A stretch of 64,000 nt of DNA, from the NCBI RefSeq assembly GCF_900105215.1, contig NZ_FOIP01000001.1:2416001-2480000 (forward strand), written 5' to 3'. The DNA comes from Lacrimispora sphenoides (GTDB lineage Bacteria; Bacillota; Clostridia; Lachnospirales; Lachnospiraceae). Position numbers and translations under genes: made by a program. Below the pieces are notes generated by a model. That model was not told the origin of the DNA, did no database searches, and saw nothing but the letters and a program-made list of their open reading frames with translations. Numbering within the stretch: position 1 is the first letter of the stretch; each line of letters opens with the position of its first letter. Positions 1 to 64,000 of the stretch are shown here, piece after piece.

Positions 1-179
1 AGTTAAGTCCTCAAAGCGATTTTTACTTTACATACGAGTTAATTGAATCATTACTAATATATGAAAAAGACAAAGATGATTATGCTAAGATAAAAAATGC
101 AATTTATCATCCTTTTAATAAATATCATATTGGACAATGTTTTTATAAAAAGTTAATAGGAGATATGGAAGATGTTTGA
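1..179 (+). CDS. C-terminal end of a glycan-cluster protein, possibly CDP-glycerol glycerophosphotransferase-like (partial)
   Basis: An open frame enters from the left edge (codons start at base 3) and gives 58 residues before a TGA at 177-179. The stop overlaps the capE start by 8 bases, which suggests translational coupling within one operon. The tail has a pattern like PFNKYHIGQC followed by KKL, which resembles the C-terminal helices of TagF-type CDP-glycerol glycerophosphotransferases of clostridia. That resemblance is inference from a short fragment; the catalytic part lies outside the window. Confidence 0.5.
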   Translation, partial: LSPQSDFYFTYELIESLLIYEKDKDDYAKIKNAIYHPFNKYHIGQCFYKKLIGDMEDV

Positions 180-1194
180 GGATAAAATATTATTGATAAC
201 TGGTGGCACTGGCTCTTTTGGAAATGCTGTTTTAAAGCGTTTTTTACAGACTGATATCAAGGAAGTTAGAATTTTTTCAAGGGATGAGAAAAAGCAGGAC
301 GATATGAGGCACACTTATCAATCCGAGAAGATAAAATACTACATTGGAGATGTCAGGGATAAAGAGAGCCTGAAAAATGCAATGTATGGAGCAGACTATA
401 TATTTCATGCTGCCGCATTAAAACAGGTACCTTCGTGCGAGTTTTTCCCCTTAGAAGCAGTCAAAACGAATATATTGGGTACGGACAATATGCTGACTGC
501 CGCAATAGAATCAGGAGTAAATAAAGTCGTCTGTTTGTCCACGGATAAGGCAGCTTACCCAATTAATGCCATGGGAATTTCGAAAGCAATGATGGAAAAG
601 GTAATTGTATCAAAGGCGAGGACGATATCGGAAGATAAATCAACCATGTGCTGTACCCGGTACGGAAATGTGATGTGTTCCAGAGGAAGTGTTATTCCAT
701 TGTTCATTGAGCAAATCAAGCAAATGAAGCCCCTGACGGTTACAAATCCTGATATGACAAGATTTCTGATGAGTCTTGATGAGGCTGTTGACTTAGTTCT
801 TTTTGCTTTTGAACATGGGCATACAGGGGATTTATTTATTAAGAAGGCCGATGCATCTACAATAGGGGATTTGGCTCAGGCCATAAAAGAATTGTTTGTT
901 TCAAAGTCAGAGATAAAGGTCATTGGAACACGCCATGGAGAGAAAATCTATGAAACGCTAATGACCGAAGAAGAGCATATGAAGGCAATTGATTTAGGAG
1001 AGTATTTTAGGATTCCTATGGATGGAAGAGATTTGAATTATGAAAAATACTTTACAGAGGGAGATCATCGGATAAGTTTATCTCAGGCATATACATCGCA
1101 TAATACAAAGATTTTGAATATTGAACAAATCAAGGAAAAATTATTAATGATGGATTATGTCCGGAATGAGCTGGCGGAATGGAGATCGTTATGA
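172..1194 (+). CDS. capE: UDP-N-acetylglucosamine 4,6-dehydratase (inverting), CapE/FnlA type
   Basis: Extended short-chain dehydrogenase of 340 residues. It converts UDP-GlcNAc to the 4-keto-6-deoxy sugar nucleotide with C5 inversion, the first step to UDP-L-FucNAc. The NAD-binding loop GGTGSFG is at residues 11-17. The segment PINAMGISKAMMEK near residue 130 carries the Met-Lys pair that replaces the usual Tyr-Lys in the FlaA1/CapE branch. Length matches the family. The start overlaps the upstream stop. The capF and capG genes follow directly, so the three-enzyme pathway is complete. The product is cytoplasmic UDP-L-FucNAc for capsule, teichoic-type polymer or flagellar glycan; which one cannot be read from sequence. 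Confidence 0.9.
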   Translation: MFEDKILLITGGTGSFGNAVLKRFLQTDIKEVRIFSRDEKKQDDMRHTYQSEKIKYYIGDVRDKESLKNAMYGADYIFHAAALKQVPSCEFFPLEAVKTNILGTDNMLTAAIESGVNKVVCLSTDKAAYPINAMGISKAMMEKVIVSKARTISEDKSTMCCTRYGNVMCSRGSVIPLFIEQIKQMKPLTVTNPDMTRFLMSLDEAVDLVLFAFEHGHTGDLFIKKADASTIGDLAQAIKELFVSKSEIKVIGTRHGEKIYETLMTEEEHMKAIDLGEYFRIPMDGRDLNYEKYFTEGDHRISLSQAYTSHNTKILNIEQIKEKLLMMDYVRNELAEWRSL

Positions 1195-1205
1195 AAGGCT
1201 CTGAT

Positions 1206-2315
1206 ATGCAGATACTCGTAACAGGTTCAGATGGTTTTATTGGGAAGAATTTAATTGTTGAATTACAAAACCAGGGATTCAAAAAGCTGCTTTTGTGCAA
1301 CAGGGAAACTACGCTAGAGAGGCTAAAGAACTATACGAATAAGTGCGATGTGGTGATTCACCTTGCGGGCATTAACCGGCCAAAAGAGGAAGCAGAATAT
1401 CAAAATGGGAATGTGGAATTCACGAAATTATTGGTGGATTTTTTGAAGGATAATCCAAAGTCTCCAATGGTTATATTTTCTTCTTCTGTGCAGGCTGGGG
1501 AGGAAAATGCATATGGGAAAAGCAAGAGGCAGGCTGAGCAGATTTTAAAACAATATGCTCATGAAAGAAATACTTCCGTATTTATATACAGATTGCCTAA
1601 TGTTTTCGGAAAATGGTGCAAGCCTGACTATAACAGTGTAGTTTCTACATTTTGTCATCATATCGCTCACAATGAACATATAAAAATCGACCGAGAAGAG
1701 GCCAGTATTACCTTGGTTTATATAGATGATATTCTTCGTTCAATCATTGAACAGTTGGTATCCCCCAGGGCCTCCGGCATTGTTTATCAAGAGTTACCGG
1801 AACTGTACCATCTGACGGTGGGAGAATTGGCAGATATTATAAAAAAGTTTAAGGATTTTAGAAACAATCTTGAGATACCTGACCTATCAAATTTATTAGA
1901 AAAAAAATTATATGCTACTTATTTAAGCTATCTGCCCGAAAATGAGTTTAAATATCCCTTAAAAATGAACAAGGATCAAAGAGGTTCATTTACAGAGTTT
2001 CTTCGGAGCAAAGAAAAAGGGCAAATATCTATTAATGTAACAAAACCAGGAATTACAAAGGGAAATCACTGGCATCATACAAAAGTGGAAAAGTTTCTTG
2101 TGGTAAAAGGAAAGGCGTTAATACGATTGCGACATATGGTAACGGGTAAAATGATTGAATGTTCTGTATCAGATGCTGATTTTGAAGTTGTGGATATTCC
2201 TGTCGGCTATACCCATAATATTACTAATGTAGGACAAGAGGATTTAGTAACAGTCATGTGGACTAATGAAATGTTTGATAGTGAGAATCCCGATACTTAT
2301 TATGAGGAAGTGTAA
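1206..2315 (+). CDS. capF: CapF: SDR reductase-cupin bifunctional enzyme of UDP-L-FucNAc synthesis
   Basis: The N-terminal Rossmann domain (MQILVTGSDGFIGKNL) is followed by a C-terminal cupin with a metal-type His cluster (GNHWHHTKVEKF, about residue 275). In CapF the cupin epimerises C3 and the SDR domain reduces C4 of the CapE product. I place the start at 1206 because an AAAGG site lies 7 bases upstream and the resulting 369 residues equal the usual CapF length. ATG 1191 (ATGA overlap with the capE stop) and 1179 are alternatives. Next gene: capG, one base downstream. Confidence 0.88.
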   Translation: MQILVTGSDGFIGKNLIVELQNQGFKKLLLCNRETTLERLKNYTNKCDVVIHLAGINRPKEEAEYQNGNVEFTKLLVDFLKDNPKSPMVIFSSSVQAGEENAYGKSKRQAEQILKQYAHERNTSVFIYRLPNVFGKWCKPDYNSVVSTFCHHIAHNEHIKIDREEASITLVYIDDILRSIIEQLVSPRASGIVYQELPELYHLTVGELADIIKKFKDFRNNLEIPDLSNLLEKKLYATYLSYLPENEFKYPLKMNKDQRGSFTEFLRSKEKGQISINVTKPGITKGNHWHHTKVEKFLVVKGKALIRLRHMVTGKMIECSVSDADFEVVDIPVGYTHNITNVGQEDLVTVMWTNEMFDSENPDTYYEEV

Positions 2316-2316
2316 C

Positions 2317-3456
2317 ATGAAGCGACTAAAAGTAATGACAATTTTAGGAACAAGGCCTGAAATAATAAGGCTTTCCGAAGTTATAAAAAAATGCGATTTA
2401 TATTTTGAACATATATTGGTTCACACTGGACAAAATTATGATTATACGTTAAACCAAGTATTTTTTGAAGAATTAGGATTACGTAAACCTGATTACTATT
2501 TAAATGCCGCTGGAAAGAATCTAGGTGAAACAATTGGAAACATCATATCGAAAAGTTATGATTTAATGATTGAGCATAGTCCGGATGCACTTCTTATATT
2601 AGGTGATACTAATTCTGCTCTGTCTTCAATCTCCGCTAAGAGGTTAAAAATTCCCATTTTTCATATGGAGGCAGGCAACCGCTGTTTTGATGAAAATCTA
2701 CCTGAAGAAACAAACCGTAGGATTGTTGATCATATTTCAGATGTAAATATGTGTTATTCGGAGCACGCAAGAAGGTATCTAAATTCGGAAGGAACAGCAA
2801 AAGAACGAACCTTTGTGATCGGTTCACCTATGACCGAAGTGCTTGTAAAAAATTGGGATAATATTCTGAACAATAATATTTTGCAGAAATTGGGATTAAA
2901 AGAGGACGGGTATATATTATTATCGGCACACAGGGAGGAAAACATAGATTCAACAGAACATTTTTACTCCTTAATGAATGCAATAAATGAGATGGCTGAA
3001 TACTATGCTCTCCCTGTTATATATAGTATGCATCCTAGAAGCAGGAAATTTATCCAGGAACGATCTTTCCAGTTTAGCAAATTCGTGACCCCCATGGAGC
3101 CATTTGGTTTCTTTTCTTATAATTGCCTTCAGATGAACGCAAAATGCGTTGTATCTGATAGTGGTACGCTTCCAGAGGAAAGTTCTTTTTTTAGTGCGAA
3201 AGGATATCCGTTTGCTTCAGTATGTATCCGCACTTCAACGGAGCGGCCGGAGGCTATAGAGACAGGAAATTTTATCTTGGGTAGTATTACTGCCGAATCC
3301 ATTATACAATCTGTGGATATGGCAATTCAAATGAAGCAGCATAATCAAAAGCCTTCACTTGTTTGTGATTATGCAGATGAAAATGTAAGTACAAAGGTAG
3401 TCAGGCTTATACAGAGTTATGTTTCTGTTATTAATGAGATGGTCTGGAGGAAGTAG
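2317..3456 (+). CDS. capG: UDP-N-acetylglucosamine 2-epimerase family enzyme, CapG type
   Basis: GT-B fold non-hydrolysing 2-epimerase of 379 residues. It starts with MTILGTRPEIIRL and carries the family signature HMEAGNR...PEETNR (about residues 110-130) and SDSG...EE near the C-terminus. In this context it should convert UDP-L-6-deoxy-TalNAc to UDP-L-FucNAc. ATG 2317 is chosen because GAGGAAG lies 6 bases upstream and the capF stop is directly before it. An upstream in-frame ATG at 2266 lies inside capF and adds 17 unrelated residues. Confidence 0.88.
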   Translation: MKRLKVMTILGTRPEIIRLSEVIKKCDLYFEHILVHTGQNYDYTLNQVFFEELGLRKPDYYLNAAGKNLGETIGNIISKSYDLMIEHSPDALLILGDTNSALSSISAKRLKIPIFHMEAGNRCFDENLPEETNRRIVDHISDVNMCYSEHARRYLNSEGTAKERTFVIGSPMTEVLVKNWDNILNNNILQKLGLKEDGYILLSAHREENIDSTEHFYSLMNAINEMAEYYALPVIYSMHPRSRKFIQERSFQFSKFVTPMEPFGFFSYNCLQMNAKCVVSDSGTLPEESSFFSAKGYPFASVCIRTSTERPEAIETGNFILGSITAESIIQSVDMAIQMKQHNQKPSLVCDYADENVSTKVVRLIQSYVSVINEMVWRK

Positions 3457-3477
3457 AAGAAAGAGGAATAATGCCAG

Positions 3478-4884
3478 ATGTTGAAAATTTTAATTTGGGG
3501 AACTGGAGTATATGCACAGAAATATGTGTTGGGATACCATAAACAGATGCAGTATTTCTCCGAAATACAATGCTTTATTGATAATGATGAGAAAAAGCAA
3601 GAAAGCTCTTTTTATGGTTATAGGGTGATTTCGTATAACCAGTCAATTCAATATGAATATGACTATATTGTTATCATGAACTCTTATGAAAAAGAGATAA
3701 GGCAACAAATATTAAAGAATACTGGAAGTGATGAGAAGGTTCTTTCACATAATGATTACTTTCGATTATTTATTGAAACAGGATATTGGAATAATACAAG
3801 GGTACTATTTATGGGCGACAGAATGAATTATGATTTGGTTAAATATAGAGCCCTGCATACCTTTTTAGAAATCAACTATTCAGAGGATATTGATGGCATT
3901 GAGAAATACAATTTTGATGTGATTTTTATTTGCCCACCTAGGCTATTAAGCAAAGAAGCTACTGAAAGCTATGAGCGTAGCATAAGGAAAAAGATTTACT
4001 ATGCTGCTCATATAAGGCGAGAAGCAGTATTTGGAGTAGAGGAGTGGATGAATTATTTTTTATGTGACAGAAGAATAAAAGGAGAAAATATTAATAGTGA
4101 TAGTGCATTTTTAATTATTGGGGCTTTAGATCCGACACTAGGATTTGGAAATATAATAAAGATTGTATTGTCATCAATTACTTATGCCAAGAAGCATGAT
4201 ATGATTCCAGTGGTAGATATGCAAAACACGGAAAGCCAATATTTGAAAGAAGAGCTGTTGGGTAAGCATAATGCGTGGGAGGACTTTTTTGAATCTGTAA
4301 GTGAATATAAGTTAGAAGATGCTTATTGTAGTAAAAACATAATATTAACTGGCATTTATGGACATATGGAGTGCGATATGAATTATAAGGATATAGCACT
4401 GAAGGCTCATGTGAAAAATCATATTGATAATATATATACAAGTTTATTTCCCAAATCCAGTAAGGTGCTGGGAGTTATTTATCGTGGAACGGATTATAAC
4501 GTGGCTGCTGGTCACACATTGCCAATGGCAATCGATGCTTATATAAAATATATAGAGAGATATTTGAAAAAGATAGGATATGAATATATTTTTCTTGCAA
4601 CGGAAGTAGAAGAGGCGGCGGTAGAATTTAAAAATTATTTTGCGGATAAAGTTTTCTTTACTAATCAGAAAAGATATTCAAAGAATGAAAGACGATGGTT
4701 ATATTCAGTACAATTTGAAAGAGAAAATGATACATATTTAAGAGGAATAGAATATTTAACTGTTTTAGAACTTCTTTCAAGTTGCGATTCTCTTATAGGC
4801 AGCAATACAGGAGGATTACGTGCAGCTATTGTAATGAATGATAATAATTATGAACATGTTGAAATTATTCCTCCAACCACTTAA
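3478..4884 (+). CDS. Putative fucosyltransferase-like glycosyltransferase with N-terminal Rossmann module
   Basis: 468 residues. Residues 1-95 form a Rossmann-like unit (ILIWGTGVYAQKYV, then FIDNDEKKQ), similar to modules in the proteins at 4941 and 9118. Residues about 200-465 include DPTLGFGN, GVIYRGTDY (about 331) and a late SNTGGLRAA. This pattern resembles the GDP-binding Arg loop of NodZ/FUT8-type fucosyltransferases. The sugar donor is uncertain; the adjacent capEFG would suit an L-FucNAc-containing polymer, but that is inference. No signal peptide or membrane segment. The region is AT-rich. Confidence 0.5.
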   Translation: MLKILIWGTGVYAQKYVLGYHKQMQYFSEIQCFIDNDEKKQESSFYGYRVISYNQSIQYEYDYIVIMNSYEKEIRQQILKNTGSDEKVLSHNDYFRLFIETGYWNNTRVLFMGDRMNYDLVKYRALHTFLEINYSEDIDGIEKYNFDVIFICPPRLLSKEATESYERSIRKKIYYAAHIRREAVFGVEEWMNYFLCDRRIKGENINSDSAFLIIGALDPTLGFGNIIKIVLSSITYAKKHDMIPVVDMQNTESQYLKEELLGKHNAWEDFFESVSEYKLEDAYCSKNIILTGIYGHMECDMNYKDIALKAHVKNHIDNIYTSLFPKSSKVLGVIYRGTDYNVAAGHTLPMAIDAYIKYIERYLKKIGYEYIFLATEVEEAAVEFKNYFADKVFFTNQKRYSKNERRWLYSVQFERENDTYLRGIEYLTVLELLSSCDSLIGSNTGGLRAAIVMNDNNYEHVEIIPPTT

Positions 4885-4940
4885 AATGTTTTGGTTCTAT
4901 GGAAGGAATCTTGTATGGCGAGGAAAAGGAGTAAGAAATT

Positions 4941-6236
4941 ATGGAAGACATTAAAATCGCAGTCTGCATTCCTACCTATAATCGCAGCCAAATAATGAAG
5001 GAATTTTTAGAAAGATGTTCAGTGGATTATGCGAATTTTGGCATTGATATTTACATTTATGACTCAAGCACTAATGATGAAACTGAAAATATGGTTATGT
5101 TATGGAAGGAACGATTGAATGGTTTGTTCTATATTCGTGTCCCATCATGTTTACACGCTAATATTAAAGTTTTTAAAATTTTTCAACAACAGGGTTTGAA
5201 AATTGCATATGATTTTATCTGGATTTGTGGAGATTCATTGAGATTTAGTGAAAAAGCACTTACCTCTGTTTTACATAATGTATCACTTGAATACGATATG
5301 ATCGAAGTCAATGCAAACGATGTAGGGAAACTTGGAACAAGGGTGTATGACAATCATAATGATTATTTCAGAGATTGTGCATGGCATCTTACCCTTTTTG
5401 GAGCAGTTATTCTTAATGTTAAGACTATGTTAAGTGAAGTGGATTGGAACGATTATGAGTTGAATTATAGTTCAAAGGAGCTTATTAATTTTTCGCATGT
5501 GAGCTTTTACTTTAATAAATTAGCTACAAAGGAATGCTTTAAAGCACTACATTTAAGTTTGAATCCTTCTTTTTATTCAATATCACCGCTTAAAGAAAAG
5601 TCTGGCTGGCATGAAGAAATGTTTTATGTAATGTGTCATGGGTGGGTTCAGACGATAAAAGCCCTTCCGAGTTGCTATAAAGATAAAAAAGAAGCTATGG
5701 TTAACCATGGAAAATATACTATATTCAAAACTTTAAATTTATTAAAATTAAGGGAAGATGGATATTTTAATATGGGTATATATAAGCAGTATCGATGCGT
5801 TTGGAAAGAAGTTTGTGATATACCTATTATAAAGCTGAATATGATCGCCTTAATGCCTGTTTTCATGAGTAGACATGTGATAAATGCTTTGAGATATTTT
5901 AGGACTTTCAAAGAAAGAAAATATTTGAAAAGATTCTTAAGAAGGTATCCTAAAATCATTATATTTGGAGCAGGTAAGAAAGCTTTAAGGTATGGAAAAC
6001 ATTTTAATGAGGAAAACATACCATACATTGGTTATTGTATAACGGAGTCAAGTGGCAATGACATTAAGCTTTTGGGACATCCTGTTTATAGGCTGGCAGA
6101 TATAGAAAAATCTCTAAATAATGTTGGTATTGTGTTGGCATTAAATCCTGTTAATGCGGAAGAAGTCATTGAAATACTTCAAGCAAGAGGACTGAAAGAT
6201 AATGTGTTTTATAATGATAACTTATACAGTGTATGA
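4941..6236 (+). CDS. Family 2 glycosyltransferase with C-terminal Rossmann module
   Basis: 431 residues. The N-terminus IAVCIPTYNRS is the classic GT2 nucleotide-sugar entry strand, followed by IYIYDSSTNDET and an ICGDS segment in the position of the DxD region. Residues about 337-431 form a separate Rossmann unit (KIIIFGAGKKALRYG) of the same kind as the N-terminal part of the gene at 3478 and the inner part of that at 9118. A GAAAAGGAG ribosome site precedes the ATG. Presumably it adds one sugar to the surface glycan built by this cluster; the acceptor is unknown. Confidence 0.7.
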   Translation: MEDIKIAVCIPTYNRSQIMKEFLERCSVDYANFGIDIYIYDSSTNDETENMVMLWKERLNGLFYIRVPSCLHANIKVFKIFQQQGLKIAYDFIWICGDSLRFSEKALTSVLHNVSLEYDMIEVNANDVGKLGTRVYDNHNDYFRDCAWHLTLFGAVILNVKTMLSEVDWNDYELNYSSKELINFSHVSFYFNKLATKECFKALHLSLNPSFYSISPLKEKSGWHEEMFYVMCHGWVQTIKALPSCYKDKKEAMVNHGKYTIFKTLNLLKLREDGYFNMGIYKQYRCVWKEVCDIPIIKLNMIALMPVFMSRHVINALRYFRTFKERKYLKRFLRRYPKIIIFGAGKKALRYGKHFNEENIPYIGYCITESSGNDIKLLGHPVYRLADIEKSLNNVGIVLALNPVNAEEVIEILQARGLKDNVFYNDNLYSV

Positions 6237-6549
6237 ATAAACGTATGTTTCAGTTAATGATTTAAAAGACATGTATGAGATATCACACTACGGTTATGCC
6301 TTTGTTAGATTTTTAAAATCCATGGGAAGGTATAGTAACTATTATTGGTTTAAACCAACAAAATATGGAAGAAATCCAACTTGTTGTATAAAACAGAGCT
6401 AATGGAAAAATACATTTTAAGAATATATTTTACCGATTATACTGGAAGACTGGAAAAGTTAGATAGTACAATGTGAGTATGCATAGGGTGAATATATTTT
6501 AAAATATCTAGTAAATAGGTATAGAAATGCAAAAGGGGAGTAGAGAATT
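6237..6549 (+). other. 313-base AT-rich gap with a possible gene remnant
   Basis: No recognisable gene. A stop-free stretch at 6241-6402 reads as protein-like (aromatic-rich, ...YSNYYWFKPTKYG...) with an internal ATG at 6271 but no ribosome site, so it may be a decayed gene end. A perfect 14-base palindrome (ATATTTTAAAATAT) lies near 6494-6507, upstream of the next gene's ribosome site (AGGGGAG, about 6534). Confidence 0.3.
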
Positions 6550-9093
6550 ATGCGTACATTTATTAAAAAGCAGCTCATGGACCTGCTGGATTCTATGGAG
6601 CAATTACAAAGTTCGATATCTAAAATGACGAACAGAGAACAAGCAATTCAGATGCTTGCAGATTGTCAAGATGCCGCTGTTGCGATAGGTGAAGCTTTGG
6701 AAAGGGATTCATCAGATCATGAGCTAATTGTCTCTCTTCTTGAAGAATACTGTGAGGAAGCCTTTTATGTATCAGAATTGCAGGAAGAAACCATTTGCAA
6801 TAAGAAAACATTGATATTAGATAATCTCACAGATAAGATCAAGGTCTTTCTGGCGGAAATTCCTTCCACTTACCATGTAGTTTTTATGCCTTATAAGGCT
6901 TCTATGTGGGATAGCATGGAGAGCATCTGGCAAGTTTGTAGAGAGGATGATCGATGCGAATGTTATGTGATGCCTATACCATATTTCGAGTTTGATTCAC
7001 AAACTAACAGATGGATATATCACTATGATGGGGATCAATTTTCAGAGGAAATTCCAATTGTCCATTACCAAGACTATTCCTTGGAGCAGATCTGTCCTGA
7101 TGTAGCCTATGTTCATAATCCATATGATGACTGTAATTTGGTCACAAGGGTAGATTCAAAGTTTTATTCTGGGGAATTGAAACGGTATGTCAGAAAACTA
7201 GTATATGTACCTTATTATATTACTAGTGGACTTGTTCCTAAAGAGCATTTGGCATTTCCTGTCTACCGACATATGGACTACATGGTAGTGCAGTCAGAAT
7301 ATGGCAAACATTCTTGTTCGGGAATGTATTATTATGATAAAATCTTACCTTTTGGATCTCCTAAGCTGGACCGAGTGATTAGGCTCTGTAGGGAAGCTAT
7401 ACTTATTCCAGATGCGTGGAAGCCTCTGTTGAATGGAAAAAAGATATTGATGCTGAATACTAGTATTGGTTGCTTTTTGCATGAAGGACGCATTTATCTG
7501 CAAAAAATCAAGAGGATTTTTGAAGTAATAAGCGGCCAGAGTAAGGTGGCGCTTATATGGAGACCACATCCTCTACTGGCTGCAACGATCAGATCTATGA
7601 GGCCTCACTTGCTGGATGAGTATAATAGTGTAAAAGGGTATTTTATCGAAAATAAGATTGGCGTACTGGATGAAACATCGGATATCTCAAGGGCAGTCGC
7701 CGTATCCGATGCCTACATAGGCGAGGAAGGTACATCGGTAATCTATTTATTTGGAGTGGCAGGGAAACCGATTTTTATATTGAATAATCACATAACAGAT
7801 GCTTCTACGGATACAGAGAAAAGAAAAGTCCATATTACGGATATGGTAAGGCAGGAAGATAAGATTTGGCTTACGACTAACTGTTATAACGCCCTTTTCT
7901 ATATGGAAACCGATATAAAGCCGGTGCACTATGTAGGGCGTGTGAAAAAACAGCCTAAATGGTATGGTGCATATCCTTTTCTTGCAAAATCGGGAAATCG
8001 CCTTTTTCTTTCACCCAATGTTGCCGGGCGTCCTGCAGTATATGATATAGATTCTCAAGAGATAAAGTTAATTGGGGAAGTGGATATGGAGGAGAGTGCA
8101 TTCAGAGGTCGAATTATACCCTATGGCAATCGGATATTTTATCTGCCTTACGTAGATGATCATATCGCAGAGCTTAACATAGAAACGGGTGAATGGAACT
8201 ATTATACGAAATGTATACAAGAACTTTGGGAGGATGTGGGACAAGAAGAAGCTGTTAAGCAGGGAGTGATTTGGGGCTATGCAATAAGTGGCAAAGATAT
8301 GTGGCTTACCGCTACCTATACTAATCGCATCTTGCGTTTTAATATGGAGGATGGAACGTATACACTTTGTTCTATAGAAAGCGGAAAAGGTGGTTACTCA
8401 GGAATTGTAGCGGAGGAACGTTACTTATGGCTAACTGAAGTGAATTGCGGCAATATTGTTAGATGGGACAGGCGTTCAGGGAAAATCAAGACGTTCCCCA
8501 TGCCGGAGGGCTTCCGGTCTTGGTCACGCACTTCACCGAACAGGAATCTGGCTCACATATCACTGATAGATATGGAGAAATGGCTGGTGACTGTACCTGG
8601 GTTTTCAAACTGCATGGTGAAACTGGACAAGAAAACAGGAAAGTCAACTCTGTTGATAGAAGATTTCTGGAAGAAGGCGGAGGAAAAGGCTAATGGCTAT
8701 AATCCTGAGTTTTTCTTATCTTGCGAATTTGGTACAAAGGTAGATCGTGATGTAATCATAGTCCAGAGAAATTATGATGATGCCACAGCATTGATTCATG
8801 TGGAGGATGAAACATATGAGATGCACTATCCTACCCTTGATGAAAAGGACTTCGCAAATCTGATAGAAGGTGAGGATGGTTTTGAAAAGATGGATAAAAA
8901 GTATGGATTTTTCCGAAGAGAAAGCAAGGTATTCTCATTTGATGGATTTGTTGAGGATTTAATTAATAATAGATTAGAGGAAATCAGAGGAAGGCAGATG
9001 GAGGAGTTATCCACTTTGGCCGCCAATCTTGATGGAACCTGTGGAGCCAAAGTACATGAATATATGATGAATGTCCTGGAAAATAAAGAATAA
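6550..9093 (+). CDS. CDP-glycerol glycerophosphotransferase-like protein fused to a beta-propeller
   Basis: 847 residues in three parts. Residues 1-95 are helical. Residues about 110-460 resemble the GT-B part of TagF/CDP-glycerol transferases: VVFMPYKASMWDSME, then VYVPYYITSG, FGSPKLDR, LIWRPHPLL and an EEGTSVIYLF loop where the family has its nucleotide-binding Ser-Thr. Residues about 475-745 are a run of short repeats with W/Y-rich blades (GNRLFLSPNVAGRPAVYDID, GNRIFYLPYVDDHIAELN, DMWLTATYTNRILRFN), that is, a beta-propeller. No membrane segment. It sits between glycosyltransferases and the cytidylyltransferase fusion at 9118, which could supply a CDP-activated donor. Function inferred from domain layout only. 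Confidence 0.55.
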   Translation: MRTFIKKQLMDLLDSMEQLQSSISKMTNREQAIQMLADCQDAAVAIGEALERDSSDHELIVSLLEEYCEEAFYVSELQEETICNKKTLILDNLTDKIKVFLAEIPSTYHVVFMPYKASMWDSMESIWQVCREDDRCECYVMPIPYFEFDSQTNRWIYHYDGDQFSEEIPIVHYQDYSLEQICPDVAYVHNPYDDCNLVTRVDSKFYSGELKRYVRKLVYVPYYITSGLVPKEHLAFPVYRHMDYMVVQSEYGKHSCSGMYYYDKILPFGSPKLDRVIRLCREAILIPDAWKPLLNGKKILMLNTSIGCFLHEGRIYLQKIKRIFEVISGQSKVALIWRPHPLLAATIRSMRPHLLDEYNSVKGYFIENKIGVLDETSDISRAVAVSDAYIGEEGTSVIYLFGVAGKPIFILNNHITDASTDTEKRKVHITDMVRQEDKIWLTTNCYNALFYMETDIKPVHYVGRVKKQPKWYGAYPFLAKSGNRLFLSPNVAGRPAVYDIDSQEIKLIGEVDMEESAFRGRIIPYGNRIFYLPYVDDHIAELNIETGEWNYYTKCIQELWEDVGQEEAVKQGVIWGYAISGKDMWLTATYTNRILRFNMEDGTYTLCSIESGKGGYSGIVAEERYLWLTEVNCGNIVRWDRRSGKIKTFPMPEGFRSWSRTSPNRNLAHISLIDMEKWLVTVPGFSNCMVKLDKKTGKSTLLIEDFWKKAEEKANGYNPEFFLSCEFGTKVDRDVIIVQRNYDDATALIHVEDETYEMHYPTLDEKDFANLIEGEDGFEKMDKKYGFFRRESKVFSFDGFVEDLINNRLEEIRGRQMEELSTLAANLDGTCGAKVHEYMMNVLENKE

Positions 9094-9117
9094 TCAGTAA
9101 ATTTTATGGAGGCAGCT

Positions 9118-11355
9118 ATGGAGGTAGATAAAATAATTTGGGATATGCCCAAAGGATTGCTAAACTGGTATGATTTTCGTATGGAAGGAGAGGTTCTTTG
9201 TATTGAGGATAGGGAGAGTAGTATCAAAGAGCTTTTGCTAGAAAAATGTAAGAAGGTCATCTGCGTAGATAGGACTGCCGCTTTAAATAAAGAATTTTTA
9301 ACCCAATATAGGGAAGCTTTTGATTATATTGTCGCAATTGGTATGGCAGAGCGTCTTACCAATCCGGTTCAGGCTTTTTCCGCATGGAGAGGTTTGCTGA
9401 AAAGTAAAGGAAGGCTGTTACTTGGCATGGATAACCGTTTGGGATTACGCTATTTTTGTGGTGATAGAGACCCCTTTACTAATAGGAGCTTTGATGGAAT
9501 TGAGAATTACCGAACCCTGTTTAAAGGTGATAGTAATAATCTTACAGGACGAAATTATTCCAAGGAAGAAATATGCAGTATATTGGATTCATCTGGGTGG
9601 TCGAATAGGAAATTTTATTCGGTCTTGCCAAACTTAGATCTGCCTCAGCTGGTTTATTCAGAAGACTATCTTCCTGTGGAAGAATTAGATATCAGGCTTT
9701 TTCCCATGTATCGTTACCCTGATTCTGTATTCCTTGAAGAGGAGTATCTATATAAGAGTATCACTAAGAATGGAATGTTTCATATGATGGCTAATTCTTT
9801 TTTAATTGAATGCTCGAAAGACAATACATTTGAAAATGTGGATCATGTGACTGTTTCCATGGATCGGGGCAGGGAGAATGCCATGGCAACGATTATCAGG
9901 GATAATCATACGGTAGAAAAGCGGGCATTGTATGAGGAAGGAAAACATAAGCTACGAGAAATCAAAGAGAATGAAATGGATTTGAGGAATCATGGGCTGA
10001 ATGTCTTGGTAGGAGAATGCCATCATAATTCCTATCATATGCCTTATGTAGAAAGTGAAACAGCAGTATCCTACCTACGCAGGTTGGCGAGAGAAAATTT
10101 GGAGTTGTTTAAAGAAGAAATAGAAAAGTTTCGAGAGTTCATCTTGCAGTCTTCAGAGCATGTAGAGACAGAAGATTCTAAGAAAGAGCTGGGGATTCTA
10201 TTACGAAGAGGATATATGGATCTGCTTCCCCTTAATTGTTTTTATAATAACGGGAAATATGTTTTTTATGATCAAGAATTCTATGAAGAAAATTATCCGG
10301 CCAATGTCATTATTCTCAGAATGATTGAAACAATTTATACTGGTGATTTGGAGATAGAGTCAATAATTCCGAGAAAATATTTTTTAAAGAAGTATGGCCT
10401 AGAAGAGAAAATGGCATTATGGTATCGTATGTCCTGGGAGTTCATGACAAAACTGAGAAATCAAAGAGAATTAAGAAGCTTTAATGAAAAATTCCAAAGA
10501 AATAAGGATGTTGTACATACCAACAGACAGAGAATTAATTATTCTGCCCCAGAGTATCAAAAGGTTTTTGTAGATATATTCCGAAATGCAGAAAAGAAGA
10601 AGCTGATTCTATTTGGTTCAGGAAATTTTACAAAGAGCTTTCTTGCACAATTTAAAAACCAGTATGAAATTTATGCTATCGTTGATAATGACCAATCCAA
10701 GTGGGGAAGCAGACTGGAAGGTATTGAGATACAGTCGCCTCATATTATTGAGGAAATACCAAAAGAGGAAAGCAGAATTATTATATGCATTAAGAATTAT
10801 GTTGCCATTGTGCATCAGCTGCAGCAAATGGGGGTGTCGGATTATTGTATCTATGATACGAATTCAGAAATTCCTAGAAAACAGGAAGTGATGCCGGTTA
10901 CTGTAAAAGATATGGATTCATTGCCCAAAAAGTATCATACCGGATATATTGCTGGAGTATTCGATTTATTTCATATAGGGCATCTGAATATGTTCAAAAG
11001 GGCAAAAGAGCAGTGTGAATATTTGATTGTAGGAGTAGTGACGGATGAAGGTGTCAGGAATTATAAAAAAGCGGATCCGTATATCCCATTTCATGAAAGA
11101 ATAGAGTTAGTCCGCTCCTGTAAATATGTTGATAAAGCAGTTGAGATACCGATTCACTATAGCGGAACCAGAAATGCGTATAAAATGTATCACTTCGACT
11201 GCCAGTTCTCCGGAAGCGATTATATAGATAATCCGGACTGGTTAGGAGAGAAAACCTTTTTGGAAAAGCAGGGAGCTGACCTGGTATTTTTTCCATATAC
11301 GGAAGAAACAAGCTCTACAAAAATAAAAAAATTGATAGAAAAATCATTGTTGTAA
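9118..11355 (+). CDS. Four-module fusion: methyltransferase-like, kinase-like, Rossmann, cytidylyltransferase
   Basis: 745 residues. Residues 1-170 look like a class I SAM methyltransferase (VLCIED, then FDYIVAIGMAERL and GRLLLGMDN). The middle region around residue 366 contains YMDLLPLNCFYNN followed by FYDQEF, which resembles the Asp...Asn and Asp-x-Glu loops of choline/aminoglycoside kinases. Residues about 492-580 form a Rossmann unit (LILFGSGNFTKSFL, AIVDND). Residues about 607-740 are a TagD-type cytidylyltransferase with GVFDLFHIGHLN (HxGH) and a final SSTKIKKLI. I chose ATG 9118 because GGAGG at 9108-9112 is correctly spaced; ATG 9106 overlaps that site. A likely role is making a CDP-activated alcohol for the protein at 6550 (inference). 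Confidence 0.6.
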   Translation: MEVDKIIWDMPKGLLNWYDFRMEGEVLCIEDRESSIKELLLEKCKKVICVDRTAALNKEFLTQYREAFDYIVAIGMAERLTNPVQAFSAWRGLLKSKGRLLLGMDNRLGLRYFCGDRDPFTNRSFDGIENYRTLFKGDSNNLTGRNYSKEEICSILDSSGWSNRKFYSVLPNLDLPQLVYSEDYLPVEELDIRLFPMYRYPDSVFLEEEYLYKSITKNGMFHMMANSFLIECSKDNTFENVDHVTVSMDRGRENAMATIIRDNHTVEKRALYEEGKHKLREIKENEMDLRNHGLNVLVGECHHNSYHMPYVESETAVSYLRRLARENLELFKEEIEKFREFILQSSEHVETEDSKKELGILLRRGYMDLLPLNCFYNNGKYVFYDQEFYEENYPANVIILRMIETIYTGDLEIESIIPRKYFLKKYGLEEKMALWYRMSWEFMTKLRNQRELRSFNEKFQRNKDVVHTNRQRINYSAPEYQKVFVDIFRNAEKKKLILFGSGNFTKSFLAQFKNQYEIYAIVDNDQSKWGSRLEGIEIQSPHIIEEIPKEESRIIICIKNYVAIVHQLQQMGVSDYCIYDTNSEIPRKQEVMPVTVKDMDSLPKKYHTGYIAGVFDLFHIGHLNMFKRAKEQCEYLIVGVVTDEGVRNYKKADPYIPFHERIELVRSCKYVDKAVEIPIHYSGTRNAYKMYHFDCQFSGSDYIDNPDWLGEKTFLEKQGADLVFFPYTEETSSTKIKKLIEKSLL

Positions 11356-11364
11356 ATTTAATTT

Positions 11365-11441
11365 CCTGATTTCGGATGAGCGTCCTGTCTGACATTTTTG
11401 AGACAAGATTCTCATTTCCGAAATCAGGATTTATTTTTTTT
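11365..11441 (+). terminator. Rho-independent terminator of the glycan cluster
   Basis: A 12-base perfect inverted repeat (11365-11376 with 11417-11428) encloses a smaller TGTCT/AGACA hairpin and is followed by a T-rich run at 11430-11441. It lies 9 bases after the fusion gene stop and closes the glycan operon before the flagellar promoter. Confidence 0.85.
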
Positions 11442-11483
11442 GTCATTATCTTAAGATTTAAAGAAAATTTCCTGACAACTTTC

Positions 11484-11512
11484 TTGACAAAATCTGTAAA
11501 TAAATGTAGAAT
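11484..11512 (+). promoter_or_regulatory. Sigma-A promoter of the flagellar/chemotaxis operon
   Basis: TTGACA at 11484-11489, a 17-base spacer, then TAGAAT at 11507-11512. This is a near-consensus housekeeping promoter 134 bases upstream of the chosen flgB start. No other equally good promoter was seen until the cheD-cheV gap, so it may drive much of the 26-kb run. Confidence 0.8.
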
Positions 11513-11645
11513 ATAGTAAGAAAAATTACAGAAAAATTAAAAAAAAAGGAAAATCCTGTTGAATTTAACTGGAGAAGGTAATTTTCTTGTGGTGAAATAC
11601 AATTCCCATGTTTCTTCAAGGGGAATGAAAGTGAGGAGCAATAGG

Positions 11646-12026
11646 ATGGTTGGGATATTTGGAAATAACATTTCCATGGCGGAAAAAACTTTGGATTACC
11701 TGTGGTCCAAGCAATCGGTAACATTGGATAATATTGCCAATGGTGAAACCCCAGGTTATAAGGCCCGTTATGTTACTTTTGAGGATGAATTCCGTAAACG
11801 CTTAATGGCCAGCAGAGAGGGCACATCAAAGGATATAGGAAGAATCATAGGCAACTCCAGACATTTTATCCATGAAACAAAAGATGAATCAGCGAGAATG
11901 GACGGAAACAATGTCAACATGGATGTAGAGAATGTGGAACTGGCTAGGACAACTCTTCAGTATCAGTATCAGCTGAACGCGTTGAATAGTGAAGTAAGCA
12001 GGCTTCGCACGGTTATTAAAGGCTAA
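11646..12026 (+). CDS. flgB: Flagellar proximal rod protein FlgB
   Basis: 126 residues with the rod/hook N-terminal motif (SVTLDNIANGETPGYKA) and the C-terminal helix ending ...NALNSEVSRLRTVIKG. The rod forms the drive shaft through the cell wall and is exported by the flagellar type III system. ATG 11646 is chosen because AGGAG at 11634-11638 is 7 bases upstream and the length then matches FlgB. An in-frame TTG at 11559 would add 29 residues without homology. Unusually, flgC does not follow; it is 13 kb downstream. Confidence 0.92.
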   Translation: MVGIFGNNISMAEKTLDYLWSKQSVTLDNIANGETPGYKARYVTFEDEFRKRLMASREGTSKDIGRIIGNSRHFIHETKDESARMDGNNVNMDVENVELARTTLQYQYQLNALNSEVSRLRTVIKG

Positions 12027-12043
12027 AACGGGAGGTAAATGAG

Positions 12044-12355
12044 ATGGAGCAGATGTTTATAAGGCCTATGATCCCCATGGAGTCCATTGGGAATATAGGA
12101 AGCGAAAAGAAAGTGACAACCGGACAGGATGGAAGTTCGGTATTTCGGGATATATTTAAAGAAGCCATTCAGAACGTAAAAACCACGGATGCGGATTTAA
12201 CGGTACAAGAATATTTACTGTCAACAGGTCAGATTGACGATGCGCATACCGTGCCGGCAGCGGCAGCAAAAGCCCAGTTATCTGTAGAACTCTTAACATC
12301 TCTTCGGAATAAGGCACTGGAAGCCTACAATGAGATAATAAGAATCGGCGTTTAA
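12044..12355 (+). CDS. fliE: Flagellar MS-ring/rod junction protein FliE
   Basis: 103 residues. The C-terminal half (VQEYLLSTGQIDDAHTVPAA followed by KAQLSVELLTSLRNKALEAY) matches FliE, the adapter joining the FliF ring to the rod. An AACGGGAGG-type site precedes ATG 12044. It sits between flgB and fliF, as in most Firmicute operons except that flgC is missing here. Confidence 0.92.
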   Translation: MEQMFIRPMIPMESIGNIGSEKKVTTGQDGSSVFRDIFKEAIQNVKTTDADLTVQEYLLSTGQIDDAHTVPAAAAKAQLSVELLTSLRNKALEAYNEIIRIGV

Positions 12356-12380
12356 GTAGATAACAGGGCGGACAGGTACA

Positions 12381-13976
12381 ATGGAGAAGATAAAGGAACT
12401 TTTAGAAAAGCTAAATGATAAAGTAAAAAAAGCCATAATCATCGGCGCTGTGGGCGTGACGGTTGTGGTGGGAGCGATTGTGATCGCGTTGTCCATGCGG
12501 GAAAAGCCTTACGAGGTGATGTTTCCAAGTGTTAGCAGCGATGAAGCCAAGCAGATCATTGGAAAATTACAGGAAGACGGAATCGATTATCAGTATCAAA
12601 ACGGTGACATTCTGGTGCCTACACCCCAGTTAGACACAACCAGGGCAAAGTTAGTTTCAGAAGGGTATCCAAAAAGTGGTTTTACATATGATGTATTCAG
12701 AAGTAATGTAAACTTGATGACGACTGATTCAGACCGGCGTAGGTTTGAACTATATGATTTGGAAACCAGAATTGGTTCTACGATTAAGGTCTTTGATGGC
12801 GTGCAGGAGGCATATGTAACCATAGCTCTGGGAGAACCTTCCAGATATGCACTGTCTGATGATAAGACGCAGGAGTCCAGTGCCCAGGCTGTTGTGGTTA
12901 TGAAAGATGGTGGATCGCCTACGCAAGAGCAGGCAAAGTCCATCCAGCTTCTTATATCCAGAAGTATCCCAGGAATGGTCATTGACAATGTCTCTGTATT
13001 TGATGGAAACGGACGAGAAGTTTCCACTAGTTCAGATGACGAGGATATCAACAACGGCAAGGCCGCAGAAGAGATTACCAGGGTAATCGAAGATCAGATT
13101 TCAGCAAAGGTCTTAAATGTCCTTGGCCCTGTATACGGAAACGGCAATGTCCGTGTATCCGTAAAAGGCACGGTCAATATGGAAAAGCTGATTCGGGAGA
13201 GCATTGTTTACAATACGCCCGAAAAGATAGATGAAAAAGATAAGACAGGTCTTACTTCCGAGGAATCCATATTCAAAGAATATTCTGGAAGTGGGCAGAA
13301 TGCTTCCGGTGTGGCCGGTTCAGAGGCCAATGCGGACATCCCACAGTATAATGCGGGAGGTACGGCTGAAGAGAATGCATATGGCTCCAGCAGCCTGACC
13401 AGAAAATATCTTTTAAACCAGATAAAAGAACAGGGTCAAGTCAATCCAGGAGCTTTGGAGAACCTGACTGTTTCCGTAGTGGTAAATGGGACAGGATTTG
13501 GAAGTATGACGATTGACGACATACGGGATCTGGCTGGAAATGCGGCTGGAATCCCTCAGGCAGATCGTGCGGAAAAGATAACCGCCGTGGCGGCGCCCTT
13601 CTATACTGTGGAGGTACCCAAAGCGCCTGAAACTCCTGTGGAAGCAAGCACCGGGGGCATTTTGGTTAATCAGTGGATTCTGATTGCAGCACTGGCGGGA
13701 GTACTTCTTATCGCTCTGATTATCATTTTGGCGGTAAGACATAGACGGAAGAGAAACACTCTTATGGAATCCATGGAAATCAGCCAGGAAGATGTTCCGG
13801 AACTGCCGGATATGGTACAACTGCCAGAGGAGGAAGAAGAACAGGAGATTCTGGAGCCTGAAGAAGACAGGGGAGCAGAACTGCGCCAGTGTGTCCGCGA
13901 TTTTGCTGAGCAGAACCCTGAGATATCAGCTCAGCTGCTGAAAACATGGTTGAATGGAGGCGGTAACAATGGTTAA
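12381..13976 (+). CDS. fliF: Flagellar MS-ring protein FliF
   Basis: 531 residues. A membrane segment near residues 17-38 and another near 430-452 flank the periplasm-side ring-building domains (YscJ/FliF type, e.g. MREKPYEVMFPSVSSDEAKQ). A low-complexity Gly/Ser/Ala loop occupies about 300-335. The cytoplasmic tail is strongly acidic and should bind FliG. FliF is the platform around the export gate. Its end overlaps the fliG start by 8 bases. Confidence 0.95.
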   Translation: MEKIKELLEKLNDKVKKAIIIGAVGVTVVVGAIVIALSMREKPYEVMFPSVSSDEAKQIIGKLQEDGIDYQYQNGDILVPTPQLDTTRAKLVSEGYPKSGFTYDVFRSNVNLMTTDSDRRRFELYDLETRIGSTIKVFDGVQEAYVTIALGEPSRYALSDDKTQESSAQAVVVMKDGGSPTQEQAKSIQLLISRSIPGMVIDNVSVFDGNGREVSTSSDDEDINNGKAAEEITRVIEDQISAKVLNVLGPVYGNGNVRVSVKGTVNMEKLIRESIVYNTPEKIDEKDKTGLTSEESIFKEYSGSGQNASGVAGSEANADIPQYNAGGTAEENAYGSSSLTRKYLLNQIKEQGQVNPGALENLTVSVVVNGTGFGSMTIDDIRDLAGNAAGIPQADRAEKITAVAAPFYTVEVPKAPETPVEASTGGILVNQWILIAALAGVLLIALIIILAVRHRRKRNTLMESMEISQEDVPELPDMVQLPEEEEEQEILEPEEDRGAELRQCVRDFAEQNPEISAQLLKTWLNGGGNNG

Positions 13977-14970
13977 TCTAACCCCCGAACAAAAAGCGGC
14001 GACAGTGGTTGTTTCACTGGGAGTGGATAAGGCTTCTAAAGTATACAAGTACTTAAGTGAAGACGAGATTGAGAAATTAACCCTTGAAGTGGCAAAGCTA
14101 GGACATGTGGAAGCAGAGCAGACGGAAGCCATTTTAGATGAGTTTTACAAGACCTGTCTGACTCAAAAGGTAGTGACTGACGGTGGCCTGGAGTATGCAA
14201 GAACTGTTCTGGAAAAAGCCTTCGGTGAAAGTACGGCTAACAGCTTGCTTCAAAAGGTTACACAGTCTCTGAAATCCAGATCCTTTGGATTTATTCGGAA
14301 GAGCGATGTAAAGAACTTGCTTTCCGTCCTGCAGCATGAAAGAGCCCAGATCATTGCACTGGTACTTTCTTATACAAATGAGGAGATGGCGGCCCAGATT
14401 ATTTCAGAGCTTGCCCCTGAAAAGCGCATGCAGGTCGTGGAGTCCATTGCCAGAATGGAGAGTGCATCTCCTGAAGGAATTAAAATTGTGGAAGAGGAGA
14501 TCAAGAAACGGTTCTCCGGCATCCTTACTACCGACTACACCAGTGTGGGTGGTGTTGATTACATAGCAAACGTCATGAACCACATAGACCGGAGCAACGA
14601 AAAGCTCATCTTCGACGAACTGGGAAGAAAAGATGCAGAACTGGCGGATACCATCCGCAAGAAGATGTTCGTATTCGAGGATATCATTACCATGGACAAC
14701 CGCTCGATCCAGCGCTTTATCAGAGAGTGCGATATGCGTGACATGGTTTATGCCCTTAAGAATGCAAACGAGCAGATTACAACAGTTATTTTCTCCAATA
14801 TGTCAACTCGTATGAAGGAAAGCATCCAGTCCGATATGGAAGTTACAGTTAATGTACGCTTAAAAGATGTAGAAGAGGCTCAGCAGAGGATTGTCGGTAT
14901 CATTAGGCGTCTGGAAGAAGAAGGCGAGCTGATCATCAATAAGGGCGGAAAGGATGATGTCATTGTCTAA
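13969..14970 (+). CDS. fliG: Flagellar motor switch protein FliG
   Basis: 333 residues. It begins MVNLTPEQKAATVVVSLG and contains the middle-domain EHPQ-region equivalent (LSVLQHERAQIIALVLSY) and the C-terminal charged helix that meets MotA (MFVFEDIITMDNRSIQRFI). FliG couples stator force to the rotor and binds FliF and FliM. ATG 13969 is preferred over 13954 because GGAGG at 13956-13960 lies 8 bases before it. Confidence 0.95.
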   Translation: MVNLTPEQKAATVVVSLGVDKASKVYKYLSEDEIEKLTLEVAKLGHVEAEQTEAILDEFYKTCLTQKVVTDGGLEYARTVLEKAFGESTANSLLQKVTQSLKSRSFGFIRKSDVKNLLSVLQHERAQIIALVLSYTNEEMAAQIISELAPEKRMQVVESIARMESASPEGIKIVEEEIKKRFSGILTTDYTSVGGVDYIANVMNHIDRSNEKLIFDELGRKDAELADTIRKKMFVFEDIITMDNRSIQRFIRECDMRDMVYALKNANEQITTVIFSNMSTRMKESIQSDMEVTVNVRLKDVEEAQQRIVGIIRRLEEEGELIINKGGKDDVIV

Positions 14971-15766
14971 TATTATAAAGTCTGTGCAGATGGCCGAACG
15001 TGTTCTGGAATACGGATTTACCAGGGAATTTGAAGATATCAGGGTAAAAGAAAACGGTAATCAGGAAACGGAATGTGGGCAGGAGGAGTCTGCGGACCAA
15101 GAATATGACAGGTATCTTCAAACTAGTGAATTATACGAAGATGCTATAAGGAAGTCACAGGTGATTTTGGACCAGGCCAGGACGGATGCAGAAGATCTCT
15201 TAAACCAGGCCATGACGGACGGGGAAAAACTCCGCGCTCAGGCAATGGAAGAAGGCCGTCAGGCCGGATATGACGCGGGATATGAGGAAGGTTTCCGCAA
15301 AGCCTATGAAGCCCATAAAGAGGTTCTTGATGCGCGCGAGGAAGAATTTCTGGAAGCCATGAAAAACGCGATTGAAAGCGTTACGAAAGAAAAAGAAAAA
15401 TTACTGGACAAATACATTGACGATTTAAAAAAGGTCACTCTGACGATTGCAGAAAAGGTGATTCAGACCAGTCTGCGCTCCAGCGGAGAGATTATTAAAC
15501 GCATGATCGTGGCTGCCGCGGGAAAGCTTAAGAAAACCCAGTGGATGAAAATTTATGTATCCCAAAGGGATGCAGGAATGATGATACAGGGAGATGTGGG
15601 ACTGTTAAGTGAATTGTCCCACATTTCCGGGAATATCAAGATCATTGCTATGGATCATGAGGAGGACGGAGCCTGTATCATTGAGCTTCCGGAGGAGATT
15701 ATTGATGTCAGCGTGAATACGCAGCTGGAAAATATAAAGGGAATACTTAATAACGCCAGACTGTAA
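14954..15766 (+). CDS. fliH: Flagellar export ATPase regulator FliH
   Basis: 270 residues. A long charged helix contains the FliH Gly/Ala-x3-Gly pattern (EEGRQAGYDAGYEEGFRKAY, about residues 96-115), and a C-terminal domain (LTIAEKVIQTSL...) follows. FliH binds FliI and docks it at the export gate. It overlaps fliG by 17 bases; ATG 14957 is an equally good start. fliI follows. Confidence 0.9.
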   Translation: MMSLSNIIKSVQMAERVLEYGFTREFEDIRVKENGNQETECGQEESADQEYDRYLQTSELYEDAIRKSQVILDQARTDAEDLLNQAMTDGEKLRAQAMEEGRQAGYDAGYEEGFRKAYEAHKEVLDAREEEFLEAMKNAIESVTKEKEKLLDKYIDDLKKVTLTIAEKVIQTSLRSSGEIIKRMIVAAAGKLKKTQWMKIYVSQRDAGMMIQGDVGLLSELSHISGNIKIIAMDHEEDGACIIELPEEIIDVSVNTQLENIKGILNNARL

Positions 15767-15780
15767 CAGGAGGAGCCTGC

Positions 15781-17082
15781 ATGTTTAAGGAATTGACGGA
15801 TCTCATTACGAAGACTGAGACAATCGACCATATCGGGAAGATTGAAAACATTGTGGGGATGTCCATGGAAGCCTCCGGAGGAAGGGCCAGTATCGGAGAC
15901 ATAGCCTATATTTACAATGAAGACCGGCAGGAGCAGATACCGGTGGAAGTGGTGGGCTTTAAGGATGACAAAATACAGCTTATGGCCTATGAAAATATGA
16001 ATGGAATTGCAGCGGGCAGCTTTGTTCGGAATACAAAACGCAGGTTGAAGGTACCGGTAGGAGATTTTTTAAGAGGTCGAATCATCGATGCAAAGGGAGA
16101 ACCAATGGATGGAAAAGGACCTTTTGAATCTCCCCGGTACTATTACGTAGAAAATCCTTATATCAATCCCATGACCCGTCCGCCCATAACGGAAAAGCTG
16201 GAATTTGGTGTCAAAGCCATTGATGGCTTAAATACGATTGGAAAAGGCCAGCGTATCGGAATTTTTGCAGGTAGTGGAGTTGGAAAGAGTACTTTGCTGG
16301 GTATGATTGCCAGGAATGTAAAGGCTGATATTAACGTAGTGGCCCTGGTAGGGGAGCGTGGAAGAGAGGTCCGTGAATTTATAGAAAAAGACTTAGGGCC
16401 GGAAGGTATGAAACGTTCTGTGCTGGTGGTAGCTACATCAGACCAGCCAGCCATGCTTCGCATGAAGTGTCCATTGGTTGCCACTACCATAGCTGAATAC
16501 TTTAAGAATCAAGGCAAGGATGTATTGCTTATGATGGACTCCTTAACCCGTTTTGCTATGGCACAGAGAGAGATAGGGCTTGCAATCGGAGAGCCTCCGG
16601 TGGCAAGAGGCTATACTCCCTCTATTTATGCGGAGTTTCCAAAGCTGTTGGAACGGAGCGGTAACTTTGGACAAGGTTCCATTACAGGAATCTACACGGT
16701 TTTGGTGGAGGGTGATGATACCAATGAGCCAATTGCCGATACAGTAAGGGGTATTGTGGATGGCCATATTGTGCTGAGCCGAAAGCTGGCCAATGCCAAC
16801 CATTTCCCGGCTATTGACGTCAGTGCCAGTATTTCTCGTCTGATGACAAACATCGTTTCAGAGGAACACCGGAAATTAGCTTCCCAAATCCGGGATATGT
16901 TAAGCCTTTATGAGAAAAATGAGGATCTTATCTCCATTGGAGCTTATAAGAGCGGCAGCAACCCAAAGCTTGATATGGCTATATCTAAAATTGATAAGAT
17001 TAATCAGTTCCTGTGCCAGGGAATACAGGAACAAGCTAGTTATGAAGAGGTCTTAAAGAAAATCAAGATGATCATATCATAA
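15781..17082 (+). CDS. fliI: Flagellum-specific type III export ATPase FliI
   Basis: 433 residues, F1-ATPase beta-like. Walker A GSGVGKST lies at about residues 164-171, Walker B LLMMDSLTRFA near 250, and the family stretch GEPPVARGYTPSIYAEFPKL follows. It energises unloading of export substrates at the FlhA/FlhB gate. A perfectly spaced AGGAGG site precedes ATG 15781. Neighbours fliH and fliJ encode its partners. Confidence 0.96.
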   Translation: MFKELTDLITKTETIDHIGKIENIVGMSMEASGGRASIGDIAYIYNEDRQEQIPVEVVGFKDDKIQLMAYENMNGIAAGSFVRNTKRRLKVPVGDFLRGRIIDAKGEPMDGKGPFESPRYYYVENPYINPMTRPPITEKLEFGVKAIDGLNTIGKGQRIGIFAGSGVGKSTLLGMIARNVKADINVVALVGERGREVREFIEKDLGPEGMKRSVLVVATSDQPAMLRMKCPLVATTIAEYFKNQGKDVLLMMDSLTRFAMAQREIGLAIGEPPVARGYTPSIYAEFPKLLERSGNFGQGSITGIYTVLVEGDDTNEPIADTVRGIVDGHIVLSRKLANANHFPAIDVSASISRLMTNIVSEEHRKLASQIRDMLSLYEKNEDLISIGAYKSGSNPKLDMAISKIDKINQFLCQGIQEQASYEEVLKKIKMIIS

Positions 17083-17104
17083 ATGCTGAAAGGGGAAGGG
17101 GAGC

Positions 17105-17554
17105 ATGAAGAAGTTTAATTTTCCACTTAATACAGTGTTAAATTATAAGGACCAGGTACTTGATAATTTAAAAAGCGAACACGCCCAGATCGTGGATAAG
17201 GTGGTCAGGCAGGAAAAAAAGGTTGAGGATTTGTCAGACCTAAGAAGAGATGCCTGTGACCGGCTTCAGGAAGAGATTGGCCAGGGTATCGCTGTTAATA
17301 TGATGAAGGAATATGGAACCTACATAACCTTTATGCAGCAGAAAATTCTTACCGAACAAGGAGTTCTTCAGAAATTACAAAGAAGAGAGGAACAAAAACG
17401 GGAGGAAGTGGTGGAGGCCAGAAAAGAAGTGGTTTCCATTGAAAAGCTGAAGGAAAAGAAGCTTTTGCAGTATAACAAAGAGGTTTTACGTAGTGAGGAA
17501 CTGTTCATTGAGGAGTTCGTTTCCAACACAACCTCAGTACATGGAAGCAGGTAA
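17105..17554 (+). CDS. fliJ: Flagellar export chaperone/stalk protein FliJ
   Basis: 149 residues, almost entirely a two-helix coiled coil rich in Lys, Glu and Gln. It starts FPLNTVLNYKDQ, as FliJ homologues do. FliJ sits in the FliI ring and contacts FlhA. A small inverted repeat (CTGCCG...CGGCAG, 17557-17577) follows the stop. Confidence 0.88.
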   Translation: MKKFNFPLNTVLNYKDQVLDNLKSEHAQIVDKVVRQEKKVEDLSDLRRDACDRLQEEIGQGIAVNMMKEYGTYITFMQQKILTEQGVLQKLQRREEQKREEVVEARKEVVSIEKLKEKKLLQYNKEVLRSEELFIEEFVSNTTSVHGSR

Positions 17555-17626
17555 TCCTGCCGTAAAACGTTCGGCAGTTACCATACAATCAAATGCTTAA
17601 CAGCATGAAAAGAAAGGAGTGAGAAG

Positions 17627-18886
17627 ATGACAGAGGTAAAGAACAGCAGTGTTGATTTGTTATCCAGACAGATGACTGGCAGTAAGAAAAAGGAAGAAAA
17701 GGCTGTTAACGGTCAATCCGAGTTTAAGGCCATGCTGAAAAACGGCAATCAGAAGAAGGATGGAAAAAGCCCGGAATCAGGGGAGTCCTCTGAAGATAAG
17801 ATGTCTGCGTCAGAAGTTGCGTCAGAAGCTGCGGCTCTAGTTGTTGCGGCCGGTATGGCGGGAATTAAAGAGCCGGAGGAAAAGTTCCAAATGGCTGGAC
17901 AGGAACCGACGGATCAGATTATGGAAACCATCGGAGAGGCTGAAGCAACGGTTTTGTCACCGGAAGAAAGTGGAAAAATCCAGACAATGGATTCGTTCCG
18001 TACTTTAGACCAGTTCCGTTTTAACCAGCTGGCAGAAAGCAGTATGGGAACAGATAGCCTTGCAGATGTAAAATTGGGAACCTTAACGGATAATTCAAAA
18101 GAAATTGCGGAACCCCTTTTCTCGAAGACAATGATGCAAAAAACAGGTGAGAAAAACCCTGTAATTGAGGATATTGCCGGACAGAATCCGGAAACAGCTG
18201 TAAACGCAAAAGGGAAGAATGATACTTTATCGTTGCAGCAGCTTATGAAGGCAGCAGAGACCGTTTCAGATTCAGTGGAAGAGGAACCTATGGTAAATCT
18301 TCAAAGGAGTGGTTCCCAGGAAAAATCAAACCCTTGGGAAGAAGATCAGGATAAAATCCAGAAAAGCCTTCCGGAAAAACCTTATGAGCCTGTACGTTTC
18401 TGGAATACTTCTTCTGCAAAACCTGAGGAAGTCCATATGTCTGTAAGAGTAGATAATTCGGAAGAATTGGAAGCGAAGCTGTCGGAACAGATTTTAAAAC
18501 AGATTCACGAAGGAAATGGGGAACTGGATATCCAATTAGAACCCCATAACCTGGGAAAAATCAGGATCAGAATTTCCTATGAGGATAATCAGATCAGCGT
18601 TTCCCTTCTGTGTACGGAAAGCAGAACTTTGAAGCTTTTATCCCAGTCAGCAGGCGATTTAGGTTCCATTCTGGAATCTAATCTAGAACGGCCATTCCAA
18701 GTTCTGGTAGACAAGCAGGAACCAGATTACTTAAACCAGCAGCAGGAACAGGGCAGCAGACAGGAACAGCGTGGACAGCATCAGGAAAGCCAGAGGGAAG
18801 AAAACAGCGGGGACTTTTTACAAAAGCTGAGGCTTGGGATTTTTGAATCGGAAAGCACTGAAGAAAGCGGCGTTGGTTACAGATAA
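17627..18886 (+). CDS. fliK: Flagellar hook-length control protein FliK
   Basis: 419 residues. The low-complexity N-terminal two thirds (Ser/Glu/Lys/Gln-rich ruler region) is followed by the conserved FliK C-terminal domain (LDIQLEPHNLGKIRIRISYE, about residues 303-322) and a Gln-rich tail (QQQEQGSRQEQRGQHQESQ). It is exported while the hook grows and switches FlhB specificity when the hook is long enough. A strong AAAGGAG site precedes the ATG. flgD follows, as expected. Confidence 0.92.
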   Translation: MTEVKNSSVDLLSRQMTGSKKKEEKAVNGQSEFKAMLKNGNQKKDGKSPESGESSEDKMSASEVASEAAALVVAAGMAGIKEPEEKFQMAGQEPTDQIMETIGEAEATVLSPEESGKIQTMDSFRTLDQFRFNQLAESSMGTDSLADVKLGTLTDNSKEIAEPLFSKTMMQKTGEKNPVIEDIAGQNPETAVNAKGKNDTLSLQQLMKAAETVSDSVEEEPMVNLQRSGSQEKSNPWEEDQDKIQKSLPEKPYEPVRFWNTSSAKPEEVHMSVRVDNSEELEAKLSEQILKQIHEGNGELDIQLEPHNLGKIRIRISYEDNQISVSLLCTESRTLKLLSQSAGDLGSILESNLERPFQVLVDKQEPDYLNQQQEQGSRQEQRGQHQESQREENSGDFLQKLRLGIFESESTEESGVGYR

Positions 18887-18897
18887 GGAGAGAAACG

Positions 18898-19488
18898 ATG
18901 GCAAATGTAATTGGAGTTGATTCGAATACATATCTGGAGGCTTTTAAGGAAAGGGCGAAATCCACCAGTAACAGTGAATTAACAACAGAGGGATTTTTTA
19001 AGCTTTTGGCAGCACAGCTTCAAAATCAGGACATGTCAAACCCAATGGATAACTCAGAGATGATGACTCAGATGACTCAGATCGCTATGATGCAGGCTAT
19101 GAACAACTTCTCCACTGCAATGGGAGATTTTGCCCAGGTCAATACAATCAATTATGGAACCTCCATGATGGGAAAAGAAGTTATGGTTGGAGTCCAAGAG
19201 AAGAATGGGTCAATTAAAAAAATCACAGGAACTGTGACGAGAGTCGATATTTTTGGAGGTGTGCCAACTCTTTACATCGACGACGATGATAAGACAGGCT
19301 ATCCGGTTTCCAGTATCATGTCTGTGTATGAAAAAGGGCATAAACCTTCAGATGGGACAGAAAAGGATGACGGAGTTAAGGATCCAGATACAGATAATAA
19401 TACTGATGGAGCCAAGGAGCCTGATAAAGGTAATAATGTCGATGGAGCCGAGGATCCGGATGCAGATAACAAAACCAGTACCGATTAG
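18898..19488 (+). CDS. flgD: Hook cap/scaffold protein FlgD
   Basis: 196 residues. The N-terminal FlgD motif is present: FFKLLAAQLQNQDMSNPMDN, then EMMTQMTQIAMMQAM. The usual FlgD_ig part is short (VDIFGGVPTLYIDDDDKTGY). The last 45 or so residues are a repetitive acidic tail (DGAKEPDKGNN, DGAEDPDADNK) from two diverged 39-base repeats near 19407-19475. FlgD caps the growing hook. It is short and lacks the large tandem domains of enteric FlgD. Confidence 0.92.
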   Translation: MANVIGVDSNTYLEAFKERAKSTSNSELTTEGFFKLLAAQLQNQDMSNPMDNSEMMTQMTQIAMMQAMNNFSTAMGDFAQVNTINYGTSMMGKEVMVGVQEKNGSIKKITGTVTRVDIFGGVPTLYIDDDDKTGYPVSSIMSVYEKGHKPSDGTEKDDGVKDPDTDNNTDGAKEPDKGNNVDGAEDPDADNKTSTD

Positions 19489-19508
19489 AATGCGGAAGGT
19501 GATGATTA

Positions 19509-19883
19509 ATGCTAGGCAAAATAAATCAGCATGAGGAATTAAGGCAGCTAAAGCTGCGGAATGCTGCCGCAATATCAAAACCGGCAGGCAGCTTTAATGA
19601 AATCCTTCAAAGCAGGATTGATAAAACGGAAGAACTCCAGTTTTCCCGCCATGCTGCAGAGAGGGTCAATCAGCGCGGAATTGAAATGTCGGATTCATTT
19701 ATACAAGATCTGCAGTCCGCAGTGGAAAAGGCCCGTTCCAAAGGTGCAAAGGACGTGGTGATCATAAGTGACAGGGGAGCATTTATTGTCAATGTACCCA
19801 ATAATACTGTGGTAACAACGATGTCCGGCAGTGAAATGAAAGAAAATATTTTTACAAATATTGACAGCGCCGTCCTATTATAG
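19509..19883 (+). CDS. Flagellar operon protein of the TIGR02530 family
   Basis: 124 residues. The C-terminal part (FSRHAAERVNQRGIEMSDSF ... KGAKDVVIISDRGAFIVNV ... NIFTNIDSAVLL) matches the small conserved protein found between flgD and flgE in Firmicutes and spirochaetes. Its biochemical role is not established. No signal peptide; cytoplasmic or exported through the flagellum. The position between flgD and flgE supports the call. Confidence 0.85.
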   Translation: MLGKINQHEELRQLKLRNAAAISKPAGSFNEILQSRIDKTEELQFSRHAAERVNQRGIEMSDSFIQDLQSAVEKARSKGAKDVVIISDRGAFIVNVPNNTVVTTMSGSEMKENIFTNIDSAVLL

Positions 19884-19963
19884 CTGGACCATTTATGGAG
19901 GCTTTTCCTGTGAGTCCGATTGACAGCAGGAGGAAGGCGCAAAAAACAAAGGAGAATAAAGCT

Positions 19964-21589
19964 ATGGTCAAATCAATGTTTGCCGGTGTGGCAGGTCTCA
20001 GAACTCACCAGGCCAAAATGGATGTTATCGGTAATAATATAGCTAACGTAAATACATGGGGATTTAAGGCGGGTAGCATGTCATTTAAAGACACTATGTA
20101 CCAGAATACTTCATCTGGTTCAAAAGGCAGCACAGCTGCCGGCGGCTATGGCGGCACCAATGCCAATCAGGTAGGATATGGCGTGACTACTGGAGTCATT
20201 TCCTATGATTTTTCTATGGGAAGCCCTTCACCTTCTCCCAGAGGCCTTGACTGCTATATTGACGGTACAGGGTTTTATATTGTAGGTCCTATGGTTGGGG
20301 ACGGAGGGGGATTTACCCTGGAGGAATCAGATGTCATTGCCTCCAAAGGCCTGTTTCTTTCTAGAGTAGGACAATTTACAGTGGATAATCAGGGATATCT
20401 GGTTGATGATTCTGGAAATTATGTATATGGATTTTCAAATACTAGCAGCGATTATTCAGGCAGCGATAGTTTTGATACCACATCATTAAAACCGCTGAGG
20501 GTTCCTATGGAATCAGATATGGCTGCGATAGGTAATAAGACTGCAGCGGAAAGGGTAAATGATGCCAGAAAGGCACTGGAGGAAGCAAGGGCAAATTTAA
20601 GCAATCTGAATTTGGATCTGGGAAAAGCAAGAGAAGAGTATATTGCAGCAGATAAGGCGTATACGTCTGAGGCTGCAGATAATAAGCAGAATATAAAAGG
20701 TTTAACGACTGCTCGTGACGATGCAAAGAAAGCAATGGAAAAGGCATACGCCGATTGGATTGATGGTAAAAATGATACGACCAAGGAACCAGGCCTAAAA
20801 TTGGATTATGATACGGCAAGAAAGACTTATGAGAAGGCGGTATTTGATCTGACTATAGCCCAGGCGAACCTTCGCGCGCCAAAAGCGCTGGATACTGCAA
20901 AGGGTGCTATTAAGAAACCAGAGGACATCTGGACTGATTATGCAAATGCTCTTGATGATTATAATGCCCCTGCCCCTGCTGGCGGAACACAAGCACTGAA
21001 GGATAAATTGGATGAGACCAGGAAAGCTCTGGATGATCTTCAAGCGGCTTTAAGCAAAATCGAACCTGATTCTCTGGAAGGCAAACGGGACTCCGCTAAC
21101 CAGGCCGCAAAAAAGGCTGAAGCCATGGTGACAGCAGCCGAAAATGCGGTGACAAAAGCAGAAAATAATCTGGTAGCAGCTCAGAAAGATTCTACGAGCA
21201 CAGAAGTGGGCAATGCCGGTGCAGGCGAAGGGCTTGCCAAACTGACAAACTATACAGTTCAGCAAGATGGTACCTTAACCGCTAGTACCGAGTTCGGCGC
21301 TACAGTCATCATCGGTAAAATTGCATTAGCTGGTGTTCAGAATGTCAACGGTCTGGAAAAGACCACGGGCTATTATTATGTCCCAGGCGGTAATGCTGGT
21401 AACATAAGCATTTATGAAGCCGGAGGCACTCAAGGCCGAATCATGTCAAATTATCTGGAAATGGCAAAGGTGGATCTTGCGACAGAGATGACAGATATGA
21501 TCACTACGCAGAGAGGATTCCAAGCTAACTCAAAGATCATTACAGTTACAGATCAGATGCTGGAAGAACTGGTTAACATTAAGCGGTAA
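19964..21589 (+). CDS. flgE: Flagellar hook protein FlgE with long coiled-coil insertion
   Basis: 541 residues. The N-terminal rod/hook motif (MDVIGNNIANVNTWGFKAGS), the FlgE core (GYGVTTGVISYDFSMGSP, FLSRVGQFTVDNQGYLVD) and the C-terminal helix (EMTDMITTQRGFQANSKIIT) identify the hook subunit. Between residues about 186 and 412 the usual beta-rich outer domains are replaced by Ala/Lys/Glu/Asp-rich helical heptads (AERVNDARKALEEARANLSN, KAEAMVTAAENAVTKAENNL). The start is ATG 19964, with AAAGGAG at the right distance; the frame extends upstream to 19895 without homology. It is exported and polymerises into the hook. Confidence 0.92.
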   Translation: MVKSMFAGVAGLRTHQAKMDVIGNNIANVNTWGFKAGSMSFKDTMYQNTSSGSKGSTAAGGYGGTNANQVGYGVTTGVISYDFSMGSPSPSPRGLDCYIDGTGFYIVGPMVGDGGGFTLEESDVIASKGLFLSRVGQFTVDNQGYLVDDSGNYVYGFSNTSSDYSGSDSFDTTSLKPLRVPMESDMAAIGNKTAAERVNDARKALEEARANLSNLNLDLGKAREEYIAADKAYTSEAADNKQNIKGLTTARDDAKKAMEKAYADWIDGKNDTTKEPGLKLDYDTARKTYEKAVFDLTIAQANLRAPKALDTAKGAIKKPEDIWTDYANALDDYNAPAPAGGTQALKDKLDETRKALDDLQAALSKIEPDSLEGKRDSANQAAKKAEAMVTAAENAVTKAENNLVAAQKDSTSTEVGNAGAGEGLAKLTNYTVQQDGTLTASTEFGATVIIGKIALAGVQNVNGLEKTTGYYYVPGGNAGNISIYEAGGTQGRIMSNYLEMAKVDLATEMTDMITTQRGFQANSKIITVTDQMLEELVNIKR

Positions 21590-21607
21590 TAAGCTTATGT
21601 AGATTCA

Positions 21608-21631
21608 GGGAGGCGGTAACTGCCGCTTCCC
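21608..21631 (+). other. Intercistronic hairpin flgE-flbD
   Basis: A 9-bp GC-rich stem (21608-21616 with 21623-21631, one G-U pair) with a 6-base loop lies between flgE and flbD. There is no T-run, so it is more likely an mRNA stability or processing element than a terminator. Confidence 0.45.
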
Positions 21632-21651
21632 TTAATGAGAGGAGTTGAGCC

Positions 21652-21855
21652 ATGATTCGTCTTACAAGACTGAATGATGAGGAATTTATAATCAATTGCA
21701 GTCAGATTGAGCGGGTTGAAACGATACCGGAGTCCAATATAATAATGGTTAATGGGAAGCATTATGTAGTAAAAGAAAGTGTTGATGAGATCCTTGACCG
21801 GGTGATTGAATACCATGCTCAAATATATGCGCGTGCGCAGAAAAAGAACGTTTAA
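21652..21855 (+). CDS. flbD: Flagellar FlbD/SwrD family protein
   Basis: 67 residues starting MIRLTRLNDEEFIINCSQIE and including the FlbD pattern IERVETIPESNIIMVNGKHY. SwrD of Bacillus subtilis increases flagellar torque via the stator, and the gene here directly precedes motA-motB, which fits that role. GAGAGGAG ribosome site. No membrane segment. Confidence 0.9.
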   Translation: MIRLTRLNDEEFIINCSQIERVETIPESNIIMVNGKHYVVKESVDEILDRVIEYHAQIYARAQKKNV

Positions 21856-21888
21856 TCCAGGTACTGCCTGGAATATAGGAGGTTACTT

Positions 21889-22698
21889 ATGGATGTATCA
21901 TTGATCGTTGGCTGGGTGCTGGGAATCGTATTGATTATCTACGGAATCGGCGCAGATAAGCTGGTGAATTTCTTGGATATGCCCAGTGTTATCATTGTTG
22001 TGGGAGGTACTGTGGCAGCATTGATAGCCAGCTTTCCATTTAAAACCCTGGCACAGATTCCAAAACACATCGGAATTATGATCAGCTCCAACCGGTACAA
22101 TTCGGAAGCCGTTATTCATACACTGGTGGATATGGCGAAAACGGCTAGAAAAAAAGGACTTTTGGTTCTGGAAGAGCAGGCTGCTACCATCAAGGATCCT
22201 TTTCTGAAACAAAGCGTGATGCTAATTGTAGATGCCATGGATGCAGAGAAGATCAGGGAGATGCTGGAAAGTGAAGTAGCAGCTATGATAGATCGTCACG
22301 AACAGGATGTCAGCATCTATGACAGGGGATCAGGAGTGGCCCCGGCCTTCGGAATGATTGGTACGCTGGTAGGATTGGTTAATATGTTAAAAAGCATGGA
22401 TATGTCTGGGAACGGATCAAACAGCCTTGGGGCTGATATGTCTGTGGCTTTGATCACCACTTTTTACGGCTGTATTCTGGCTCATCTGCTGTTCAATCCT
22501 ATGGGCAAGAAACTCCGTATCCGGAATGAAGAAGAAGTCTTATATAAGCAGATTATTATTGAAGGTGTTTTGTCCATTCAGGCGGGAGATAATCCCAAGT
22601 ACCTGGAGGAAAAGCTGTTATCTTACCTGTCTCAGAAGCAGCAGGGAAAAATCACAATGAAAAAGCCCGTTAATGAAGGAAGCGTAAATACTGACTAA
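21889..22698 (+). CDS. motA: Flagellar stator protein MotA
   Basis: 269 residues with four hydrophobic segments (about 4-21, 30-50, 147-168, 180-200) and a large cytoplasmic loop between the second and third. Typical MotA stretches: GVAPAFGMIGTLVGLVNML and ADMSVALITTFYGCILAHL. With MotB it forms the ion channel that drives rotation. motB lies 84 bases on, and the gap holds a short GGCAT...ATGCC inverted repeat. Confidence 0.95.
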   Translation: MDVSLIVGWVLGIVLIIYGIGADKLVNFLDMPSVIIVVGGTVAALIASFPFKTLAQIPKHIGIMISSNRYNSEAVIHTLVDMAKTARKKGLLVLEEQAATIKDPFLKQSVMLIVDAMDAEKIREMLESEVAAMIDRHEQDVSIYDRGSGVAPAFGMIGTLVGLVNMLKSMDMSGNGSNSLGADMSVALITTFYGCILAHLLFNPMGKKLRIRNEEEVLYKQIIIEGVLSIQAGDNPKYLEEKLLSYLSQKQQGKITMKKPVNEGSVNTD

Positions 22699-22782
22699 TT
22701 AGATTGCGAAAGAGGAACGCCCAGGGGGGCATACCTTAATGCCAAAAGAACATGGGTAGGAAAGTGAAAAACAGGTGGTTGT

Positions 22783-23550
22783 ATGATTAAGAGAAATAAG
22801 CAGCCGGAGGAAACTGGAAGCTGGATGGATACATATGGAGACATGGTTACATTACTGCTGTGTTTTTTCGTTCTTCTGTATTCCATGTCCTCCATGGATC
22901 AGACCAAGTGGAAGAAACTGGTGCAGAGCTTTAATCCTAGTGCTCTGGAAAGCATAGAGTCCAATGTCAATGAAAGCGAAGGAGAATTCCGCGGAGACCA
23001 GACAAAAGAAGTGGTCTCGGATTTTGACGCATTATATACGGCTCTGAAAGAGATGGTTGAAGAGAGAGGAATGCAGGATTCTGTGGAAATTACCCGAGGA
23101 GACGGTTTCACTTTTATTTCATTCCGCGATAAAGTGTTTTTTGACGGAGACAGTTCTGTGCTTCGGCAGGAGGGCAAGGACATCCTTGAGCAGTTTGCTG
23201 TCGCAATGACGCAGGTGGATTCTTCCATAAAGGAAGTACAGGTTTTGGGACACACTTCCCAGGGAGACCCAAACAGGCCCAACAATGTCCGCAATGACAG
23301 GATGCTTGCTGCTCAGCGTTCCGCAGAGGTTGTAATCTTTCTTCAAAGCAGACATGCTGTTTCACCGGAAAAACTGGTGAGCGCCAGCTATGGTCAGTTC
23401 CGTCCCATTGCGCCTTTTGATACGGAAGATGGGAGGGCGCAGAACCGCCGCGTGGAAATATTGATAACCAAGAATGATACGGTAGAAAAATCCCTGGAAG
23501 AGTATTACAACCAGATATATCAGGATTATCAGAACGTGCCGGTTAATTAA
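22783..23550 (+). CDS. motB: Flagellar stator protein MotB
   Basis: 255 residues. One N-terminal membrane helix contains the ion-binding aspartate D20 (TYGDMVTLLLCFFVLLYSMS). A C-terminal OmpA-type peptidoglycan-binding domain follows (FRDKVFFDGDSSVLRQEGK, VLGHTSQGD, NDRMLAAQRSAEVV, AQNRRVEI). It anchors the stator to the wall. fliL, often next, is absent; fliM follows. Confidence 0.95.
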   Translation: MIKRNKQPEETGSWMDTYGDMVTLLLCFFVLLYSMSSMDQTKWKKLVQSFNPSALESIESNVNESEGEFRGDQTKEVVSDFDALYTALKEMVEERGMQDSVEITRGDGFTFISFRDKVFFDGDSSVLRQEGKDILEQFAVAMTQVDSSIKEVQVLGHTSQGDPNRPNNVRNDRMLAAQRSAEVVIFLQSRHAVSPEKLVSASYGQFRPIAPFDTEDGRAQNRRVEILITKNDTVEKSLEEYYNQIYQDYQNVPVN

Positions 23551-23573
23551 AAAATGAAGCGGGAGTGAAACAA

Positions 23574-24593
23574 ATGGCTGAAGTATTATCCCAAAATCAA
23601 ATTGATGCACTGCTCAATTCCCTGCAGGGAACAAATGAGCTGAGCCAGGAGATTGAAAGAAACGAAGATGAAATAAAATATAGGAAATATGATTTTTACA
23701 GTCCTAAAAAATTTACAAAGGATAGGCTTAAAGTTTTAGGAAGCATATTCGACAATTTTTCCAGAATTGCGGGATCCCAGATAAACAGTCTGTTTAGGAC
23801 TTCCAGTGAACTATCAGTCGTTACGGTAGAGGAGCAGCGTTATTATGAATTCAGTAACGCCCTCAGCGATAATGATGTCCTTACCCTTGTCAATGTGTCT
23901 TTGCCGGATCATTCCAAGAATCCACCGCTTTTAATCAATGCAAGCATGCCATTAATGCTTAGCTTAATCGACCGCATGCTGGGGGGCTTGGGGAAGGAAA
24001 CCAGTGTTGGCTTGTCTTATTCCTATACGGAAATAGAGATGGCTTTATACCGCAGAGTGATCCAATATGTGATAGCGCCATTAAAGGATTCCTGGTCAAG
24101 TTATATTAATCTTAATTTTGAACTGGAGAGGTTGGAAGAAAACCCCAGCATGTTCCAGGAAATCGGTGTGGATGAAACTATAGTAATCGTCGTCATTGAT
24201 GTGGAAATGGAAGGATGCTCTGGGAGACTAAGTCTCTGTATCCCAGGAAATCTCCTGATAAACATATTCAGTATTATAGACAAGCGAAGAGCCAGTGCTA
24301 TGGGAGATGAAGAAAATAGTCAGGATACAAAACTTGAAATCCTAAACAACATCAGGGCCACTGACTTAATGGTTCGTGCTAAGGTAGGAGAGTCTGTCAT
24401 TACTCTGGATGATGTTTATAATCTTCATATAGGAGATGTTATCAACTTAGGTACACCTAAGGAATCCGACATTAAGCTGTATGTGGAAGACCAGCCATGG
24501 TTTAAGGGACAGCTAGGTGTTCACAAAAGGAATACAGCGGTTCGGATTGATGGTCTTGTAGAAGAAGGAAATTACCAGGCTGGTGAAAACTGA
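23574..24593 (+). CDS. fliM: Flagellar motor switch protein FliM
   Basis: 339 residues. The N-terminal CheY-P binding peptide VLSQNQIDALLNSLQG is intact. A CheC-like middle domain and a C-terminal SpoA domain (VITLDDVYNLHIGDVINLGT) follow. FliM controls motor direction. ATG 23574 is used because GGGAG at 23561-23565 lies 8 bases before it and it gives the canonical N-terminus; GTG 23565 would add three residues. Confidence 0.95.
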   Translation: MAEVLSQNQIDALLNSLQGTNELSQEIERNEDEIKYRKYDFYSPKKFTKDRLKVLGSIFDNFSRIAGSQINSLFRTSSELSVVTVEEQRYYEFSNALSDNDVLTLVNVSLPDHSKNPPLLINASMPLMLSLIDRMLGGLGKETSVGLSYSYTEIEMALYRRVIQYVIAPLKDSWSSYINLNFELERLEENPSMFQEIGVDETIVIVVIDVEMEGCSGRLSLCIPGNLLINIFSIIDKRRASAMGDEENSQDTKLEILNNIRATDLMVRAKVGESVITLDDVYNLHIGDVINLGTPKESDIKLYVEDQPWFKGQLGVHKRNTAVRIDGLVEEGNYQAGEN

Positions 24594-24641
24594 GTCAGGG
24601 ATTATATAAAGAATTAAGGATAATAAAGGAGATGCAAAAAA

Positions 24642-25001
24642 ATGGCTAAAATATTATTGGTAGATGATGCGGCATTTATGAGAATGATGATTAAGGATAC
24701 GTTATCTAAAAACGGATATACCGATTTATACGAGGCGTCTGACGGAGCTCAGGCTGTGCAGATGTTTTCTGAAATTACTCCGGATCTTGTAATTATGGAC
24801 ATAACAATGCCTAATATGGATGGATTGGAAGCTTTAAAATTGATAAAGTCAAAATCTCCAGATGCAGCGGTTGTAATGTGCTCTGCCATGGGACAGGAGA
24901 GCATGGTAATCGAAGCGATCAAATCAGGTGCTAAAGATTTTATTGTAAAGCCCTTTAAACCGGACAGAATTCTTAAAACTGTCACAGGCATTATTGGTTA
25001 G
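24642..25001 (+). CDS. cheY: Chemotaxis response regulator CheY
   Basis: 119-residue single receiver domain. Acidic pair D8-D9, phospho-acceptor D53 (LVIMDITMPNMDG), CSAMGQ switch segment and VKPFKP lysine loop are all present. It sits between fliM and fliY, whose products bind and dephosphorylate CheY-P in Firmicutes, so it is the best candidate for the motor-binding CheY. A second stand-alone receiver lies at 60947. Confidence 0.93.
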   Translation: MAKILLVDDAAFMRMMIKDTLSKNGYTDLYEASDGAQAVQMFSEITPDLVIMDITMPNMDGLEALKLIKSKSPDAAVVMCSAMGQESMVIEAIKSGAKDFIVKPFKPDRILKTVTGIIG

Positions 25002-25024
25002 TTTTACCGTAGAGGAGGGGTCAA

Positions 25025-25471
25025 ATGTCATTTTTAAGTTCCATGAACATTAGTGCGTCAGCAATGACCGCCCAGCGACTTCGACTGGATATTGCATCGG
25101 AGAACATTGCTAATATTGATACGACAAGGACGGAAGCAGGCGGGCCATACCAGAGAAAAATGGTGGTACTTGAATCCAGGAATGAAAATAACTTCCGAAG
25201 AATTATGATGAATGCAGCCGGCATAAGCAGGCAGCAGAGCACAGGTGGCGTCAAAGTTTCACAGATAGTGCAAGACACCAGTCCCTTTAAGTCCGTTTAC
25301 AATCCGGAACATCCAGATGCGGATGAAAATGGCTATGTGCAGATGCCTAATGTGGATTTGCTAAAAGAAACAGTAGACAGTATGTCTGCATACCGGTCCT
25401 ATGAGGCCAACATAACAGCATTTAATGCCATAAAGATGATGGCCTCCAAGGCATTGGAAATTGGAAAGTAA
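25025..25471 (+). CDS. flgC: Flagellar proximal rod protein FlgC (displaced from flgB)
   Basis: 148 residues. N-terminus FLSSMNISASAMTAQRLRLD with ASENIANIDTTRTEAGGPYQ is diagnostic for FlgC; the C-terminal helix has YRSYEANITAFNAIKMM. It forms the proximal rod with FlgB. In most bacteria it follows flgB directly; here it lies between cheY and fliY. Good GAGGAGGGG ribosome site. Confidence 0.93.
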   Translation: MSFLSSMNISASAMTAQRLRLDIASENIANIDTTRTEAGGPYQRKMVVLESRNENNFRRIMMNAAGISRQQSTGGVKVSQIVQDTSPFKSVYNPEHPDADENGYVQMPNVDLLKETVDSMSAYRSYEANITAFNAIKMMASKALEIGK

Positions 25472-25520
25472 AGCGTGACTTGGCATAGAGGGCTAATGAG
25501 TATAAAGGGAGAAAAGTTGT

Positions 25521-26816
25521 ATGGATTCAAAGAATTTTAGCGCATTTGAAATTGATGCCATAGGTGAAATACTGAATATAAGCCTTGGTGCCTCGGCCAC
25601 TGCAGTATCTACCATGCTCAATGCCAGAGTTGATATTACCACGCCCGTGGTAAAGGTATTGTCAAAGGAAGAATTTGAAATTTCTAACTTAGAGCCGGCA
25701 GTAGGGGTGGAGATTACATATATTGCAGGACTTAGCGGAAGCAACATTATGCTTTTAAAGAGGCATGATGTAAAAGTGATTGTTGACATGCTCATGGGCA
25801 TGGAAACGCCGGAGGAAGAATTTGAATTAAATGATCTGAACATCAGCGCCATTTGTGAAGTTATGAATCAGATGATGGGGGCTTCTGCGACGGCACTGTC
25901 TGAGTTTTTAGGCAAGGTTGTTAATATTTCGACCCCCAGTTCTTTTGAGATCGGTGATGTAAATGATTTCAAAGAAAAATATTATGACAATGATGATTAC
26001 ATGGTTGTGGTCGGATTTACTTTAAAAATTGCGGACCAGTTGGAAAGTGAATTTATTAATGTAATGACTCCCGATCTTGCAAAAGAACTGGTTAGAGGAT
26101 TTTTACCCCAGGAAATGCTGGAACCGATTCCGGAGCCTGAACCAATTCCGGAACCTGTGCAAATTCCGGAACCAGTGCAAATTCCGGAACCAGTCATAGA
26201 GACAAGAACGGAACTAAGTGAACCGGCTTCAGGCGGAATCTTATCTCAAGAAGAGATTGAAAAAATGTTGTCAGGCAGCTTTTTAGGTGAGGAACCTATG
26301 AATGCTGAACAGCCTGCCGATAGAGAGATGGCTGGGGGAAGTCAGGAAATACCGCAGATGACAGGAGATAATCAGATGGCAGTACAGCAGATGATGGATC
26401 AAATACAGACGCAGCAGCAGATGATGAGTCAAATGCAGCAGATGATATCACAGCTCCAAAGCGAACAGCAAAACATGAAAAAAACAGGGTCTCCGGAGCC
26501 TAAGACCATAAATGTGAAACCTATTCCTCAAAATAGCTTAAAAGACGGAGACATTCGCTATGAGGAGCAGGAGGAAAACCGGGAACTGATTATGGGAGTG
26601 CCCCTTGAGGTTTCTGTTGAAATTGGCAGAACCAGAAAGTTGGTAAAGGAGATTCTTGAATTTACCAAAGGGTCCCTTGTTATCCTTGACAAGCTGGCGG
26701 GAGAGCAGGTTGATTTATATGTAAATGGCCGCTGCATTGCAAAAGGCGATGTGGTAGTTGTAGATGACAATTTTGGCATCCGTATTACAGAGATTACTAA
26801 AAAAAGCGGAGAATAG
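25521..26816 (+). CDS. fliY: Flagellar switch phosphatase FliY (FliN fusion)
   Basis: 431 residues. Residues 1-195 are a CheC/FliY domain with two ExxN phosphatase sites (AIGEILNISLGASATAVS and AICEVMNQMMGASATALS). Residues 201-226 are a Pro-Glu repeat (IPEPVQIPEPVQIPEP). Residues 241-250 (LSQEEIEKML) copy the FliM-type CheY-binding peptide. A Met/Gln-rich helix spans about 285-322. The C-terminal SpoA/FliN domain starts near 355 (VPLEVSVEIGRTRKLVKEIL). It forms the C-ring with FliM and dephosphorylates CheY-P. In Bacillus FliY the peptide is N-terminal; here it is internal. Confidence 0.93.
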   Translation: MDSKNFSAFEIDAIGEILNISLGASATAVSTMLNARVDITTPVVKVLSKEEFEISNLEPAVGVEITYIAGLSGSNIMLLKRHDVKVIVDMLMGMETPEEEFELNDLNISAICEVMNQMMGASATALSEFLGKVVNISTPSSFEIGDVNDFKEKYYDNDDYMVVVGFTLKIADQLESEFINVMTPDLAKELVRGFLPQEMLEPIPEPEPIPEPVQIPEPVQIPEPVIETRTELSEPASGGILSQEEIEKMLSGSFLGEEPMNAEQPADREMAGGSQEIPQMTGDNQMAVQQMMDQIQTQQQMMSQMQQMISQLQSEQQNMKKTGSPEPKTINVKPIPQNSLKDGDIRYEEQEENRELIMGVPLEVSVEIGRTRKLVKEILEFTKGSLVILDKLAGEQVDLYVNGRCIAKGDVVVVDDNFGIRITEITKKSGE

Positions 26817-26833
26817 AGAGGAAGTGGCTGTAT

Positions 26834-27193
26834 TTGAATAGCGTGATTAGTTTGTTTTCTGCGCTGCTCCTTACCGTTGTAATTCTGTATTTGAGTTATG
26901 TATTTACCAGAAGCCTTGGAAAAGGAGTCGGGCTGAGACGGGGAGGGACCTGTATGCAGATGTTGGACAGGCTTCCCCTGGGGCAGGATAAAGCAGTGGC
27001 GATCGTACGTGTAGGAAATCACTATTATCTTATCGGCATTGCTTCTTCTCAGATAACCCTTCTTTCTGAACTTTCGGAGGAGGACATTCCAGAGGGTGTT
27101 TCTACCCAGACCCAATTGACAGGTGCAGAAGGGTATGAAAGCTTTAAGAAATTATTGAAAAAATATACAGATAGACACAGGGATGATGTGTAA
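26834..27193 (+). CDS. fliO: Flagellar export gate assembly protein FliO
   Basis: 119 residues. One N-terminal membrane helix (SVISLFSALLLTVVILYLSY) is followed by the FliO domain (CMQMLDRLPLGQDKAVAIVR, HYYLIGIASSQITLL). The start is TTG 26834 with AGAGAGGAAG upstream; GTG 26843 is an alternative. It helps FliP assemble into the export gate. Position before fliP is canonical. Confidence 0.85.
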   Translation: MNSVISLFSALLLTVVILYLSYVFTRSLGKGVGLRRGGTCMQMLDRLPLGQDKAVAIVRVGNHYYLIGIASSQITLLSELSEEDIPEGVSTQTQLTGAEGYESFKKLLKKYTDRHRDDV

Positions 27194-27202
27194 GGAGGAA
27201 CC

Positions 27203-27865
27203 ATGAATACAGATGCCTTGATTAATATTAATGGCGGCCGGGTGCCGACTCTGGAGCTTTTCCTCATACTGACCATCATTTCCCTGCTGCCCTCCATTTT
27301 GGTGATGATGACTTCTTTTACAAGGATCATCATTGTCTTATCTTTTACCAGAAATGCATTGGGAGTTCAGCAGAGCCCTCCCAATATGGTGTTGGTTGGA
27401 ATTGCATTATTTCTAACACTGTTCATTATGGATCCGGTGATAATGGATGTGAATACCAATGCATACCAACCTTACGTCAGGGAGGAGATAAACCAGCAGG
27501 AGGCACTTAACAGGGCGACGGTTCCCATGAAACGTTTTATGCTCAAACAGACGAAGACGGACACATTGAATCTGTTTATAGATATGTCCAAAACTGAAAA
27601 GCCGGAGAACATTGAGGAACTTCCTATGACAGTAGTGATTCCGTCTTTTATGACCTCAGAATTAGAGCGGGCCTTTACGGCGGGATTTATGATTTATCTT
27701 CCGTTTTTACTGGTTGATATCATTGTGTCCAGTACCTTGATGTCCATGGGTATGGTCATGCTGCCGCCGGCTATGATTTCCCTTCCATTTAAATTACTGC
27801 TGTTTGTAACAGTTAATGGCTGGGAGTTGCTGTTTTCTAATTTGGTTAACAGCTTCCATTACTGA
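27203..27865 (+). CDS. fliP: Flagellar export gate protein FliP
   Basis: 220 residues with four membrane segments. FliP signatures are SFTRIIIVLSFTRNALGVQQ, then FIMDPV, and FLLVDIIVSSTLMSMGMVML. It is shorter than many FliP proteins and has no cleavable signal peptide, so the first membrane helix starts near residue 18. It forms the pore of the export gate with FliQ and FliR. AAGGAGG site, 10 bases after fliO. Confidence 0.95.
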   Translation: MNTDALININGGRVPTLELFLILTIISLLPSILVMMTSFTRIIIVLSFTRNALGVQQSPPNMVLVGIALFLTLFIMDPVIMDVNTNAYQPYVREEINQQEALNRATVPMKRFMLKQTKTDTLNLFIDMSKTEKPENIEELPMTVVIPSFMTSELERAFTAGFMIYLPFLLVDIIVSSTLMSMGMVMLPPAMISLPFKLLLFVTVNGWELLFSNLVNSFHY

Positions 27866-27885
27866 CAGGATTTAGGAGGCAAAAT

Positions 27886-28146
27886 ATGACGGATGTAGCA
27901 GTGAACAGCTTAATGTATGAGTTGTTCGGATTGGTGGTTAAGATGGCTGGTCCCGTGCTGATCGTCAGCATGGTCATCGGCATCATTATTTCCATTATAC
28001 AGGCGGCAACCCAGATCCATGAACAAACCATTACCTTTGTTCCAAAGCTGATTGTTATTGGCCTGATGCTTTTGATGATGGGGGATCATATGATGACCAC
28101 TATCAGTGATTTTACTATCAATATTTTTAACACCATGCTCAGATGA
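27886..28146 (+). CDS. fliQ: Flagellar export gate protein FliQ
   Basis: 86 residues with two membrane helices (VVKMAGPVLIVSMVIGIIIS; LIVIGLMLLMMGDHMMTTI) and the conserved IQAATQIHEQTITFVPK between them. Part of the FliPQR gate. AGGAGG site. Confidence 0.95.
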   Translation: MTDVAVNSLMYELFGLVVKMAGPVLIVSMVIGIIISIIQAATQIHEQTITFVPKLIVIGLMLLMMGDHMMTTISDFTINIFNTMLR

Positions 28147-28180
28147 GAGGGCAGATAAAGAAGAGGAAAGGAAGATTTAG

Positions 28181-28942
28181 ATGCCGGAAATAGGACAGAT
28201 GATGCTGTTTTCCCTTATTCTTATGAGAATGTCAGGCTTTATTCTTTTGAACCCTATTTGGGGCAGAAAAAATATTCCGGCACAGGTCAAGGGCGGCATG
28301 ATCATGGTATTTGCGCTGCTTATTTATTCTTTTTCCTCGGCCCAGGTGCCCGAGCCTGTGAATTCCATTGAATTTGCAGTGCTTCTGTTAAAAGAATTTG
28401 CCGTTGGGTTTGCCATTGGCTTTGTAATAGAATTATTTCTTATGGTCATTACTTTTGCGGGGACAATTATGGATTTTCAGATGGGATTGTCCATGGCAAT
28501 GATCTATGACCCCCAGACCAACGCTCAGATCGCTCTAACGGGAACGCTTTATCAGGCGTATTTTATTCTATTGTTCTTTGCGGTGGATGGCCATCTGGCA
28601 CTGTTTCGGCTTCTTATAAAGTCAGCAGAAATAGTTCCTTACGGTCAGGTCGCATTGGGAAGCCGTGCTGCGTGGGCAATGGCAGAAATTTTTATTCAAT
28701 GTATCACGATGGCTGTTAAGTTTGCATTTCCTTTAATTGCCATTGAATTTTTAACGGAAATTGCAGTCGGGGTTTTAATGAAAGTAATTCCTCAGATTAA
28801 TGTGTTTATTGTGAACATACAGGCTAAGATCGCAATTGGTTTCATCATGCTGATTTTTCTGTTTTCTCCTATGACGGATTATGTAAGCGGTGTGATAAGC
28901 CAAATGCTTTTAACGGTTCAAGATATAATCAGACTCTTATAA
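28181..28942 (+). CDS. fliR: Flagellar export gate protein FliR
   Basis: 253 residues with about six membrane helices. Conserved FliR parts: RMSGFILLNPIWGRKNIPAQ near the start and MDFQMGLSMAMIYDP (about 97-111). It closes the FliPQR pore and contacts FlhB, whose gene follows. Confidence 0.94.
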   Translation: MPEIGQMMLFSLILMRMSGFILLNPIWGRKNIPAQVKGGMIMVFALLIYSFSSAQVPEPVNSIEFAVLLLKEFAVGFAIGFVIELFLMVITFAGTIMDFQMGLSMAMIYDPQTNAQIALTGTLYQAYFILLFFAVDGHLALFRLLIKSAEIVPYGQVALGSRAAWAMAEIFIQCITMAVKFAFPLIAIEFLTEIAVGVLMKVIPQINVFIVNIQAKIAIGFIMLIFLFSPMTDYVSGVISQMLLTVQDIIRLL

Positions 28943-28966
28943 ATGCAAAGGATGTGATGAACGGCA

Positions 28967-30028
28967 ATGCAGGATCCTTCAAAAACCGAAAAAGCCACAC
29001 CGAAAAAACGGCGGGATGAACGAAAAAAGGGTCATGTTGCCATTAGTAAGGATGTGGTTATGATAGCTTCCCTTCTTGGGACCTTCGTGCTGCTGAAAAT
29101 TTTATTTCCTTTCATGTACCGGACCATACGGGATTTTATGATAAAATATCTGAGCCTGGCCCCCGGGGTAGAGAATCTGTCTGATTATTCCGCCAGAATT
29201 TCAGTAGATACAGCGTGGGCGATTTTAAAAGCTGCTCTCCCCATTCTTTTGGCAGGAATCGCACTGTCTATACTTGGAACTGGGGTACAAACAAGATTTT
29301 TGTTTTCAAAAAGCAATTTAGCCCCAAAGTTTAGCAGACTTAATCCCATTCAGGGAATTAAAAATATGCTATCTCTAAAAAGCTTGATAGAGCTTTTGAA
29401 AAATTTGCTTAAGATTACCATACTGGGAATCATCTTATATCAAATCATAAAAGGAGATTTAACGCCTATAGCAAGAACCATTGATATGGACTTAAAAGAT
29501 TCTTCTGTGTATGTGTTGAATGCCATTATGGATATGGTTCTCAGGGTTTGTCTTGTGTTCCTGGCTGTTGCCGGTTTTGACTTCTTTTATCAGCGGTGGG
29601 ATTATGATCGTCAAATCAGAATGTCAAAACAGGAATTAAAAGAGGAATTCAAGCAGACGGAAGGTAATCCTGAGATTAAGGGGCGTATCCGCAGCCTTCA
29701 AAGAGAAAGGTCCCGTTCGAGAATGATGCAGTCGATACCGGAAGCGGACGTAATCATACGTAACCCCACCCATTATGCGGTGGCACTTCGTTATGACATA
29801 GAGAAGGATAATGCTCCCGTTTTGTTGGCAAAGGGCCAGGATGAACTTGCCTTGAGGATTGTGGCCAAGGGCGAGGAACATGGGGTGTATGTAATTGAAA
29901 ATAAGCCTTTGGCAAGAGGTATTTATGCCGCTACCCAGGTGGGGGCTGAGATTCCTTCGGAATACTACGGTATGGTGGCTGAAATTCTGGTGTATGTATA
30001 CCGCATGAATAATAAGATCATAGAATAA
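28967..30028 (+). CDS. flhB: Flagellar export specificity switch FlhB
   Basis: 353 residues. N-terminus KTEKATPKKRRDERKKGHVA is the family signature, then four membrane helices and a cytoplasmic domain with the self-cleaving NPTH at residues 266-269 (RNPTHYAVALRYD). Cleavage switches export from rod/hook to filament proteins under FliK. A second, membrane-less FlhB-tail protein is encoded at 56537. Confidence 0.96.
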   Translation: MQDPSKTEKATPKKRRDERKKGHVAISKDVVMIASLLGTFVLLKILFPFMYRTIRDFMIKYLSLAPGVENLSDYSARISVDTAWAILKAALPILLAGIALSILGTGVQTRFLFSKSNLAPKFSRLNPIQGIKNMLSLKSLIELLKNLLKITILGIILYQIIKGDLTPIARTIDMDLKDSSVYVLNAIMDMVLRVCLVFLAVAGFDFFYQRWDYDRQIRMSKQELKEEFKQTEGNPEIKGRIRSLQRERSRSRMMQSIPEADVIIRNPTHYAVALRYDIEKDNAPVLLAKGQDELALRIVAKGEEHGVYVIENKPLARGIYAATQVGAEIPSEYYGMVAEILVYVYRMNNKIIE

Positions 30029-30068
30029 AGAAAAACAGCAGAGAAACTGAAAGAAATGGTGTAAAAGA

Positions 30069-32141
30069 ATGAAGACTTTACTGAAAAATTCTGTAGTAGT
30101 ATTTGTAATTATGATCGTACTTCTATTGATTATTCCATTACCTCCGTTTTTTGTGGATGTAATGATTATAATAAATATTTCCCTTTCCATGATTATCTTA
30201 CTGATAACCATGAACATAAAAGAACCTTTGGAATTTTCTATTTTCCCAGCCCTGCTATTGGTGACCACTTTGTTGCGTCTTGGGCTGAATGTGTCTTCAA
30301 CGAGAAATATTTTGTCAAATCAGGGGTCTTCGGGTCAGGTGATCAAAGCCTTCGGTGATTTCGTATTACAGGGAAATGTTGTTGTCGGATTTATCATATT
30401 CCTTATTATCGTTCTGGTAAACTTCCTGGTTATTACAAAAGGAACGGAACGTGTATCGGAAGTTGCGGCCAGATTTACCTTAGACGCTATGCCTGGTAAG
30501 CAGATGGCCATTGACGCGGATTTAAGTTCTGGTTTAATCAATGAGCAGGAAGCAAAACTGAGACGGTATAAGGTTCAGAAAGAAGCAGATTTCTACGGAG
30601 CCATGGATGGTGCGACTAAGTTTGTTAAGGGAGATGCCATCATGTCCCTGATCACCACTGCCATTAACTTTATTGGCGGTGCCATTATCGGAATGGTGCA
30701 GTCAAATCTGGATTTTGGCCAGGTAATGTCTATTTATACCATTGCTACGGTCGGTGATGGACTTGTTTCCCAGGTTCCTGCCCTTTTGATTGCTACGGCC
30801 ACCGGTATGGTAGTAACCAGAGCAGTATCAGAAGGCAGTTTAAATGACGACGTATCAAGCCAGTTTATGGCCCAGCCAAGGGCTATTATGCTCACTGGTT
30901 TTGTCATGATCGTATTAATGCTGGTGCCTGGAATGCCTAAGATCCAGTTGGCAATCATGGCAGCGGTGCTTATTATAGCCGGTTATCGGTTAGGACATAA
31001 GGTTCGTCAGTCGGCCTCTAGTCTTCAGGAAATGGCGGCAGCCGCATCTATGCCTGAACAGGCGGCGCAGACGGCAGCCGATGAAGAGTCTTACTACCGG
31101 GATGTGAACAATGTTTATGCCCTTATTAACGTAGAACCTATTGAAATGGAATTTGGCTATAGTCTGATTCCGCTGATCGACGAGAGCAGCGGCGGGAAGA
31201 TGATCAACCGAATTGTTATTTTCAGAAGACAGTATGCTCAGGATATGGGACTTGTTATCCCTTCTGTCAGGCTCAGAGATAGTTCCAGTTTAAATACCAA
31301 TCAGTATGTCATAAAGATCAGGGGCGAAGAAGTATCCAGGGGAGAGATTCTGGTAGATTATTATCTGGCATTGGAACCACCTGCTGTTTCCGGTGAAGTA
31401 GATGGAATAGAAACGGTGGAGCCGGCTTATGGAATTCCCAGTAAATGGATCAGACCTGAAAATAAGGAAATGGCTGAAATTTATGGCTATACCGTAATTG
31501 ATCCACTTTCTGTTATGCTGACTCATTTGTCTGAAACCATCAGACAGCACGCTTATGAGCTTTTAGGACGGCAGGAAGTAATGCAGTTACTGGATAATGT
31601 GAAGAAGCACTCTCCGGAGCTTGTGGACGAGCTGTTCCCAAGTCAGTTTACATATGGCGGTATTCAGAAAATCCTCATTAACCTTTTGAAGGAAGGGGTT
31701 CCAGTCAAAGACATGGAAACGATACTGGCAACGATAGCAGATTCTCTTCCGACCACCAGGGATATGGATGTGATTACAGAGAACATCAGAATTGCTCTAA
31801 AGAGGACCATAACCAGAATGTTCTGCGAAGGAGGACAGATGAAGGTAGTAACCCTGGATGCAGAGCTGGAGAAAAATATTATAGGCAGTATGGCAAAAGG
31901 AGAACAGGGCATCTATCTGGCCCTCAGCCCGGATGTGATGCAGTCTGTGATTGGACAAATGGGAGAACAGATGAAGAAGTTCACGGATCTGGAGCAGAAG
32001 CCGGTGATTCTTACAAGCCAGGTTGTAAGGCTCTATTTCTACCGATTGATCGAGCAGTTTTATCCCAATGCATATGTCCTTTCCTTTAATGAGATTGCAA
32101 ATAATATTCAGATTCAGGCAATCGGGAATATTACCCTTTGA
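30069..32141 (+). CDS. flhA: Flagellar export gate protein FlhA
   Basis: 690 residues. Eight membrane segments lie in the first 310 residues, with family stretches VTTLLRLGLNVSSTRNIL, RFTLDAMPGKQMAIDADL and GDGLVSQVPALLIATATGMV. The C-terminal cytosolic domain binds chaperone-substrate complexes and FliJ. Its TGA overlaps the upstream end of the sigma factor frame, so the two are coupled. flhF and flhG, which usually follow, are missing. Confidence 0.96.
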   Translation: MKTLLKNSVVVFVIMIVLLLIIPLPPFFVDVMIIINISLSMIILLITMNIKEPLEFSIFPALLLVTTLLRLGLNVSSTRNILSNQGSSGQVIKAFGDFVLQGNVVVGFIIFLIIVLVNFLVITKGTERVSEVAARFTLDAMPGKQMAIDADLSSGLINEQEAKLRRYKVQKEADFYGAMDGATKFVKGDAIMSLITTAINFIGGAIIGMVQSNLDFGQVMSIYTIATVGDGLVSQVPALLIATATGMVVTRAVSEGSLNDDVSSQFMAQPRAIMLTGFVMIVLMLVPGMPKIQLAIMAAVLIIAGYRLGHKVRQSASSLQEMAAAASMPEQAAQTAADEESYYRDVNNVYALINVEPIEMEFGYSLIPLIDESSGGKMINRIVIFRRQYAQDMGLVIPSVRLRDSSSLNTNQYVIKIRGEEVSRGEILVDYYLALEPPAVSGEVDGIETVEPAYGIPSKWIRPENKEMAEIYGYTVIDPLSVMLTHLSETIRQHAYELLGRQEVMQLLDNVKKHSPELVDELFPSQFTYGGIQKILINLLKEGVPVKDMETILATIADSLPTTRDMDVITENIRIALKRTITRMFCEGGQMKVVTLDAELEKNIIGSMAKGEQGIYLALSPDVMQSVIGQMGEQMKKFTDLEQKPVILTSQVVRLYFYRLIEQFYPNAYVLSFNEIANNIQIQAIGNITL

Positions 32142-32176
32142 CCGGATTTTGTTACAGAAAGGCAGTGTTAGTCGGA

Positions 32177-32950
32177 ATGGAACAGGATTTTAGCCAATAT
32201 ACCAATGAAGATTTATTAATTAAATACAAGCGAACAAAAGACATCAAGGTCAAGCATGAACTTGTGATGCGGTATATAAATATGGTCAGGAACATATCAC
32301 TCCAAATGCGAGACGTATATTTAAGCTTTGCACAGGTGGAGGATATTGTCAATGAAGGCGTATTAACGATAATGAACGGAATCGAAAAGTTTGATCCGGA
32401 ATTAAATGTAAAGTTTGAAACTTATATTTCCAAGCGGATTCGCGGAATGGTTATTGATATGGCCAGAAAGCAGGACTGGATTCCCAGAAGCGTAAGAAAA
32501 AATGCTAAGGTCATGGACAATGCGGTCGTAGAATTGTGTAACCGTCTGGGACGTTTTCCAACTTCAAAGGAAACAGCGGATTATATGGACGTCACCATGG
32601 AAAAATACCAGGAGACTCTAGGCAAGACAAATGTTTACAGCATCATTTCCCTGGACATGGTTCTGGAGGCAGGAAGTGAAGATAAAAAGTCAATGCAGCT
32701 TCCGTCTATGAACGAACATGATCAGCCAGAGAATCATTATCTCCAGAAGGAATTTAAAGAAACTTTGGTTTCCGCTATAAATGATTTAAAAGAAAATGAA
32801 CAAAAGGTTATCTCATTGTACTATATGGACGAATTAAATATGAGGGAGATTGCACAGATCATGAAAGTCAGTGAACCAAGGATCTCCCAGATTCATTCCA
32901 ATGCGCTTCAAAAGCTCAGAGTGAATCTGACTAATTTTATAAATGAGTAG
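32177..32950 (+). CDS. fliA: Flagellar sigma factor, FliA/SigD/WhiG type (sigma-28)
   Basis: 257 residues. Region 2 (YINMVRNISLQMRDVYLSFA, YISKRIRGMVIDMARKQDWI), region 3 and region 4 (LNMREIAQIMKVSEPRISQI) are all of the sigma-28 type. ATG 32177 is taken as the start, although its ribosome site (AAAGG at 32158) is far; the frame opens at a TTG (32138) that overlaps the flhA stop. It should be held inactive by FlgM (49842) until hook completion and then read promoters with a GCCGATAT-like -10, several of which occur in this window. Confidence 0.93.
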   Translation: MEQDFSQYTNEDLLIKYKRTKDIKVKHELVMRYINMVRNISLQMRDVYLSFAQVEDIVNEGVLTIMNGIEKFDPELNVKFETYISKRIRGMVIDMARKQDWIPRSVRKNAKVMDNAVVELCNRLGRFPTSKETADYMDVTMEKYQETLGKTNVYSIISLDMVLEAGSEDKKSMQLPSMNEHDQPENHYLQKEFKETLVSAINDLKENEQKVISLYYMDELNMREIAQIMKVSEPRISQIHSNALQKLRVNLTNFINE

Positions 32951-32968
32951 TAGGAAGGGAGAAAATAA

Positions 32969-33772
32969 ATGTTTCAAGGATTCTACAATCTGGCATCAGG
33001 AATGCTGTATCAGACCAGGAACTTAAATGTAATCGGAAATAATATGGTCAATAGTGCAACACCGGGGTTTAAGCCTGACCGCATGGTCAGCACCACGTTT
33101 CGGGATGAAATGCTTTACCGGAGCGGAAATCGTGACAAAAGCAATCCTGTTCAGATTGGGTCCGTATCAATGATACGTGCTTCCAGGAGTACAGTGACCA
33201 GCCATAATCAGGGGGCTGTGGAGGAAACTGGAGGAAACCTGGATTTTGCTTTGACAAAACCAGGATTCTTTGCCATTCAGGATTCCGCAGGAAATCAGGT
33301 TTATACCAGAAACGGATCTTTTACGATTGATGAAGAAGGATACCTTACCTCACCTTCCCGGGGCAGGGTGCTTGGGGAAGATGGAACCCCCATTGAGCTT
33401 CCTTCAGACCATATTACAGTGGATCCGTTAGGTAATATTTACGAAATGCCCATAAAAGGACTGAAAAACGGAGAGGACGACGGGAATACAGAGGAACAGG
33501 AACCAGTTCTCTTAGGAAAAATCCGTGTTGTGGACTTTGATGATTACTCCCAGCTTGTAAAGGGAGATAACGGCGTCTTTACCACGGCAGCTGCCGGGAA
33601 TGGGGTGGATGGAGGAGTCCAGTGGAAGTCACTGGAACGGTCCAATATTGACCCTATTGATGAGATGACTCAGATGATCACCAGCCAAAGGGCAACTCAA
33701 AGTGCTGCCCAGGTACTTCGGATATATGACCAGCTCATGGGCAAGGTATCCACTGAGATAGGCAGAGTATAA
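32969..33772 (+). CDS. Flagellar distal rod protein, FlgF/FlgG (FlhO/FlhP) family
   Basis: 267 residues. N-terminus MFQGFYNLASGMLYQTRNLN with VIGNNMVNSATPGFKP, core GFFAIQDSAGNQVYTRNGSF, and C-terminal EMTQMITSQRATQSAAQVLR. It is one of a pair of rod proteins placed after the sigma gene. Whether it is FlgF or FlgG by function cannot be told from sequence alone. GGAAGGGAG site. Confidence 0.85.
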   Translation: MFQGFYNLASGMLYQTRNLNVIGNNMVNSATPGFKPDRMVSTTFRDEMLYRSGNRDKSNPVQIGSVSMIRASRSTVTSHNQGAVEETGGNLDFALTKPGFFAIQDSAGNQVYTRNGSFTIDEEGYLTSPSRGRVLGEDGTPIELPSDHITVDPLGNIYEMPIKGLKNGEDDGNTEEQEPVLLGKIRVVDFDDYSQLVKGDNGVFTTAAAGNGVDGGVQWKSLERSNIDPIDEMTQMITSQRATQSAAQVLRIYDQLMGKVSTEIGRV

Positions 33773-33786
33773 GGGGGGAATAGCAG

Positions 33787-34563
33787 ATGAACCAGTCTTT
33801 TTATATTGGAGCTTTGGGAGCTTTAAATCAGCAGACAAAGCTTAATGTGGTATCCAATAATATTGCTAATGTAAATACAACAGGCTTTAAACCTCAATAT
33901 AGTGTGTTTTCAGATCTGATTTATGCCCAGACAAGGAGTTCTCAGGGCGGCAGTGCGGCGCAGACGGGCAGCGGAACCAGGGTAGACCTTTTAAAGTCCG
34001 ATATGACTGCTATGCCTTATAAGGAAACAGGACTTGAGAACGACCACGCCATAGAGGGAGAAGGCTTTTTCATGCTAAAGGACCCGGTTACAGGGACCAT
34101 TACCTATTCCAGGGATGGACACTTTCAGCTTTCCATGATGGGAGACAATTATTATCTGGTGAATTCTTCAGGAAAGAGAGTCTTAAACATGGACCAGCAA
34201 GAAATTACCTATCCTGTCAAGCCGGCTGTTTATCCCGGATCAGAAGAGGAAATTGAGGAAGAGGAAGAAGAGCTGGAAGAAGATGAGCATGATCCAAAAG
34301 CCATAGGTGTGTATACCTTCGCAAGAAGAGACGGAATTTCCGATATAGGAAATAATGAATACACTGTAACAGATAAAAACGGAGCTCCCATTCTGCTTGA
34401 AAATGCAAAAGTGATAAAAGGTGCTGAGGAGGTGTCAGGCACGGACTTTGCCCAGGAAATGACAAGAATGATGGAGGCCCAGAGAGCTTATTCTTACTCT
34501 CTAAAAATGGTGCAGACTTCCGATGAGATTGAAACTACCATAAATACACTTCGGCAAAGTTGA
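33787..34563 (+). CDS. Flagellar rod protein, FlgF/FlgG family, with acidic insert
   Basis: 258 residues. N-terminal rod motif (LNVVSNNIANVNTTGFKPQY), core GEGFFMLKDPVTGTITYSRD, and C-terminal EMTRMMEAQRAYSYSLKMVQ. An almost purely Glu/Asp stretch (EEEIEEEEEELEEDEHD, about residues 154-170) interrupts the core. Paired with the preceding paralogue, 14 bases apart; the two probably build the distal rod. Confidence 0.83.
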   Translation: MNQSFYIGALGALNQQTKLNVVSNNIANVNTTGFKPQYSVFSDLIYAQTRSSQGGSAAQTGSGTRVDLLKSDMTAMPYKETGLENDHAIEGEGFFMLKDPVTGTITYSRDGHFQLSMMGDNYYLVNSSGKRVLNMDQQEITYPVKPAVYPGSEEEIEEEEEELEEDEHDPKAIGVYTFARRDGISDIGNNEYTVTDKNGAPILLENAKVIKGAEEVSGTDFAQEMTRMMEAQRAYSYSLKMVQTSDEIETTINTLRQS

Positions 34564-34593
34564 GAATAGCCGGTAAGGAAGGAGGGTGATATC

Positions 34594-35220
34594 ATGAAGA
34601 TAACACGTTACGATGAAATGAGCGGATTAGGGCTGGACTTAATCCGGGAGATAGGCAGCATAGGCACAGGAAATTCAGCTACTGCACTGTCCTCCATGCT
34701 GGGAAAGACCGTGCGCATGACTCTTCCGGATGTACAGATTCTCGATTATAACGATGCCATTAAATTTTTGGGAGACCCGGAAGAAATTGTGGCGGCTATA
34801 TTGGTTAAGATGTCTGGAGAGATCAACGGACTAATGCTGTTTGTCCTGAAACTGGATTTTATCAACCAGGTCTTATCCAGTCTTATGCAGGAGGAAATTG
34901 AAGACTATTACCAGTTAAATGTTTTGGAAACCTCAGCACTTGAAGAGGTGGGAAATATTATCATATCTTCTTACGTCAATGCCATTTCCTCCCTCAGTGA
35001 CGTCTCCATTAGTTTGTCTGTTCCTGATACAGCGATAAATATGCTGGGCGGAATATTAAGCGTGCCAATGGTGGAGTTTGGCTATCAGACGGATAAAATG
35101 ATGATGATCAGCGGTCAGTTTATCATAGGGGGCAAGGTGCTCCATAGTGATCTTCTTATGATGCCGGAGATTCAATCATTGAACTTTTTAATGGAAAAGC
35201 TGGGGATAATCAATGGATAA
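34594..35220 (+). CDS. cheC: CheY-P phosphatase CheC
   Basis: 208 residues with the two CheC half-sites. The second (ALEEVGNIIISSYVNAIS) keeps the Glu-x2-Asn pair. In the first (IREIGSIGTGNSATALS) the Asn is Ser, so one site is probably weak. CheC hydrolyses CheY-P and, with CheD, tunes receptor adaptation. AAGGAGGG site; it overlaps cheD by 8 bases. Confidence 0.92.
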   Translation: MKITRYDEMSGLGLDLIREIGSIGTGNSATALSSMLGKTVRMTLPDVQILDYNDAIKFLGDPEEIVAAILVKMSGEINGLMLFVLKLDFINQVLSSLMQEEIEDYYQLNVLETSALEEVGNIIISSYVNAISSLSDVSISLSVPDTAINMLGGILSVPMVEFGYQTDKMMMISGQFIIGGKVLHSDLLMMPEIQSLNFLMEKLGIING

Positions 35221-35695
35221 AAATCTGACGGTTGGAATCGCAGACATGAAGTTTGCCAGGCAGGAGGGAATTTTAATTACTTATGCCCTTGGTTCCTGTA
35301 TTGGGATTAGTTTGTATGACCCAATGATTAAGCTGGGAGCTTTGGTACATATAATGCTTCCGGAGGTATTCGGTTCAGGTGATGGGAATATATTTAAGTA
35401 CGCAGATACCGGACTGGCTGAAACGCTGCGCAAGATAGAGATCATGGGAGCGAGAAAGCCCAGATTGATTGCTAAGATTGCCGGAGGAGCAAAGATGTTT
35501 GAATTACAGGGAAACAGTACTCTTGGTAATATCGGCGCCCGTAATATTATCAGCGTGAAACAGATTCTTCGCTCAGAGGGGATCCGTCTTGTGGCTGAGG
35601 ATGTGGGAGAAAACTACGCACGGACCATGACCTTTGATGTCAGTACGGGAGGAGTCAGAATAAGGACTTACGGTAGAGCGGAAATTGATTTGTAA
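35213..35695 (+). CDS. cheD: Chemoreceptor glutamine deamidase CheD
   Basis: 160 residues. The catalytic pair is Cys29 (YALGSCIGISLYD) and His46 (GALVHIMLP), with the later IAGGAKMFE and GGVRIRTYGRAEI elements. It deamidates receptor glutamines and is held by CheC, encoded just upstream with overlapping ends. Confidence 0.95.
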   Translation: MDKNLTVGIADMKFARQEGILITYALGSCIGISLYDPMIKLGALVHIMLPEVFGSGDGNIFKYADTGLAETLRKIEIMGARKPRLIAKIAGGAKMFELQGNSTLGNIGARNIISVKQILRSEGIRLVAEDVGENYARTMTFDVSTGGVRIRTYGRAEIDL

Positions 35696-35699
35696 ACAT

Positions 35700-35726
35700 T
35701 ATGAACCGGAGGAATTATGCCGATAT
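35700..35726 (+). promoter_or_regulatory. Candidate sigma-28 promoter before cheV
   Basis: A perfect GCCGATAT octamer at 35719-35726 lies in the 83-base cheD-cheV gap, 52 bases before the cheV start. At the 15-base spacing the -35 position reads TATG (35700-35703), a poor match to TAAA, so the -35 support is weak. It would give cheV and the HDOD gene a late-class promoter inside the operon. Confidence 0.5.
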
Positions 35727-35778
35727 TTTATTAGGCAGATGTTTTTGCCGGATTATATTGAGATAAAGGAGAAGAAGT

Positions 35779-36687
35779 ATGGCAGAAACAGAGATTTTGT
35801 TAGAGTCAGGTACCAATGAGATCGAAATAATGGAATTTACCATTTATGGTGAATTGTATGGCATCAACGTGGCAAAAGTACGTGAAATCATGATGTCAGA
35901 TAAAGTAAAGCCCATTCCTCATGCTCACGCTTCTGTGGAGGGAATATTCAAGCCCAGAGATATCCTTCTCACTGTAATTGACCTTCCCCACTATCTGACA
36001 GGAAGCAAAACAGAGCAGCAGCCGAAAGATTTATTCATTATTACTAACTTTAACAAGCTGCATATTGCGTTCCGAGTTCACAGCGTAGTGGGAATAAGCC
36101 GCATTTCATGGAAGGATATACAGAAGCCGGACAATACCATCAGCCGGGGGGAGGAAGGAGTGGCAACAGGCATTGCCCAGTGCGGGAAGGATTTGGTTAC
36201 AATCCTGGATTTCGAAAAAATCGTAGCGGAAATTGCCCCGGAAACAGGGATTCAGTTGAATGAGATTAACAAATTTGAAGACAGGGAAAAAAATGGAAGC
36301 CCCATTCTGATTGCAGAAGATTCCATATTGTTAACCAGGATGATAGAAGCTTCGCTTAGGAAGGCAGGCTACCATAACCTGACTTTTAAAAACAACGGAC
36401 AGGAAGCATGGGACTACTTAAATCAGATTCGGAATGATTCGGACTTTGCTAATAAAATAAGCCTGATTATTACAGATATCGAAATGCCGGAAATGGATGG
36501 TCACCATCTGACAAAGCTGGTGAAGGATGATAAAGCGTTACAGCACATTCCGATTGTTATTTTTTCATCAATGATCAATCAGGAATTAATGATCAAAGGA
36601 AAGAAGCTGGGCGCAGATGAGCAGTTGTCCAAACCGGAAATCGGACATCTGGTTGAAGTGATTGACCATTTGCTTCAAAGGAGGTAA
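35779..36687 (+). CDS. cheV: Chemotaxis coupling protein CheV (CheW-receiver fusion)
   Basis: 302 residues. The N-terminal CheW-like domain (IMEFTIYGELYGINVAKVRE, HASVEGIFKPRDILLTVIDL) is followed by a receiver domain from about residue 173 (ILIAEDSILLTRMIEASLRK) with phospho-site D233 (LIITDIEMPEMDGHH). It couples receptors to CheA and adapts when phosphorylated. AAAGGAG site. Confidence 0.93.
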   Translation: MAETEILLESGTNEIEIMEFTIYGELYGINVAKVREIMMSDKVKPIPHAHASVEGIFKPRDILLTVIDLPHYLTGSKTEQQPKDLFIITNFNKLHIAFRVHSVVGISRISWKDIQKPDNTISRGEEGVATGIAQCGKDLVTILDFEKIVAEIAPETGIQLNEINKFEDREKNGSPILIAEDSILLTRMIEASLRKAGYHNLTFKNNGQEAWDYLNQIRNDSDFANKISLIITDIEMPEMDGHHLTKLVKDDKALQHIPIVIFSSMINQELMIKGKKLGADEQLSKPEIGHLVEVIDHLLQRR

Positions 36688-36691
36688 AACA

Positions 36692-37972
36692 ATGGATAGA
36701 TATGTCACCCGGCAGCCTATTAAGGCACTTAAGGAGGACAGGATCATTGGCTACGAGGTGCTGTTTCAAAAGGATTATGACGCCCTCTATAATAGTACCG
36801 ATGTGGCGGCGGCAGATACCATAGCAGGTTTTCTTATGCAGAACACGGAAAGGATTTTCCAGGATAAACTTACGTTTGTAACATTTACTCCTTCTTTATT
36901 GTTCCGGAATATGCCGAAAATTTTTGATAAGGATAAATTAATTATTCAAATTGAAGATCATGTGATGATCCATCCCTTATCGCCCGCTATCATCAAAAGA
37001 TACCGCACGGAAGGTTATATATTTGCAATCAATGATTTCCAGTTTTCTCCCAAGTACTTTACCATGCTGGATTATGTTACCTACATTAAAGTGGATATCA
37101 GCAATAAGCACGAAGGAAGAGAACGGGTTTCCTTAAATAATCTTATCAACACCATGAAAGGCTTTGATAAGAAATGTATCGCAACCGGTGTTAATACCAA
37201 AGAGGATTATGAGCTTGCCATGGAAGTCGGCGCCGACTATGCGGAAGGCAGTTATGTCGCGGAAGCTATGGCAAAGAAAGTAAAACGGATGGAATTCCTG
37301 GAAGGGAACTTCTTCCAGCTTGTTGTGGAAGTATCGAAAGATGAACCGGATATTGAACAGATCGAAAAGGTTATAAGCCATGACGCGGCATTAAGTTACG
37401 CTCTACTTAAAATTGTAAATTCTGCTTATTTTGCTCTGCGCAGACGAGTGTCTTCCATTCGCCAGGCTCTGGTTACCATGGGGATCAGTCAGTTAAAGCA
37501 ATGGGTATACCTTTTAAGCTTTAACAATGATTTTGAAAGTGATGAGTCCCGTGAGGCCATGCTGAAGCTGTCCTTTCTTCGGGCTAATTACGCTATGGTC
37601 CTTTCTGACCATATCAAGGACCTGCCCATTATCCGATCAGAGGTTTATATGATGGGAATGTTCTCGACCTTGCAGTACATGATTGATGCGCCATTGGAAG
37701 AAATTCTTGAAGAAGTACCTGTGGCCCAGGAGATCAAGGATGCGCTGCTTAAGCAGGAAGGAATATGCGGATCGCTTTATAAACTCATTCTTAGCTATGA
37801 AAATGCAGACTGGAAAGCTGTAAAATCTCTATCAAATGAATTAGGTATCCCTTCTTCTCTTCTGGCACAAACCTACATGGATTGTGTAGAAACGGTAAAT
37901 GAGATATGGGAAGGGGTTGTAAGCAACGCAGACCGGGAAACAGAGAACATAATAAAAGAAGCCCACACCTAA
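36692..37972 (+). CDS. HDOD protein with degenerate EAL domain (YuxH type)
   Basis: 426 residues. The N-terminal part resembles EAL phosphodiesterases, but the EAL motif reads EVL (IIGYEVLFQ) and the DDF region reads NDF (FAINDFQFSP), so catalysis of c-di-GMP is unlikely. The C-terminal HDOD domain (VISHDAALSYALLKIVNSAY, VSSIRQALVTMGISQLKQWV) follows. Start 36692 is chosen because AAAGGAGG at 36677-36684 is ideally placed. Such proteins act as signalling adaptors; its place after cheV suggests a link to motility. Confidence 0.8.
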   Translation: MDRYVTRQPIKALKEDRIIGYEVLFQKDYDALYNSTDVAAADTIAGFLMQNTERIFQDKLTFVTFTPSLLFRNMPKIFDKDKLIIQIEDHVMIHPLSPAIIKRYRTEGYIFAINDFQFSPKYFTMLDYVTYIKVDISNKHEGRERVSLNNLINTMKGFDKKCIATGVNTKEDYELAMEVGADYAEGSYVAEAMAKKVKRMEFLEGNFFQLVVEVSKDEPDIEQIEKVISHDAALSYALLKIVNSAYFALRRRVSSIRQALVTMGISQLKQWVYLLSFNNDFESDESREAMLKLSFLRANYAMVLSDHIKDLPIIRSEVYMMGMFSTLQYMIDAPLEEILEEVPVAQEIKDALLKQEGICGSLYKLILSYENADWKAVKSLSNELGIPSSLLAQTYMDCVETVNEIWEGVVSNADRETENIIKEAHT

Positions 37973-37985
37973 TGGTGTGGGTTTT
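37962..37985. terminator. Bidirectional terminator closing the large flagellar operon
   Basis: An 8-bp GC-rich stem (CCCACACC/GGTGTGGG, 37962-37969 and 37974-37981) with a 4-base loop is followed by TTTTCTTTT. The left arm carries the end of the HDOD gene, and the opposing comFB-like gene ends within it, so it serves convergent transcripts. Confidence 0.8.
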
Positions 37986-38568
37986 CTTTTACAGCAGAAC
38001 AGGCTTTGGTCAATTCTACGACTACTTGCTGTGAAAATCGGGTGGAATAAAAGTTTAAAAGAGGAGAAGCGGTGGAATTATCTGCGACTATGTATTTGGG
38101 AGGCAGATGGGACAGTGCCAGGGCTGTGACATCTGCGGTGCATCGGTCACAGTTGCAAACATCGAATTTATCCATGTATTCTGATACCGCATTCTTTACG
38201 ATGTGTTCCATAACATTCAGATATTGAAATGATGGAATCGATATTTCCGGTGCATCGGGTTCTGTTTCCTGGACAAGGGAAGGAGTCTCCGGTTCAGGAG
38301 CATCTTCCATCCCTTCTGCTTCCTCTAACTGCTCCCTGATCAATTCTGCCACCGGGTCGGGGGCTGAAGAAGACATGTCTATAATGGAAATAGGAGTTGG
38401 AGGAGAAGGTGGCTGATTTGAATCCGTAAGTTCCCTGATTTTTTCCGTGGAATCAGAGGTTTGCCGGGCTGCAAGATTTTCTCTGGCAGCCTCTTCTTTA
38501 GAGGATTCAGCCTCTTCTCCTGCTAACAGATTCATTACATGAGCTGTTTTACTGCTTTTTCTGGCCAT
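37969..38568 (-). CDS. ComFB-domain protein
   Basis: 199 residues. Residues 1-115 are low-complexity (Glu, Ser, Pro). Residues about 117-195 are a ComFB domain: NVMEHIVKNAVSEYMDKFD, then the Cys cluster C138-C140-C143 (VCNCDRCTADV) and ALALSHLPPKYIV. In Bacillus comFB lies beside competence/flagellar genes, and recent work on the family points to cyclic di-nucleotide binding in some members; for this protein that is inference. It is co-transcribed with the parA-like gene 22 bases upstream. Confidence 0.8.
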   Translation of the reverse strand: MARKSSKTAHVMNLLAGEEAESSKEEAARENLAARQTSDSTEKIRELTDSNQPPSPPTPISIIDMSSSAPDPVAELIREQLEEAEGMEDAPEPETPSLVQETEPDAPEISIPSFQYLNVMEHIVKNAVSEYMDKFDVCNCDRCTADVTALALSHLPPKYIVADNSTASPLLNFYSTRFSQQVVVELTKACSAVKENPHH

Positions 38569-38590
38569 AATTAAAACTCCCTTCAGGTAA

Positions 38591-39364
38591 TTAATTTTTA
38601 CGTTGTTTAATCAATTCCAGAACCTCGGAAATCAATTCCTTGTAGTCCTGGGCCGGATTGGATCTTGGAGCATAATCCAGAAGATTTTCTCCCTGGGCAG
38701 GAGCTTCCGCTACGCAGACACTGGATCGAATATGGGTATTAAATACCGTAGAGTTGATCTGCAGTGCGATTTTCTGTGCCATTTCCTTTACTTCTTTGGA
38801 AAGGAGGGTTCTGGGATTATATTTGTTAAGCAATATTCCAAGGACCACCAGATCCGGATTGACGGAAGAGCGGACGGTGTTGATGGTATCTTTAATCTGG
38901 GAGACACCCAAAAGGCTTAGAATTTCCGGAACCATGGGGATGATCAGATAGTCAGCAGCCGCATAAGCATTTACAGTGAGAATATTTAATGCAGGGGGAG
39001 TATCGATAATTATGTAATCATAATATCCGGTTACAGTAGAGAGAATATTTTTAAGAATACATTCCCGTTGCTTTCCTGTAAACTCCAGTTCAGCTCCGCT
39101 TAACAGGATATTGGAGGCGATTACATCGCAGCGCTTTGTAGACTGGATGGCCTCCTGCAGGGAAGCGGTCCCTTTTAACACTTCGTAGATGGTTGCGCCG
39201 GATTCGATCTGCAGACCAAGGCTGAAGCCTAAGTTGCCCTGAGGGTCTAGATCCACCGCCAAAACTCTTTTATTATTCATGGCAAGACCGCAGGCAAGAG
39301 CACAGGAAGTGGTTGTTTTGCCTACGCCGCCTTTTTGATTTGTAATTGCAATGACTGTTGACAA
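38591..39364 (-). CDS. ParA/Soj-family ATPase
   Basis: 257 residues. Deviant Walker A KGGVGKTT (residues 11-18), Walker A-prime DLDPQGNLG (about 38-46) and Walker B YIIIDTPPAL are intact, as is the late NPRTLLSKE. The start is TTG 39364 with GGAGG upstream. No parB or parS follows. Family members position cargo such as plasmids, chemoreceptor arrays or flagella. The neighbouring ComFB gene and the flagellar setting, plus the lack of FlhG here, suggest a motility-related positioning role (inference). Confidence 0.85.
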   Translation of the reverse strand: MSTVIAITNQKGGVGKTTTSCALACGLAMNNKRVLAVDLDPQGNLGFSLGLQIESGATIYEVLKGTASLQEAIQSTKRCDVIASNILLSGAELEFTGKQRECILKNILSTVTGYYDYIIIDTPPALNILTVNAYAAADYLIIPMVPEILSLLGVSQIKDTINTVRSSVNPDLVVLGILLNKYNPRTLLSKEVKEMAQKIALQINSTVFNTHIRSSVCVAEAPAQGENLLDYAPRSNPAQDYKELISEVLELIKQRKN

Positions 39365-39401
39365 CTTCTATTCCTCCAATCGTAAATTGAAATAAAACTA
39401 T

Positions 39402-39428
39402 TATCTTTAGTATACAATATGTCGATAA
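39402..39428 (+). promoter_or_regulatory. Weak candidate sigma-28 promoter before fliD
   Basis: GTCGATAA at 39421-39428 matches GCCGATAA in seven of eight positions, but the -35 position at 15-base spacing is only TATC. It lies 79 bases before the fliD start in the divergent parA-fliD gap, where a late promoter is expected. Confidence 0.35.
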
Positions 39429-39507
39429 ATAAGTATAGTAAAAACAATAAAAAAGCTGTATTTTAGAGAATCATGAAGATATGTGTCGTTTAGAAAGGAG
39501 CTTCAAT

Positions 39508-41961
39508 ATGGCATCAGTATACAATAATGTGGCTAGTAATAGTTTATCTTCTTCTGTTCGTGGCTATGGCGGCCTTGCAAGCGGCTTAGACCGTGACAAT
39601 CTGATTAAAGGAATGACCGCCGCCACAAGAGCGAAGATTGCAAAGCAGGAAAAGAGCAAACAGACCCTGCTGTGGAAACAGGATGCTTACCGCTCCATCA
39701 GTTCCAAGCTGGTTGAGTTTTCAAGAAAATATACTTCCTATTCCTATTCAAGTACCAATCTTTCAAGTCCTGCTTTTTGGGCATCGAACAACGTTACGGC
39801 AATAGGGGCAAACAGCAAGTATGTACAGGTTTCAGGAAGTTCTTCTGTTGCAGATTCCATTTCCATTGTAGGAGTGAAACAGCTTGCCCAGAAAGCCTCT
39901 GTAATTTCCAGTGATAGGATTTCTGATGGAGCACTGGAAACTGGAATGATTGATTTAAATGAAAACAAAATGATGAGTACTCTGGAGGGGCAGTCTTTAA
40001 CCTTCCAGTATGGTAACAAAACTTTTTCTGTTTCTTTAAAAAGTGGTGTGGATAAGAATGGCGATCCATACGATTATTCCACTGAAGCCAGTACGGTAGA
40101 CGCTATCAATAGGTCTCTGAAAGAGGTTGCCATTGGGGACGGCAAGACTTTGGCAGATGTTTTGAAAGTAAGCGGTGAAGTAGATACTGCAACAAATTCT
40201 TTTAAACTGGATTTTAAGTCAATTGATCCTGATAAAAATGAAATCCGCCTCGCAGGAGGAAGTAAAGGAGCAATGGAAGCCCTTGGTATCAGTGACAGCA
40301 ATGTGTGGTCGCAGCTGGTAAAGGATGGTAAGACAGTGATTGGTGAGGCCGGAATGTCGGCAGAATTAAAGGGGATGGATCAAACTCTTTATAAAGATAA
40401 GTCCTTTGAAGAGCTGGTAAATGGGAAAAGCATGAGCTTTACTTATAATGGGGTTACGAAATCTATAGACCTTTCCAGCCAAAGCAGTATGAAGGAGCTA
40501 GCGGAAGACATCAAGACTAAACTGGAAAAAGAATTTGGAAAGGGACGGATTAATGTGACGGTAGTTCCGGATCCGAATGACCCGACGAATGCTAAAAAGG
40601 GAACGCTTAAGTTTGAAACAGTGAAGCCTGAAGGAGGGTCTGATGACTCCTCCAGTTTAATGATCGCCTATGGCGATGCAGAGGTAAGAGCAGCCTTACA
40701 AGTGGCAAACGGGGACTCAAACCGCCTGAATTTGGATGCAGCGATCGGAAAATCCGGCTTAAGCACTATTGATCCGGTACCGGGAGATTTAAATACTCCG
40801 CTGAAAATTGTAATCAATGGAGTAGATATTAATAAAGATGGAAGCCTTAATTATAAAAGTACCTTGAATCAAATCATGGAAAAAATCAACTCCTCCGATG
40901 CTGGCGTGACAATGAGCTATATGAGAGATGCTGACAAATTTTCCATCGTAGCGAAAGAAGACGGAGCATCGGGAGGAATTGAATTTGATCTTGCGGGTAC
41001 GGATAATGAAAAGCTGTTTGGAGCCATAGCAAAGCCCGTCACAAATCCTGATGCCAGCCAATCTGCTGCGAAGTATTCCGGTAAGGATGCCGTAGTATTA
41101 GTCAAATATGCCGGCTCATCGGATCCGGTCGAATTGACCAGAGGTAGTAACACCTTTGATCTGAATGGGTTAAATGTCACCGTAAGCGGAACCTTCAATG
41201 AGTCAGGAACGGGAGGGGCAGATCAGGCTGTCACCTTTAACGCTAAAACAGATTCCGATAAGATTACAAAAGCAGTTTCCGAGATGATTAAGGATTACAA
41301 TGATATCATCAAGCTGGTTAACGATCAGATTTCCACAAAACCAAACCGCAAATATGAACCATTGACTGATGAGCAGAAGGCGGAGATGTCGGAAAAACAG
41401 ATTGAGCAATGGGAAGAAAAGGCCAAGGAAGGCCTGTTGTTTAATGATCCTGACTTAAGAGGTCTGTCTGACAGTATGCGCTTTATCTTTGAAGGTGGCT
41501 CTGAAAAGAAAGCCCTTCTGGAGTCTTATGGAATTTCCACAAGCAATAAATACCAAGAGAACGGAGCTTTGGTATTTGACGAGGTAAAGTTCCGGGCAGC
41601 CCTTGAGAAGTCTGGAGAAGACTTACAGAAGCTGTTCACCGATGGTGCGGATACTCTTACTGGAGATAAGGGCGGCGTTATGACCCGTTTAACTGCAATT
41701 ACAGATAAATACGCTTCTGAAACAGGTGCCACAAAGGGTATCCTGATTGAAAAAGCAGGTTCCTCCTATGCTCCTGTCAGCATTCTCAACAATTATATCA
41801 AGAAGTCCGTGGACAGAATTGATGATTATATCGAGCGTCTCCAGTCTCAGCTTAAGTCGGAGACAGACCGCTATATTAAGCAGTTTACCTCTCTGGAAAC
41901 ATTGATTTCTCAAATGAACTCCCAAAGCAGCTGGCTGCAGAGTTCATTCGGCGGTCAATAA
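39508..41961 (+). CDS. fliD: Flagellar filament cap protein FliD (large variant)
   Basis: 817 residues. N-terminal FliD region (GGLASGLDRDNLIKGMTAAT) and C-terminal coiled-coil region (IDDYIERLQSQLKSETDRYI, FTSLETLISQMNSQSSWLQS) are clear. It caps the filament and folds flagellin. It is much longer than the common 450-550 residues; the extra sequence lies in the middle surface domains. ATG 39508 follows AAAGGAG (39494-39500); the frame upstream to 39481 is non-homologous. fliS follows. Confidence 0.93.
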   Translation: MASVYNNVASNSLSSSVRGYGGLASGLDRDNLIKGMTAATRAKIAKQEKSKQTLLWKQDAYRSISSKLVEFSRKYTSYSYSSTNLSSPAFWASNNVTAIGANSKYVQVSGSSSVADSISIVGVKQLAQKASVISSDRISDGALETGMIDLNENKMMSTLEGQSLTFQYGNKTFSVSLKSGVDKNGDPYDYSTEASTVDAINRSLKEVAIGDGKTLADVLKVSGEVDTATNSFKLDFKSIDPDKNEIRLAGGSKGAMEALGISDSNVWSQLVKDGKTVIGEAGMSAELKGMDQTLYKDKSFEELVNGKSMSFTYNGVTKSIDLSSQSSMKELAEDIKTKLEKEFGKGRINVTVVPDPNDPTNAKKGTLKFETVKPEGGSDDSSSLMIAYGDAEVRAALQVANGDSNRLNLDAAIGKSGLSTIDPVPGDLNTPLKIVINGVDINKDGSLNYKSTLNQIMEKINSSDAGVTMSYMRDADKFSIVAKEDGASGGIEFDLAGTDNEKLFGAIAKPVTNPDASQSAAKYSGKDAVVLVKYAGSSDPVELTRGSNTFDLNGLNVTVSGTFNESGTGGADQAVTFNAKTDSDKITKAVSEMIKDYNDIIKLVNDQISTKPNRKYEPLTDEQKAEMSEKQIEQWEEKAKEGLLFNDPDLRGLSDSMRFIFEGGSEKKALLESYGISTSNKYQENGALVFDEVKFRAALEKSGEDLQKLFTDGADTLTGDKGGVMTRLTAITDKYASETGATKGILIEKAGSSYAPVSILNNYIKKSVDRIDDYIERLQSQLKSETDRYIKQFTSLETLISQMNSQSSWLQSSFGGQ

Positions 41962-41979
41962 AGAATGGCGGTGTAGAAC

Positions 41980-42348
41980 ATGAATGCCTATGGTTATCAG
42001 AATTACAAAACGCAGGCGGTAAATACCATGACTCCTGGAGAGATGCTTGGTCTCCTGTATGATGAGTTATTAAAGCGTCTGACTAGAGCGGAGCTTGCCC
42101 TGGAGAAAAAGGATTATGTGCTTTTTGACCAATCCATGCAGCGTTCCGTTGAAATTGTTAATTATTTAAAAAATACTTTGAATCATAAATATGAAATAAG
42201 CTCCGAGCTGAAACGGTTGTATGATTTCTTTCTTTATGAGTTCAGCCGGATTAGCGCGGGAAGAAATCCAAAGGTGATTGAAGAAGTCAGACCCTTGATA
42301 GTAGAATTGAGAGATGCCTTCAAAGAAGCGCAGAAGTTAAGCAGTTAA
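41980..42348 (+). CDS. fliS: Flagellin chaperone FliS
   Basis: 122 residues, a four-helix bundle. It starts NAYGYQNYKTQAVNTMTPGE with LLGLLYDELLKRL-like helix content (MLGLLYDELLKRLTRAELAL). It binds flagellin in the cytoplasm and, in Firmicutes, also FliW-linked control. It follows fliD as usual. Confidence 0.94.
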   Translation: MNAYGYQNYKTQAVNTMTPGEMLGLLYDELLKRLTRAELALEKKDYVLFDQSMQRSVEIVNYLKNTLNHKYEISSELKRLYDFFLYEFSRISAGRNPKVIEEVRPLIVELRDAFKEAQKLSS

Positions 42349-42356
42349 AAAGTGGT

Positions 42357-42382
42357 GCCGGAGGGAAGATTTTCTCTCCGGC
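42357..42382 (+). other. Hairpin after fliS
   Basis: GCCGGAG (42357-42363) and CTCCGGC (42376-42382) form a 7-bp stem followed by TATTTAATATT. The weak T-content suggests an attenuator or partial terminator between fliS and the next gene. Confidence 0.45.
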
Positions 42383-42420
42383 TATTTAATATTCATTTAT
42401 GAGAATGAGGGAGGATGCAC

Positions 42421-42816
42421 ATGGAAGAATCCATTCTGTTTGAAATTCTTAAAGAGATGCAGAAAAAATATACGTTTATTGTCGAAATTGAGCGCATTAC
42501 CCGGGAGATGGGAGATGCCCTATCTCGAAATGACAGGGAATCGGTTCAACTACTATTGGGTATGCGCCAGGATGAAATGAACAAAGCAGATGTATGTACC
42601 AGGAACGTAGATTGCCTCGTATCCGCCCTATCACCGGAAGACGGCAGTCAGGTTAGAGAATGGCTTAACTGCGATGGAGGCAGGAATCCTGACAGTCCTA
42701 TTGCAGGGATGTTGGTGGAGAAGAGAAAGAGCATTCAGCTGGCGCTGAAACGGACCATTGAGGCGGATCGCTACATAAGCATGCGGTTATCAGGAAAGGA
42801 CTCTTTCTATCAATAA
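42421..42816 (+). CDS. FliT-like flagellar chaperone candidate
   Basis: 131 residues, predicted all-helical (ILFEILKEMQKKYTFIVEIE at the start), with no recognisable signature. Position directly after fliD-fliS is that of fliT in many Firmicutes, so a FliD chaperone role is inferred from context and fold type. ATG 42421 follows GAGGGAGG; ATG 42415 lies too close to that site. Confidence 0.5.
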   Translation: MEESILFEILKEMQKKYTFIVEIERITREMGDALSRNDRESVQLLLGMRQDEMNKADVCTRNVDCLVSALSPEDGSQVREWLNCDGGRNPDSPIAGMLVEKRKSIQLALKRTIEADRYISMRLSGKDSFYQ

Positions 42817-42837
42817 AGACCGTGGAAGTACGATTCG

Positions 42838-43560
42838 TTAATTCGGAGGGCCGATCATCCAAAGAGGCCCTCCATTTGAAGCATGATAGTTTAATTCTTT
42901 CAATATAAGTGCGGGATCCCAGTCTAATAGACAATTATTGTATTGATTGGCATCAGCAATTTTTATCTGACCCTCTACTGTAAAGCGGGTAAGAATAATA
43001 AAATGCCCATTCTGGGTAAAATGCCCTTTCTTCATAAGGGCTACAATCACATGTCCGGAATTTAATGCATTCTCCAGCCCCTGGACCGTATAATCCTTAA
43101 CTGGCGTGGCATTTAGGCCATAAGCCAGGGCGCTGTCTAAAATCAGACGGTGAAAAGAACCCTGGCCTGGTGCCCAGGATTTATTTGCTGCCGCCCACGC
43201 AGCCATATCAGGAGGAAGCACCTGATTACCGGTAAGGCTTGTGACAACCATAGCCATAACGGTAGGGCCGCAGCCATAGGTGGAAAGAGGATCCTTTCCC
43301 CCATATAGAAAGCCGCCCCACCTCGCATCATTCTGGTTATAGTAGGTAAGAGGGCCGCATACGCTGTCCAGCATAAGGTCATACCTTCCCTCTTGGGGAA
43401 AATCAGCTGCAGCCGGTTCAAGGCTTTCATTTTGAGAATAGTCTGAAACAACTTCTGTTCCACTTCCTGCTGGGATTGGCTGATCGAAGGAAGGAGAGGC
43501 CATAAAAGGTATAACAGTCATAAACAGAGTTCGAAACAGGATATATTGGATGGTATTCAA
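42838..43560 (-). CDS. Secreted C39-like cysteine peptidase
   Basis: 240 residues from TTG 43560, preferred because AAAAGGTG lies 6-7 bases before it and the N-terminus becomes a clean signal or anchor helix (IQYILFRTLFMTVIPFMAS). ATG 43593 would add 11 residues and leave no leader after the promoter. The catalytic set of peptidase_C39-like proteins is visible: Cys97 (STYGCGPTVMAMV), His186 (NGHFIIL), Asp203 (KIADANQ). The gene is convergent with the fliT-like gene (21 bases apart) and diverges from the nucleotidyltransferase. The target is unknown; wall or surface protein processing is possible. Confidence 0.75.
   Translation of the reverse strand: MNTIQYILFRTLFMTVIPFMASPSFDQPIPAGSGTEVVSDYSQNESLEPAAADFPQEGRYDLMLDSVCGPLTYYNQNDARWGGFLYGGKDPLSTYGCGPTVMAMVVTSLTGNQVLPPDMAAWAAANKSWAPGQGSFHRLILDSALAYGLNATPVKDYTVQGLENALNSGHVIVALMKKGHFTQNGHFIILTRFTVEGQIKIADANQYNNCLLDWDPALILKELNYHASNGGPLWMIGPPN
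42845..42873. other. GC-rich hairpin inside the peptidase 3' end
   Basis: GGAGGGCC (42845-42852) and GGCCCTCC (42866-42873) form a perfect 8-bp stem just past the end of the fliT-like gene, within the last codons of the opposing peptidase gene. It may stop the fliD-fliS-fliT transcript, though the downstream T-run is weak. Confidence 0.4.
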
Positions 43561-43604
43561 CACATTCACCTTTTCTTTAGTAATATTATTCATTTCTATT
43601 TTAT

Positions 43605-43631
43605 TTATCGAACTACTGTCTGATAAAGTTA
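43605..43631 (-). promoter_or_regulatory. Sigma-28-like promoter for the C39 peptidase
   Basis: Reading the - strand: TAAC (43631-43628), 15 bases, TTCGATAA (43612-43605). Three of four and six of eight match TAAA-N15-GCCGATAA. A start near 43598 would leave a leader of about 38 bases to TTG 43560. Confidence 0.4.
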
Positions 43632-43655
43632 AGATTGCTTCAAAAAAACCGATAT
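43629..43655 (+). promoter_or_regulatory. Sigma-28-like promoter for the nucleotidyltransferase
   Basis: TTAA (43629-43632), 15 bases, ACCGATAT (43648-43655). The -10 matches seven of eight. The -35 TTAA is the same as in the candidate flgM promoter. Its -35 overlaps that of the opposite promoter. Confidence 0.55.
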
Positions 43656-43738
43656 ATAATATAAGAGGTATTATTTTACAGCGGTAAATGATAGGCCGTC
43701 TGCAGGAAACCGTATATTGATTAAAGGTGGAATCGTGA

Positions 43739-45025
43739 ATGAGTAAAGGATACGAAGAACGGTATTTAATAACACTGCTGTCATCTGTGATGAACCAGAA
43801 GGAATCGCCGGCACCGCTGAGGAATTTAAATTGGGATAAGATGTTTCGGCTTGCTGATTATCATCGTGTGGCTCATGTTGTATATTACGGAATTATGGGA
43901 TTAGATGAAGAGATACCTCAGTCTATCCGTCAGCGATTTTTTGGGAAATATTTAGAATCCGTTCATCGGGTTGAACGTTTGCGTTCAACAGAAAAGCAGG
44001 TACAAGCTCTTCTGGAAAGGAACGGGATTAACTGCTTTTTTTTAAACTATTCTGATTTTGTTAAATGCTATCCCATTGAAGAAATGTGCTGCAGGGAATT
44101 TATAGAGATTGGTACGGAAAAGAAGTATGCCCAGACTATCAGAACACTTCTCTGGGAAGCGGATTTTGAAGAGCGATATACAGAAATTCGAGGGGAGCTG
44201 TACTATCGAGTTCCAGGGAACAAAGTTTTGTGCTTCAACCAAACCATGTTTTTCAGCAGGTTAATGCAAAAGTTTTATATCAATCTACTTCATTCTTTGC
44301 CAAATAAAAAGAGTATGAATTATATTCGGGAGATGAATGCCAGTGAGATATATTTATTCCTCATGTGCAGGCTAACAGATTCTTATGCCAGAGGGGATAT
44401 TAGCTTAAGCCAGATTATTGATTTTTGGGTATTTTATAAAAACCAAGGGGAATTCTTTTCTTGGCCATATATTTACGAACGTTTAAAGGAGCTTAAAATA
44501 GAAGAATTTGCGGAACGTCTGGAATATCTCATCCTCCGCTGGTTTGGCACTGGGGCGGGAATTGAAAATGTGGAAATATATGATGCCATGGAATCCTACA
44601 TCTTCAGCAAAGGTACAGAAGGGCGTGAAATCAGTTCCCAGTTCCTGCCTTTGATCAAAACAGTTGCCGACTGTTATTCCAGAGACAGGAAAAGAGAAGA
44701 ACTCCTAAGGCTGGTAGCTTGGCTTTTTCCAGACCGAGAGTATATGGAGACTATATATCCTGCATTGGAGAACTTCAGCATACTTCTTCCCTATTTTTGG
44801 CTTATCCGTCTTGTAAGATATTTCGTAAGGATGATTGGAAGCAAAATTGGAGAGAAGTTCCGGATCTCGAAAAAGACAGTTTTTCTGCATATGTGGAAAA
44901 GATATCAGAAAGTAAATACGAAAGAAAAAATAGAAGCGGAAGAAGATACAAAAGAAGAAGATACAAAAGAAGAAGATACAAAAGAAGAAGATACAAAAGA
45001 AAAAACAGCGGAAATACCTAAATAA
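43739..45025 (+). CDS. Nucleotidyltransferase-fold family protein (NTP_transf_5-like)
   Basis: 428 residues. It resembles the nucleotidyltransferase family common in polysaccharide clusters: N-terminal helical part (LADYHRVAHVVYYGIMGLDE), a strand region LLERNGINCFFLNYSDFVK, then helices with SEIYLFLMCRLTDSYARGDI. The usual catalytic Asp pair (GxD...D) is not obvious: the corresponding segment reads CCREFIEIG, so activity is doubtful. The C-terminus is four EEDTK repeats plus KTAEIPK. AAAGGTGG site at 43723-43730. Probable sigma-28 control links it to motility. Confidence 0.6.
   Translation: MSKGYEERYLITLLSSVMNQKESPAPLRNLNWDKMFRLADYHRVAHVVYYGIMGLDEEIPQSIRQRFFGKYLESVHRVERLRSTEKQVQALLERNGINCFFLNYSDFVKCYPIEEMCCREFIEIGTEKKYAQTIRTLLWEADFEERYTEIRGELYYRVPGNKVLCFNQTMFFSRLMQKFYINLLHSLPNKKSMNYIREMNASEIYLFLMCRLTDSYARGDISLSQIIDFWVFYKNQGEFFSWPYIYERLKELKIEEFAERLEYLILRWFGTGAGIENVEIYDAMESYIFSKGTEGREISSQFLPLIKTVADCYSRDRKREELLRLVAWLFPDREYMETIYPALENFSILLPYFWLIRLVRYFVRMIGSKIGEKFRISKKTVFLHMWKRYQKVNTKEKIEAEEDTKEEDTKEEDTKEEDTKEKTAEIPK
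44939..44998 (+). repeat. Four exact tandem copies of a 15-base unit
   Basis: GAAGAAGATACAAAA occurs four times head to tail (44939-44998), encoding EEDTK repeats at the nucleotidyltransferase C-terminus. Because the unit is in frame, copy-number change would alter tail length without shifting the frame. Confidence 0.95.
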
Positions 45026-45049
45026 AATCAGGTATTTCCGCTGTTTTTT
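45001..45049. terminator. Bidirectional terminator embedded in two convergent gene ends
   Basis: A perfect 19-base inverted repeat (45001-45019 with 45030-45048) with a 10-base loop is flanked by A and T runs. It covers the last codons of the nucleotidyltransferase gene (+) and of csrA (-). Confidence 0.85.
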
Positions 45050-45279
45050 GACTGACTCATCAAGTCCTTGATTTTAGAAATAGAGTCTTCGTTTAGGCTG
45101 GAGGAAGCGGCCTCCTGATTAGCTGAGGCAGCCTCCAATAGCTCTGTTCGAAGAATTGAAATTTCTTTTGGTGCATCAATAGCTAACTTAACCCAATCAT
45201 TTCCAATTTCAACAATTGAAACAGTTATATTGTCACCAATTGTAAGGGACTGATTATTTTTTCTTTGAAGAATCAGCAT
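45028..45279 (-). CDS. csrA: Carbon storage/translation regulator CsrA
   Basis: 83 residues. MLILQRKNNQSLTIGDNITV and IEIGNDWVKLAIDAPKEI-type core (VEIGNDWVKLAIDAPKEISI) are CsrA. The tail of about 34 residues (Ser/Ala/Glu-rich) is longer than in most CsrA. In Firmicutes CsrA represses flagellin translation and FliW titrates it. It overlaps fliW by 26 bases. Its end lies in the shared terminator. Confidence 0.93.
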   Translation of the reverse strand: MLILQRKNNQSLTIGDNITVSIVEIGNDWVKLAIDAPKEISILRTELLEAASANQEAASSSLNEDSISKIKDLMSQSKNSGNT

Positions 45280-45727
45280 ACGACTCCCCCTTTTTTATAA
45301 AATCCTTAAGTGGATGACGGAAGCGGTAAAGAGGATTGTCCAAAATTACCTGTCTGCCTTCCCGGGTTTCCGTATTTACCGCAATAGGAGCCTTTAAGTT
45401 TACCGTACTGCTCTCCATTGGATCATGGATTACGCTGATAACATAATAAGAAATCTTATCCTCGCCGTCAGAAACTTTTAGAAGTTTTTGATCCTCTTGG
45501 GATAATTCCGGTTCGTATTTTTCATAAAACTGGAATGGATTCATAAGAATAAAGGAAACGCTTAAATCATCTATAGACTGCAGACAGATCAACGCATCGC
45601 TATTCTCCTGAAAGGCCAGAGGAACATAATTTTTCAAGTCGGCAAAACCAAACAATCCATCAGAAAAATGTATGAATTCTTTTTCTGAGCAAGAAATCTT
45701 GCCAAAATATTGTGTACTAATTTCCAT
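45254..45727 (-). CDS. fliW: CsrA antagonist FliW
   Basis: 157 residues. It contains ISCSEKEFIHFSDGLFGFAD, then ICLQSIDDLSVSFILMNPFQ and VNLKAPIAVNTETREGRQVI, all FliW hallmarks. FliW binds either flagellin or CsrA, linking secretion to flagellin translation. It precedes csrA with overlapping ends. Confidence 0.95.
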   Translation of the reverse strand: MEISTQYFGKISCSEKEFIHFSDGLFGFADLKNYVPLAFQENSDALICLQSIDDLSVSFILMNPFQFYEKYEPELSQEDQKLLKVSDGEDKISYYVISVIHDPMESSTVNLKAPIAVNTETREGRQVILDNPLYRFRHPLKDFIKKGESYADSSKKK

Positions 45728-45748
45728 AAATACCTCCAGAGTACAGGA

Positions 45749-46357
45749 TTAAGCGATAAGATCTACCGAAGTATGCTCGAATAAATCGGCTGCGCTAGGC
45801 GGAACATAAAGAGGCTTTCCAATATATTCAATATTCACATCAGGCATTTGGGTGATAGACAGCTCAACGTTTCCGGGTATAAATTCAAATTGTCCATTTG
45901 CTATTTTTATGTCAAAACTCATTCTATCCATTTCGTATTGCATAGAAAAGTCAGGTTCGGACCATTCAATATTAGGCCCTGTATTAGGAAGGAATTGTAA
46001 TCCGAATTCTCCTGTAGGCATTTGGGCACGCTGACTGAATATTAAGTCAAGGGGATTTGAGATGTTAGGGTCTAACAATATAGCACCTTCTTCTGCGTAT
46101 GCAGCAGTAGCCTCCATGGCGGCTGATTTACCCATGGCAGCAGATTGCCGCACACTTTCCATTGTAGTGGGACAGACTGAATTACGTGCATCGAACGTAT
46201 CCAGATACAATTTAGTAGGGCGGTTTTTTACAGTCAGGCCGCCCTTGTTTCTGTCGGTTATCAGGTCAGACTTAGAACTGGAATATTCCAATTTTGCTCT
46301 CTGAATTTTCAGTTCGTATTTAATCGGTATGGTCGTAATTCTAAGCAATGGTTCCAT
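45749..46357 (-). CDS. DUF6470 (YviE-like) flagellar operon protein
   Basis: 202 residues. It starts with PLLRITTIPIKYELKIQRAK and has a long helical middle, then a beta-rich end (VNIEYIGKPLYVPPSA). Bacillus subtilis yviE holds the same slot between flgL and fliW. Function unknown. No signal peptide. AGGTGTGATAT leader with GGAGGTGT ribosome site. Confidence 0.8.
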   Translation of the reverse strand: MEPLLRITTIPIKYELKIQRAKLEYSSSKSDLITDRNKGGLTVKNRPTKLYLDTFDARNSVCPTTMESVRQSAAMGKSAAMEATAAYAEEGAILLDPNISNPLDLIFSQRAQMPTGEFGLQFLPNTGPNIEWSEPDFSMQYEMDRMSFDIKIANGQFEFIPGNVELSITQMPDVNIEYIGKPLYVPPSAADLFEHTSVDLIA

Positions 46358-46378
46358 TATATCACACCTCCATCAACT

Positions 46379-47392
46379 TTACTTCATGAAATCAATAAAA
46401 GATGGAGATAAGATGCTTGTTCCTACCTTTAGGGCTGCATTGTATGCATACTGATTCCACATATAATCGGTAATAGCATCAGCAGGGTCTATTCCTTCCA
46501 CCTTTAACATTTGTTCCTGTAGAGAAATATCGTTATTTTCAAGACGGTCTTTTGTAGTAGTTAAAAACTCAGATTTAACACCCAGATTCGTGACTTCATT
46601 TAATACGTTGGTTCCTAAGTCTTTGAACTTGTTTGCAAGTTTTCCATAAGCGTCTGCATCAAAGTTACCTTCCTCCAGGGCATCAGCCAACTGGCCGGCT
46701 AAAACAATGACATTATTGCTCACACCAGCTGCATCTTGTCCGTATCCAATGGCCTTTATACCGGGAAGAGAAAGATTAAATGCGCTGGAAGGCACGACAC
46801 GGTCAGCTCCATCGAGAGAAAGCCCCAGCCCTAAATCAACATAAAGGGTTTCTTTGGACAAATTTGCAAGAGTTTTATAATCTTGACTTCCGGGTTCGGC
46901 ATTCACATCAATGCCCCGGTAAGTAAGGGTCTTTCCATCTTCAGAGAGCGTAAAGGGAGGATTCTTACCGTCTGCTCCGGCAAATAAAAATGTATCCTCA
47001 TAGGTGGAATTAAGGCTTAAGACCATGGATTTTTGAAACTGACGGATTGCAGTTGCAAAGGTTTGCCGCGTTTCCGGTGTCTGCTTGTCACCGCTCATAG
47101 CCTGTAGGCTATAATCAGAACTAATTGTTTTTATAGCATTAGATACCTGCATGAGCGCATCTTCCTGTCCATCCTGACGGGACTGAACGTCCGATAGTGT
47201 GTTCAAATTATCCAGATTCTTGTAGTATTTGCGGTGAAGCTGAGATGCACGGGCTGCAGATGCAGGGTTCTCCGAGACGCTGTTAAAGTTTCGTTGAGTC
47301 ATAACATGGTTTCTGGACGTATTTAAGTTAGCTATGGAAGCCGCAAGATTGCTTTTATAATTCCGTATAATCGCATTGGTTGAAATTCTCAT
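46379..47392 (-). CDS. flgL: Hook-filament junction protein FlgL
   Basis: 337 residues. Flagellin-like N-terminus (MRISTNAIIRNYKSNLAASI, then SENPASAARASQLHRKYYKN) and C-terminus (YMWNQYAYNAALKVGTSILS). It joins the filament to FlgK. It follows flgK with an 10-base gap and a GGAGG site. Confidence 0.94.
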   Translation of the reverse strand: MRISTNAIIRNYKSNLAASIANLNTSRNHVMTQRNFNSVSENPASAARASQLHRKYYKNLDNLNTLSDVQSRQDGQEDALMQVSNAIKTISSDYSLQAMSGDKQTPETRQTFATAIRQFQKSMVLSLNSTYEDTFLFAGADGKNPPFTLSEDGKTLTYRGIDVNAEPGSQDYKTLANLSKETLYVDLGLGLSLDGADRVVPSSAFNLSLPGIKAIGYGQDAAGVSNNVIVLAGQLADALEEGNFDADAYGKLANKFKDLGTNVLNEVTNLGVKSEFLTTTKDRLENNDISLQEQMLKVEGIDPADAITDYMWNQYAYNAALKVGTSILSPSFIDFMK

Positions 47393-47402
47393 TAGAAACC
47401 TC

Positions 47403-49424
47403 CTATCTTCCTACAATGCCTGTATTGTTTATTAATGTATTCAGTGCTTCGTCAAGGGTTGTCATAAGACGGGCGGCAGCTGAAAAGGATCTTTGGTACT
47501 GCATCAGACTAATGCCTTCCTCATCTAAAGAGACACCTGATACGGCATCCTTGCTGTCTGCAGTCTGCTGAAGCACAGATATGTGGTTATTAAGAATCGC
47601 TTTATTGGCAGAGCTGTCAATACCCTGGGTGTTTTCCAGATTAGAATAGCACTGGGAAAAGTTTCCGGTATAGTGGGTAATAAATCCGGTTTGAGCGACT
47701 CCGTTGGTGTCCATGTAGGTGTATTCATATTTGAAAACCCGTTCATCAGTCAGGGATTTCAGCATTTTTATAATGTTGTCATTGGCAGTGGAACCAGCAT
47801 CCTCCTTATGAGAAGCGATGATGTGAATGGTGTTGTTCATCCAGTCATCGGATATTTTAATGTTGCTGGCGGTAAAGCGGTTGCTTCCATCGGAGGTCTG
47901 GAACAAATCAAAGTTTCTAACATTGAGAGGATTTGCTTTATAGACAATGGACATATCCTTATCACCGGGGGTTTTGATGCTGTCCACATTCGTTGGTACA
48001 GAATTTGTGCTGCGCCATTCCAGCTTTCCGGAATTATAGGACCATTCACCTGCTTCACTGTTTCCATCTACAAGCATTGATGGAGTTGTGCCGTTATTCA
48101 ATTTATCAGTCAGGTTTTTTAAACTTTCTTCAAGAGTTGCTCCAATGGATATATCGTTTATACCGTTTCCGTCGCCAAATGTATAAGTCTCACCATTGAT
48201 CGTAATTTTTTCTCCTGTTAAGAAGTTTCCGGTCGCCTTTGAGTAATCCATTCTGAAAACTGCTTTTCCATCAGTGTCCTTTAATGCCGTACCTATAGTC
48301 GGCAGCAGAGTCACGCCGGTATAAGGTTTCGTATTGCCATTCAATTCATTAAAGGTATTAGCAAAAGTCTGTACAAAAGCTTCAAAGGATTTTTCGTAAT
48401 ATCCAATTCCTCTGTAGTCGGAAGAAGGATGGTCCAGTTCTCCCGATTTATTCAATACATCTACAGTTCCTTTTAAACTTCCCTCTTTCAGGTAATTGGT
48501 AATATCCGTCTTTAGGGAGCTTACATCCGCATCGCTGGAGAAATTACTGGCAGGAATCAATGATATGGAAACCTTACCGTCAGGCTCACCGTTGAATCCT
48601 TTGTTTCGTGTCATAGAAATTGATGCGACATTTTCGCCATGTTCTCCTGCTGTAAGAGGAAAGGTCATTCCATCGCTGCCTCTGAAATTTACAACCGGAT
48701 ACTCAAATTTAGCTCCTGAAGCGACAACCACATCCTTGTAAGTAACAGTGATGGGAAGGTAGCCGGCAAGCTCATCAAACTTTTCATTTCTCTTATCCAA
48801 AAGCTCCAGAGCTGGGTTACCTTGTACCTGGCTCTTCCAGATGGCATCGTTTAACTCTCCGATGTCAGATAGAAGACCGTTAATGGCAGGTATATCCGTA
48901 TTCTCCAGGCCATTGATGGTTTCCTCCCGAACGCTTTTTAAGTCAGCGGCCTTTTGATGTATGTAATTTACAATGACCTGAACCCTGGAACGGACTATGC
49001 TGTCAAACTCGCTGTCATTTGCATTGGCGGACAGCTGATCAAGGCTGGAACTTAAATCACTGAGAGCCTTTTTTAGTGCTTCCTTATCGGTTTCATCAAA
49101 AATATCGGCTAATTGATCTAAGGTAGTCTGTCTTGCATCTGCCGTTCCCACCTTGGCAATTTGATTTCGGAACTGAACATCTAAAAATGGATCTCTTATC
49201 TGTGAAATGCCGGTAATCTCAACACCATAACCGATTTTTGAACCAGGTCCGGTGCTCATAGAATCGGCGCCTCTTGTATTAAAGCTTGCAAGATCCACCC
49301 TCTGTCTTGTATAGCCTTTTGTGTTAATATTTGCTATATTCTGTCCGGTTACATCAATGGCCCTCTGGCTGGCAGTCATGGCCAGTTGGGCAATAGTAAA
49401 GCCGGAGAAAGTAGAGCGTGTCAT
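47403..49424 (-). CDS. flgK: Hook-associated protein FlgK
   Basis: 673 residues. N-terminus STFSGFTIAQLAMTASQRAI with DVTGQNIANINTKGYTRQRV, and C-terminus SLDEEGISLMQYQRSFSAAA. ATG 49424 is used because GGGAGGG is 7 bases upstream; ATG 49439 lies inside that site. It forms the first hook-filament junction layer. It overlaps flgN by 4 bases. Confidence 0.94.
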   Translation of the reverse strand: MTRSTFSGFTIAQLAMTASQRAIDVTGQNIANINTKGYTRQRVDLASFNTRGADSMSTGPGSKIGYGVEITGISQIRDPFLDVQFRNQIAKVGTADARQTTLDQLADIFDETDKEALKKALSDLSSSLDQLSANANDSEFDSIVRSRVQVIVNYIHQKAADLKSVREETINGLENTDIPAINGLLSDIGELNDAIWKSQVQGNPALELLDKRNEKFDELAGYLPITVTYKDVVVASGAKFEYPVVNFRGSDGMTFPLTAGEHGENVASISMTRNKGFNGEPDGKVSISLIPASNFSSDADVSSLKTDITNYLKEGSLKGTVDVLNKSGELDHPSSDYRGIGYYEKSFEAFVQTFANTFNELNGNTKPYTGVTLLPTIGTALKDTDGKAVFRMDYSKATGNFLTGEKITINGETYTFGDGNGINDISIGATLEESLKNLTDKLNNGTTPSMLVDGNSEAGEWSYNSGKLEWRSTNSVPTNVDSIKTPGDKDMSIVYKANPLNVRNFDLFQTSDGSNRFTASNIKISDDWMNNTIHIIASHKEDAGSTANDNIIKMLKSLTDERVFKYEYTYMDTNGVAQTGFITHYTGNFSQCYSNLENTQGIDSSANKAILNNHISVLQQTADSKDAVSGVSLDEEGISLMQYQRSFSAAARLMTTLDEALNTLINNTGIVGR

Positions 49425-49849
49425 AATAATCCCTCCCATTTTGCATTGTCTGGAGCCATTTTCCCTTGGGAATTCTGAATGGCTTTGTTTATCATGTGAA
49501 GATTGATTTCTATCATGGTTCGTGCACCGTCACTTATTTCCTGAAACAGCCTGACCTGATTGGAAAGCCTGTCAAACAGTTCTTTCAGCTTATCACGTTC
49601 CTCGTCCTCTGAGACTTTTGAAAGTATCTGCTGGAAAGTATCACCCTTCATGCCAAGCTGTTCCTGGCAATCCTCACGCTTTTTATCAAGGCCTCTCAGC
49701 TTTAAAATGGCGGCCTGTTCTTTGTTCATGCAATCTTCCACATAAGTGACCCGATTTTTCTTAGCGGCTTCCAGTTTAACCTGTTCAACTTTAACCAGGT
49801 CTTCAAAAAGCTGGATCATATCCTCAATTACTGCGATAAAATTATTCAT
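49421..49849 (-). CDS. flgN: FlgK/FlgL export chaperone FlgN
   Basis: 142 residues, helical, starting MNNFIAVIEDMIQLFEDLVK, with a C-terminal helix IEINLHMINKAIQN. ATG 49849 follows AAAGGAG; the longer frame from 49900 runs through flgM. Placement between flgM and flgK is canonical. It overlaps flgM by 8 bases and flgK by 4. Confidence 0.88.
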   Translation of the reverse strand: MNNFIAVIEDMIQLFEDLVKVEQVKLEAAKKNRVTYVEDCMNKEQAAILKLRGLDKKREDCQEQLGMKGDTFQQILSKVSEDEERDKLKELFDRLSNQVRLFQEISDGARTMIEINLHMINKAIQNSQGKMAPDNAKWEGLL

Positions 49850-50165
49850 GGAAATCGGCTCCTTTGTATAAAAGAATTCTTTCGGCAATCTTGTTGGCAT
49901 CTACTTGATAGGTTCCGTCTTCAATCTTTTGTCTTAAGAGATTCAGCTTTTCTTCTGATGTGGTCTGCTTTACTTCTTTCATAAGAGCATCTTTAAGGCT
50001 TGAGATGAACTTGGTATCCATTGCTTCCTGAGGAACGGAACGGATCGTGATTTCATCGTAATTGTTCTTGCCGGATTCAGAAGGGGTGATATCATTTTGA
50101 TCCTGGTTTTGCCGTATCATGGAGGTATTATACAACGTACCGTAATAGTTCTGTGAAATACGCAT
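49842..50165 (-). CDS. flgM: Anti-sigma-28 factor FlgM
   Basis: 107 residues. The C-terminal half (QKIEDGTYQVDANKIAERIL) is the FlgM sigma-binding region. It blocks the sigma factor at 32177 and is exported when the hook is finished. It is first in the operon flgM-flgN-flgK-flgL-DUF6470-fliW-csrA. Confidence 0.92.
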   Translation of the reverse strand: MRISQNYYGTLYNTSMIRQNQDQNDITPSESGKNNYDEITIRSVPQEAMDTKFISSLKDALMKEVKQTTSEEKLNLLRQKIEDGTYQVDANKIAERILLYKGADFHE

Positions 50166-50249
50166 TTATTTACTCCTTTCTAAGAATTTTATAAGGAAGT
50201 TCGATTTGCCTGGTGGCTCATCAAAGGCTGCTTTTTCTTTACATTTATA

Positions 50250-50276
50250 ATATCGTCAGTTTTAAGAAAATATTAA
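50250..50276 (-). promoter_or_regulatory. Sigma-28 promoter of the flgM operon
   Basis: On the - strand: TTAA (50276-50273), 15 bases, GACGATAT (50257-50250). Seven of eight bases fit the sigma-28 -10 box. It lies 85 bases before the flgM start, as expected for a late-class feedback promoter. Confidence 0.65.
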
Positions 50277-50298
50277 CTTCAGGAACAGAATTTCTAAA

Positions 50299-51345
50299 TT
50301 AAAGAGAACTTAAGTGCTTCATCAGGACGCCTGCTATATTTGCGCAGGACACCTGCCTGGTAACAGCTCCTATATTATAGGCTACCATTGGCATTCCGTA
50401 AACAACGCAGCTTTCTGCATCCTGCCCAATGGTAAAGGCTCCCTTCTTTTTCATATTGAGAAGTCCTTCGGCCCCGTCACGTCCCATGCCGGTCATGATG
50501 ATCCCCACGGAGGAGGCTCCGGCTGTATCGGCAATGGACTGGAATAGAACGTCCACGGAAGGACGGTGTCCGCTTACTTTTTCACCTGGATAGCAGCTTA
50601 CCGTGTAACGGCTTCCCATTTTAACTACCTTCATCTGTAGGTCACCGGGAGCAATCAGCACTTGACCCCTTTCAATGGGATCCCCGCTTTGGGCTTCTTT
50701 CACATTCATGGCGCAAAGCCGGTTTAAACGGTCTGCATACATTTTGGTAAAGCCCTCCGGCATATGTTGTGTGACCACAATTCCAGGCGTGTCTGCAGGA
50801 AGGTCTTTAAGCACCTGGAGAGTAGCTTCAGTTCCGCCTGTGGAAGCGCCTATGGCAATTATGGTATTAGAGGCATTCAAGGAGAAGGCCGTTTTTCCCA
50901 TGGCAGAATTCCCTGGCTCTATGAGAGCAGGGGGAGAAACCGGGACTTTAATGACTGCACGGGAAGCAATAAAAATTTTGCTGATCAAGGTATTTAAGAA
51001 TGTGCTGGCAGTATTACTGCTGGACATGTCAGGTTTTCTTACAAAGTCCACGGCGCCTGCGGAAAGGGCTTCAAACACGTTTAAATTAAGAGAAGAGACT
51101 AAAATGACTGGAACAGGATGTTTAGGAAGAAGTTTTTTTACAAATTCAATACCATTGATCATGGGCATTTCTACATCAAGCGTCACTACGTCTGGTTTAA
51201 GTAAAGGAATCTTTCGTTCTGCGTCAAATGCATCGACTGCATATCCGATCACTTCTATATTGGGATTTTGAGAGAGATTATCAATTAATACCTTGCGAAA
51301 CAGCAGGGAATCATCTACTATGAAAACTCGGATTTTTTTTGCCAT
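50299..51345 (-). CDS. cheB: Chemotaxis methylesterase CheB
   Basis: 348 residues. The receiver domain has phospho-site D57 (VVTLDVEMPMI). The C-terminal esterase has the Ser-His-Asp set in GASTGGTEA, TQHMPEGFTKMYADRLN and GIIMTGMGRDGAEG. It removes methyl groups from receptors and may deamidate them. It is last in the operon cheA-cheW-cheR-cheB. Confidence 0.96.
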   Translation of the reverse strand: MAKKIRVFIVDDSLLFRKVLIDNLSQNPNIEVIGYAVDAFDAERKIPLLKPDVVTLDVEMPMINGIEFVKKLLPKHPVPVILVSSLNLNVFEALSAGAVDFVRKPDMSSSNTASTFLNTLISKIFIASRAVIKVPVSPPALIEPGNSAMGKTAFSLNASNTIIAIGASTGGTEATLQVLKDLPADTPGIVVTQHMPEGFTKMYADRLNRLCAMNVKEAQSGDPIERGQVLIAPGDLQMKVVKMGSRYTVSCYPGEKVSGHRPSVDVLFQSIADTAGASSVGIIMTGMGRDGAEGLLNMKKKGAFTIGQDAESCVVYGMPMVAYNIGAVTRQVSCANIAGVLMKHLSSL

Positions 51346-51432
51346 AATTTATTCCTCCTGTTATTTCTTCTTATCTGCCCACGCTTTATTGGCAGAGCCC
51401 ACACTGCAGTCGAACTGCAATCCAAAATCCGT

Positions 51433-51487
51433 GTAATATAAAATCCATCTACTGAAATGGAGAGACAGTAAATAGATTTTATATTAC
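51433..51487 (-). ncRNA. Long hairpin in the cheR-cheB intergenic RNA
   Basis: Arms of 21 bases (51433-51453 and 51467-51487) with a 13-base loop. As - strand RNA (the cheR-cheB message) all 21 positions pair, two of them G-U; as + strand RNA those two are C-A mismatches. No T-run follows. Downstream before cheB there is a second small TGCAGT-TCG-ACTGCA hairpin. It probably sets cheB expression or mRNA processing. Confidence 0.55.
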
Positions 51488-51492
51488 GCAGA

Positions 51493-52305
51493 TCATTCTT
51501 TTCGGTAAGTAGCCGGCATTAAATACCGGTAAGGCGTTTTTTCTTTGTTGATTGTTTCGGAGTGCCCGATAAATAAGTATCCGCCTGGGGCTGTTGCATC
51601 ATAGAATCGCTGAATCAGCCCGTCTTTTGTATTCTGATCAAAATAAATCATGACATTTCTGCAAAAAATAATATCAAATTTTAACCGGAATCGAATGGGG
51701 TCCATAAGATTAAAGGTCTGAAAAATAACATTTGATTTTATTGCCGGAGCTACGGAATATAATCCCTGCTCCGGGGATTTGACAAAGTATTTGGATCTCC
51801 ATGCAGGAGATAAGTTCTTTAAGGATTCCTCATCATATACCGCTTCCTTTGCGGCCTTTAAAGCATTCTGGGAAATATCTGTGGCAAGGACCCTGGTATC
51901 CCAGAGGGCGGCCTGGGACCCCAGAGTATCCTTGATAATCATGGAGATGGTATAAGGTTCTTCGCCGGATGAACATCCGGCGCTCCAAATGCTTAAAACT
52001 TTATTCTTTTTTGTGTTTATAAGATTAGGAAGAACGGTATCACGAAAAAAATTAAAATGTGCCTCTTCCCGCATAAAGTAAGTATAGTTGGTTGTAAGCT
52101 TGTTGAGCATTATTTCCAGATCAGCCTGATTCTTTGATGAAAGAATGTGATCCACATAATCTGTGAAGGAAGTGTATCCCATGGAAATGATGGTGTTTGA
52201 CAATCTTCCCATAATGAGCTGCATCTTTTTAGACAGGTCGATTCCGTAATTTTTTTTCATGAAATCCACCAGCCGTATGAAATCATGCTGCGAAATTGTT
52301 AACAT
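51493..52305 (-). CDS. cheR: Chemoreceptor methyltransferase CheR
   Basis: 270 residues. The N-terminal helical domain is followed by the SAM site (LSIWSAGCSSGEEPYTISMI), then KFDIIFCRNVMIYFDQ and a GYLFIGHSETI end, all CheR hallmarks. It methylates receptor glutamates. Start ATG 52305, 14 bases after cheW. Confidence 0.96.
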   Translation of the reverse strand: MLTISQHDFIRLVDFMKKNYGIDLSKKMQLIMGRLSNTIISMGYTSFTDYVDHILSSKNQADLEIMLNKLTTNYTYFMREEAHFNFFRDTVLPNLINTKKNKVLSIWSAGCSSGEEPYTISMIIKDTLGSQAALWDTRVLATDISQNALKAAKEAVYDEESLKNLSPAWRSKYFVKSPEQGLYSVAPAIKSNVIFQTFNLMDPIRFRLKFDIIFCRNVMIYFDQNTKDGLIQRFYDATAPGGYLFIGHSETINKEKTPYRYLMPATYRKE

Positions 52306-52319
52306 AGAGTAGCCGTCCT

Positions 52320-52790
52320 TTATGAGTTATTGACTAAGGTCTCGCAGTCCAGAAGAAGGACAATGTGGTTATCTGAAACGGATATCATACCGCTGACCAG
52401 TTCTTCCCGGTTATTGGCCGGAACCGGTGAGATTCTGGAATAATCAATATCAAGAACCTGCTCCACAGAATCCACGATGATTCCAATAAATACAGAATCC
52501 ACATTTAGAACAATAATACAGCTTGAGTTGGTATATTCTATGTCCGGCTTGCCAAGTCTTGACCGGATATCCATGATGGGAACGATCTGCCCTCTTAAGT
52601 TGATGATCCCCTTTACATATCTTGGTACCACGGGCATGGCAGTAATGGTATGGTTGGTGATGATTTCAATGATATAATTGGTGCTTACACCAAAAGTAAG
52701 GTTTTCTGTGCGGAAGGTTAAATAGCGTTCCGTGGTTTCTGTCCGAGCGGAAGTAAAAGCTTCGGATGTAGCTGTATTTTCTGCTGGCAT
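52320..52790 (-). CDS. cheW: Chemotaxis coupling protein CheW
   Basis: 156 residues, a single CheW domain: LTFGVSTNYIIEIITNHTIT, RYVKGIINLRGQIVPIMDIR, and SVEQVLDIDYSRISPVP. ATG 52790 follows GGAGGA (52797-52802); the frame extends to 52835 without homology. A GCCCA/TGGGC inverted repeat (52818-52833) lies in the cheA-cheW gap. Confidence 0.94.
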   Translation of the reverse strand: MPAENTATSEAFTSARTETTERYLTFRTENLTFGVSTNYIIEIITNHTITAMPVVPRYVKGIINLRGQIVPIMDIRSRLGKPDIEYTNSSCIIVLNVDSVFIGIIVDSVEQVLDIDYSRISPVPANNREELVSGMISVSDNHIVLLLDCETLVNNS

Positions 52791-52864
52791 TTGTATTCCT
52801 CCGATTTCAATTTGCTTGCCCAAGATTCTGGGCATAAAGGTATACCTAAAGGGTATTCCAATTA

Positions 52865-55003
52865 TTAATACTGATTTTGTGATGCGGCATACAGGTTTAA
52901 AACATCTAATATGATGCTGATACTGCCATCACCAAGAATGGTACAGCCGCTGATACCTGAATCCTTAACGTTAAAGCTGTTTAAGAATACTGGAAGAGGC
53001 TTTACAACAACCTGCTGTTCCCCTAAGAGCTCATCGACAAAGAGACAGTAAGATTTGTCACCGGATTCCACCCAAACCAGAATTCCGTCTTCAATACTTG
53101 TAATTTCTGTTTCAATGTTGTAAAGCCTGTGGATGCGGAAGATAGGGTAGAACTGGTTCATGCACCTTACGATCTCATTGCCTTCCGTGTCATAGATCAC
53201 TTCTTCATTCTTCACCTTAAAGGACTGGCGGATGTTCGCAATAGGGATGGTAAAGACAGATTTTCCTACTGAGATCTCCATACCATCCACAATGGCCATG
53301 GTGAGGGGGATTTTTAAGGTAGTGCACATTCCTTTGCCTAATTCACTGGAAATGCTTATGGTACCACCGATATTCTCCACATTTTTCTTGACCACATCCA
53401 TGCCCACTCCACGTCCGGAAAATTCAGTGACAATCTCATTGGTAGAAAAGCCGGGAGCCAGAAGGAGGTTTAAGATTTCTTTTTGTGAGTATTCGCTTTC
53501 CGGTTTGGTAAGAATGCCATTTCTCTTTGCTTTTGCAAGAACTCCTTCCGGATTCACACCCTTTCCGTCATCGCTGATGGTAATGATAACTTCGTTGGTT
53601 GTATGGCTTGCTGAGAGAGTCAGTTCTCCCTGAGGATCTTTCCCGGCAGCAATACGTTCCTCGGCAGTTTCTTCTATTCCATGGTCCATGGAATTGCGGA
53701 CAATATGCATGATGGGATCTCCGATGCTGTCCACAATGGACTTGTCAACTTCCGTATTTTCACCGATAATGGTTAAGCGCACATCTTTTTTCAGCTTTTG
53801 CTTCATATCCCGGACGATACGGTTCATCTTCTGGAATACACCGGAAACAGGCACCATGCGCAGGGACATTACAATGTCCTGTAAGTCATCGGTCAACTTG
53901 CGAAGCTGTCTTGTGGCCTTTAAAAAGCTGTCAAGGTTCTTTAAATTCTGGATATCAGGCGAGGAAGTCACCATGGATTCTGTTATGACAATCTCACCGA
54001 CGATTGCCACTAAGTTGTCTAATTTTGCCAGATTTACGCTGATCAGATTCTGTTTGCTCGGCATCTGATGAGCGTTACCAGTGGCAGGAGAACCTGGGGC
54101 CGGGGTGCTTTCACCTGCAGATGGGGCTGAAACTGCCGCAGCATTCTTCTTTTCTTCACTGGGAGCAGCCTTGGCGCGGGGATTTTCAATCAGTTCATAG
54201 GAACGGATGTTGTTCATATTATTGATCTGTGATATGGCTGAATCAGCCGACTCACGGGATTGGAACGTCAGGAAAAAGCCTTTCTCAATTATGGATCCGC
54301 TGCTCTGGCTGTTAGTTTCCACATCGGTGGGATAATGGCTAAACTCCAGTCCGGATTCTTTTAATGCGCTGATAAGCATGAAAGCCCGAAGGTTTTCCAT
54401 TCCGCAGCCTTCATCAAAAAAGATACGAAGGAAAAAGGCAGCCGGATCTTCTGGGCATTCTGCAACGTCCAAACGGATCTCATCCAGGCTGGTGGCAGAA
54501 ACGGGAGTGGAAACGACCGGTGCTGGCTGGGGAGCTTCTTGGGGACGTGAATTATCCGAATGATTTTTTTCCACGGCAGCGGTCGGGCTATCATCGCTGA
54601 TTTTTTTCAGGAAGCTATTAATTTCTTGAGTCAGATGGTCGACATTATCACTAAGTGGTTCATTGTTTTCTACTTTTGAAACTTCAGCACGAAGCATATC
54701 AGTAGAACGGAACATTAAATCAAAAAGAGTGCCTTTGTGGGAACTGTCAAGGGAATCAAGACCATTCTCACGGATAAAAAAGAATAAATCTTCAATACGA
54801 TGTGCTATCTGCATCAGGGAGGAAAATTCCATCATAGCAGAAGATCCTTTGATTGTGTGCATGATGCGGAAGATTTCATTTACGTCATCTACTGTAAAAT
54901 CTCCTGCTTTTTCGGCTTCTATCAGGAGCTCGTCTAATTGCTCCAGGAGGGAATTGGTTTCAAAGAGGTACATATCAAGCATATTATCCATGCCGTTATC
55001 CAT
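52865..55003 (-). CDS. cheA: Chemotaxis histidine kinase CheA
   Basis: 712 residues. Hpt domain with phospho-His49 (IMHTIKGSSAMME), a P2-like docking region (about 172-275) followed by an Ala/Pro linker, dimerisation helices, ATP domain with N box HIVRNSMDHGIE, G boxes DDGKGV and GRGVGMDVV, and a C-terminal CheW-like domain. It phosphorylates CheY, CheB and probably CheV. First gene of the - strand chemotaxis operon. Confidence 0.96.
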   Translation of the reverse strand: MDNGMDNMLDMYLFETNSLLEQLDELLIEAEKAGDFTVDDVNEIFRIMHTIKGSSAMMEFSSLMQIAHRIEDLFFFIRENGLDSLDSSHKGTLFDLMFRSTDMLRAEVSKVENNEPLSDNVDHLTQEINSFLKKISDDSPTAAVEKNHSDNSRPQEAPQPAPVVSTPVSATSLDEIRLDVAECPEDPAAFFLRIFFDEGCGMENLRAFMLISALKESGLEFSHYPTDVETNSQSSGSIIEKGFFLTFQSRESADSAISQINNMNNIRSYELIENPRAKAAPSEEKKNAAAVSAPSAGESTPAPGSPATGNAHQMPSKQNLISVNLAKLDNLVAIVGEIVITESMVTSSPDIQNLKNLDSFLKATRQLRKLTDDLQDIVMSLRMVPVSGVFQKMNRIVRDMKQKLKKDVRLTIIGENTEVDKSIVDSIGDPIMHIVRNSMDHGIEETAEERIAAGKDPQGELTLSASHTTNEVIITISDDGKGVNPEGVLAKAKRNGILTKPESEYSQKEILNLLLAPGFSTNEIVTEFSGRGVGMDVVKKNVENIGGTISISSELGKGMCTTLKIPLTMAIVDGMEISVGKSVFTIPIANIRQSFKVKNEEVIYDTEGNEIVRCMNQFYPIFRIHRLYNIETEITSIEDGILVWVESGDKSYCLFVDELLGEQQVVVKPLPVFLNSFNVKDSGISGCTILGDGSISIILDVLNLYAASQNQY

Positions 55004-55042
55004 AGTATTTACACCGCCTTGTTTAGTTTAGTATATATCTAT

Positions 55043-55069
55043 TTATCGGTATGGTTGGATAAAAAATAA
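55043..55069 (-). promoter_or_regulatory. Weak sigma-28-like promoter before cheA
   Basis: ACCGATAA (55050-55043 on the - strand) fits the -10 box in seven of eight bases, 40 bases before cheA. The -35 position at 15 bases is TTAT, a poor match. Confidence 0.35.
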
Positions 55070-55128
55070 TAGCAAATTAAATAACCTTTCGAAAATAATA
55101 TAAAATACCAGTTAATTGGAGGCATAGT

Positions 55129-56550
55129 ATGGCAGATATTTTGAAAGTTACAACACCCCTTTCCGGTTATGATAATTCCACGATTAAAAACAACCCCCAG
55201 GCTGGCCAGGGAATCCAGATACAGAACCCAATAGATCCCTCAAAGGCGACGCGGGCGGATAACCGGTCTGATTCCGGGGGAAACGGGGATCAACAGCTGG
55301 CATTCCAGTACGGTTCGAATTTCGGTTCATTTCTGAATCAGGTAAAAAACATACCTGATCTTACCAAAATTATGACCGATATTTTTTTCCAGAGTGAGGA
55401 AATGCTGACGGGCGGAGTCATGGGAGAAGAAGAAGCACAGAAGATCGCAGCCTTTTTTGAAGCAGCTCAGATGCAGGGAGAAGAGATTCTACCCTTTTTA
55501 AAGGAACAGGCCGAATCAGCAGTCCGCTTTAACGGCGGCATTTTTGACCAGCTGCGTCATGTGATGGCAGAAACAACTTCTGTGGATTTAAAAGCAGAGA
55601 TTTTGAATTTTATCAGAAAATTCAATGATATGTCTTCCGGTAAGCATATACTTCATGATATATTTAATACAGTAAAGGATATGGAGGCATATGTTTTTAA
55701 GCAGACAAGAGAGCAGATAGAGGCTTTACTAAAGGAACTGGACTTATCTGCTCCCGAAGGGCAAACTTCAGAGAACAGCGCACTCTTAAAGGAGAAGATC
55801 CTTCCTTTTTTGGGCCGTTATATCGCAATGAATCACGATATGGGCACGATACGGGATAAGATATCACTTTTAACGGTATTAATAGCCAGGTATGAAAATG
55901 GGGACAGGGAAGAGGTTTTGCAGTCCTTTTCCAAGCTGGCGGGTTACCAGGGTTTTCGCAAATTCTTTGGAGCCATGACTACAGAGCAGTTCGGTGAACT
56001 GCTTGATCAGGTCGATTTAGAGCAGGCGGCAGGGAAAAACCAATGGGCGGATAAGTTCGTTGATTTCCTAAAGACCGGTGTGAGCGGAGGCACCGGCCTT
56101 GAGAATAAGCAGATGTTTCAGAATATGCTTCAATCTCTGGTCTTAAATGAAAGTGTTTATATGCCCCTTTTGCATCTGGCGTTCCCCCTGGAAATTGACG
56201 GGCGGAAACTATTTTCCGAAATGTGGATTGACCCTGATGAGGAGGGCAGCAGCACCCAGGCGGGGGCAAAGCATACGACAAGAATTTTCGTCAAATTTGA
56301 TATCAGGGAATTGGGCCAGTTTAAGCTTCTGCTTCTTTATGGGGATAATGCAGCCTCCTTACAGCTTTTCTATCCGGAAAAGATGCAAAAAACAGAAGGA
56401 AATATTTATAAGGAGATTAAAAATATCCTTGAGCGGTATCATTTCCAGGCAGATAGCTTATATCTCCAGGCAGGGGGCGGTCCCTCTTCTCCAGTAGAGG
56501 TATTTCCCAAAATCCATGAAAGGAAGAATTCAGTTGATGTCAGAATTTAA
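55129..56550 (+). CDS. YlqG-like protein with FliK-type C-terminal domain
   Basis: 473 residues, largely helical and without a signal peptide. The last 120 residues (TRIFVKFDIRELGQFKLLLL, NILERYHFQADSLYLQ) resemble the C-terminal domain shared by FliK and Bacillus YlqG. Its stop overlaps the next gene, an FlhB-tail protein, as in the ylqG-ylqH pair. A secondary hook-length or export function is suggested by that pairing but not shown. GGAGGC site before ATG 55129. Confidence 0.6.
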   Translation: MADILKVTTPLSGYDNSTIKNNPQAGQGIQIQNPIDPSKATRADNRSDSGGNGDQQLAFQYGSNFGSFLNQVKNIPDLTKIMTDIFFQSEEMLTGGVMGEEEAQKIAAFFEAAQMQGEEILPFLKEQAESAVRFNGGIFDQLRHVMAETTSVDLKAEILNFIRKFNDMSSGKHILHDIFNTVKDMEAYVFKQTREQIEALLKELDLSAPEGQTSENSALLKEKILPFLGRYIAMNHDMGTIRDKISLLTVLIARYENGDREEVLQSFSKLAGYQGFRKFFGAMTTEQFGELLDQVDLEQAAGKNQWADKFVDFLKTGVSGGTGLENKQMFQNMLQSLVLNESVYMPLLHLAFPLEIDGRKLFSEMWIDPDEEGSSTQAGAKHTTRIFVKFDIRELGQFKLLLLYGDNAASLQLFYPEKMQKTEGNIYKEIKNILERYHFQADSLYLQAGGGPSSPVEVFPKIHERKNSVDVRI

Positions 56551-56929
56551 AAATACATTAAATAAAAAAGCGGTCGCGATAAAATATGACGATGCAAAGA
56601 ATTCTGCACCTGTTATCGTGGCCTCCGGTATGGGATATATGGCGGAAAAAATAATAGAAACTGCCAATGAAAGTGGTGTCCCCGTTTATGAGGATAATTC
56701 TCTTGCAACCATTTTGACCCAGCTTGAGCTTGGGAGCCAGGTGCCGGAGGAGTTATATCAGGCTATTGTGGATATTTACCTTTATTTCTTAAATTGTGTA
56801 CCAGGTTCGGCAGAAAAACCAGCACCGGAGCCTATAAAGGAAATAGAGGAAGAGGATTTAATGAAAGAAGCTTTAGTTAAAGAGGATTTAATGAAAGAGG
56901 AAATAATTAAAGAGGAAACGGTGGAGTAG
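56537..56929 (+). CDS. FlhB C-terminal-domain protein (YlqH/FlhX type)
   Basis: 130 residues. Residues 9-90 match the cytoplasmic tail of FlhB (KKAVAIKYDDAKNSAPVIVA, AEKIIETANESGVPVYEDNS) but lack the membrane part and the NPTH self-cleavage site. The end is acidic repeats (EEDLMKEALVKEDLMKEE). YlqH-type proteins can replace the FlhB tail in export in some bacteria. ATG 56537 is within the previous gene's end. Confidence 0.85.
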   Translation: MSEFKNTLNKKAVAIKYDDAKNSAPVIVASGMGYMAEKIIETANESGVPVYEDNSLATILTQLELGSQVPEELYQAIVDIYLYFLNCVPGSAEKPAPEPIKEIEEEDLMKEALVKEDLMKEEIIKEETVE

Positions 56930-56932
56930 TTT

Positions 56933-57580
56933 ATGTTTACTGAGTGTGAAAAAGCAAGTGTCTTTTCTTTAACTGGTATCTTTATCGCAGAGGTAAAGGT
57001 GGTTGATTCCCATATGGACAGTATGGGGCTTATCTTTAATGAGGAAGATATGGATAAGGTGAGCACAGAATCTGTAATCGTATTTCACGACGGTGTTCAG
57101 GGGCTTGTTACATGCAAATGCCGTTTGTCAGGCAGAGTAAAGATCAGTGGCGAGGAGATTGGAGAGATCGGTACTGCGATCTATAAGGTTCCGTGTGTGA
57201 TCGACGAATTGATCGGTATAGAACAAAGGCGTCGTGACCTTAAGGTCAGAGTTTCGTTTCCGGTTACCCTGGAGACGGCGGATTCAGACGGAAAAGTCAC
57301 ACACATAGATGCTAAGATAAAAGATTTAAGTGCAGGCGGGGTCGGGCTTGAATCAGCAGTTGAATTAAGTGTAGAGCAGATCTTTTCCTTTCTGTTTGAA
57401 ACGGACAGCGACTGTACCAGGCTCAAGGGCTGTATTTTATGGGTAAAGAAATTGTCAGGCGAGAACGAACCGCCACGCTACCGGTATGGCAGCCGTTTCT
57501 TTGATATGACATCTTATCAGGAGTCCATGGTCAGGAAGTTCGCTTTTCTGGAACAGCTGAAAAAAAGGAAAACACAGTAA
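56933..57580 (+). CDS. PilZ-domain c-di-GMP receptor (YcgR-like)
   Basis: 215 residues. An N-terminal YcgR-N/PilZN-like barrel (1-90) is followed by a PilZ domain with the Arg motif EQRRRDLKVR (about 97-106) and the second motif DLSAGGVGL (about 131-139). Both c-di-GMP contact motifs are intact. YcgR-type proteins brake the motor via MotA or FliG. It starts 3 bases after the previous gene. Confidence 0.85.
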   Translation: MFTECEKASVFSLTGIFIAEVKVVDSHMDSMGLIFNEEDMDKVSTESVIVFHDGVQGLVTCKCRLSGRVKISGEEIGEIGTAIYKVPCVIDELIGIEQRRRDLKVRVSFPVTLETADSDGKVTHIDAKIKDLSAGGVGLESAVELSVEQIFSFLFETDSDCTRLKGCILWVKKLSGENEPPRYRYGSRFFDMTSYQESMVRKFAFLEQLKKRKTQ

Positions 57581-57649
57581 TTGCGCTGTAACTTAACGAT
57601 AAAAAATTATAAACTGTAGTGTAAGGACTTATTAAAAAGGAGCGATTTC

Positions 57650-59014
57650 ATGAGACAACAAAAGAGGGGATTGGCAATAGCAATTTTAGTCGCTTTTTGC
57701 CTGTGTCTCTTCCCTGTAAAAGCGATGGCAACAGAGGCAATCAATTCAATCAGCATTAAGGTGGTACTTAATATTGAGGCAGGTGACCGCTTGCCAGATA
57801 TAAAAATTAATCAAACAAGCGGGGAGTGCTATGTAACTTCCGGCGATAAAAAGTACACTGTCAGGGAGGCAAAGTGGGTAACCTCCACCTCAAAGGATAT
57901 ATCGGTGGGGGAAGAACCCAGGATGAATGTTACACTTACTCCGTCCGATGAGTACGATGCTTATTTTAAATCTTCTTATGAGGCTACCAAGATGAAAATC
58001 ACGGGAGGTTCCTATGTCAGTGCAAAGCGAAATGGCAGTGATATGGTTGTCACCTTAAGGACGAAGCCTGTTAAAGGCCTGTACGCGGAACCGGAAGACG
58101 TGGGCTGGAAGGACACAAGGCTTGGCCAGGCTGTCTGGTCCAAAGGAGATAACACATCGGGTGCTTATGAATTATGGCTTTACTGTGGTAAAAAAATAAT
58201 TTTAAAAAAGGAACAGGTAAAGGCTACCTCCTATAATTTCTATCCGTATATGACAGAGGAAGGAACCTATTCTTACAAAATCCGTTCTGTTCCCTTCAAA
58301 CAGGATGAGCTTAAGAATGGAAAGAAGAGCAGCTGGGTGGAGTCAGACGAACTTGTTATCAGGGACCGGGATGTATCCGATGGAACTGGAAAAGACTCTG
58401 ACACAACTGCGGGTACAACAAATGGCTCTGGGATAAAAGAGGGCTGGGATCAGCAGTCCGGAGTGTGGTACTACCGGTATGCCGATGGAACTGTTCAGGC
58501 TAATTCCTGGATGGTACTTGATGATGTATGGTACCGCTTTGACCAGGAAGGAAAGATGGTAACGGGCTGGTTTATCCTGGATTCTGATATCTATTATATG
58601 AATTCCAAAGGAGCCATGGTAACCGGCTGGAATAAGATCGCCAATACATGGTATTATTTTTATCCGGACAACGGCTACGAGGCTCCCATGGGAGCAGCCG
58701 CTACGAACTGGCAGGTCATAGATGGCTATTATCATTATTTTAACAGCCAGGGTGCCATGCAGAAGGACTGGATCAACCAGGCAGGTAGATGGTATTATTT
58801 AAATACTGTACAGGGTAACTTAGAGGGTGCTATGCTAAAGGGCTTAATCACCCGGAATGGGCGTACTTATTTTACCGGGGAAGATGGAGTCATGGTAACC
58901 GGTTGGCAGAAGATCGATGGACTGTGGCGGTATTTTAATCAGGATGGCACGATGGCTGTAAATACGGTAATCAATGGATTTCCGGTAAATGAAGATGGAG
59001 TATGGGTACAATGA
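57650..59014 (+). CDS. Secreted protein with choline-binding-type repeats (first paralogue)
   Basis: 454 residues. Signal peptide (KRGLAIAILVAFCLCLFPVK then AMA). A unique domain (about 30-250) with VLNIEAGDRLPDIKI and a fibronectin-like stretch follows. About 9 repeats of the aromatic GW type (GVWYYRYADGTVQANSW, DVWYRFDQEGKMVTGW) occupy the C-terminus. Such repeats bind choline-bearing or other wall polymers. It overlaps the next gene by 4 bases (ATGA). Unusual to find in a flagellar cluster. Confidence 0.8.
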   Translation: MRQQKRGLAIAILVAFCLCLFPVKAMATEAINSISIKVVLNIEAGDRLPDIKINQTSGECYVTSGDKKYTVREAKWVTSTSKDISVGEEPRMNVTLTPSDEYDAYFKSSYEATKMKITGGSYVSAKRNGSDMVVTLRTKPVKGLYAEPEDVGWKDTRLGQAVWSKGDNTSGAYELWLYCGKKIILKKEQVKATSYNFYPYMTEEGTYSYKIRSVPFKQDELKNGKKSSWVESDELVIRDRDVSDGTGKDSDTTAGTTNGSGIKEGWDQQSGVWYYRYADGTVQANSWMVLDDVWYRFDQEGKMVTGWFILDSDIYYMNSKGAMVTGWNKIANTWYYFYPDNGYEAPMGAAATNWQVIDGYYHYFNSQGAMQKDWINQAGRWYYLNTVQGNLEGAMLKGLITRNGRTYFTGEDGVMVTGWQKIDGLWRYFNQDGTMAVNTVINGFPVNEDGVWVQ

Positions 59015-60069
59015 TGAGAGATAAGAAAAGAAAACTGCATTCTATGTTCCTTGCTGCTTTGGTGGCAGCATTTACATGCTTGCCGGCTGTCATGTCCTTT
59101 GCCGCCGATTCTGTTGTGATTCGAAGCGTGAATCTTAAGTTTGACAGCCAGTATGGGAATGAAGAAATACTGATGCCTGGAATTTCTACTACGAATGCAG
59201 GAGTATCAGTTAAGGAAGTTGTCTGGAAACGGGATATCAGCAAATGGAAGGCAGCAAAGAATGAACGGGTCAGTGTGTTTTTAACATCAGACACCTCAAT
59301 ATTTGCAAATACCTACAACCGGTCAGAGTGCAAGATCACAGGGGCAAAGTTTGTTTCCGCCAAAGCATTGGATAACAATACCCTGGAAATAAAGGTGGAT
59401 TATGTTCCTGTAGTTATTTTAGGAAGAACTGCCAGGGCCGGCTGGAGCGATAGCAAAATGACGAAGGCTGTGTGGGAAAAAGTTGAATTTGCTACTGGTT
59501 ATCAGGTTGCCCTGTATGCAGATGACAAACTGAAGAAGCGTATTTCTGTTGAAACCAATACGGTGGATCTTTCTGAATACATGGATAAGGATGCTGTTTA
59601 TTACTATGAAGTCCGGGCAATCGGCTATACAGCCGATGATCGGAAATATATGAAGGAAGGAGATTATGTCACTTCCGATGATACCATTATGGAATATGAC
59701 GGAGATACATCTGGTTCATGGAAGGGAAATACCTACAAGCAGGAGGATGGTGGAATCGCCAGGAATTGCTGGAAGCAGATATTAAATGACTGGTATTATT
59801 TTGACGGGAATGGAACTTACCAGACTGGCTGGCTCCTGTCAGGCCAAAGATGGTATTATTTAAACCCCAAGGATGGAAAATTACTCATGGGCTGGCAGTT
59901 TGTCAATGGGAAATGGTATTATTTAAACCCAGGCGGAGGAGAAATGCTTACGGGCTGGATACAGCCCCAGCCAGGGATCTGGTATTACTTAAATCCGGAT
60001 GGCAGCATGGTAAGCAGCACTAATGTCGGCAATTATTGGGTGGATGCTTCAGGAAGATGGGTTCCGTAA
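59011..60069 (+). CDS. Secreted protein with choline-binding-type repeats (second paralogue)
   Basis: 352 residues from ATG 59011 (59014 also possible). Signal peptide (LHSMFLAALVAAFTCLPAVM ending SFA). The same layout as the previous protein: a unique domain (VVIRSVNLKFDSQYGNEEIL) then about 5 GW-type repeats (DWYYFDGNGTYQTGW, RWYYLNPKDGKLLMGW). The pair clearly arose by duplication. An ATGA overlap couples them. Wall-associated; partner unknown. Confidence 0.8.
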   Translation: MMRDKKRKLHSMFLAALVAAFTCLPAVMSFAADSVVIRSVNLKFDSQYGNEEILMPGISTTNAGVSVKEVVWKRDISKWKAAKNERVSVFLTSDTSIFANTYNRSECKITGAKFVSAKALDNNTLEIKVDYVPVVILGRTARAGWSDSKMTKAVWEKVEFATGYQVALYADDKLKKRISVETNTVDLSEYMDKDAVYYYEVRAIGYTADDRKYMKEGDYVTSDDTIMEYDGDTSGSWKGNTYKQEDGGIARNCWKQILNDWYYFDGNGTYQTGWLLSGQRWYYLNPKDGKLLMGWQFVNGKWYYLNPGGGEMLTGWIQPQPGIWYYLNPDGSMVSSTNVGNYWVDASGRWVP

Positions 60070-60098
60070 AAATCGGAAATTGACGGGAGGATTATATT

Positions 60099-60833
60099 TT
60101 GGCAACAATAGACCAGTTAAAACTGTCTGCACTTACCAGTGCAAAGGCAGGACAGGCGGAATATACGGCAGCTTCATCTGCCAAGGGGAATTTTAAACAG
60201 ATTTTAAAATCAGTTGCAAAGGCTCCGGAAAATCTTGAAGCCATATTCAAAGAGGCGTCTAAAAAATACGGTGTTTCCGAAAAGCTGTTAAAGGCGGTTG
60301 CTAAGGCAGAATCGAATTTTAACCCATCTGCAACTTCTAAGAAGGGGGCTGCCGGAGTGATGCAGTTAATGCCTGCCACCGCCAGATCTCTGGGAGTGGA
60401 CGATCCTTATGATGCAAGAAGCAATATCATGGGGGGAGCTAAATATTTAAAAGAAAATCTGGAACGGTATAAAGGGAATGTGGATCTCACTCTGGCGGCC
60501 TATAATGCCGGAAGCAACAATGTAAGCAAATATGGAGGAATCCCTCCTTTTAAGGAAACGCAGGAGTACGTAAAGAAAGTTAAGAATTATATGGGGGATT
60601 CAGAAGTATCAGGATATTCAGACGTATCAGGATACCCATCGGACATATCAAGTACTTATGATTATCTGTCCAATCTATCTTTGGACGGAGAAAGCAGCAG
60701 TCTTGTACCTGCTAAATCTGATTATCTTTATTTAATTGAACTGATGAAGCTTCGTATGCAAATGGCTTCCTTTAGTATTTCCAATCAGTTTGATTCTACA
60801 GATTCAACGACTGGTTCAGTCTTTAATATATAA
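60099..60833 (+). CDS. Lytic transglycosylase (SLT) without signal peptide
   Basis: 244 residues from TTG 60099 (GGGAGG at 60085-60090). SLT domain, residues 47-165: catalytic Glu71 in [20 protein letters not shown], then [13 protein letters not shown] and [13 protein letters not shown]. There is no N-terminal signal. This fits export through the flagellar type III gate, as for FlgJ-type rod muramidases. No flgJ is present here, so this may open the wall for the rod (inference). Confidence 0.8.
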
Positions 60834-60838
60834 AAAGA

Positions 60839-60887
60839 AAAAGCCTAATGGAAGGTCTTTAGAAACAGACTTTCCATTAGGCTTTTT
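60839..60887. terminator. Bidirectional terminator after the transglycosylase
   Basis: Arms of 18 bases (60841-60858, 60867-60884; one G-U pair) with an 8-base loop, flanked by A and T runs. It separates the + strand operon from the - strand cheY-like gene. Confidence 0.85.
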
Positions 60888-60946
60888 CTATGTAATAATA
60901 GATAACATGTCATTTTAGTTATATAAGATCTATTGTTGTGAAGACC

Positions 60947-61327
60947 TTACTTATGGGAAATCGCATCACTTACTTTTAACAGGGCCTCAATAAAATATGA
61001 TTTTTTAATTGGCTTAAAAACAAAAGGAAGGTTGGACCCTAATTTTTGAACCATCTGCTGTGTTTCATCATAAGCAAGAGAGCTGATGATCATAATTCCT
61101 GCTTCCGGATGATGCTCCAACAGGCGTTTGGAAGCTTCGATACCATCGATTCCTGGCATAATGATATCCATGGTCACAATATCGGGCTTTTCTCTTTCAT
61201 AGGCTTCCAGAGCCTCTTCCCCGCTTCTACATTGATAGATGACGTCAAAATCTGTTCCTTTAAGTAATTGCTCTATCTCGCTGCGTGTTACAATTGAATC
61301 ATCGACAATCATAATTGTTTTTTTCAT
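60947..61327 (-). CDS. Stand-alone response regulator receiver (CheY-like)
   Basis: 126 residues, one receiver domain. D9-D10 and phospho-site D54 (DIVTMDIIMPGIDGIEA) are present, but the lysine loop reads VFKPIKKSYFIEAL, unlike the motor CheY at 24642. It lies 21 bases after the FapA gene on the same strand. Target unknown; it may regulate FapA or act as phosphate sink. Confidence 0.85.
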   Translation of the reverse strand: MKKTIMIVDDSIVTRSEIEQLLKGTDFDVIYQCRSGEEALEAYEREKPDIVTMDIIMPGIDGIEASKRLLEHHPEAGIMIISSLAYDETQQMVQKLGSNLPFVFKPIKKSYFIEALLKVSDAISHK

Positions 61328-61348
61328 TATAGCTTCCCTCCTTCTAAT

Positions 61349-63079
61349 TTAATTACTTCCGATCGTAATTTCCCCTTCGCTGTTTTTATAAACAATACTC
61401 CTGGAGTATTCCTCCTGAACCAGCAGACTGGAAGAACCGATCCGTATGCGAACCACTGGCAGCAGCTGCTGGCATTGAATGATTCCGGACTGCTCCTTAT
61501 CGATTGCTGTTATTTCTTCCAAGCGGTTTGTAATCTCCTGTTCCCTGAGATTTAAATAAGTGGAAGCCTGTTTCAGATCATCAAGCAGCTGCTGTCTATC
61601 CTGCCTTTGAGTGGTTTCAAGATAGGTGATATTTTTTCTTACTTCCGACATATTATGGTGAAGCTGCTCCAGCTCTCTGGCAAGCCGAGCGGATTCTTCT
61701 ACGTTTCTTGGTACATTTGCAATGATTAATTCGGTAACGAGCCGCCGTACTTTAGAACCAATCACACGTGCATTAATGGTGTTTGCAGCCAAAAGAGTAC
61801 CGCCGATAATGACGCCCATGCCGGAGGTAACAATAATATCCTGACCACTTTCTATTTTGGAGTTGATAATGCTTTCCGCATAAACATTTCCTTTGGCAGT
61901 GACCGTGCAATGTTCCAAATAACGGCACTTAACATCAGAGTCAGAGGTTAAAGTACCACGGCCGTTTCCTGACATTCCGCTTGCAATTGTAATGGATCCC
62001 AGGGCAGTTATCTGAGCACCTTCCACGGAGCCTCGGATGTCAATTCTTCCGGTAGCTTTTACCGAGAAGCCATTTCTTACATCTCCAGTAATCAAAATAT
62101 CTCCGTCATAATCCAGGTTCCCTGTACTATTATCAATATTACCATTTATCTTAAGGATAGGATCTACCTGGAATTTTCCATTAACAAATGTTACATGACC
62201 TGTCTTTTGGGAAACCAGCAGAGTCCGGTCCTCCGTAAGCCTAGTATTGCGGCCAACAGGTACGTGGACATCAGTTCCTTTAATGGTGCAGGGATAGGGC
62301 TGCCCGGTTATGGTCATACCATTTTCTCCCGGTACAGCAAGAGAAATACTGCTGATTACTTCTCCTTCTTTAACGGATTGAATATTATTTAAATTTTTAT
62401 AATCCACAGATCCGTTTTCATCTTCTATAAATTCAAGCTTAAGATCCCGTTTATAATGGTCTTTAATAGAACCATCAATTCCATTGCGTGCCAGAATTCC
62501 CTTTGCAACCAGTACGGCCTGACCATAGATCTGGTTTTCAACAATTGACTTCAGGGACTCCTCCATAATACCGATGGATACATGCTCCTGATTGAGGATT
62601 GATTTTAAATCTTCTTCCTTTATATCCTGACCATCGTTAAATGGAGGGATCACAAAAAACCATGCAGCCATGCGGTCCTTTGAAACGTAAAGATAGGCCT
62701 GAGCCGCTTTTGGCTGGGGAACCTGCTCTTGTGTAGATTCGGATGTCCGTCTAAAAACATTGGATAATGATTGCATTTTACTGGAAAACTGAGCGCACTC
62801 ACTGTATAATGCTTCTTCATCTATCCGTACAATAAGCGGATCATAGGAAGGCTCCCATATTAAAGAAGTGGAGGGAGCTTCATATTCAATTTCGGGATAT
62901 ACGGTTGTTGCGGCAGAACTTTTTTGTGCGGTTGGATCGGATACTGTCTCATTAAGATCTTCATTATGGGATTCTTCAGATGAAACGACAGAAGTTGTAC
63001 TGATTTTTTCTGATGTTTCCGCAGAGCGCCTTACATTTTGGAAAAGGCTAAAGAATCCTTTTTTGTTTTTTTCTTTCAT
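61349..63079 (-). CDS. FapA/DUF342 family protein
   Basis: 576 residues. The N-terminal Ser/Thr-rich stretch is followed by the FapA N-domain (LVAKGILARNGIDGSI), a right-handed beta-helix core (GNIDNSTGNLDYDGDILITG, VEGAQITALGSITIASGMSG) and a long C-terminal coiled coil (LARELEQLHHNMSEV). FapA proteins are polymer-forming and often neighbour flagellar and receiver genes; their role is not well defined. GGGGAAG site. No membrane helix. Confidence 0.85.
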   Translation of the reverse strand: MKEKNKKGFFSLFQNVRRSAETSEKISTTSVVSSEESHNEDLNETVSDPTAQKSSAATTVYPEIEYEAPSTSLIWEPSYDPLIVRIDEEALYSECAQFSSKMQSLSNVFRRTSESTQEQVPQPKAAQAYLYVSKDRMAAWFFVIPPFNDGQDIKEEDLKSILNQEHVSIGIMEESLKSIVENQIYGQAVLVAKGILARNGIDGSIKDHYKRDLKLEFIEDENGSVDYKNLNNIQSVKEGEVISSISLAVPGENGMTITGQPYPCTIKGTDVHVPVGRNTRLTEDRTLLVSQKTGHVTFVNGKFQVDPILKINGNIDNSTGNLDYDGDILITGDVRNGFSVKATGRIDIRGSVEGAQITALGSITIASGMSGNGRGTLTSDSDVKCRYLEHCTVTAKGNVYAESIINSKIESGQDIIVTSGMGVIIGGTLLAANTINARVIGSKVRRLVTELIIANVPRNVEESARLARELEQLHHNMSEVRKNITYLETTQRQDRQQLLDDLKQASTYLNLREQEITNRLEEITAIDKEQSGIIQCQQLLPVVRIRIGSSSLLVQEEYSRSIVYKNSEGEITIGSN

Positions 63080-63224
63080 TTTCTTCCCCTAACATTAAAA
63101 AATACCTGCTACTATAACCCTGTATGCAAGTAATTGGCTGATTTCGAATCGCTTCTTTGGCTGGAGTCAATAGACATCAACGCTATTAAACTTTACAATC
63201 AAAGATGCTGGCTCTGGTTTCTGG

Positions 63225-63413
63225 TTATTCCATTCCTATGTATATACAGTCAGATGAAATGATTCTAGAGCTTTTGTTGATCAGATTACCTGGACCGAGC
63301 CATGTGAATCTATTTCGTTGGATATTGGATTTAATTCTGCCCGGTCTTTGTGAAGTCAGATTGCCAGGCATTGAATTACGGGGCACTGGGATTCTTGAAC
63401 CAAGATGCGTCAT
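63225..63413 (-). CDS. Small unknown protein (62 residues) behind a sigma-28 promoter
   Basis: 62 residues, basic and Pro/Ser/Arg-rich (RIPVPRNSMPGNLTSQRPGR, then WLGPGNLINKSS), no membrane segment, no known motif recognised. A near-ideal AAGGAGGTG site precedes ATG 63413, and a perfect GCCGATAT box lies 40 bases upstream. FapA follows 145 bases downstream. The strong start signals argue it is translated; the sequence itself gives no function. An opposite-strand frame over the same bases has no ribosome site. Confidence 0.55.
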   Translation of the reverse strand: MTHLGSRIPVPRNSMPGNLTSQRPGRIKSNIQRNRFTWLGPGNLINKSSRIISSDCIYIGME

Positions 63414-63452
63414 AGGAACACCTCCTTCTTAATTACTAATCGACTATATTTT

Positions 63453-63479
63453 ATATCGGCAAACTTTACTATAAATATA
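63453..63479 (-). promoter_or_regulatory. Sigma-28 promoter with perfect -10 box
   Basis: On the - strand: TATA (63479-63476), 15 bases, GCCGATAT (63460-63453), i.e. eight of eight in the -10 and three of four in the -35. It drives the 62-residue ORF and probably the FapA and receiver genes. Confidence 0.75.
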
Positions 63480-63862
63480 ACATAAGAGTAGCCTACTTGG
63501 TTACTTAATTTCAAATAAATATATATGGTGACATAAAATGGTTACTGAAAGTTATAGCCTTGTAACCACAACCTGTTTTATATAGTTACATAGGAGGGGG
63601 AGGTTGAAAGATAGACTTAGTCACTGGTTAGGGAAGAGAACACAGCCCCTTCCGATATATTTGGTGTAATGACTATATGCAAAATAAAAGGCATGAGAAA
63701 AGCAACGGACCGATCTCTTTTTAAATCCTACGGGATTCATTATATCTATATTTAACCTTTCATTATATCTATATTTAACCTTTCATTTATATATAGCTGG
63801 CGCATTTTATTAGAAGCATTATTCATAATAAAACAAATTATAAAAACAATTCAAAATAAATG
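63480..63862. other. 383-base AT-rich gap with a possible 21-residue ORF
   Basis: No clear gene. A TTG at 63604 is preceded by a very strong purine site (GGAGGGGGAGG) and opens a 21-residue frame (KDRLSHWLGKRTQPLPIYLV) ending at 63669; whether it is translated is unknown. GGTTAC/GTAACC words recur between 63500 and 63590. A 23-base tandem repeat follows at 63736. Confidence 0.35.
63736..63781 (+). repeat. Two exact tandem copies of a 23-base unit
   Basis: The AT-rich unit beginning TTCATTATATCTATATTTAA occurs at 63736-63758 and 63759-63781, with a partial third start (TTCATTT). It lies about 80 bases upstream of the strong promoter. Confidence 0.9.
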
Positions 63863-63891
63863 TTGACTTTTGTCAAATGCTTTGGTATGAT
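63863..63891 (+). promoter_or_regulatory. Strong sigma-A promoter, probably of an rRNA operon
   Basis: TTGACT (63863-63868), 17 bases, TATGAT (63886-63891). A CGCCG/CGGCG hairpin follows (63898-63914), and a second -35 TTGACA sits at 63980-63985 with its -10 beyond the window. Tandem promoters with such a leader are typical of clostridial rRNA operons; the genes themselves are not in the window. Confidence 0.65.
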
Positions 63892-64000
63892 ATAACTCGC
63901 CGCTGAAAACGGCGGCAAAACTTCTTCTAAAACACATCGATGAGCGATGAAAAAGTTTTGAAGAAAATGAAAAAAATGGTTGACAAAAACAGCCGAACAT

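Follow-up and report, generated by a model that had tools for sequence, protein, structure and literature searches.

In the usual order of flagellar genes, flhF-flhG stand right after flhA. Within the 64,000-nucleotide stretch of Lacrimispora sphenoides DNA analyzed here (the window), flhA runs straight into fliA with no room for flhF-flhG, and a gene for a ParA-type ATPase and a gene for a ComFB-domain protein lie side by side further along; the question is what such a pair does among flagellar genes. As summarized in Table 1, both open reading frames were found at the coordinates given by the first-pass annotation; they are on the minus strand, between the che genes and fliD-fliS, and its remark that flhF and flhG are missing from their usual place agreed with the contiguous flhA-fliA junction.

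Table 1. Features of the parA-comFB locus and its surroundings (positions in the window; roles given as proposed are putative)
Feature	Positions	Strand	Remarks
flhA-fliA junction without flhF/flhG	30069..32950	+	flhA 30069-32141, fliA 32138-32950
cheC, cheD, cheV (frequent neighbours)	34594..36687	+	
EAL-HDOD protein (frequent neighbour)	36692..37972	+	HDOD 1.6e-19; EAL 2e-13, profile positions 114-235
Hairpin between the convergent comFB and EAL-HDOD genes	37962..37981	.	8-bp stem; T-rich on both flanks
ComFB-domain gene (putative adaptor)	37969..38568	-	199 aa, ATG start
ComFB domain, residues 118-197	37978..38217	-	PF10719, E 2.4e-19, over the curated cut-off
CxCxxC cluster C138/C140/C143, predicted zinc site	38140..38157	-	
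Conserved linker motif, residues 60-85, proposed cargo-binding element	38314..38391	-	model helix 72-85, pLDDT ~50-75
Conserved basic N-terminal peptide MARKSSKTAHVMNLLA, proposed ParA-docking peptide	38521..38568	-	
parA gene	38591..39364	-	ParA/Soj-type ATPase, 257 aa, TTG start
Deviant Walker A with signature lysine, NQKGGVGKTT, residues 9-18	39311..39340	-	identical letters in the window
fliD and fliS (frequent neighbours)	39481..42348	+	fliD: PF02465 match; fliS: name from position alone

The pair is flanked by cheC-cheD-cheV-EAL/HDOD on one side and fliD-fliS on the other. The upstream part of the flagellar cluster runs from fliE to flhA-fliA and holds two flgEFG-type rod genes, and the downstream part contains fliW, a DUF6470 gene, a flagellin-N protein gene and flgK. 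parA precedes comFB by 22 nt on the same minus strand, with RBS-like sites ahead of the parA TTG (GGAGG) and the comFB ATG (AAGGGAG). Among the 80 relatives described below, the two genes overlapped in 17, were 0-30 nt apart in 58 and were further apart in 5; judging from this spacing, they are probably co-transcribed. The hairpin behind comFB, whose tail on the minus strand reads CTTCTTTTAT, is a possible terminator shared with the EAL-HDOD gene. Since a scan returned about as many terminator-like sites (2 vs 1.6) and promoter-like sites (5 vs 3.4) as shuffled sequences, we propose no promoter and regard the terminator as tentative.

The ATPase matched Pfam AAA_31 (E 2.3e-55) and displayed the hallmarks of ParA/MinD (A/D) ATPases, namely the deviant Walker A motif with the signature lysine, Walker A' and Walker B. 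The Walker A motif, D38, D40 and D122-TPP (L121 numbering) were invariant across 10 aligned relatives. Its nearest solved chains were Soj-type (8ray, 156 bits), and in a tree the flagellar ParAs clustered apart from four Soj rows with a support of 87/98, one long-branch ParA falling inside. The host genome contained 11 AAA_31 matches; the other genes, identified by reading their translations and neighbours and not from profiles, were a Soj beside a ParB, a second ParA-ParB pair, MinD in minCDE, a TIR-ParA, ArsA (two matches), three NifH-like proteins and Mrp. The earlier description of a ParA without ParB consequently stood at the locus, where the partner has no ParB match, but not genome-wide, as ParBs exist elsewhere. 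The window ParA scored 178 bits against the Soj of its own genome, 68 against the MinD and 30-43 against 19 FlhG-like frames from the family, and an FlhG-type ATPase was rejected on the gap between the Soj score and the best FlhG-like one, together with the Soj-type solved chains.

The partner protein consists of three parts. A basic N-terminal peptide, with a charge of approximately +2.4, is followed by an acidic linker (charge -19) that contains a conserved helix, and the ComFB domain comes last. The peptide was modelled as a helix over residues 7-15 at a pLDDT of ~60; when ParA and the ComFB protein were folded as a single chain, pLDDT fell below 50 over positions 258-322 and no docking of the peptide was seen. 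This gene is the sole ComFB match in the host genome, and the fold of its domain matched that of the c-di-GMP receptor CdgR. The C-x-C-x2-C cluster, which the first-pass annotation had noticed within a ComFB domain, reads C138-N-C140-D-R-C143; its three Cys residues were invariant in 16 aligned sequences (the window and 15 relatives) and aligned with the zinc ligands C25, C27 and C30 of Bacillus subtilis ComFB, so that both the domain and the cluster were borne out. No counterpart of the fourth B. subtilis ligand, C88, was seen here, and a P197-x-H199 element is invariant at the C-terminus; CdgR (8hja) showed no Cys cluster in the alignment. Four of the five named dimer residues of B. subtilis ComFB (N4, E7, D33 and Y46) are kept as N118, E121, D146 and Y159, the fifth, N40, being replaced by S153.

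PF10719 was the sole Pfam match of the protein, with no ParB, CheW-like or MCP domain, which led us to reject a ParB-type partner. A competence-operon ComFB was likewise rejected, as the NCBIfam ComFB equivalog gave 40.8 bits against a cut-off of 120 and the identified neighbours are flagellar and chemotaxis genes. According to the accessible text of the respective reports, cyanobacterial ComFB domains bind c-di-AMP and c-di-GMP (PMC12313861), deletion of B. subtilis comFB left DNA uptake unaffected (PMC4381287), and that gene shares one operon with flgM, flgK, flgL, yviE, fliW and csrA (PMC8849057). Because the B. subtilis gene has flagellar neighbours too, linkage between ComFB and flagellar genes by itself is no evidence of positioning; this linkage may be older than the association with ParA.

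In order to trace the pair, genomes of 84,980 species were scanned with the N-terminal peptide pattern alone, which gave 177 matches, 151 of them encoding relatives, of which 80 were kept. M1, K7, T8 and H10 are fixed in these 80 by the peptide selection, a bias of which the family sample found via the domain (see below) is free. parA lay directly upstream on the same strand in 80 of the 80 peptide-selected relatives (80 kept of 151), and flagellar or chemotaxis genes were found in the flank of 78, FliD in 72; the two exceptions lie beside a contig end (L095) and on a 4.6-kb contig (L119). The adjacency of parA and comFB near fli genes, a survey of which the first-pass annotation had suggested, was thus more than chance. 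In some genomes the pair is colinear with fliD and in others inverted, and it still adjoins fliD. The carriers include Lacrimispora, Dorea, Enterocloster, Eisenbergiella, Muricomes, C. symbiosum, Anaerotignum and Proteocatella (Filifactoraceae), the closest named relative being L. celerecrescens (ParA 98% and ComFB protein 90% identical). In a second variant (type 2; G015, G046, G148 and G380), the N-terminus is likewise basic and conserved but differs in sequence (EIDKEMMYRKIMPSA-like), and the ParA is related.

The absence of flhF and flhG extended beyond the junction. Throughout the host genome (5.93 Mb, two contigs, 99.99% complete) there was no FlhF match over the cut-off, the two best FlhF-profile matches reading as FtsY and Ffh, and none of the AAA_31 genes read as FlhG from translation and neighbours. 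FlhF was over the cut-off in none of 19 pair genomes searched by locus, two Anaerotignum and Proteocatella included, and the flhA-fliA alignment gap was -7 to 209 nt in all 57 relatives with both genes in view. We then compared ComFB, FliD and FlhF in a family sample of 200 genomes, to which the host genome, outside the following counts, adds one. The 103 genomes with FliD comprised 82 with FlhF (counting G103, at 170.5 bits just below the cut-off), 19 with a flagellar-cluster ComFB, none with both and two with neither (G149, and G199, which is 70% complete); the FliD match of G037 is weak, and seven genomes with FlhF but without a FliD match stand outside the 103. ParA adjoined 18 of the 19 flagellar-cluster ComFB genes. 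In another fifteen ComFB genomes, each of which has both FlhF and FliD, the 1.9-3.2 kb inspected at ComFB held no ParA or FliD match; by eye, ComFB is fused to a receiver-like domain in two of them (G080 and G188). In 20 FlhF genomes, 2.8 to 3.8 kb separated flhA from a gene that we take to be cheB-like, and the FlhF match lay within this interval, immediately behind flhA; an FlhG-like ATPase frame was present in 19 of these loci and none was found in G047.

To what extent this exclusion reflects inheritance was assessed with two trees. An RpoB-fragment tree of 46 rows, which represents one gene only and contains several open forks and long branches, required 8 changes of the FlhF/ComFB states (G149 outside the change count, G193 without a match, G199 unused), and grouping all 23 FlhF rows together was rejected (AU p 4e-7). 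The FlhA tree (44 rows, type-2 clusters excluded, G144 a long branch, and 4 of 27 ComFB-type loci, G057, G178, G300 and G371, dropped for too little FlhA) needed 1 change, on a very long branch. The contrast between eight changes and one thus points to two deep flagellar-cluster lineages: one carries flhF, the other parA-comFB, and each seems to have been passed on as a whole and spread across hosts. In line with such cluster exchange, the related C. bolteae and C. clostridioforme differ in their flagellar systems, according to the available part of PMC5073890. The pair marks one deep cluster lineage in Lachnospiraceae, Anaerotignum and Proteocatella, and the exclusion of FlhF and ComFB is explained by cluster linkage, given the single change on the FlhA tree. 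Still, it is striking that one lineage has parA-comFB where the other has FlhF-FlhG.

Natural losses of ParA bear on the role of the N-terminal peptide. In the domain-found sample, all 31 flagellar type-1 ComFB proteins that occur with ParA (the window included) carried the peptide, whereas all 3 that occur without ParA (G162, G286 and G312) lacked it; these keep the linker motif, as seen by eye, and the ComFB domain. These counts exclude response-regulator fusions (G080, G188 and G305, by eye) and solo ComFBs. G318 and G390 (GTG start) were assigned the peptide by eye, and the ParA of G361 is cut by a contig end; the pattern search gave no ComFB match for G046 and G148, both type 2, or for G352. 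Of 33 further ComFB genomes, 22 were inspected, the other 11 (frames of 94-125 aa) being taken as solo ComFBs. No pair-type ParA was found elsewhere in G162, G286 and G312, whose best full matches had 42%, 38% and 43% identity; second-best ParA matches in four controls outside the host genus lay at 41-45%, with the best matches of the ParA-less genomes in that range, and G286 also holds a 45-residue fragment at 62% identity. Since the FlhA tree joins G286 and G312 as sisters, the three cases represent two events, and since parA adjoins the 5' end of comFB, one deletion could take both, so that the joint absence is suggestive, and no proof, of a peptide serving ParA. The persistence of ComFB in these genomes means that part of its job is independent of ParA.

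On these grounds we favor, at a probability of roughly 0.55, the reading that the pair is a ParA-type positioning module of one flagellar lineage, doing the spatial or numerical job that FlhF-FlhG do in the other. The conserved pair, its location, the intact ATPase motifs, the three-part adaptor and the joint absence of ParA and peptide form its sequence basis, from which the following steps are extrapolated. Partners of ParA/MinD ATPases have been shown or suggested to contact them via a positively charged, disordered N-terminus while the rest of the protein holds cargo (accessible part of PMC10241942), and the ComFB protein appears to share this layout, with a ComFB domain; we infer that it is an adaptor and activator of ParA, possibly gated by cyclic dinucleotides. 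ATP-bound ParA would dimerize and bind a surface, most likely the nucleoid because the ATPase is Soj-like. The ComFB protein, dimeric via its C-terminal domain, would touch ParA with its basic N-terminal peptide, and that contact would stimulate ATP hydrolysis, as is thought for partners of other ParA/MinD ATPases. The linker helix or the ComFB domain would hold the cargo, for which the flagellar basal body or export complex is the likeliest candidate and a chemosensory array the alternative. The engagement of cargo or ParA might then change when the ComFB domain binds c-di-GMP or c-di-AMP, whereby flagellum number or placement would be coupled to the second-messenger level.

As to the cargo, the gene order fits basal body and chemosensory array alike, and the cases of chemotaxis loss point both ways. 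It is rather unlikely, in our estimate, that the array is the cargo, with the pair as a Gram-positive analogue of ParC-ParP/PpfA-TlpT in which ComFB links ParA to CheV, CheW or receptors. cheC, cheD and cheV often adjoin the pair, and known ParA-type systems position arrays, as described in the accessible text of PMC5706961. The adaptor, however, has no CheW-like or MCP match, and cheV and cheD are kept in the ParA-less G286 and G312. CheW-domain matches, at least three in each of the 15 type-1 pair genomes, occurred in 42 of the 45 genomes searched; they were absent from G162, which lacks such a ParA, from G149, which has no pair, and from G015, which argues the other way by retaining a type-2 pair. 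The CheW-domain and FlhF searches covered genomes other than G286 and G312.

We regard as improbable a second-messenger-controlled ParA-ComFB complex that regulates flagellar expression, export or assembly with no spatial work. It would fit the retention of ComFB without ParA in G162, G286 and G312, and, as far as the available parts of these reports go, loss of ComFB alters pilus and taxis protein levels in Synechocystis (PMC12313861) and CdgR, a ComFB relative, modulates cell size via the transcription factor DevH (PMC13075795). It fits less well with ATPase motifs that are invariant down to the signature lysine in the 10 aligned relatives, and with the confinement of the basic peptide to ParA-bearing loci, as expected of an ATPase activator. 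Least probable is that the pair is a passenger of the cluster, for instance an old DNA-partition remnant. Although linkage alone accounts for the exclusion of FlhF, with a single state change on the FlhA tree, what speaks against a passenger is that the pair has stayed in the cluster despite inversions, across a depth that spans Proteocatella and Lacrimispora, and with its peptide and motifs conserved.

The favored positioning module would be a variant of the ParA/MinD positioning systems. Like FlhF-FlhG, which this family has in its other flagellar lineage, it lies in flagellar clusters and includes a ParA/MinD-superfamily ATPase; it differs in lacking the FlhF GTPase, in its Soj-like ATPase and in having a ComFB protein as partner. 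ParB carries a basic N-terminal peptide. The pair shares such a peptide and the ATPase subfamily with Soj/ParA-ParB-parS, whereas its partner has no ParB match and a separate Soj-ParB pair is present in the genome. With ParC-ParP/PpfA-TlpT it has in common a chromosomal ParA homologue tied to motility genes and an N-terminal ParA-contact region in the partner (available text of PMC5706961), the contact being a proposal in the present pair, whose partner matches no CheW-like or receptor family. With ComFB/CdgR (PF10719; 4wai, 8hja) the partner shares the domain, the fold and most dimer residues, and it has the CxCxxC Cys residues that are zinc ligands in B. subtilis, where comFB is also in an operon with flgM-flgK-flgL-fliW; the extra N-terminal peptide and acidic linker are unlike ComFB/CdgR, as is the ParA partner in place of comFA/comFC or hfq. 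The open literature, which for the most part leaves subscription journals and preprints outside its scope, yielded no description of a ParA-ComFB pair, in agreement with the first-pass annotation, nor of a direct link between cyclic dinucleotides and ParA positioning; the accessible portions of PMC12955456, PMC7317962, PMC8849057 and PMC5101192 describe neither the pair nor a flagellar role of ComFB.

A bolder version of the positioning reading, which we put forward tentatively, is that the adaptor represents a new class for ParA: a ComFB dimer with a zinc site that would sense cyclic dinucleotides, activate ParA through its tail and set flagellum number or placement in a whole lineage without FlhF-FlhG, the second messenger directly tuning the ParA engine. 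Given the flagellar neighbours of comFB in B. subtilis, ComFB may then itself be an ancient flagellar regulator whose competence-derived name is a misnomer.

Many Lachnospiraceae, gut genera such as Dorea, Enterocloster and Eisenbergiella among them, carry a flagellar cluster without FlhF, and the pair makes flagellum placement in these clusters testable. The natural joint loss of ParA and the adaptor tail offers a ready test of the division of labour between the two proteins. If the ComFB domain gates the ATPase, the pair would provide a direct link from cyclic dinucleotides to a ParA-type positioning engine.

The genes flanking the parA-comFB pair in the window are summarized below.

Features around the parA-comFB pair and fliD-fliS
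Feature	Window position	Location
EAL-HDOD protein	36692-37972	adjoins pair
133-aa protein	42415-42816	3' of fliS
Nucleotidyltransferase-like protein (PF14907)	43739-45025	
fliW, DUF6470, flgL-like, flgK	45254-49439	downstream

As the EAL-HDOD protein matched only the C-terminal half of the EAL profile, its sequence suggested that it may be catalytically dead. A flank survey of the relatives' loci revealed that the nucleotidyltransferase-like protein recurs near fliD-fliS; the 133-aa protein, which also recurs in relatives and showed no match in Pfam, is perhaps a FliT-like chaperone.

ComFB domains were also observed in other arrangements. A ParA-ComFB pair of a second kind was seen in four genomes (G015, G046, G148, and G380; loci L060, L061, L062, and L197), where it lies close to flgK in a different flagellar cluster; its conserved N-terminus is EIDKEMMYRKIMPSA-like, unlike that of the window kind. 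In loci L123 and L124, an additional ComFB-like match lay beyond the pair on the opposite strand. Receiver-ComFB fusions, read by eye in L063, L064, and L202 (genomes G080, G188, and G305), appeared to be response regulators in which ComFB serves as output domain, and no ParA match adjoined them. The genome G149 (L225) carried a flagellar cluster, and its search gave no FlhF above the cut-off, no ComFB, and no CheW-domain match.

According to PMC8849057, the B. subtilis operon starts with comFA-comFB-comFC and includes the order flgK-flgL-yviE-fliW, which the fliW-to-flgK stretch of the window resembles. The adjacency of comFB to late flagellar genes may be an ancestral arrangement.
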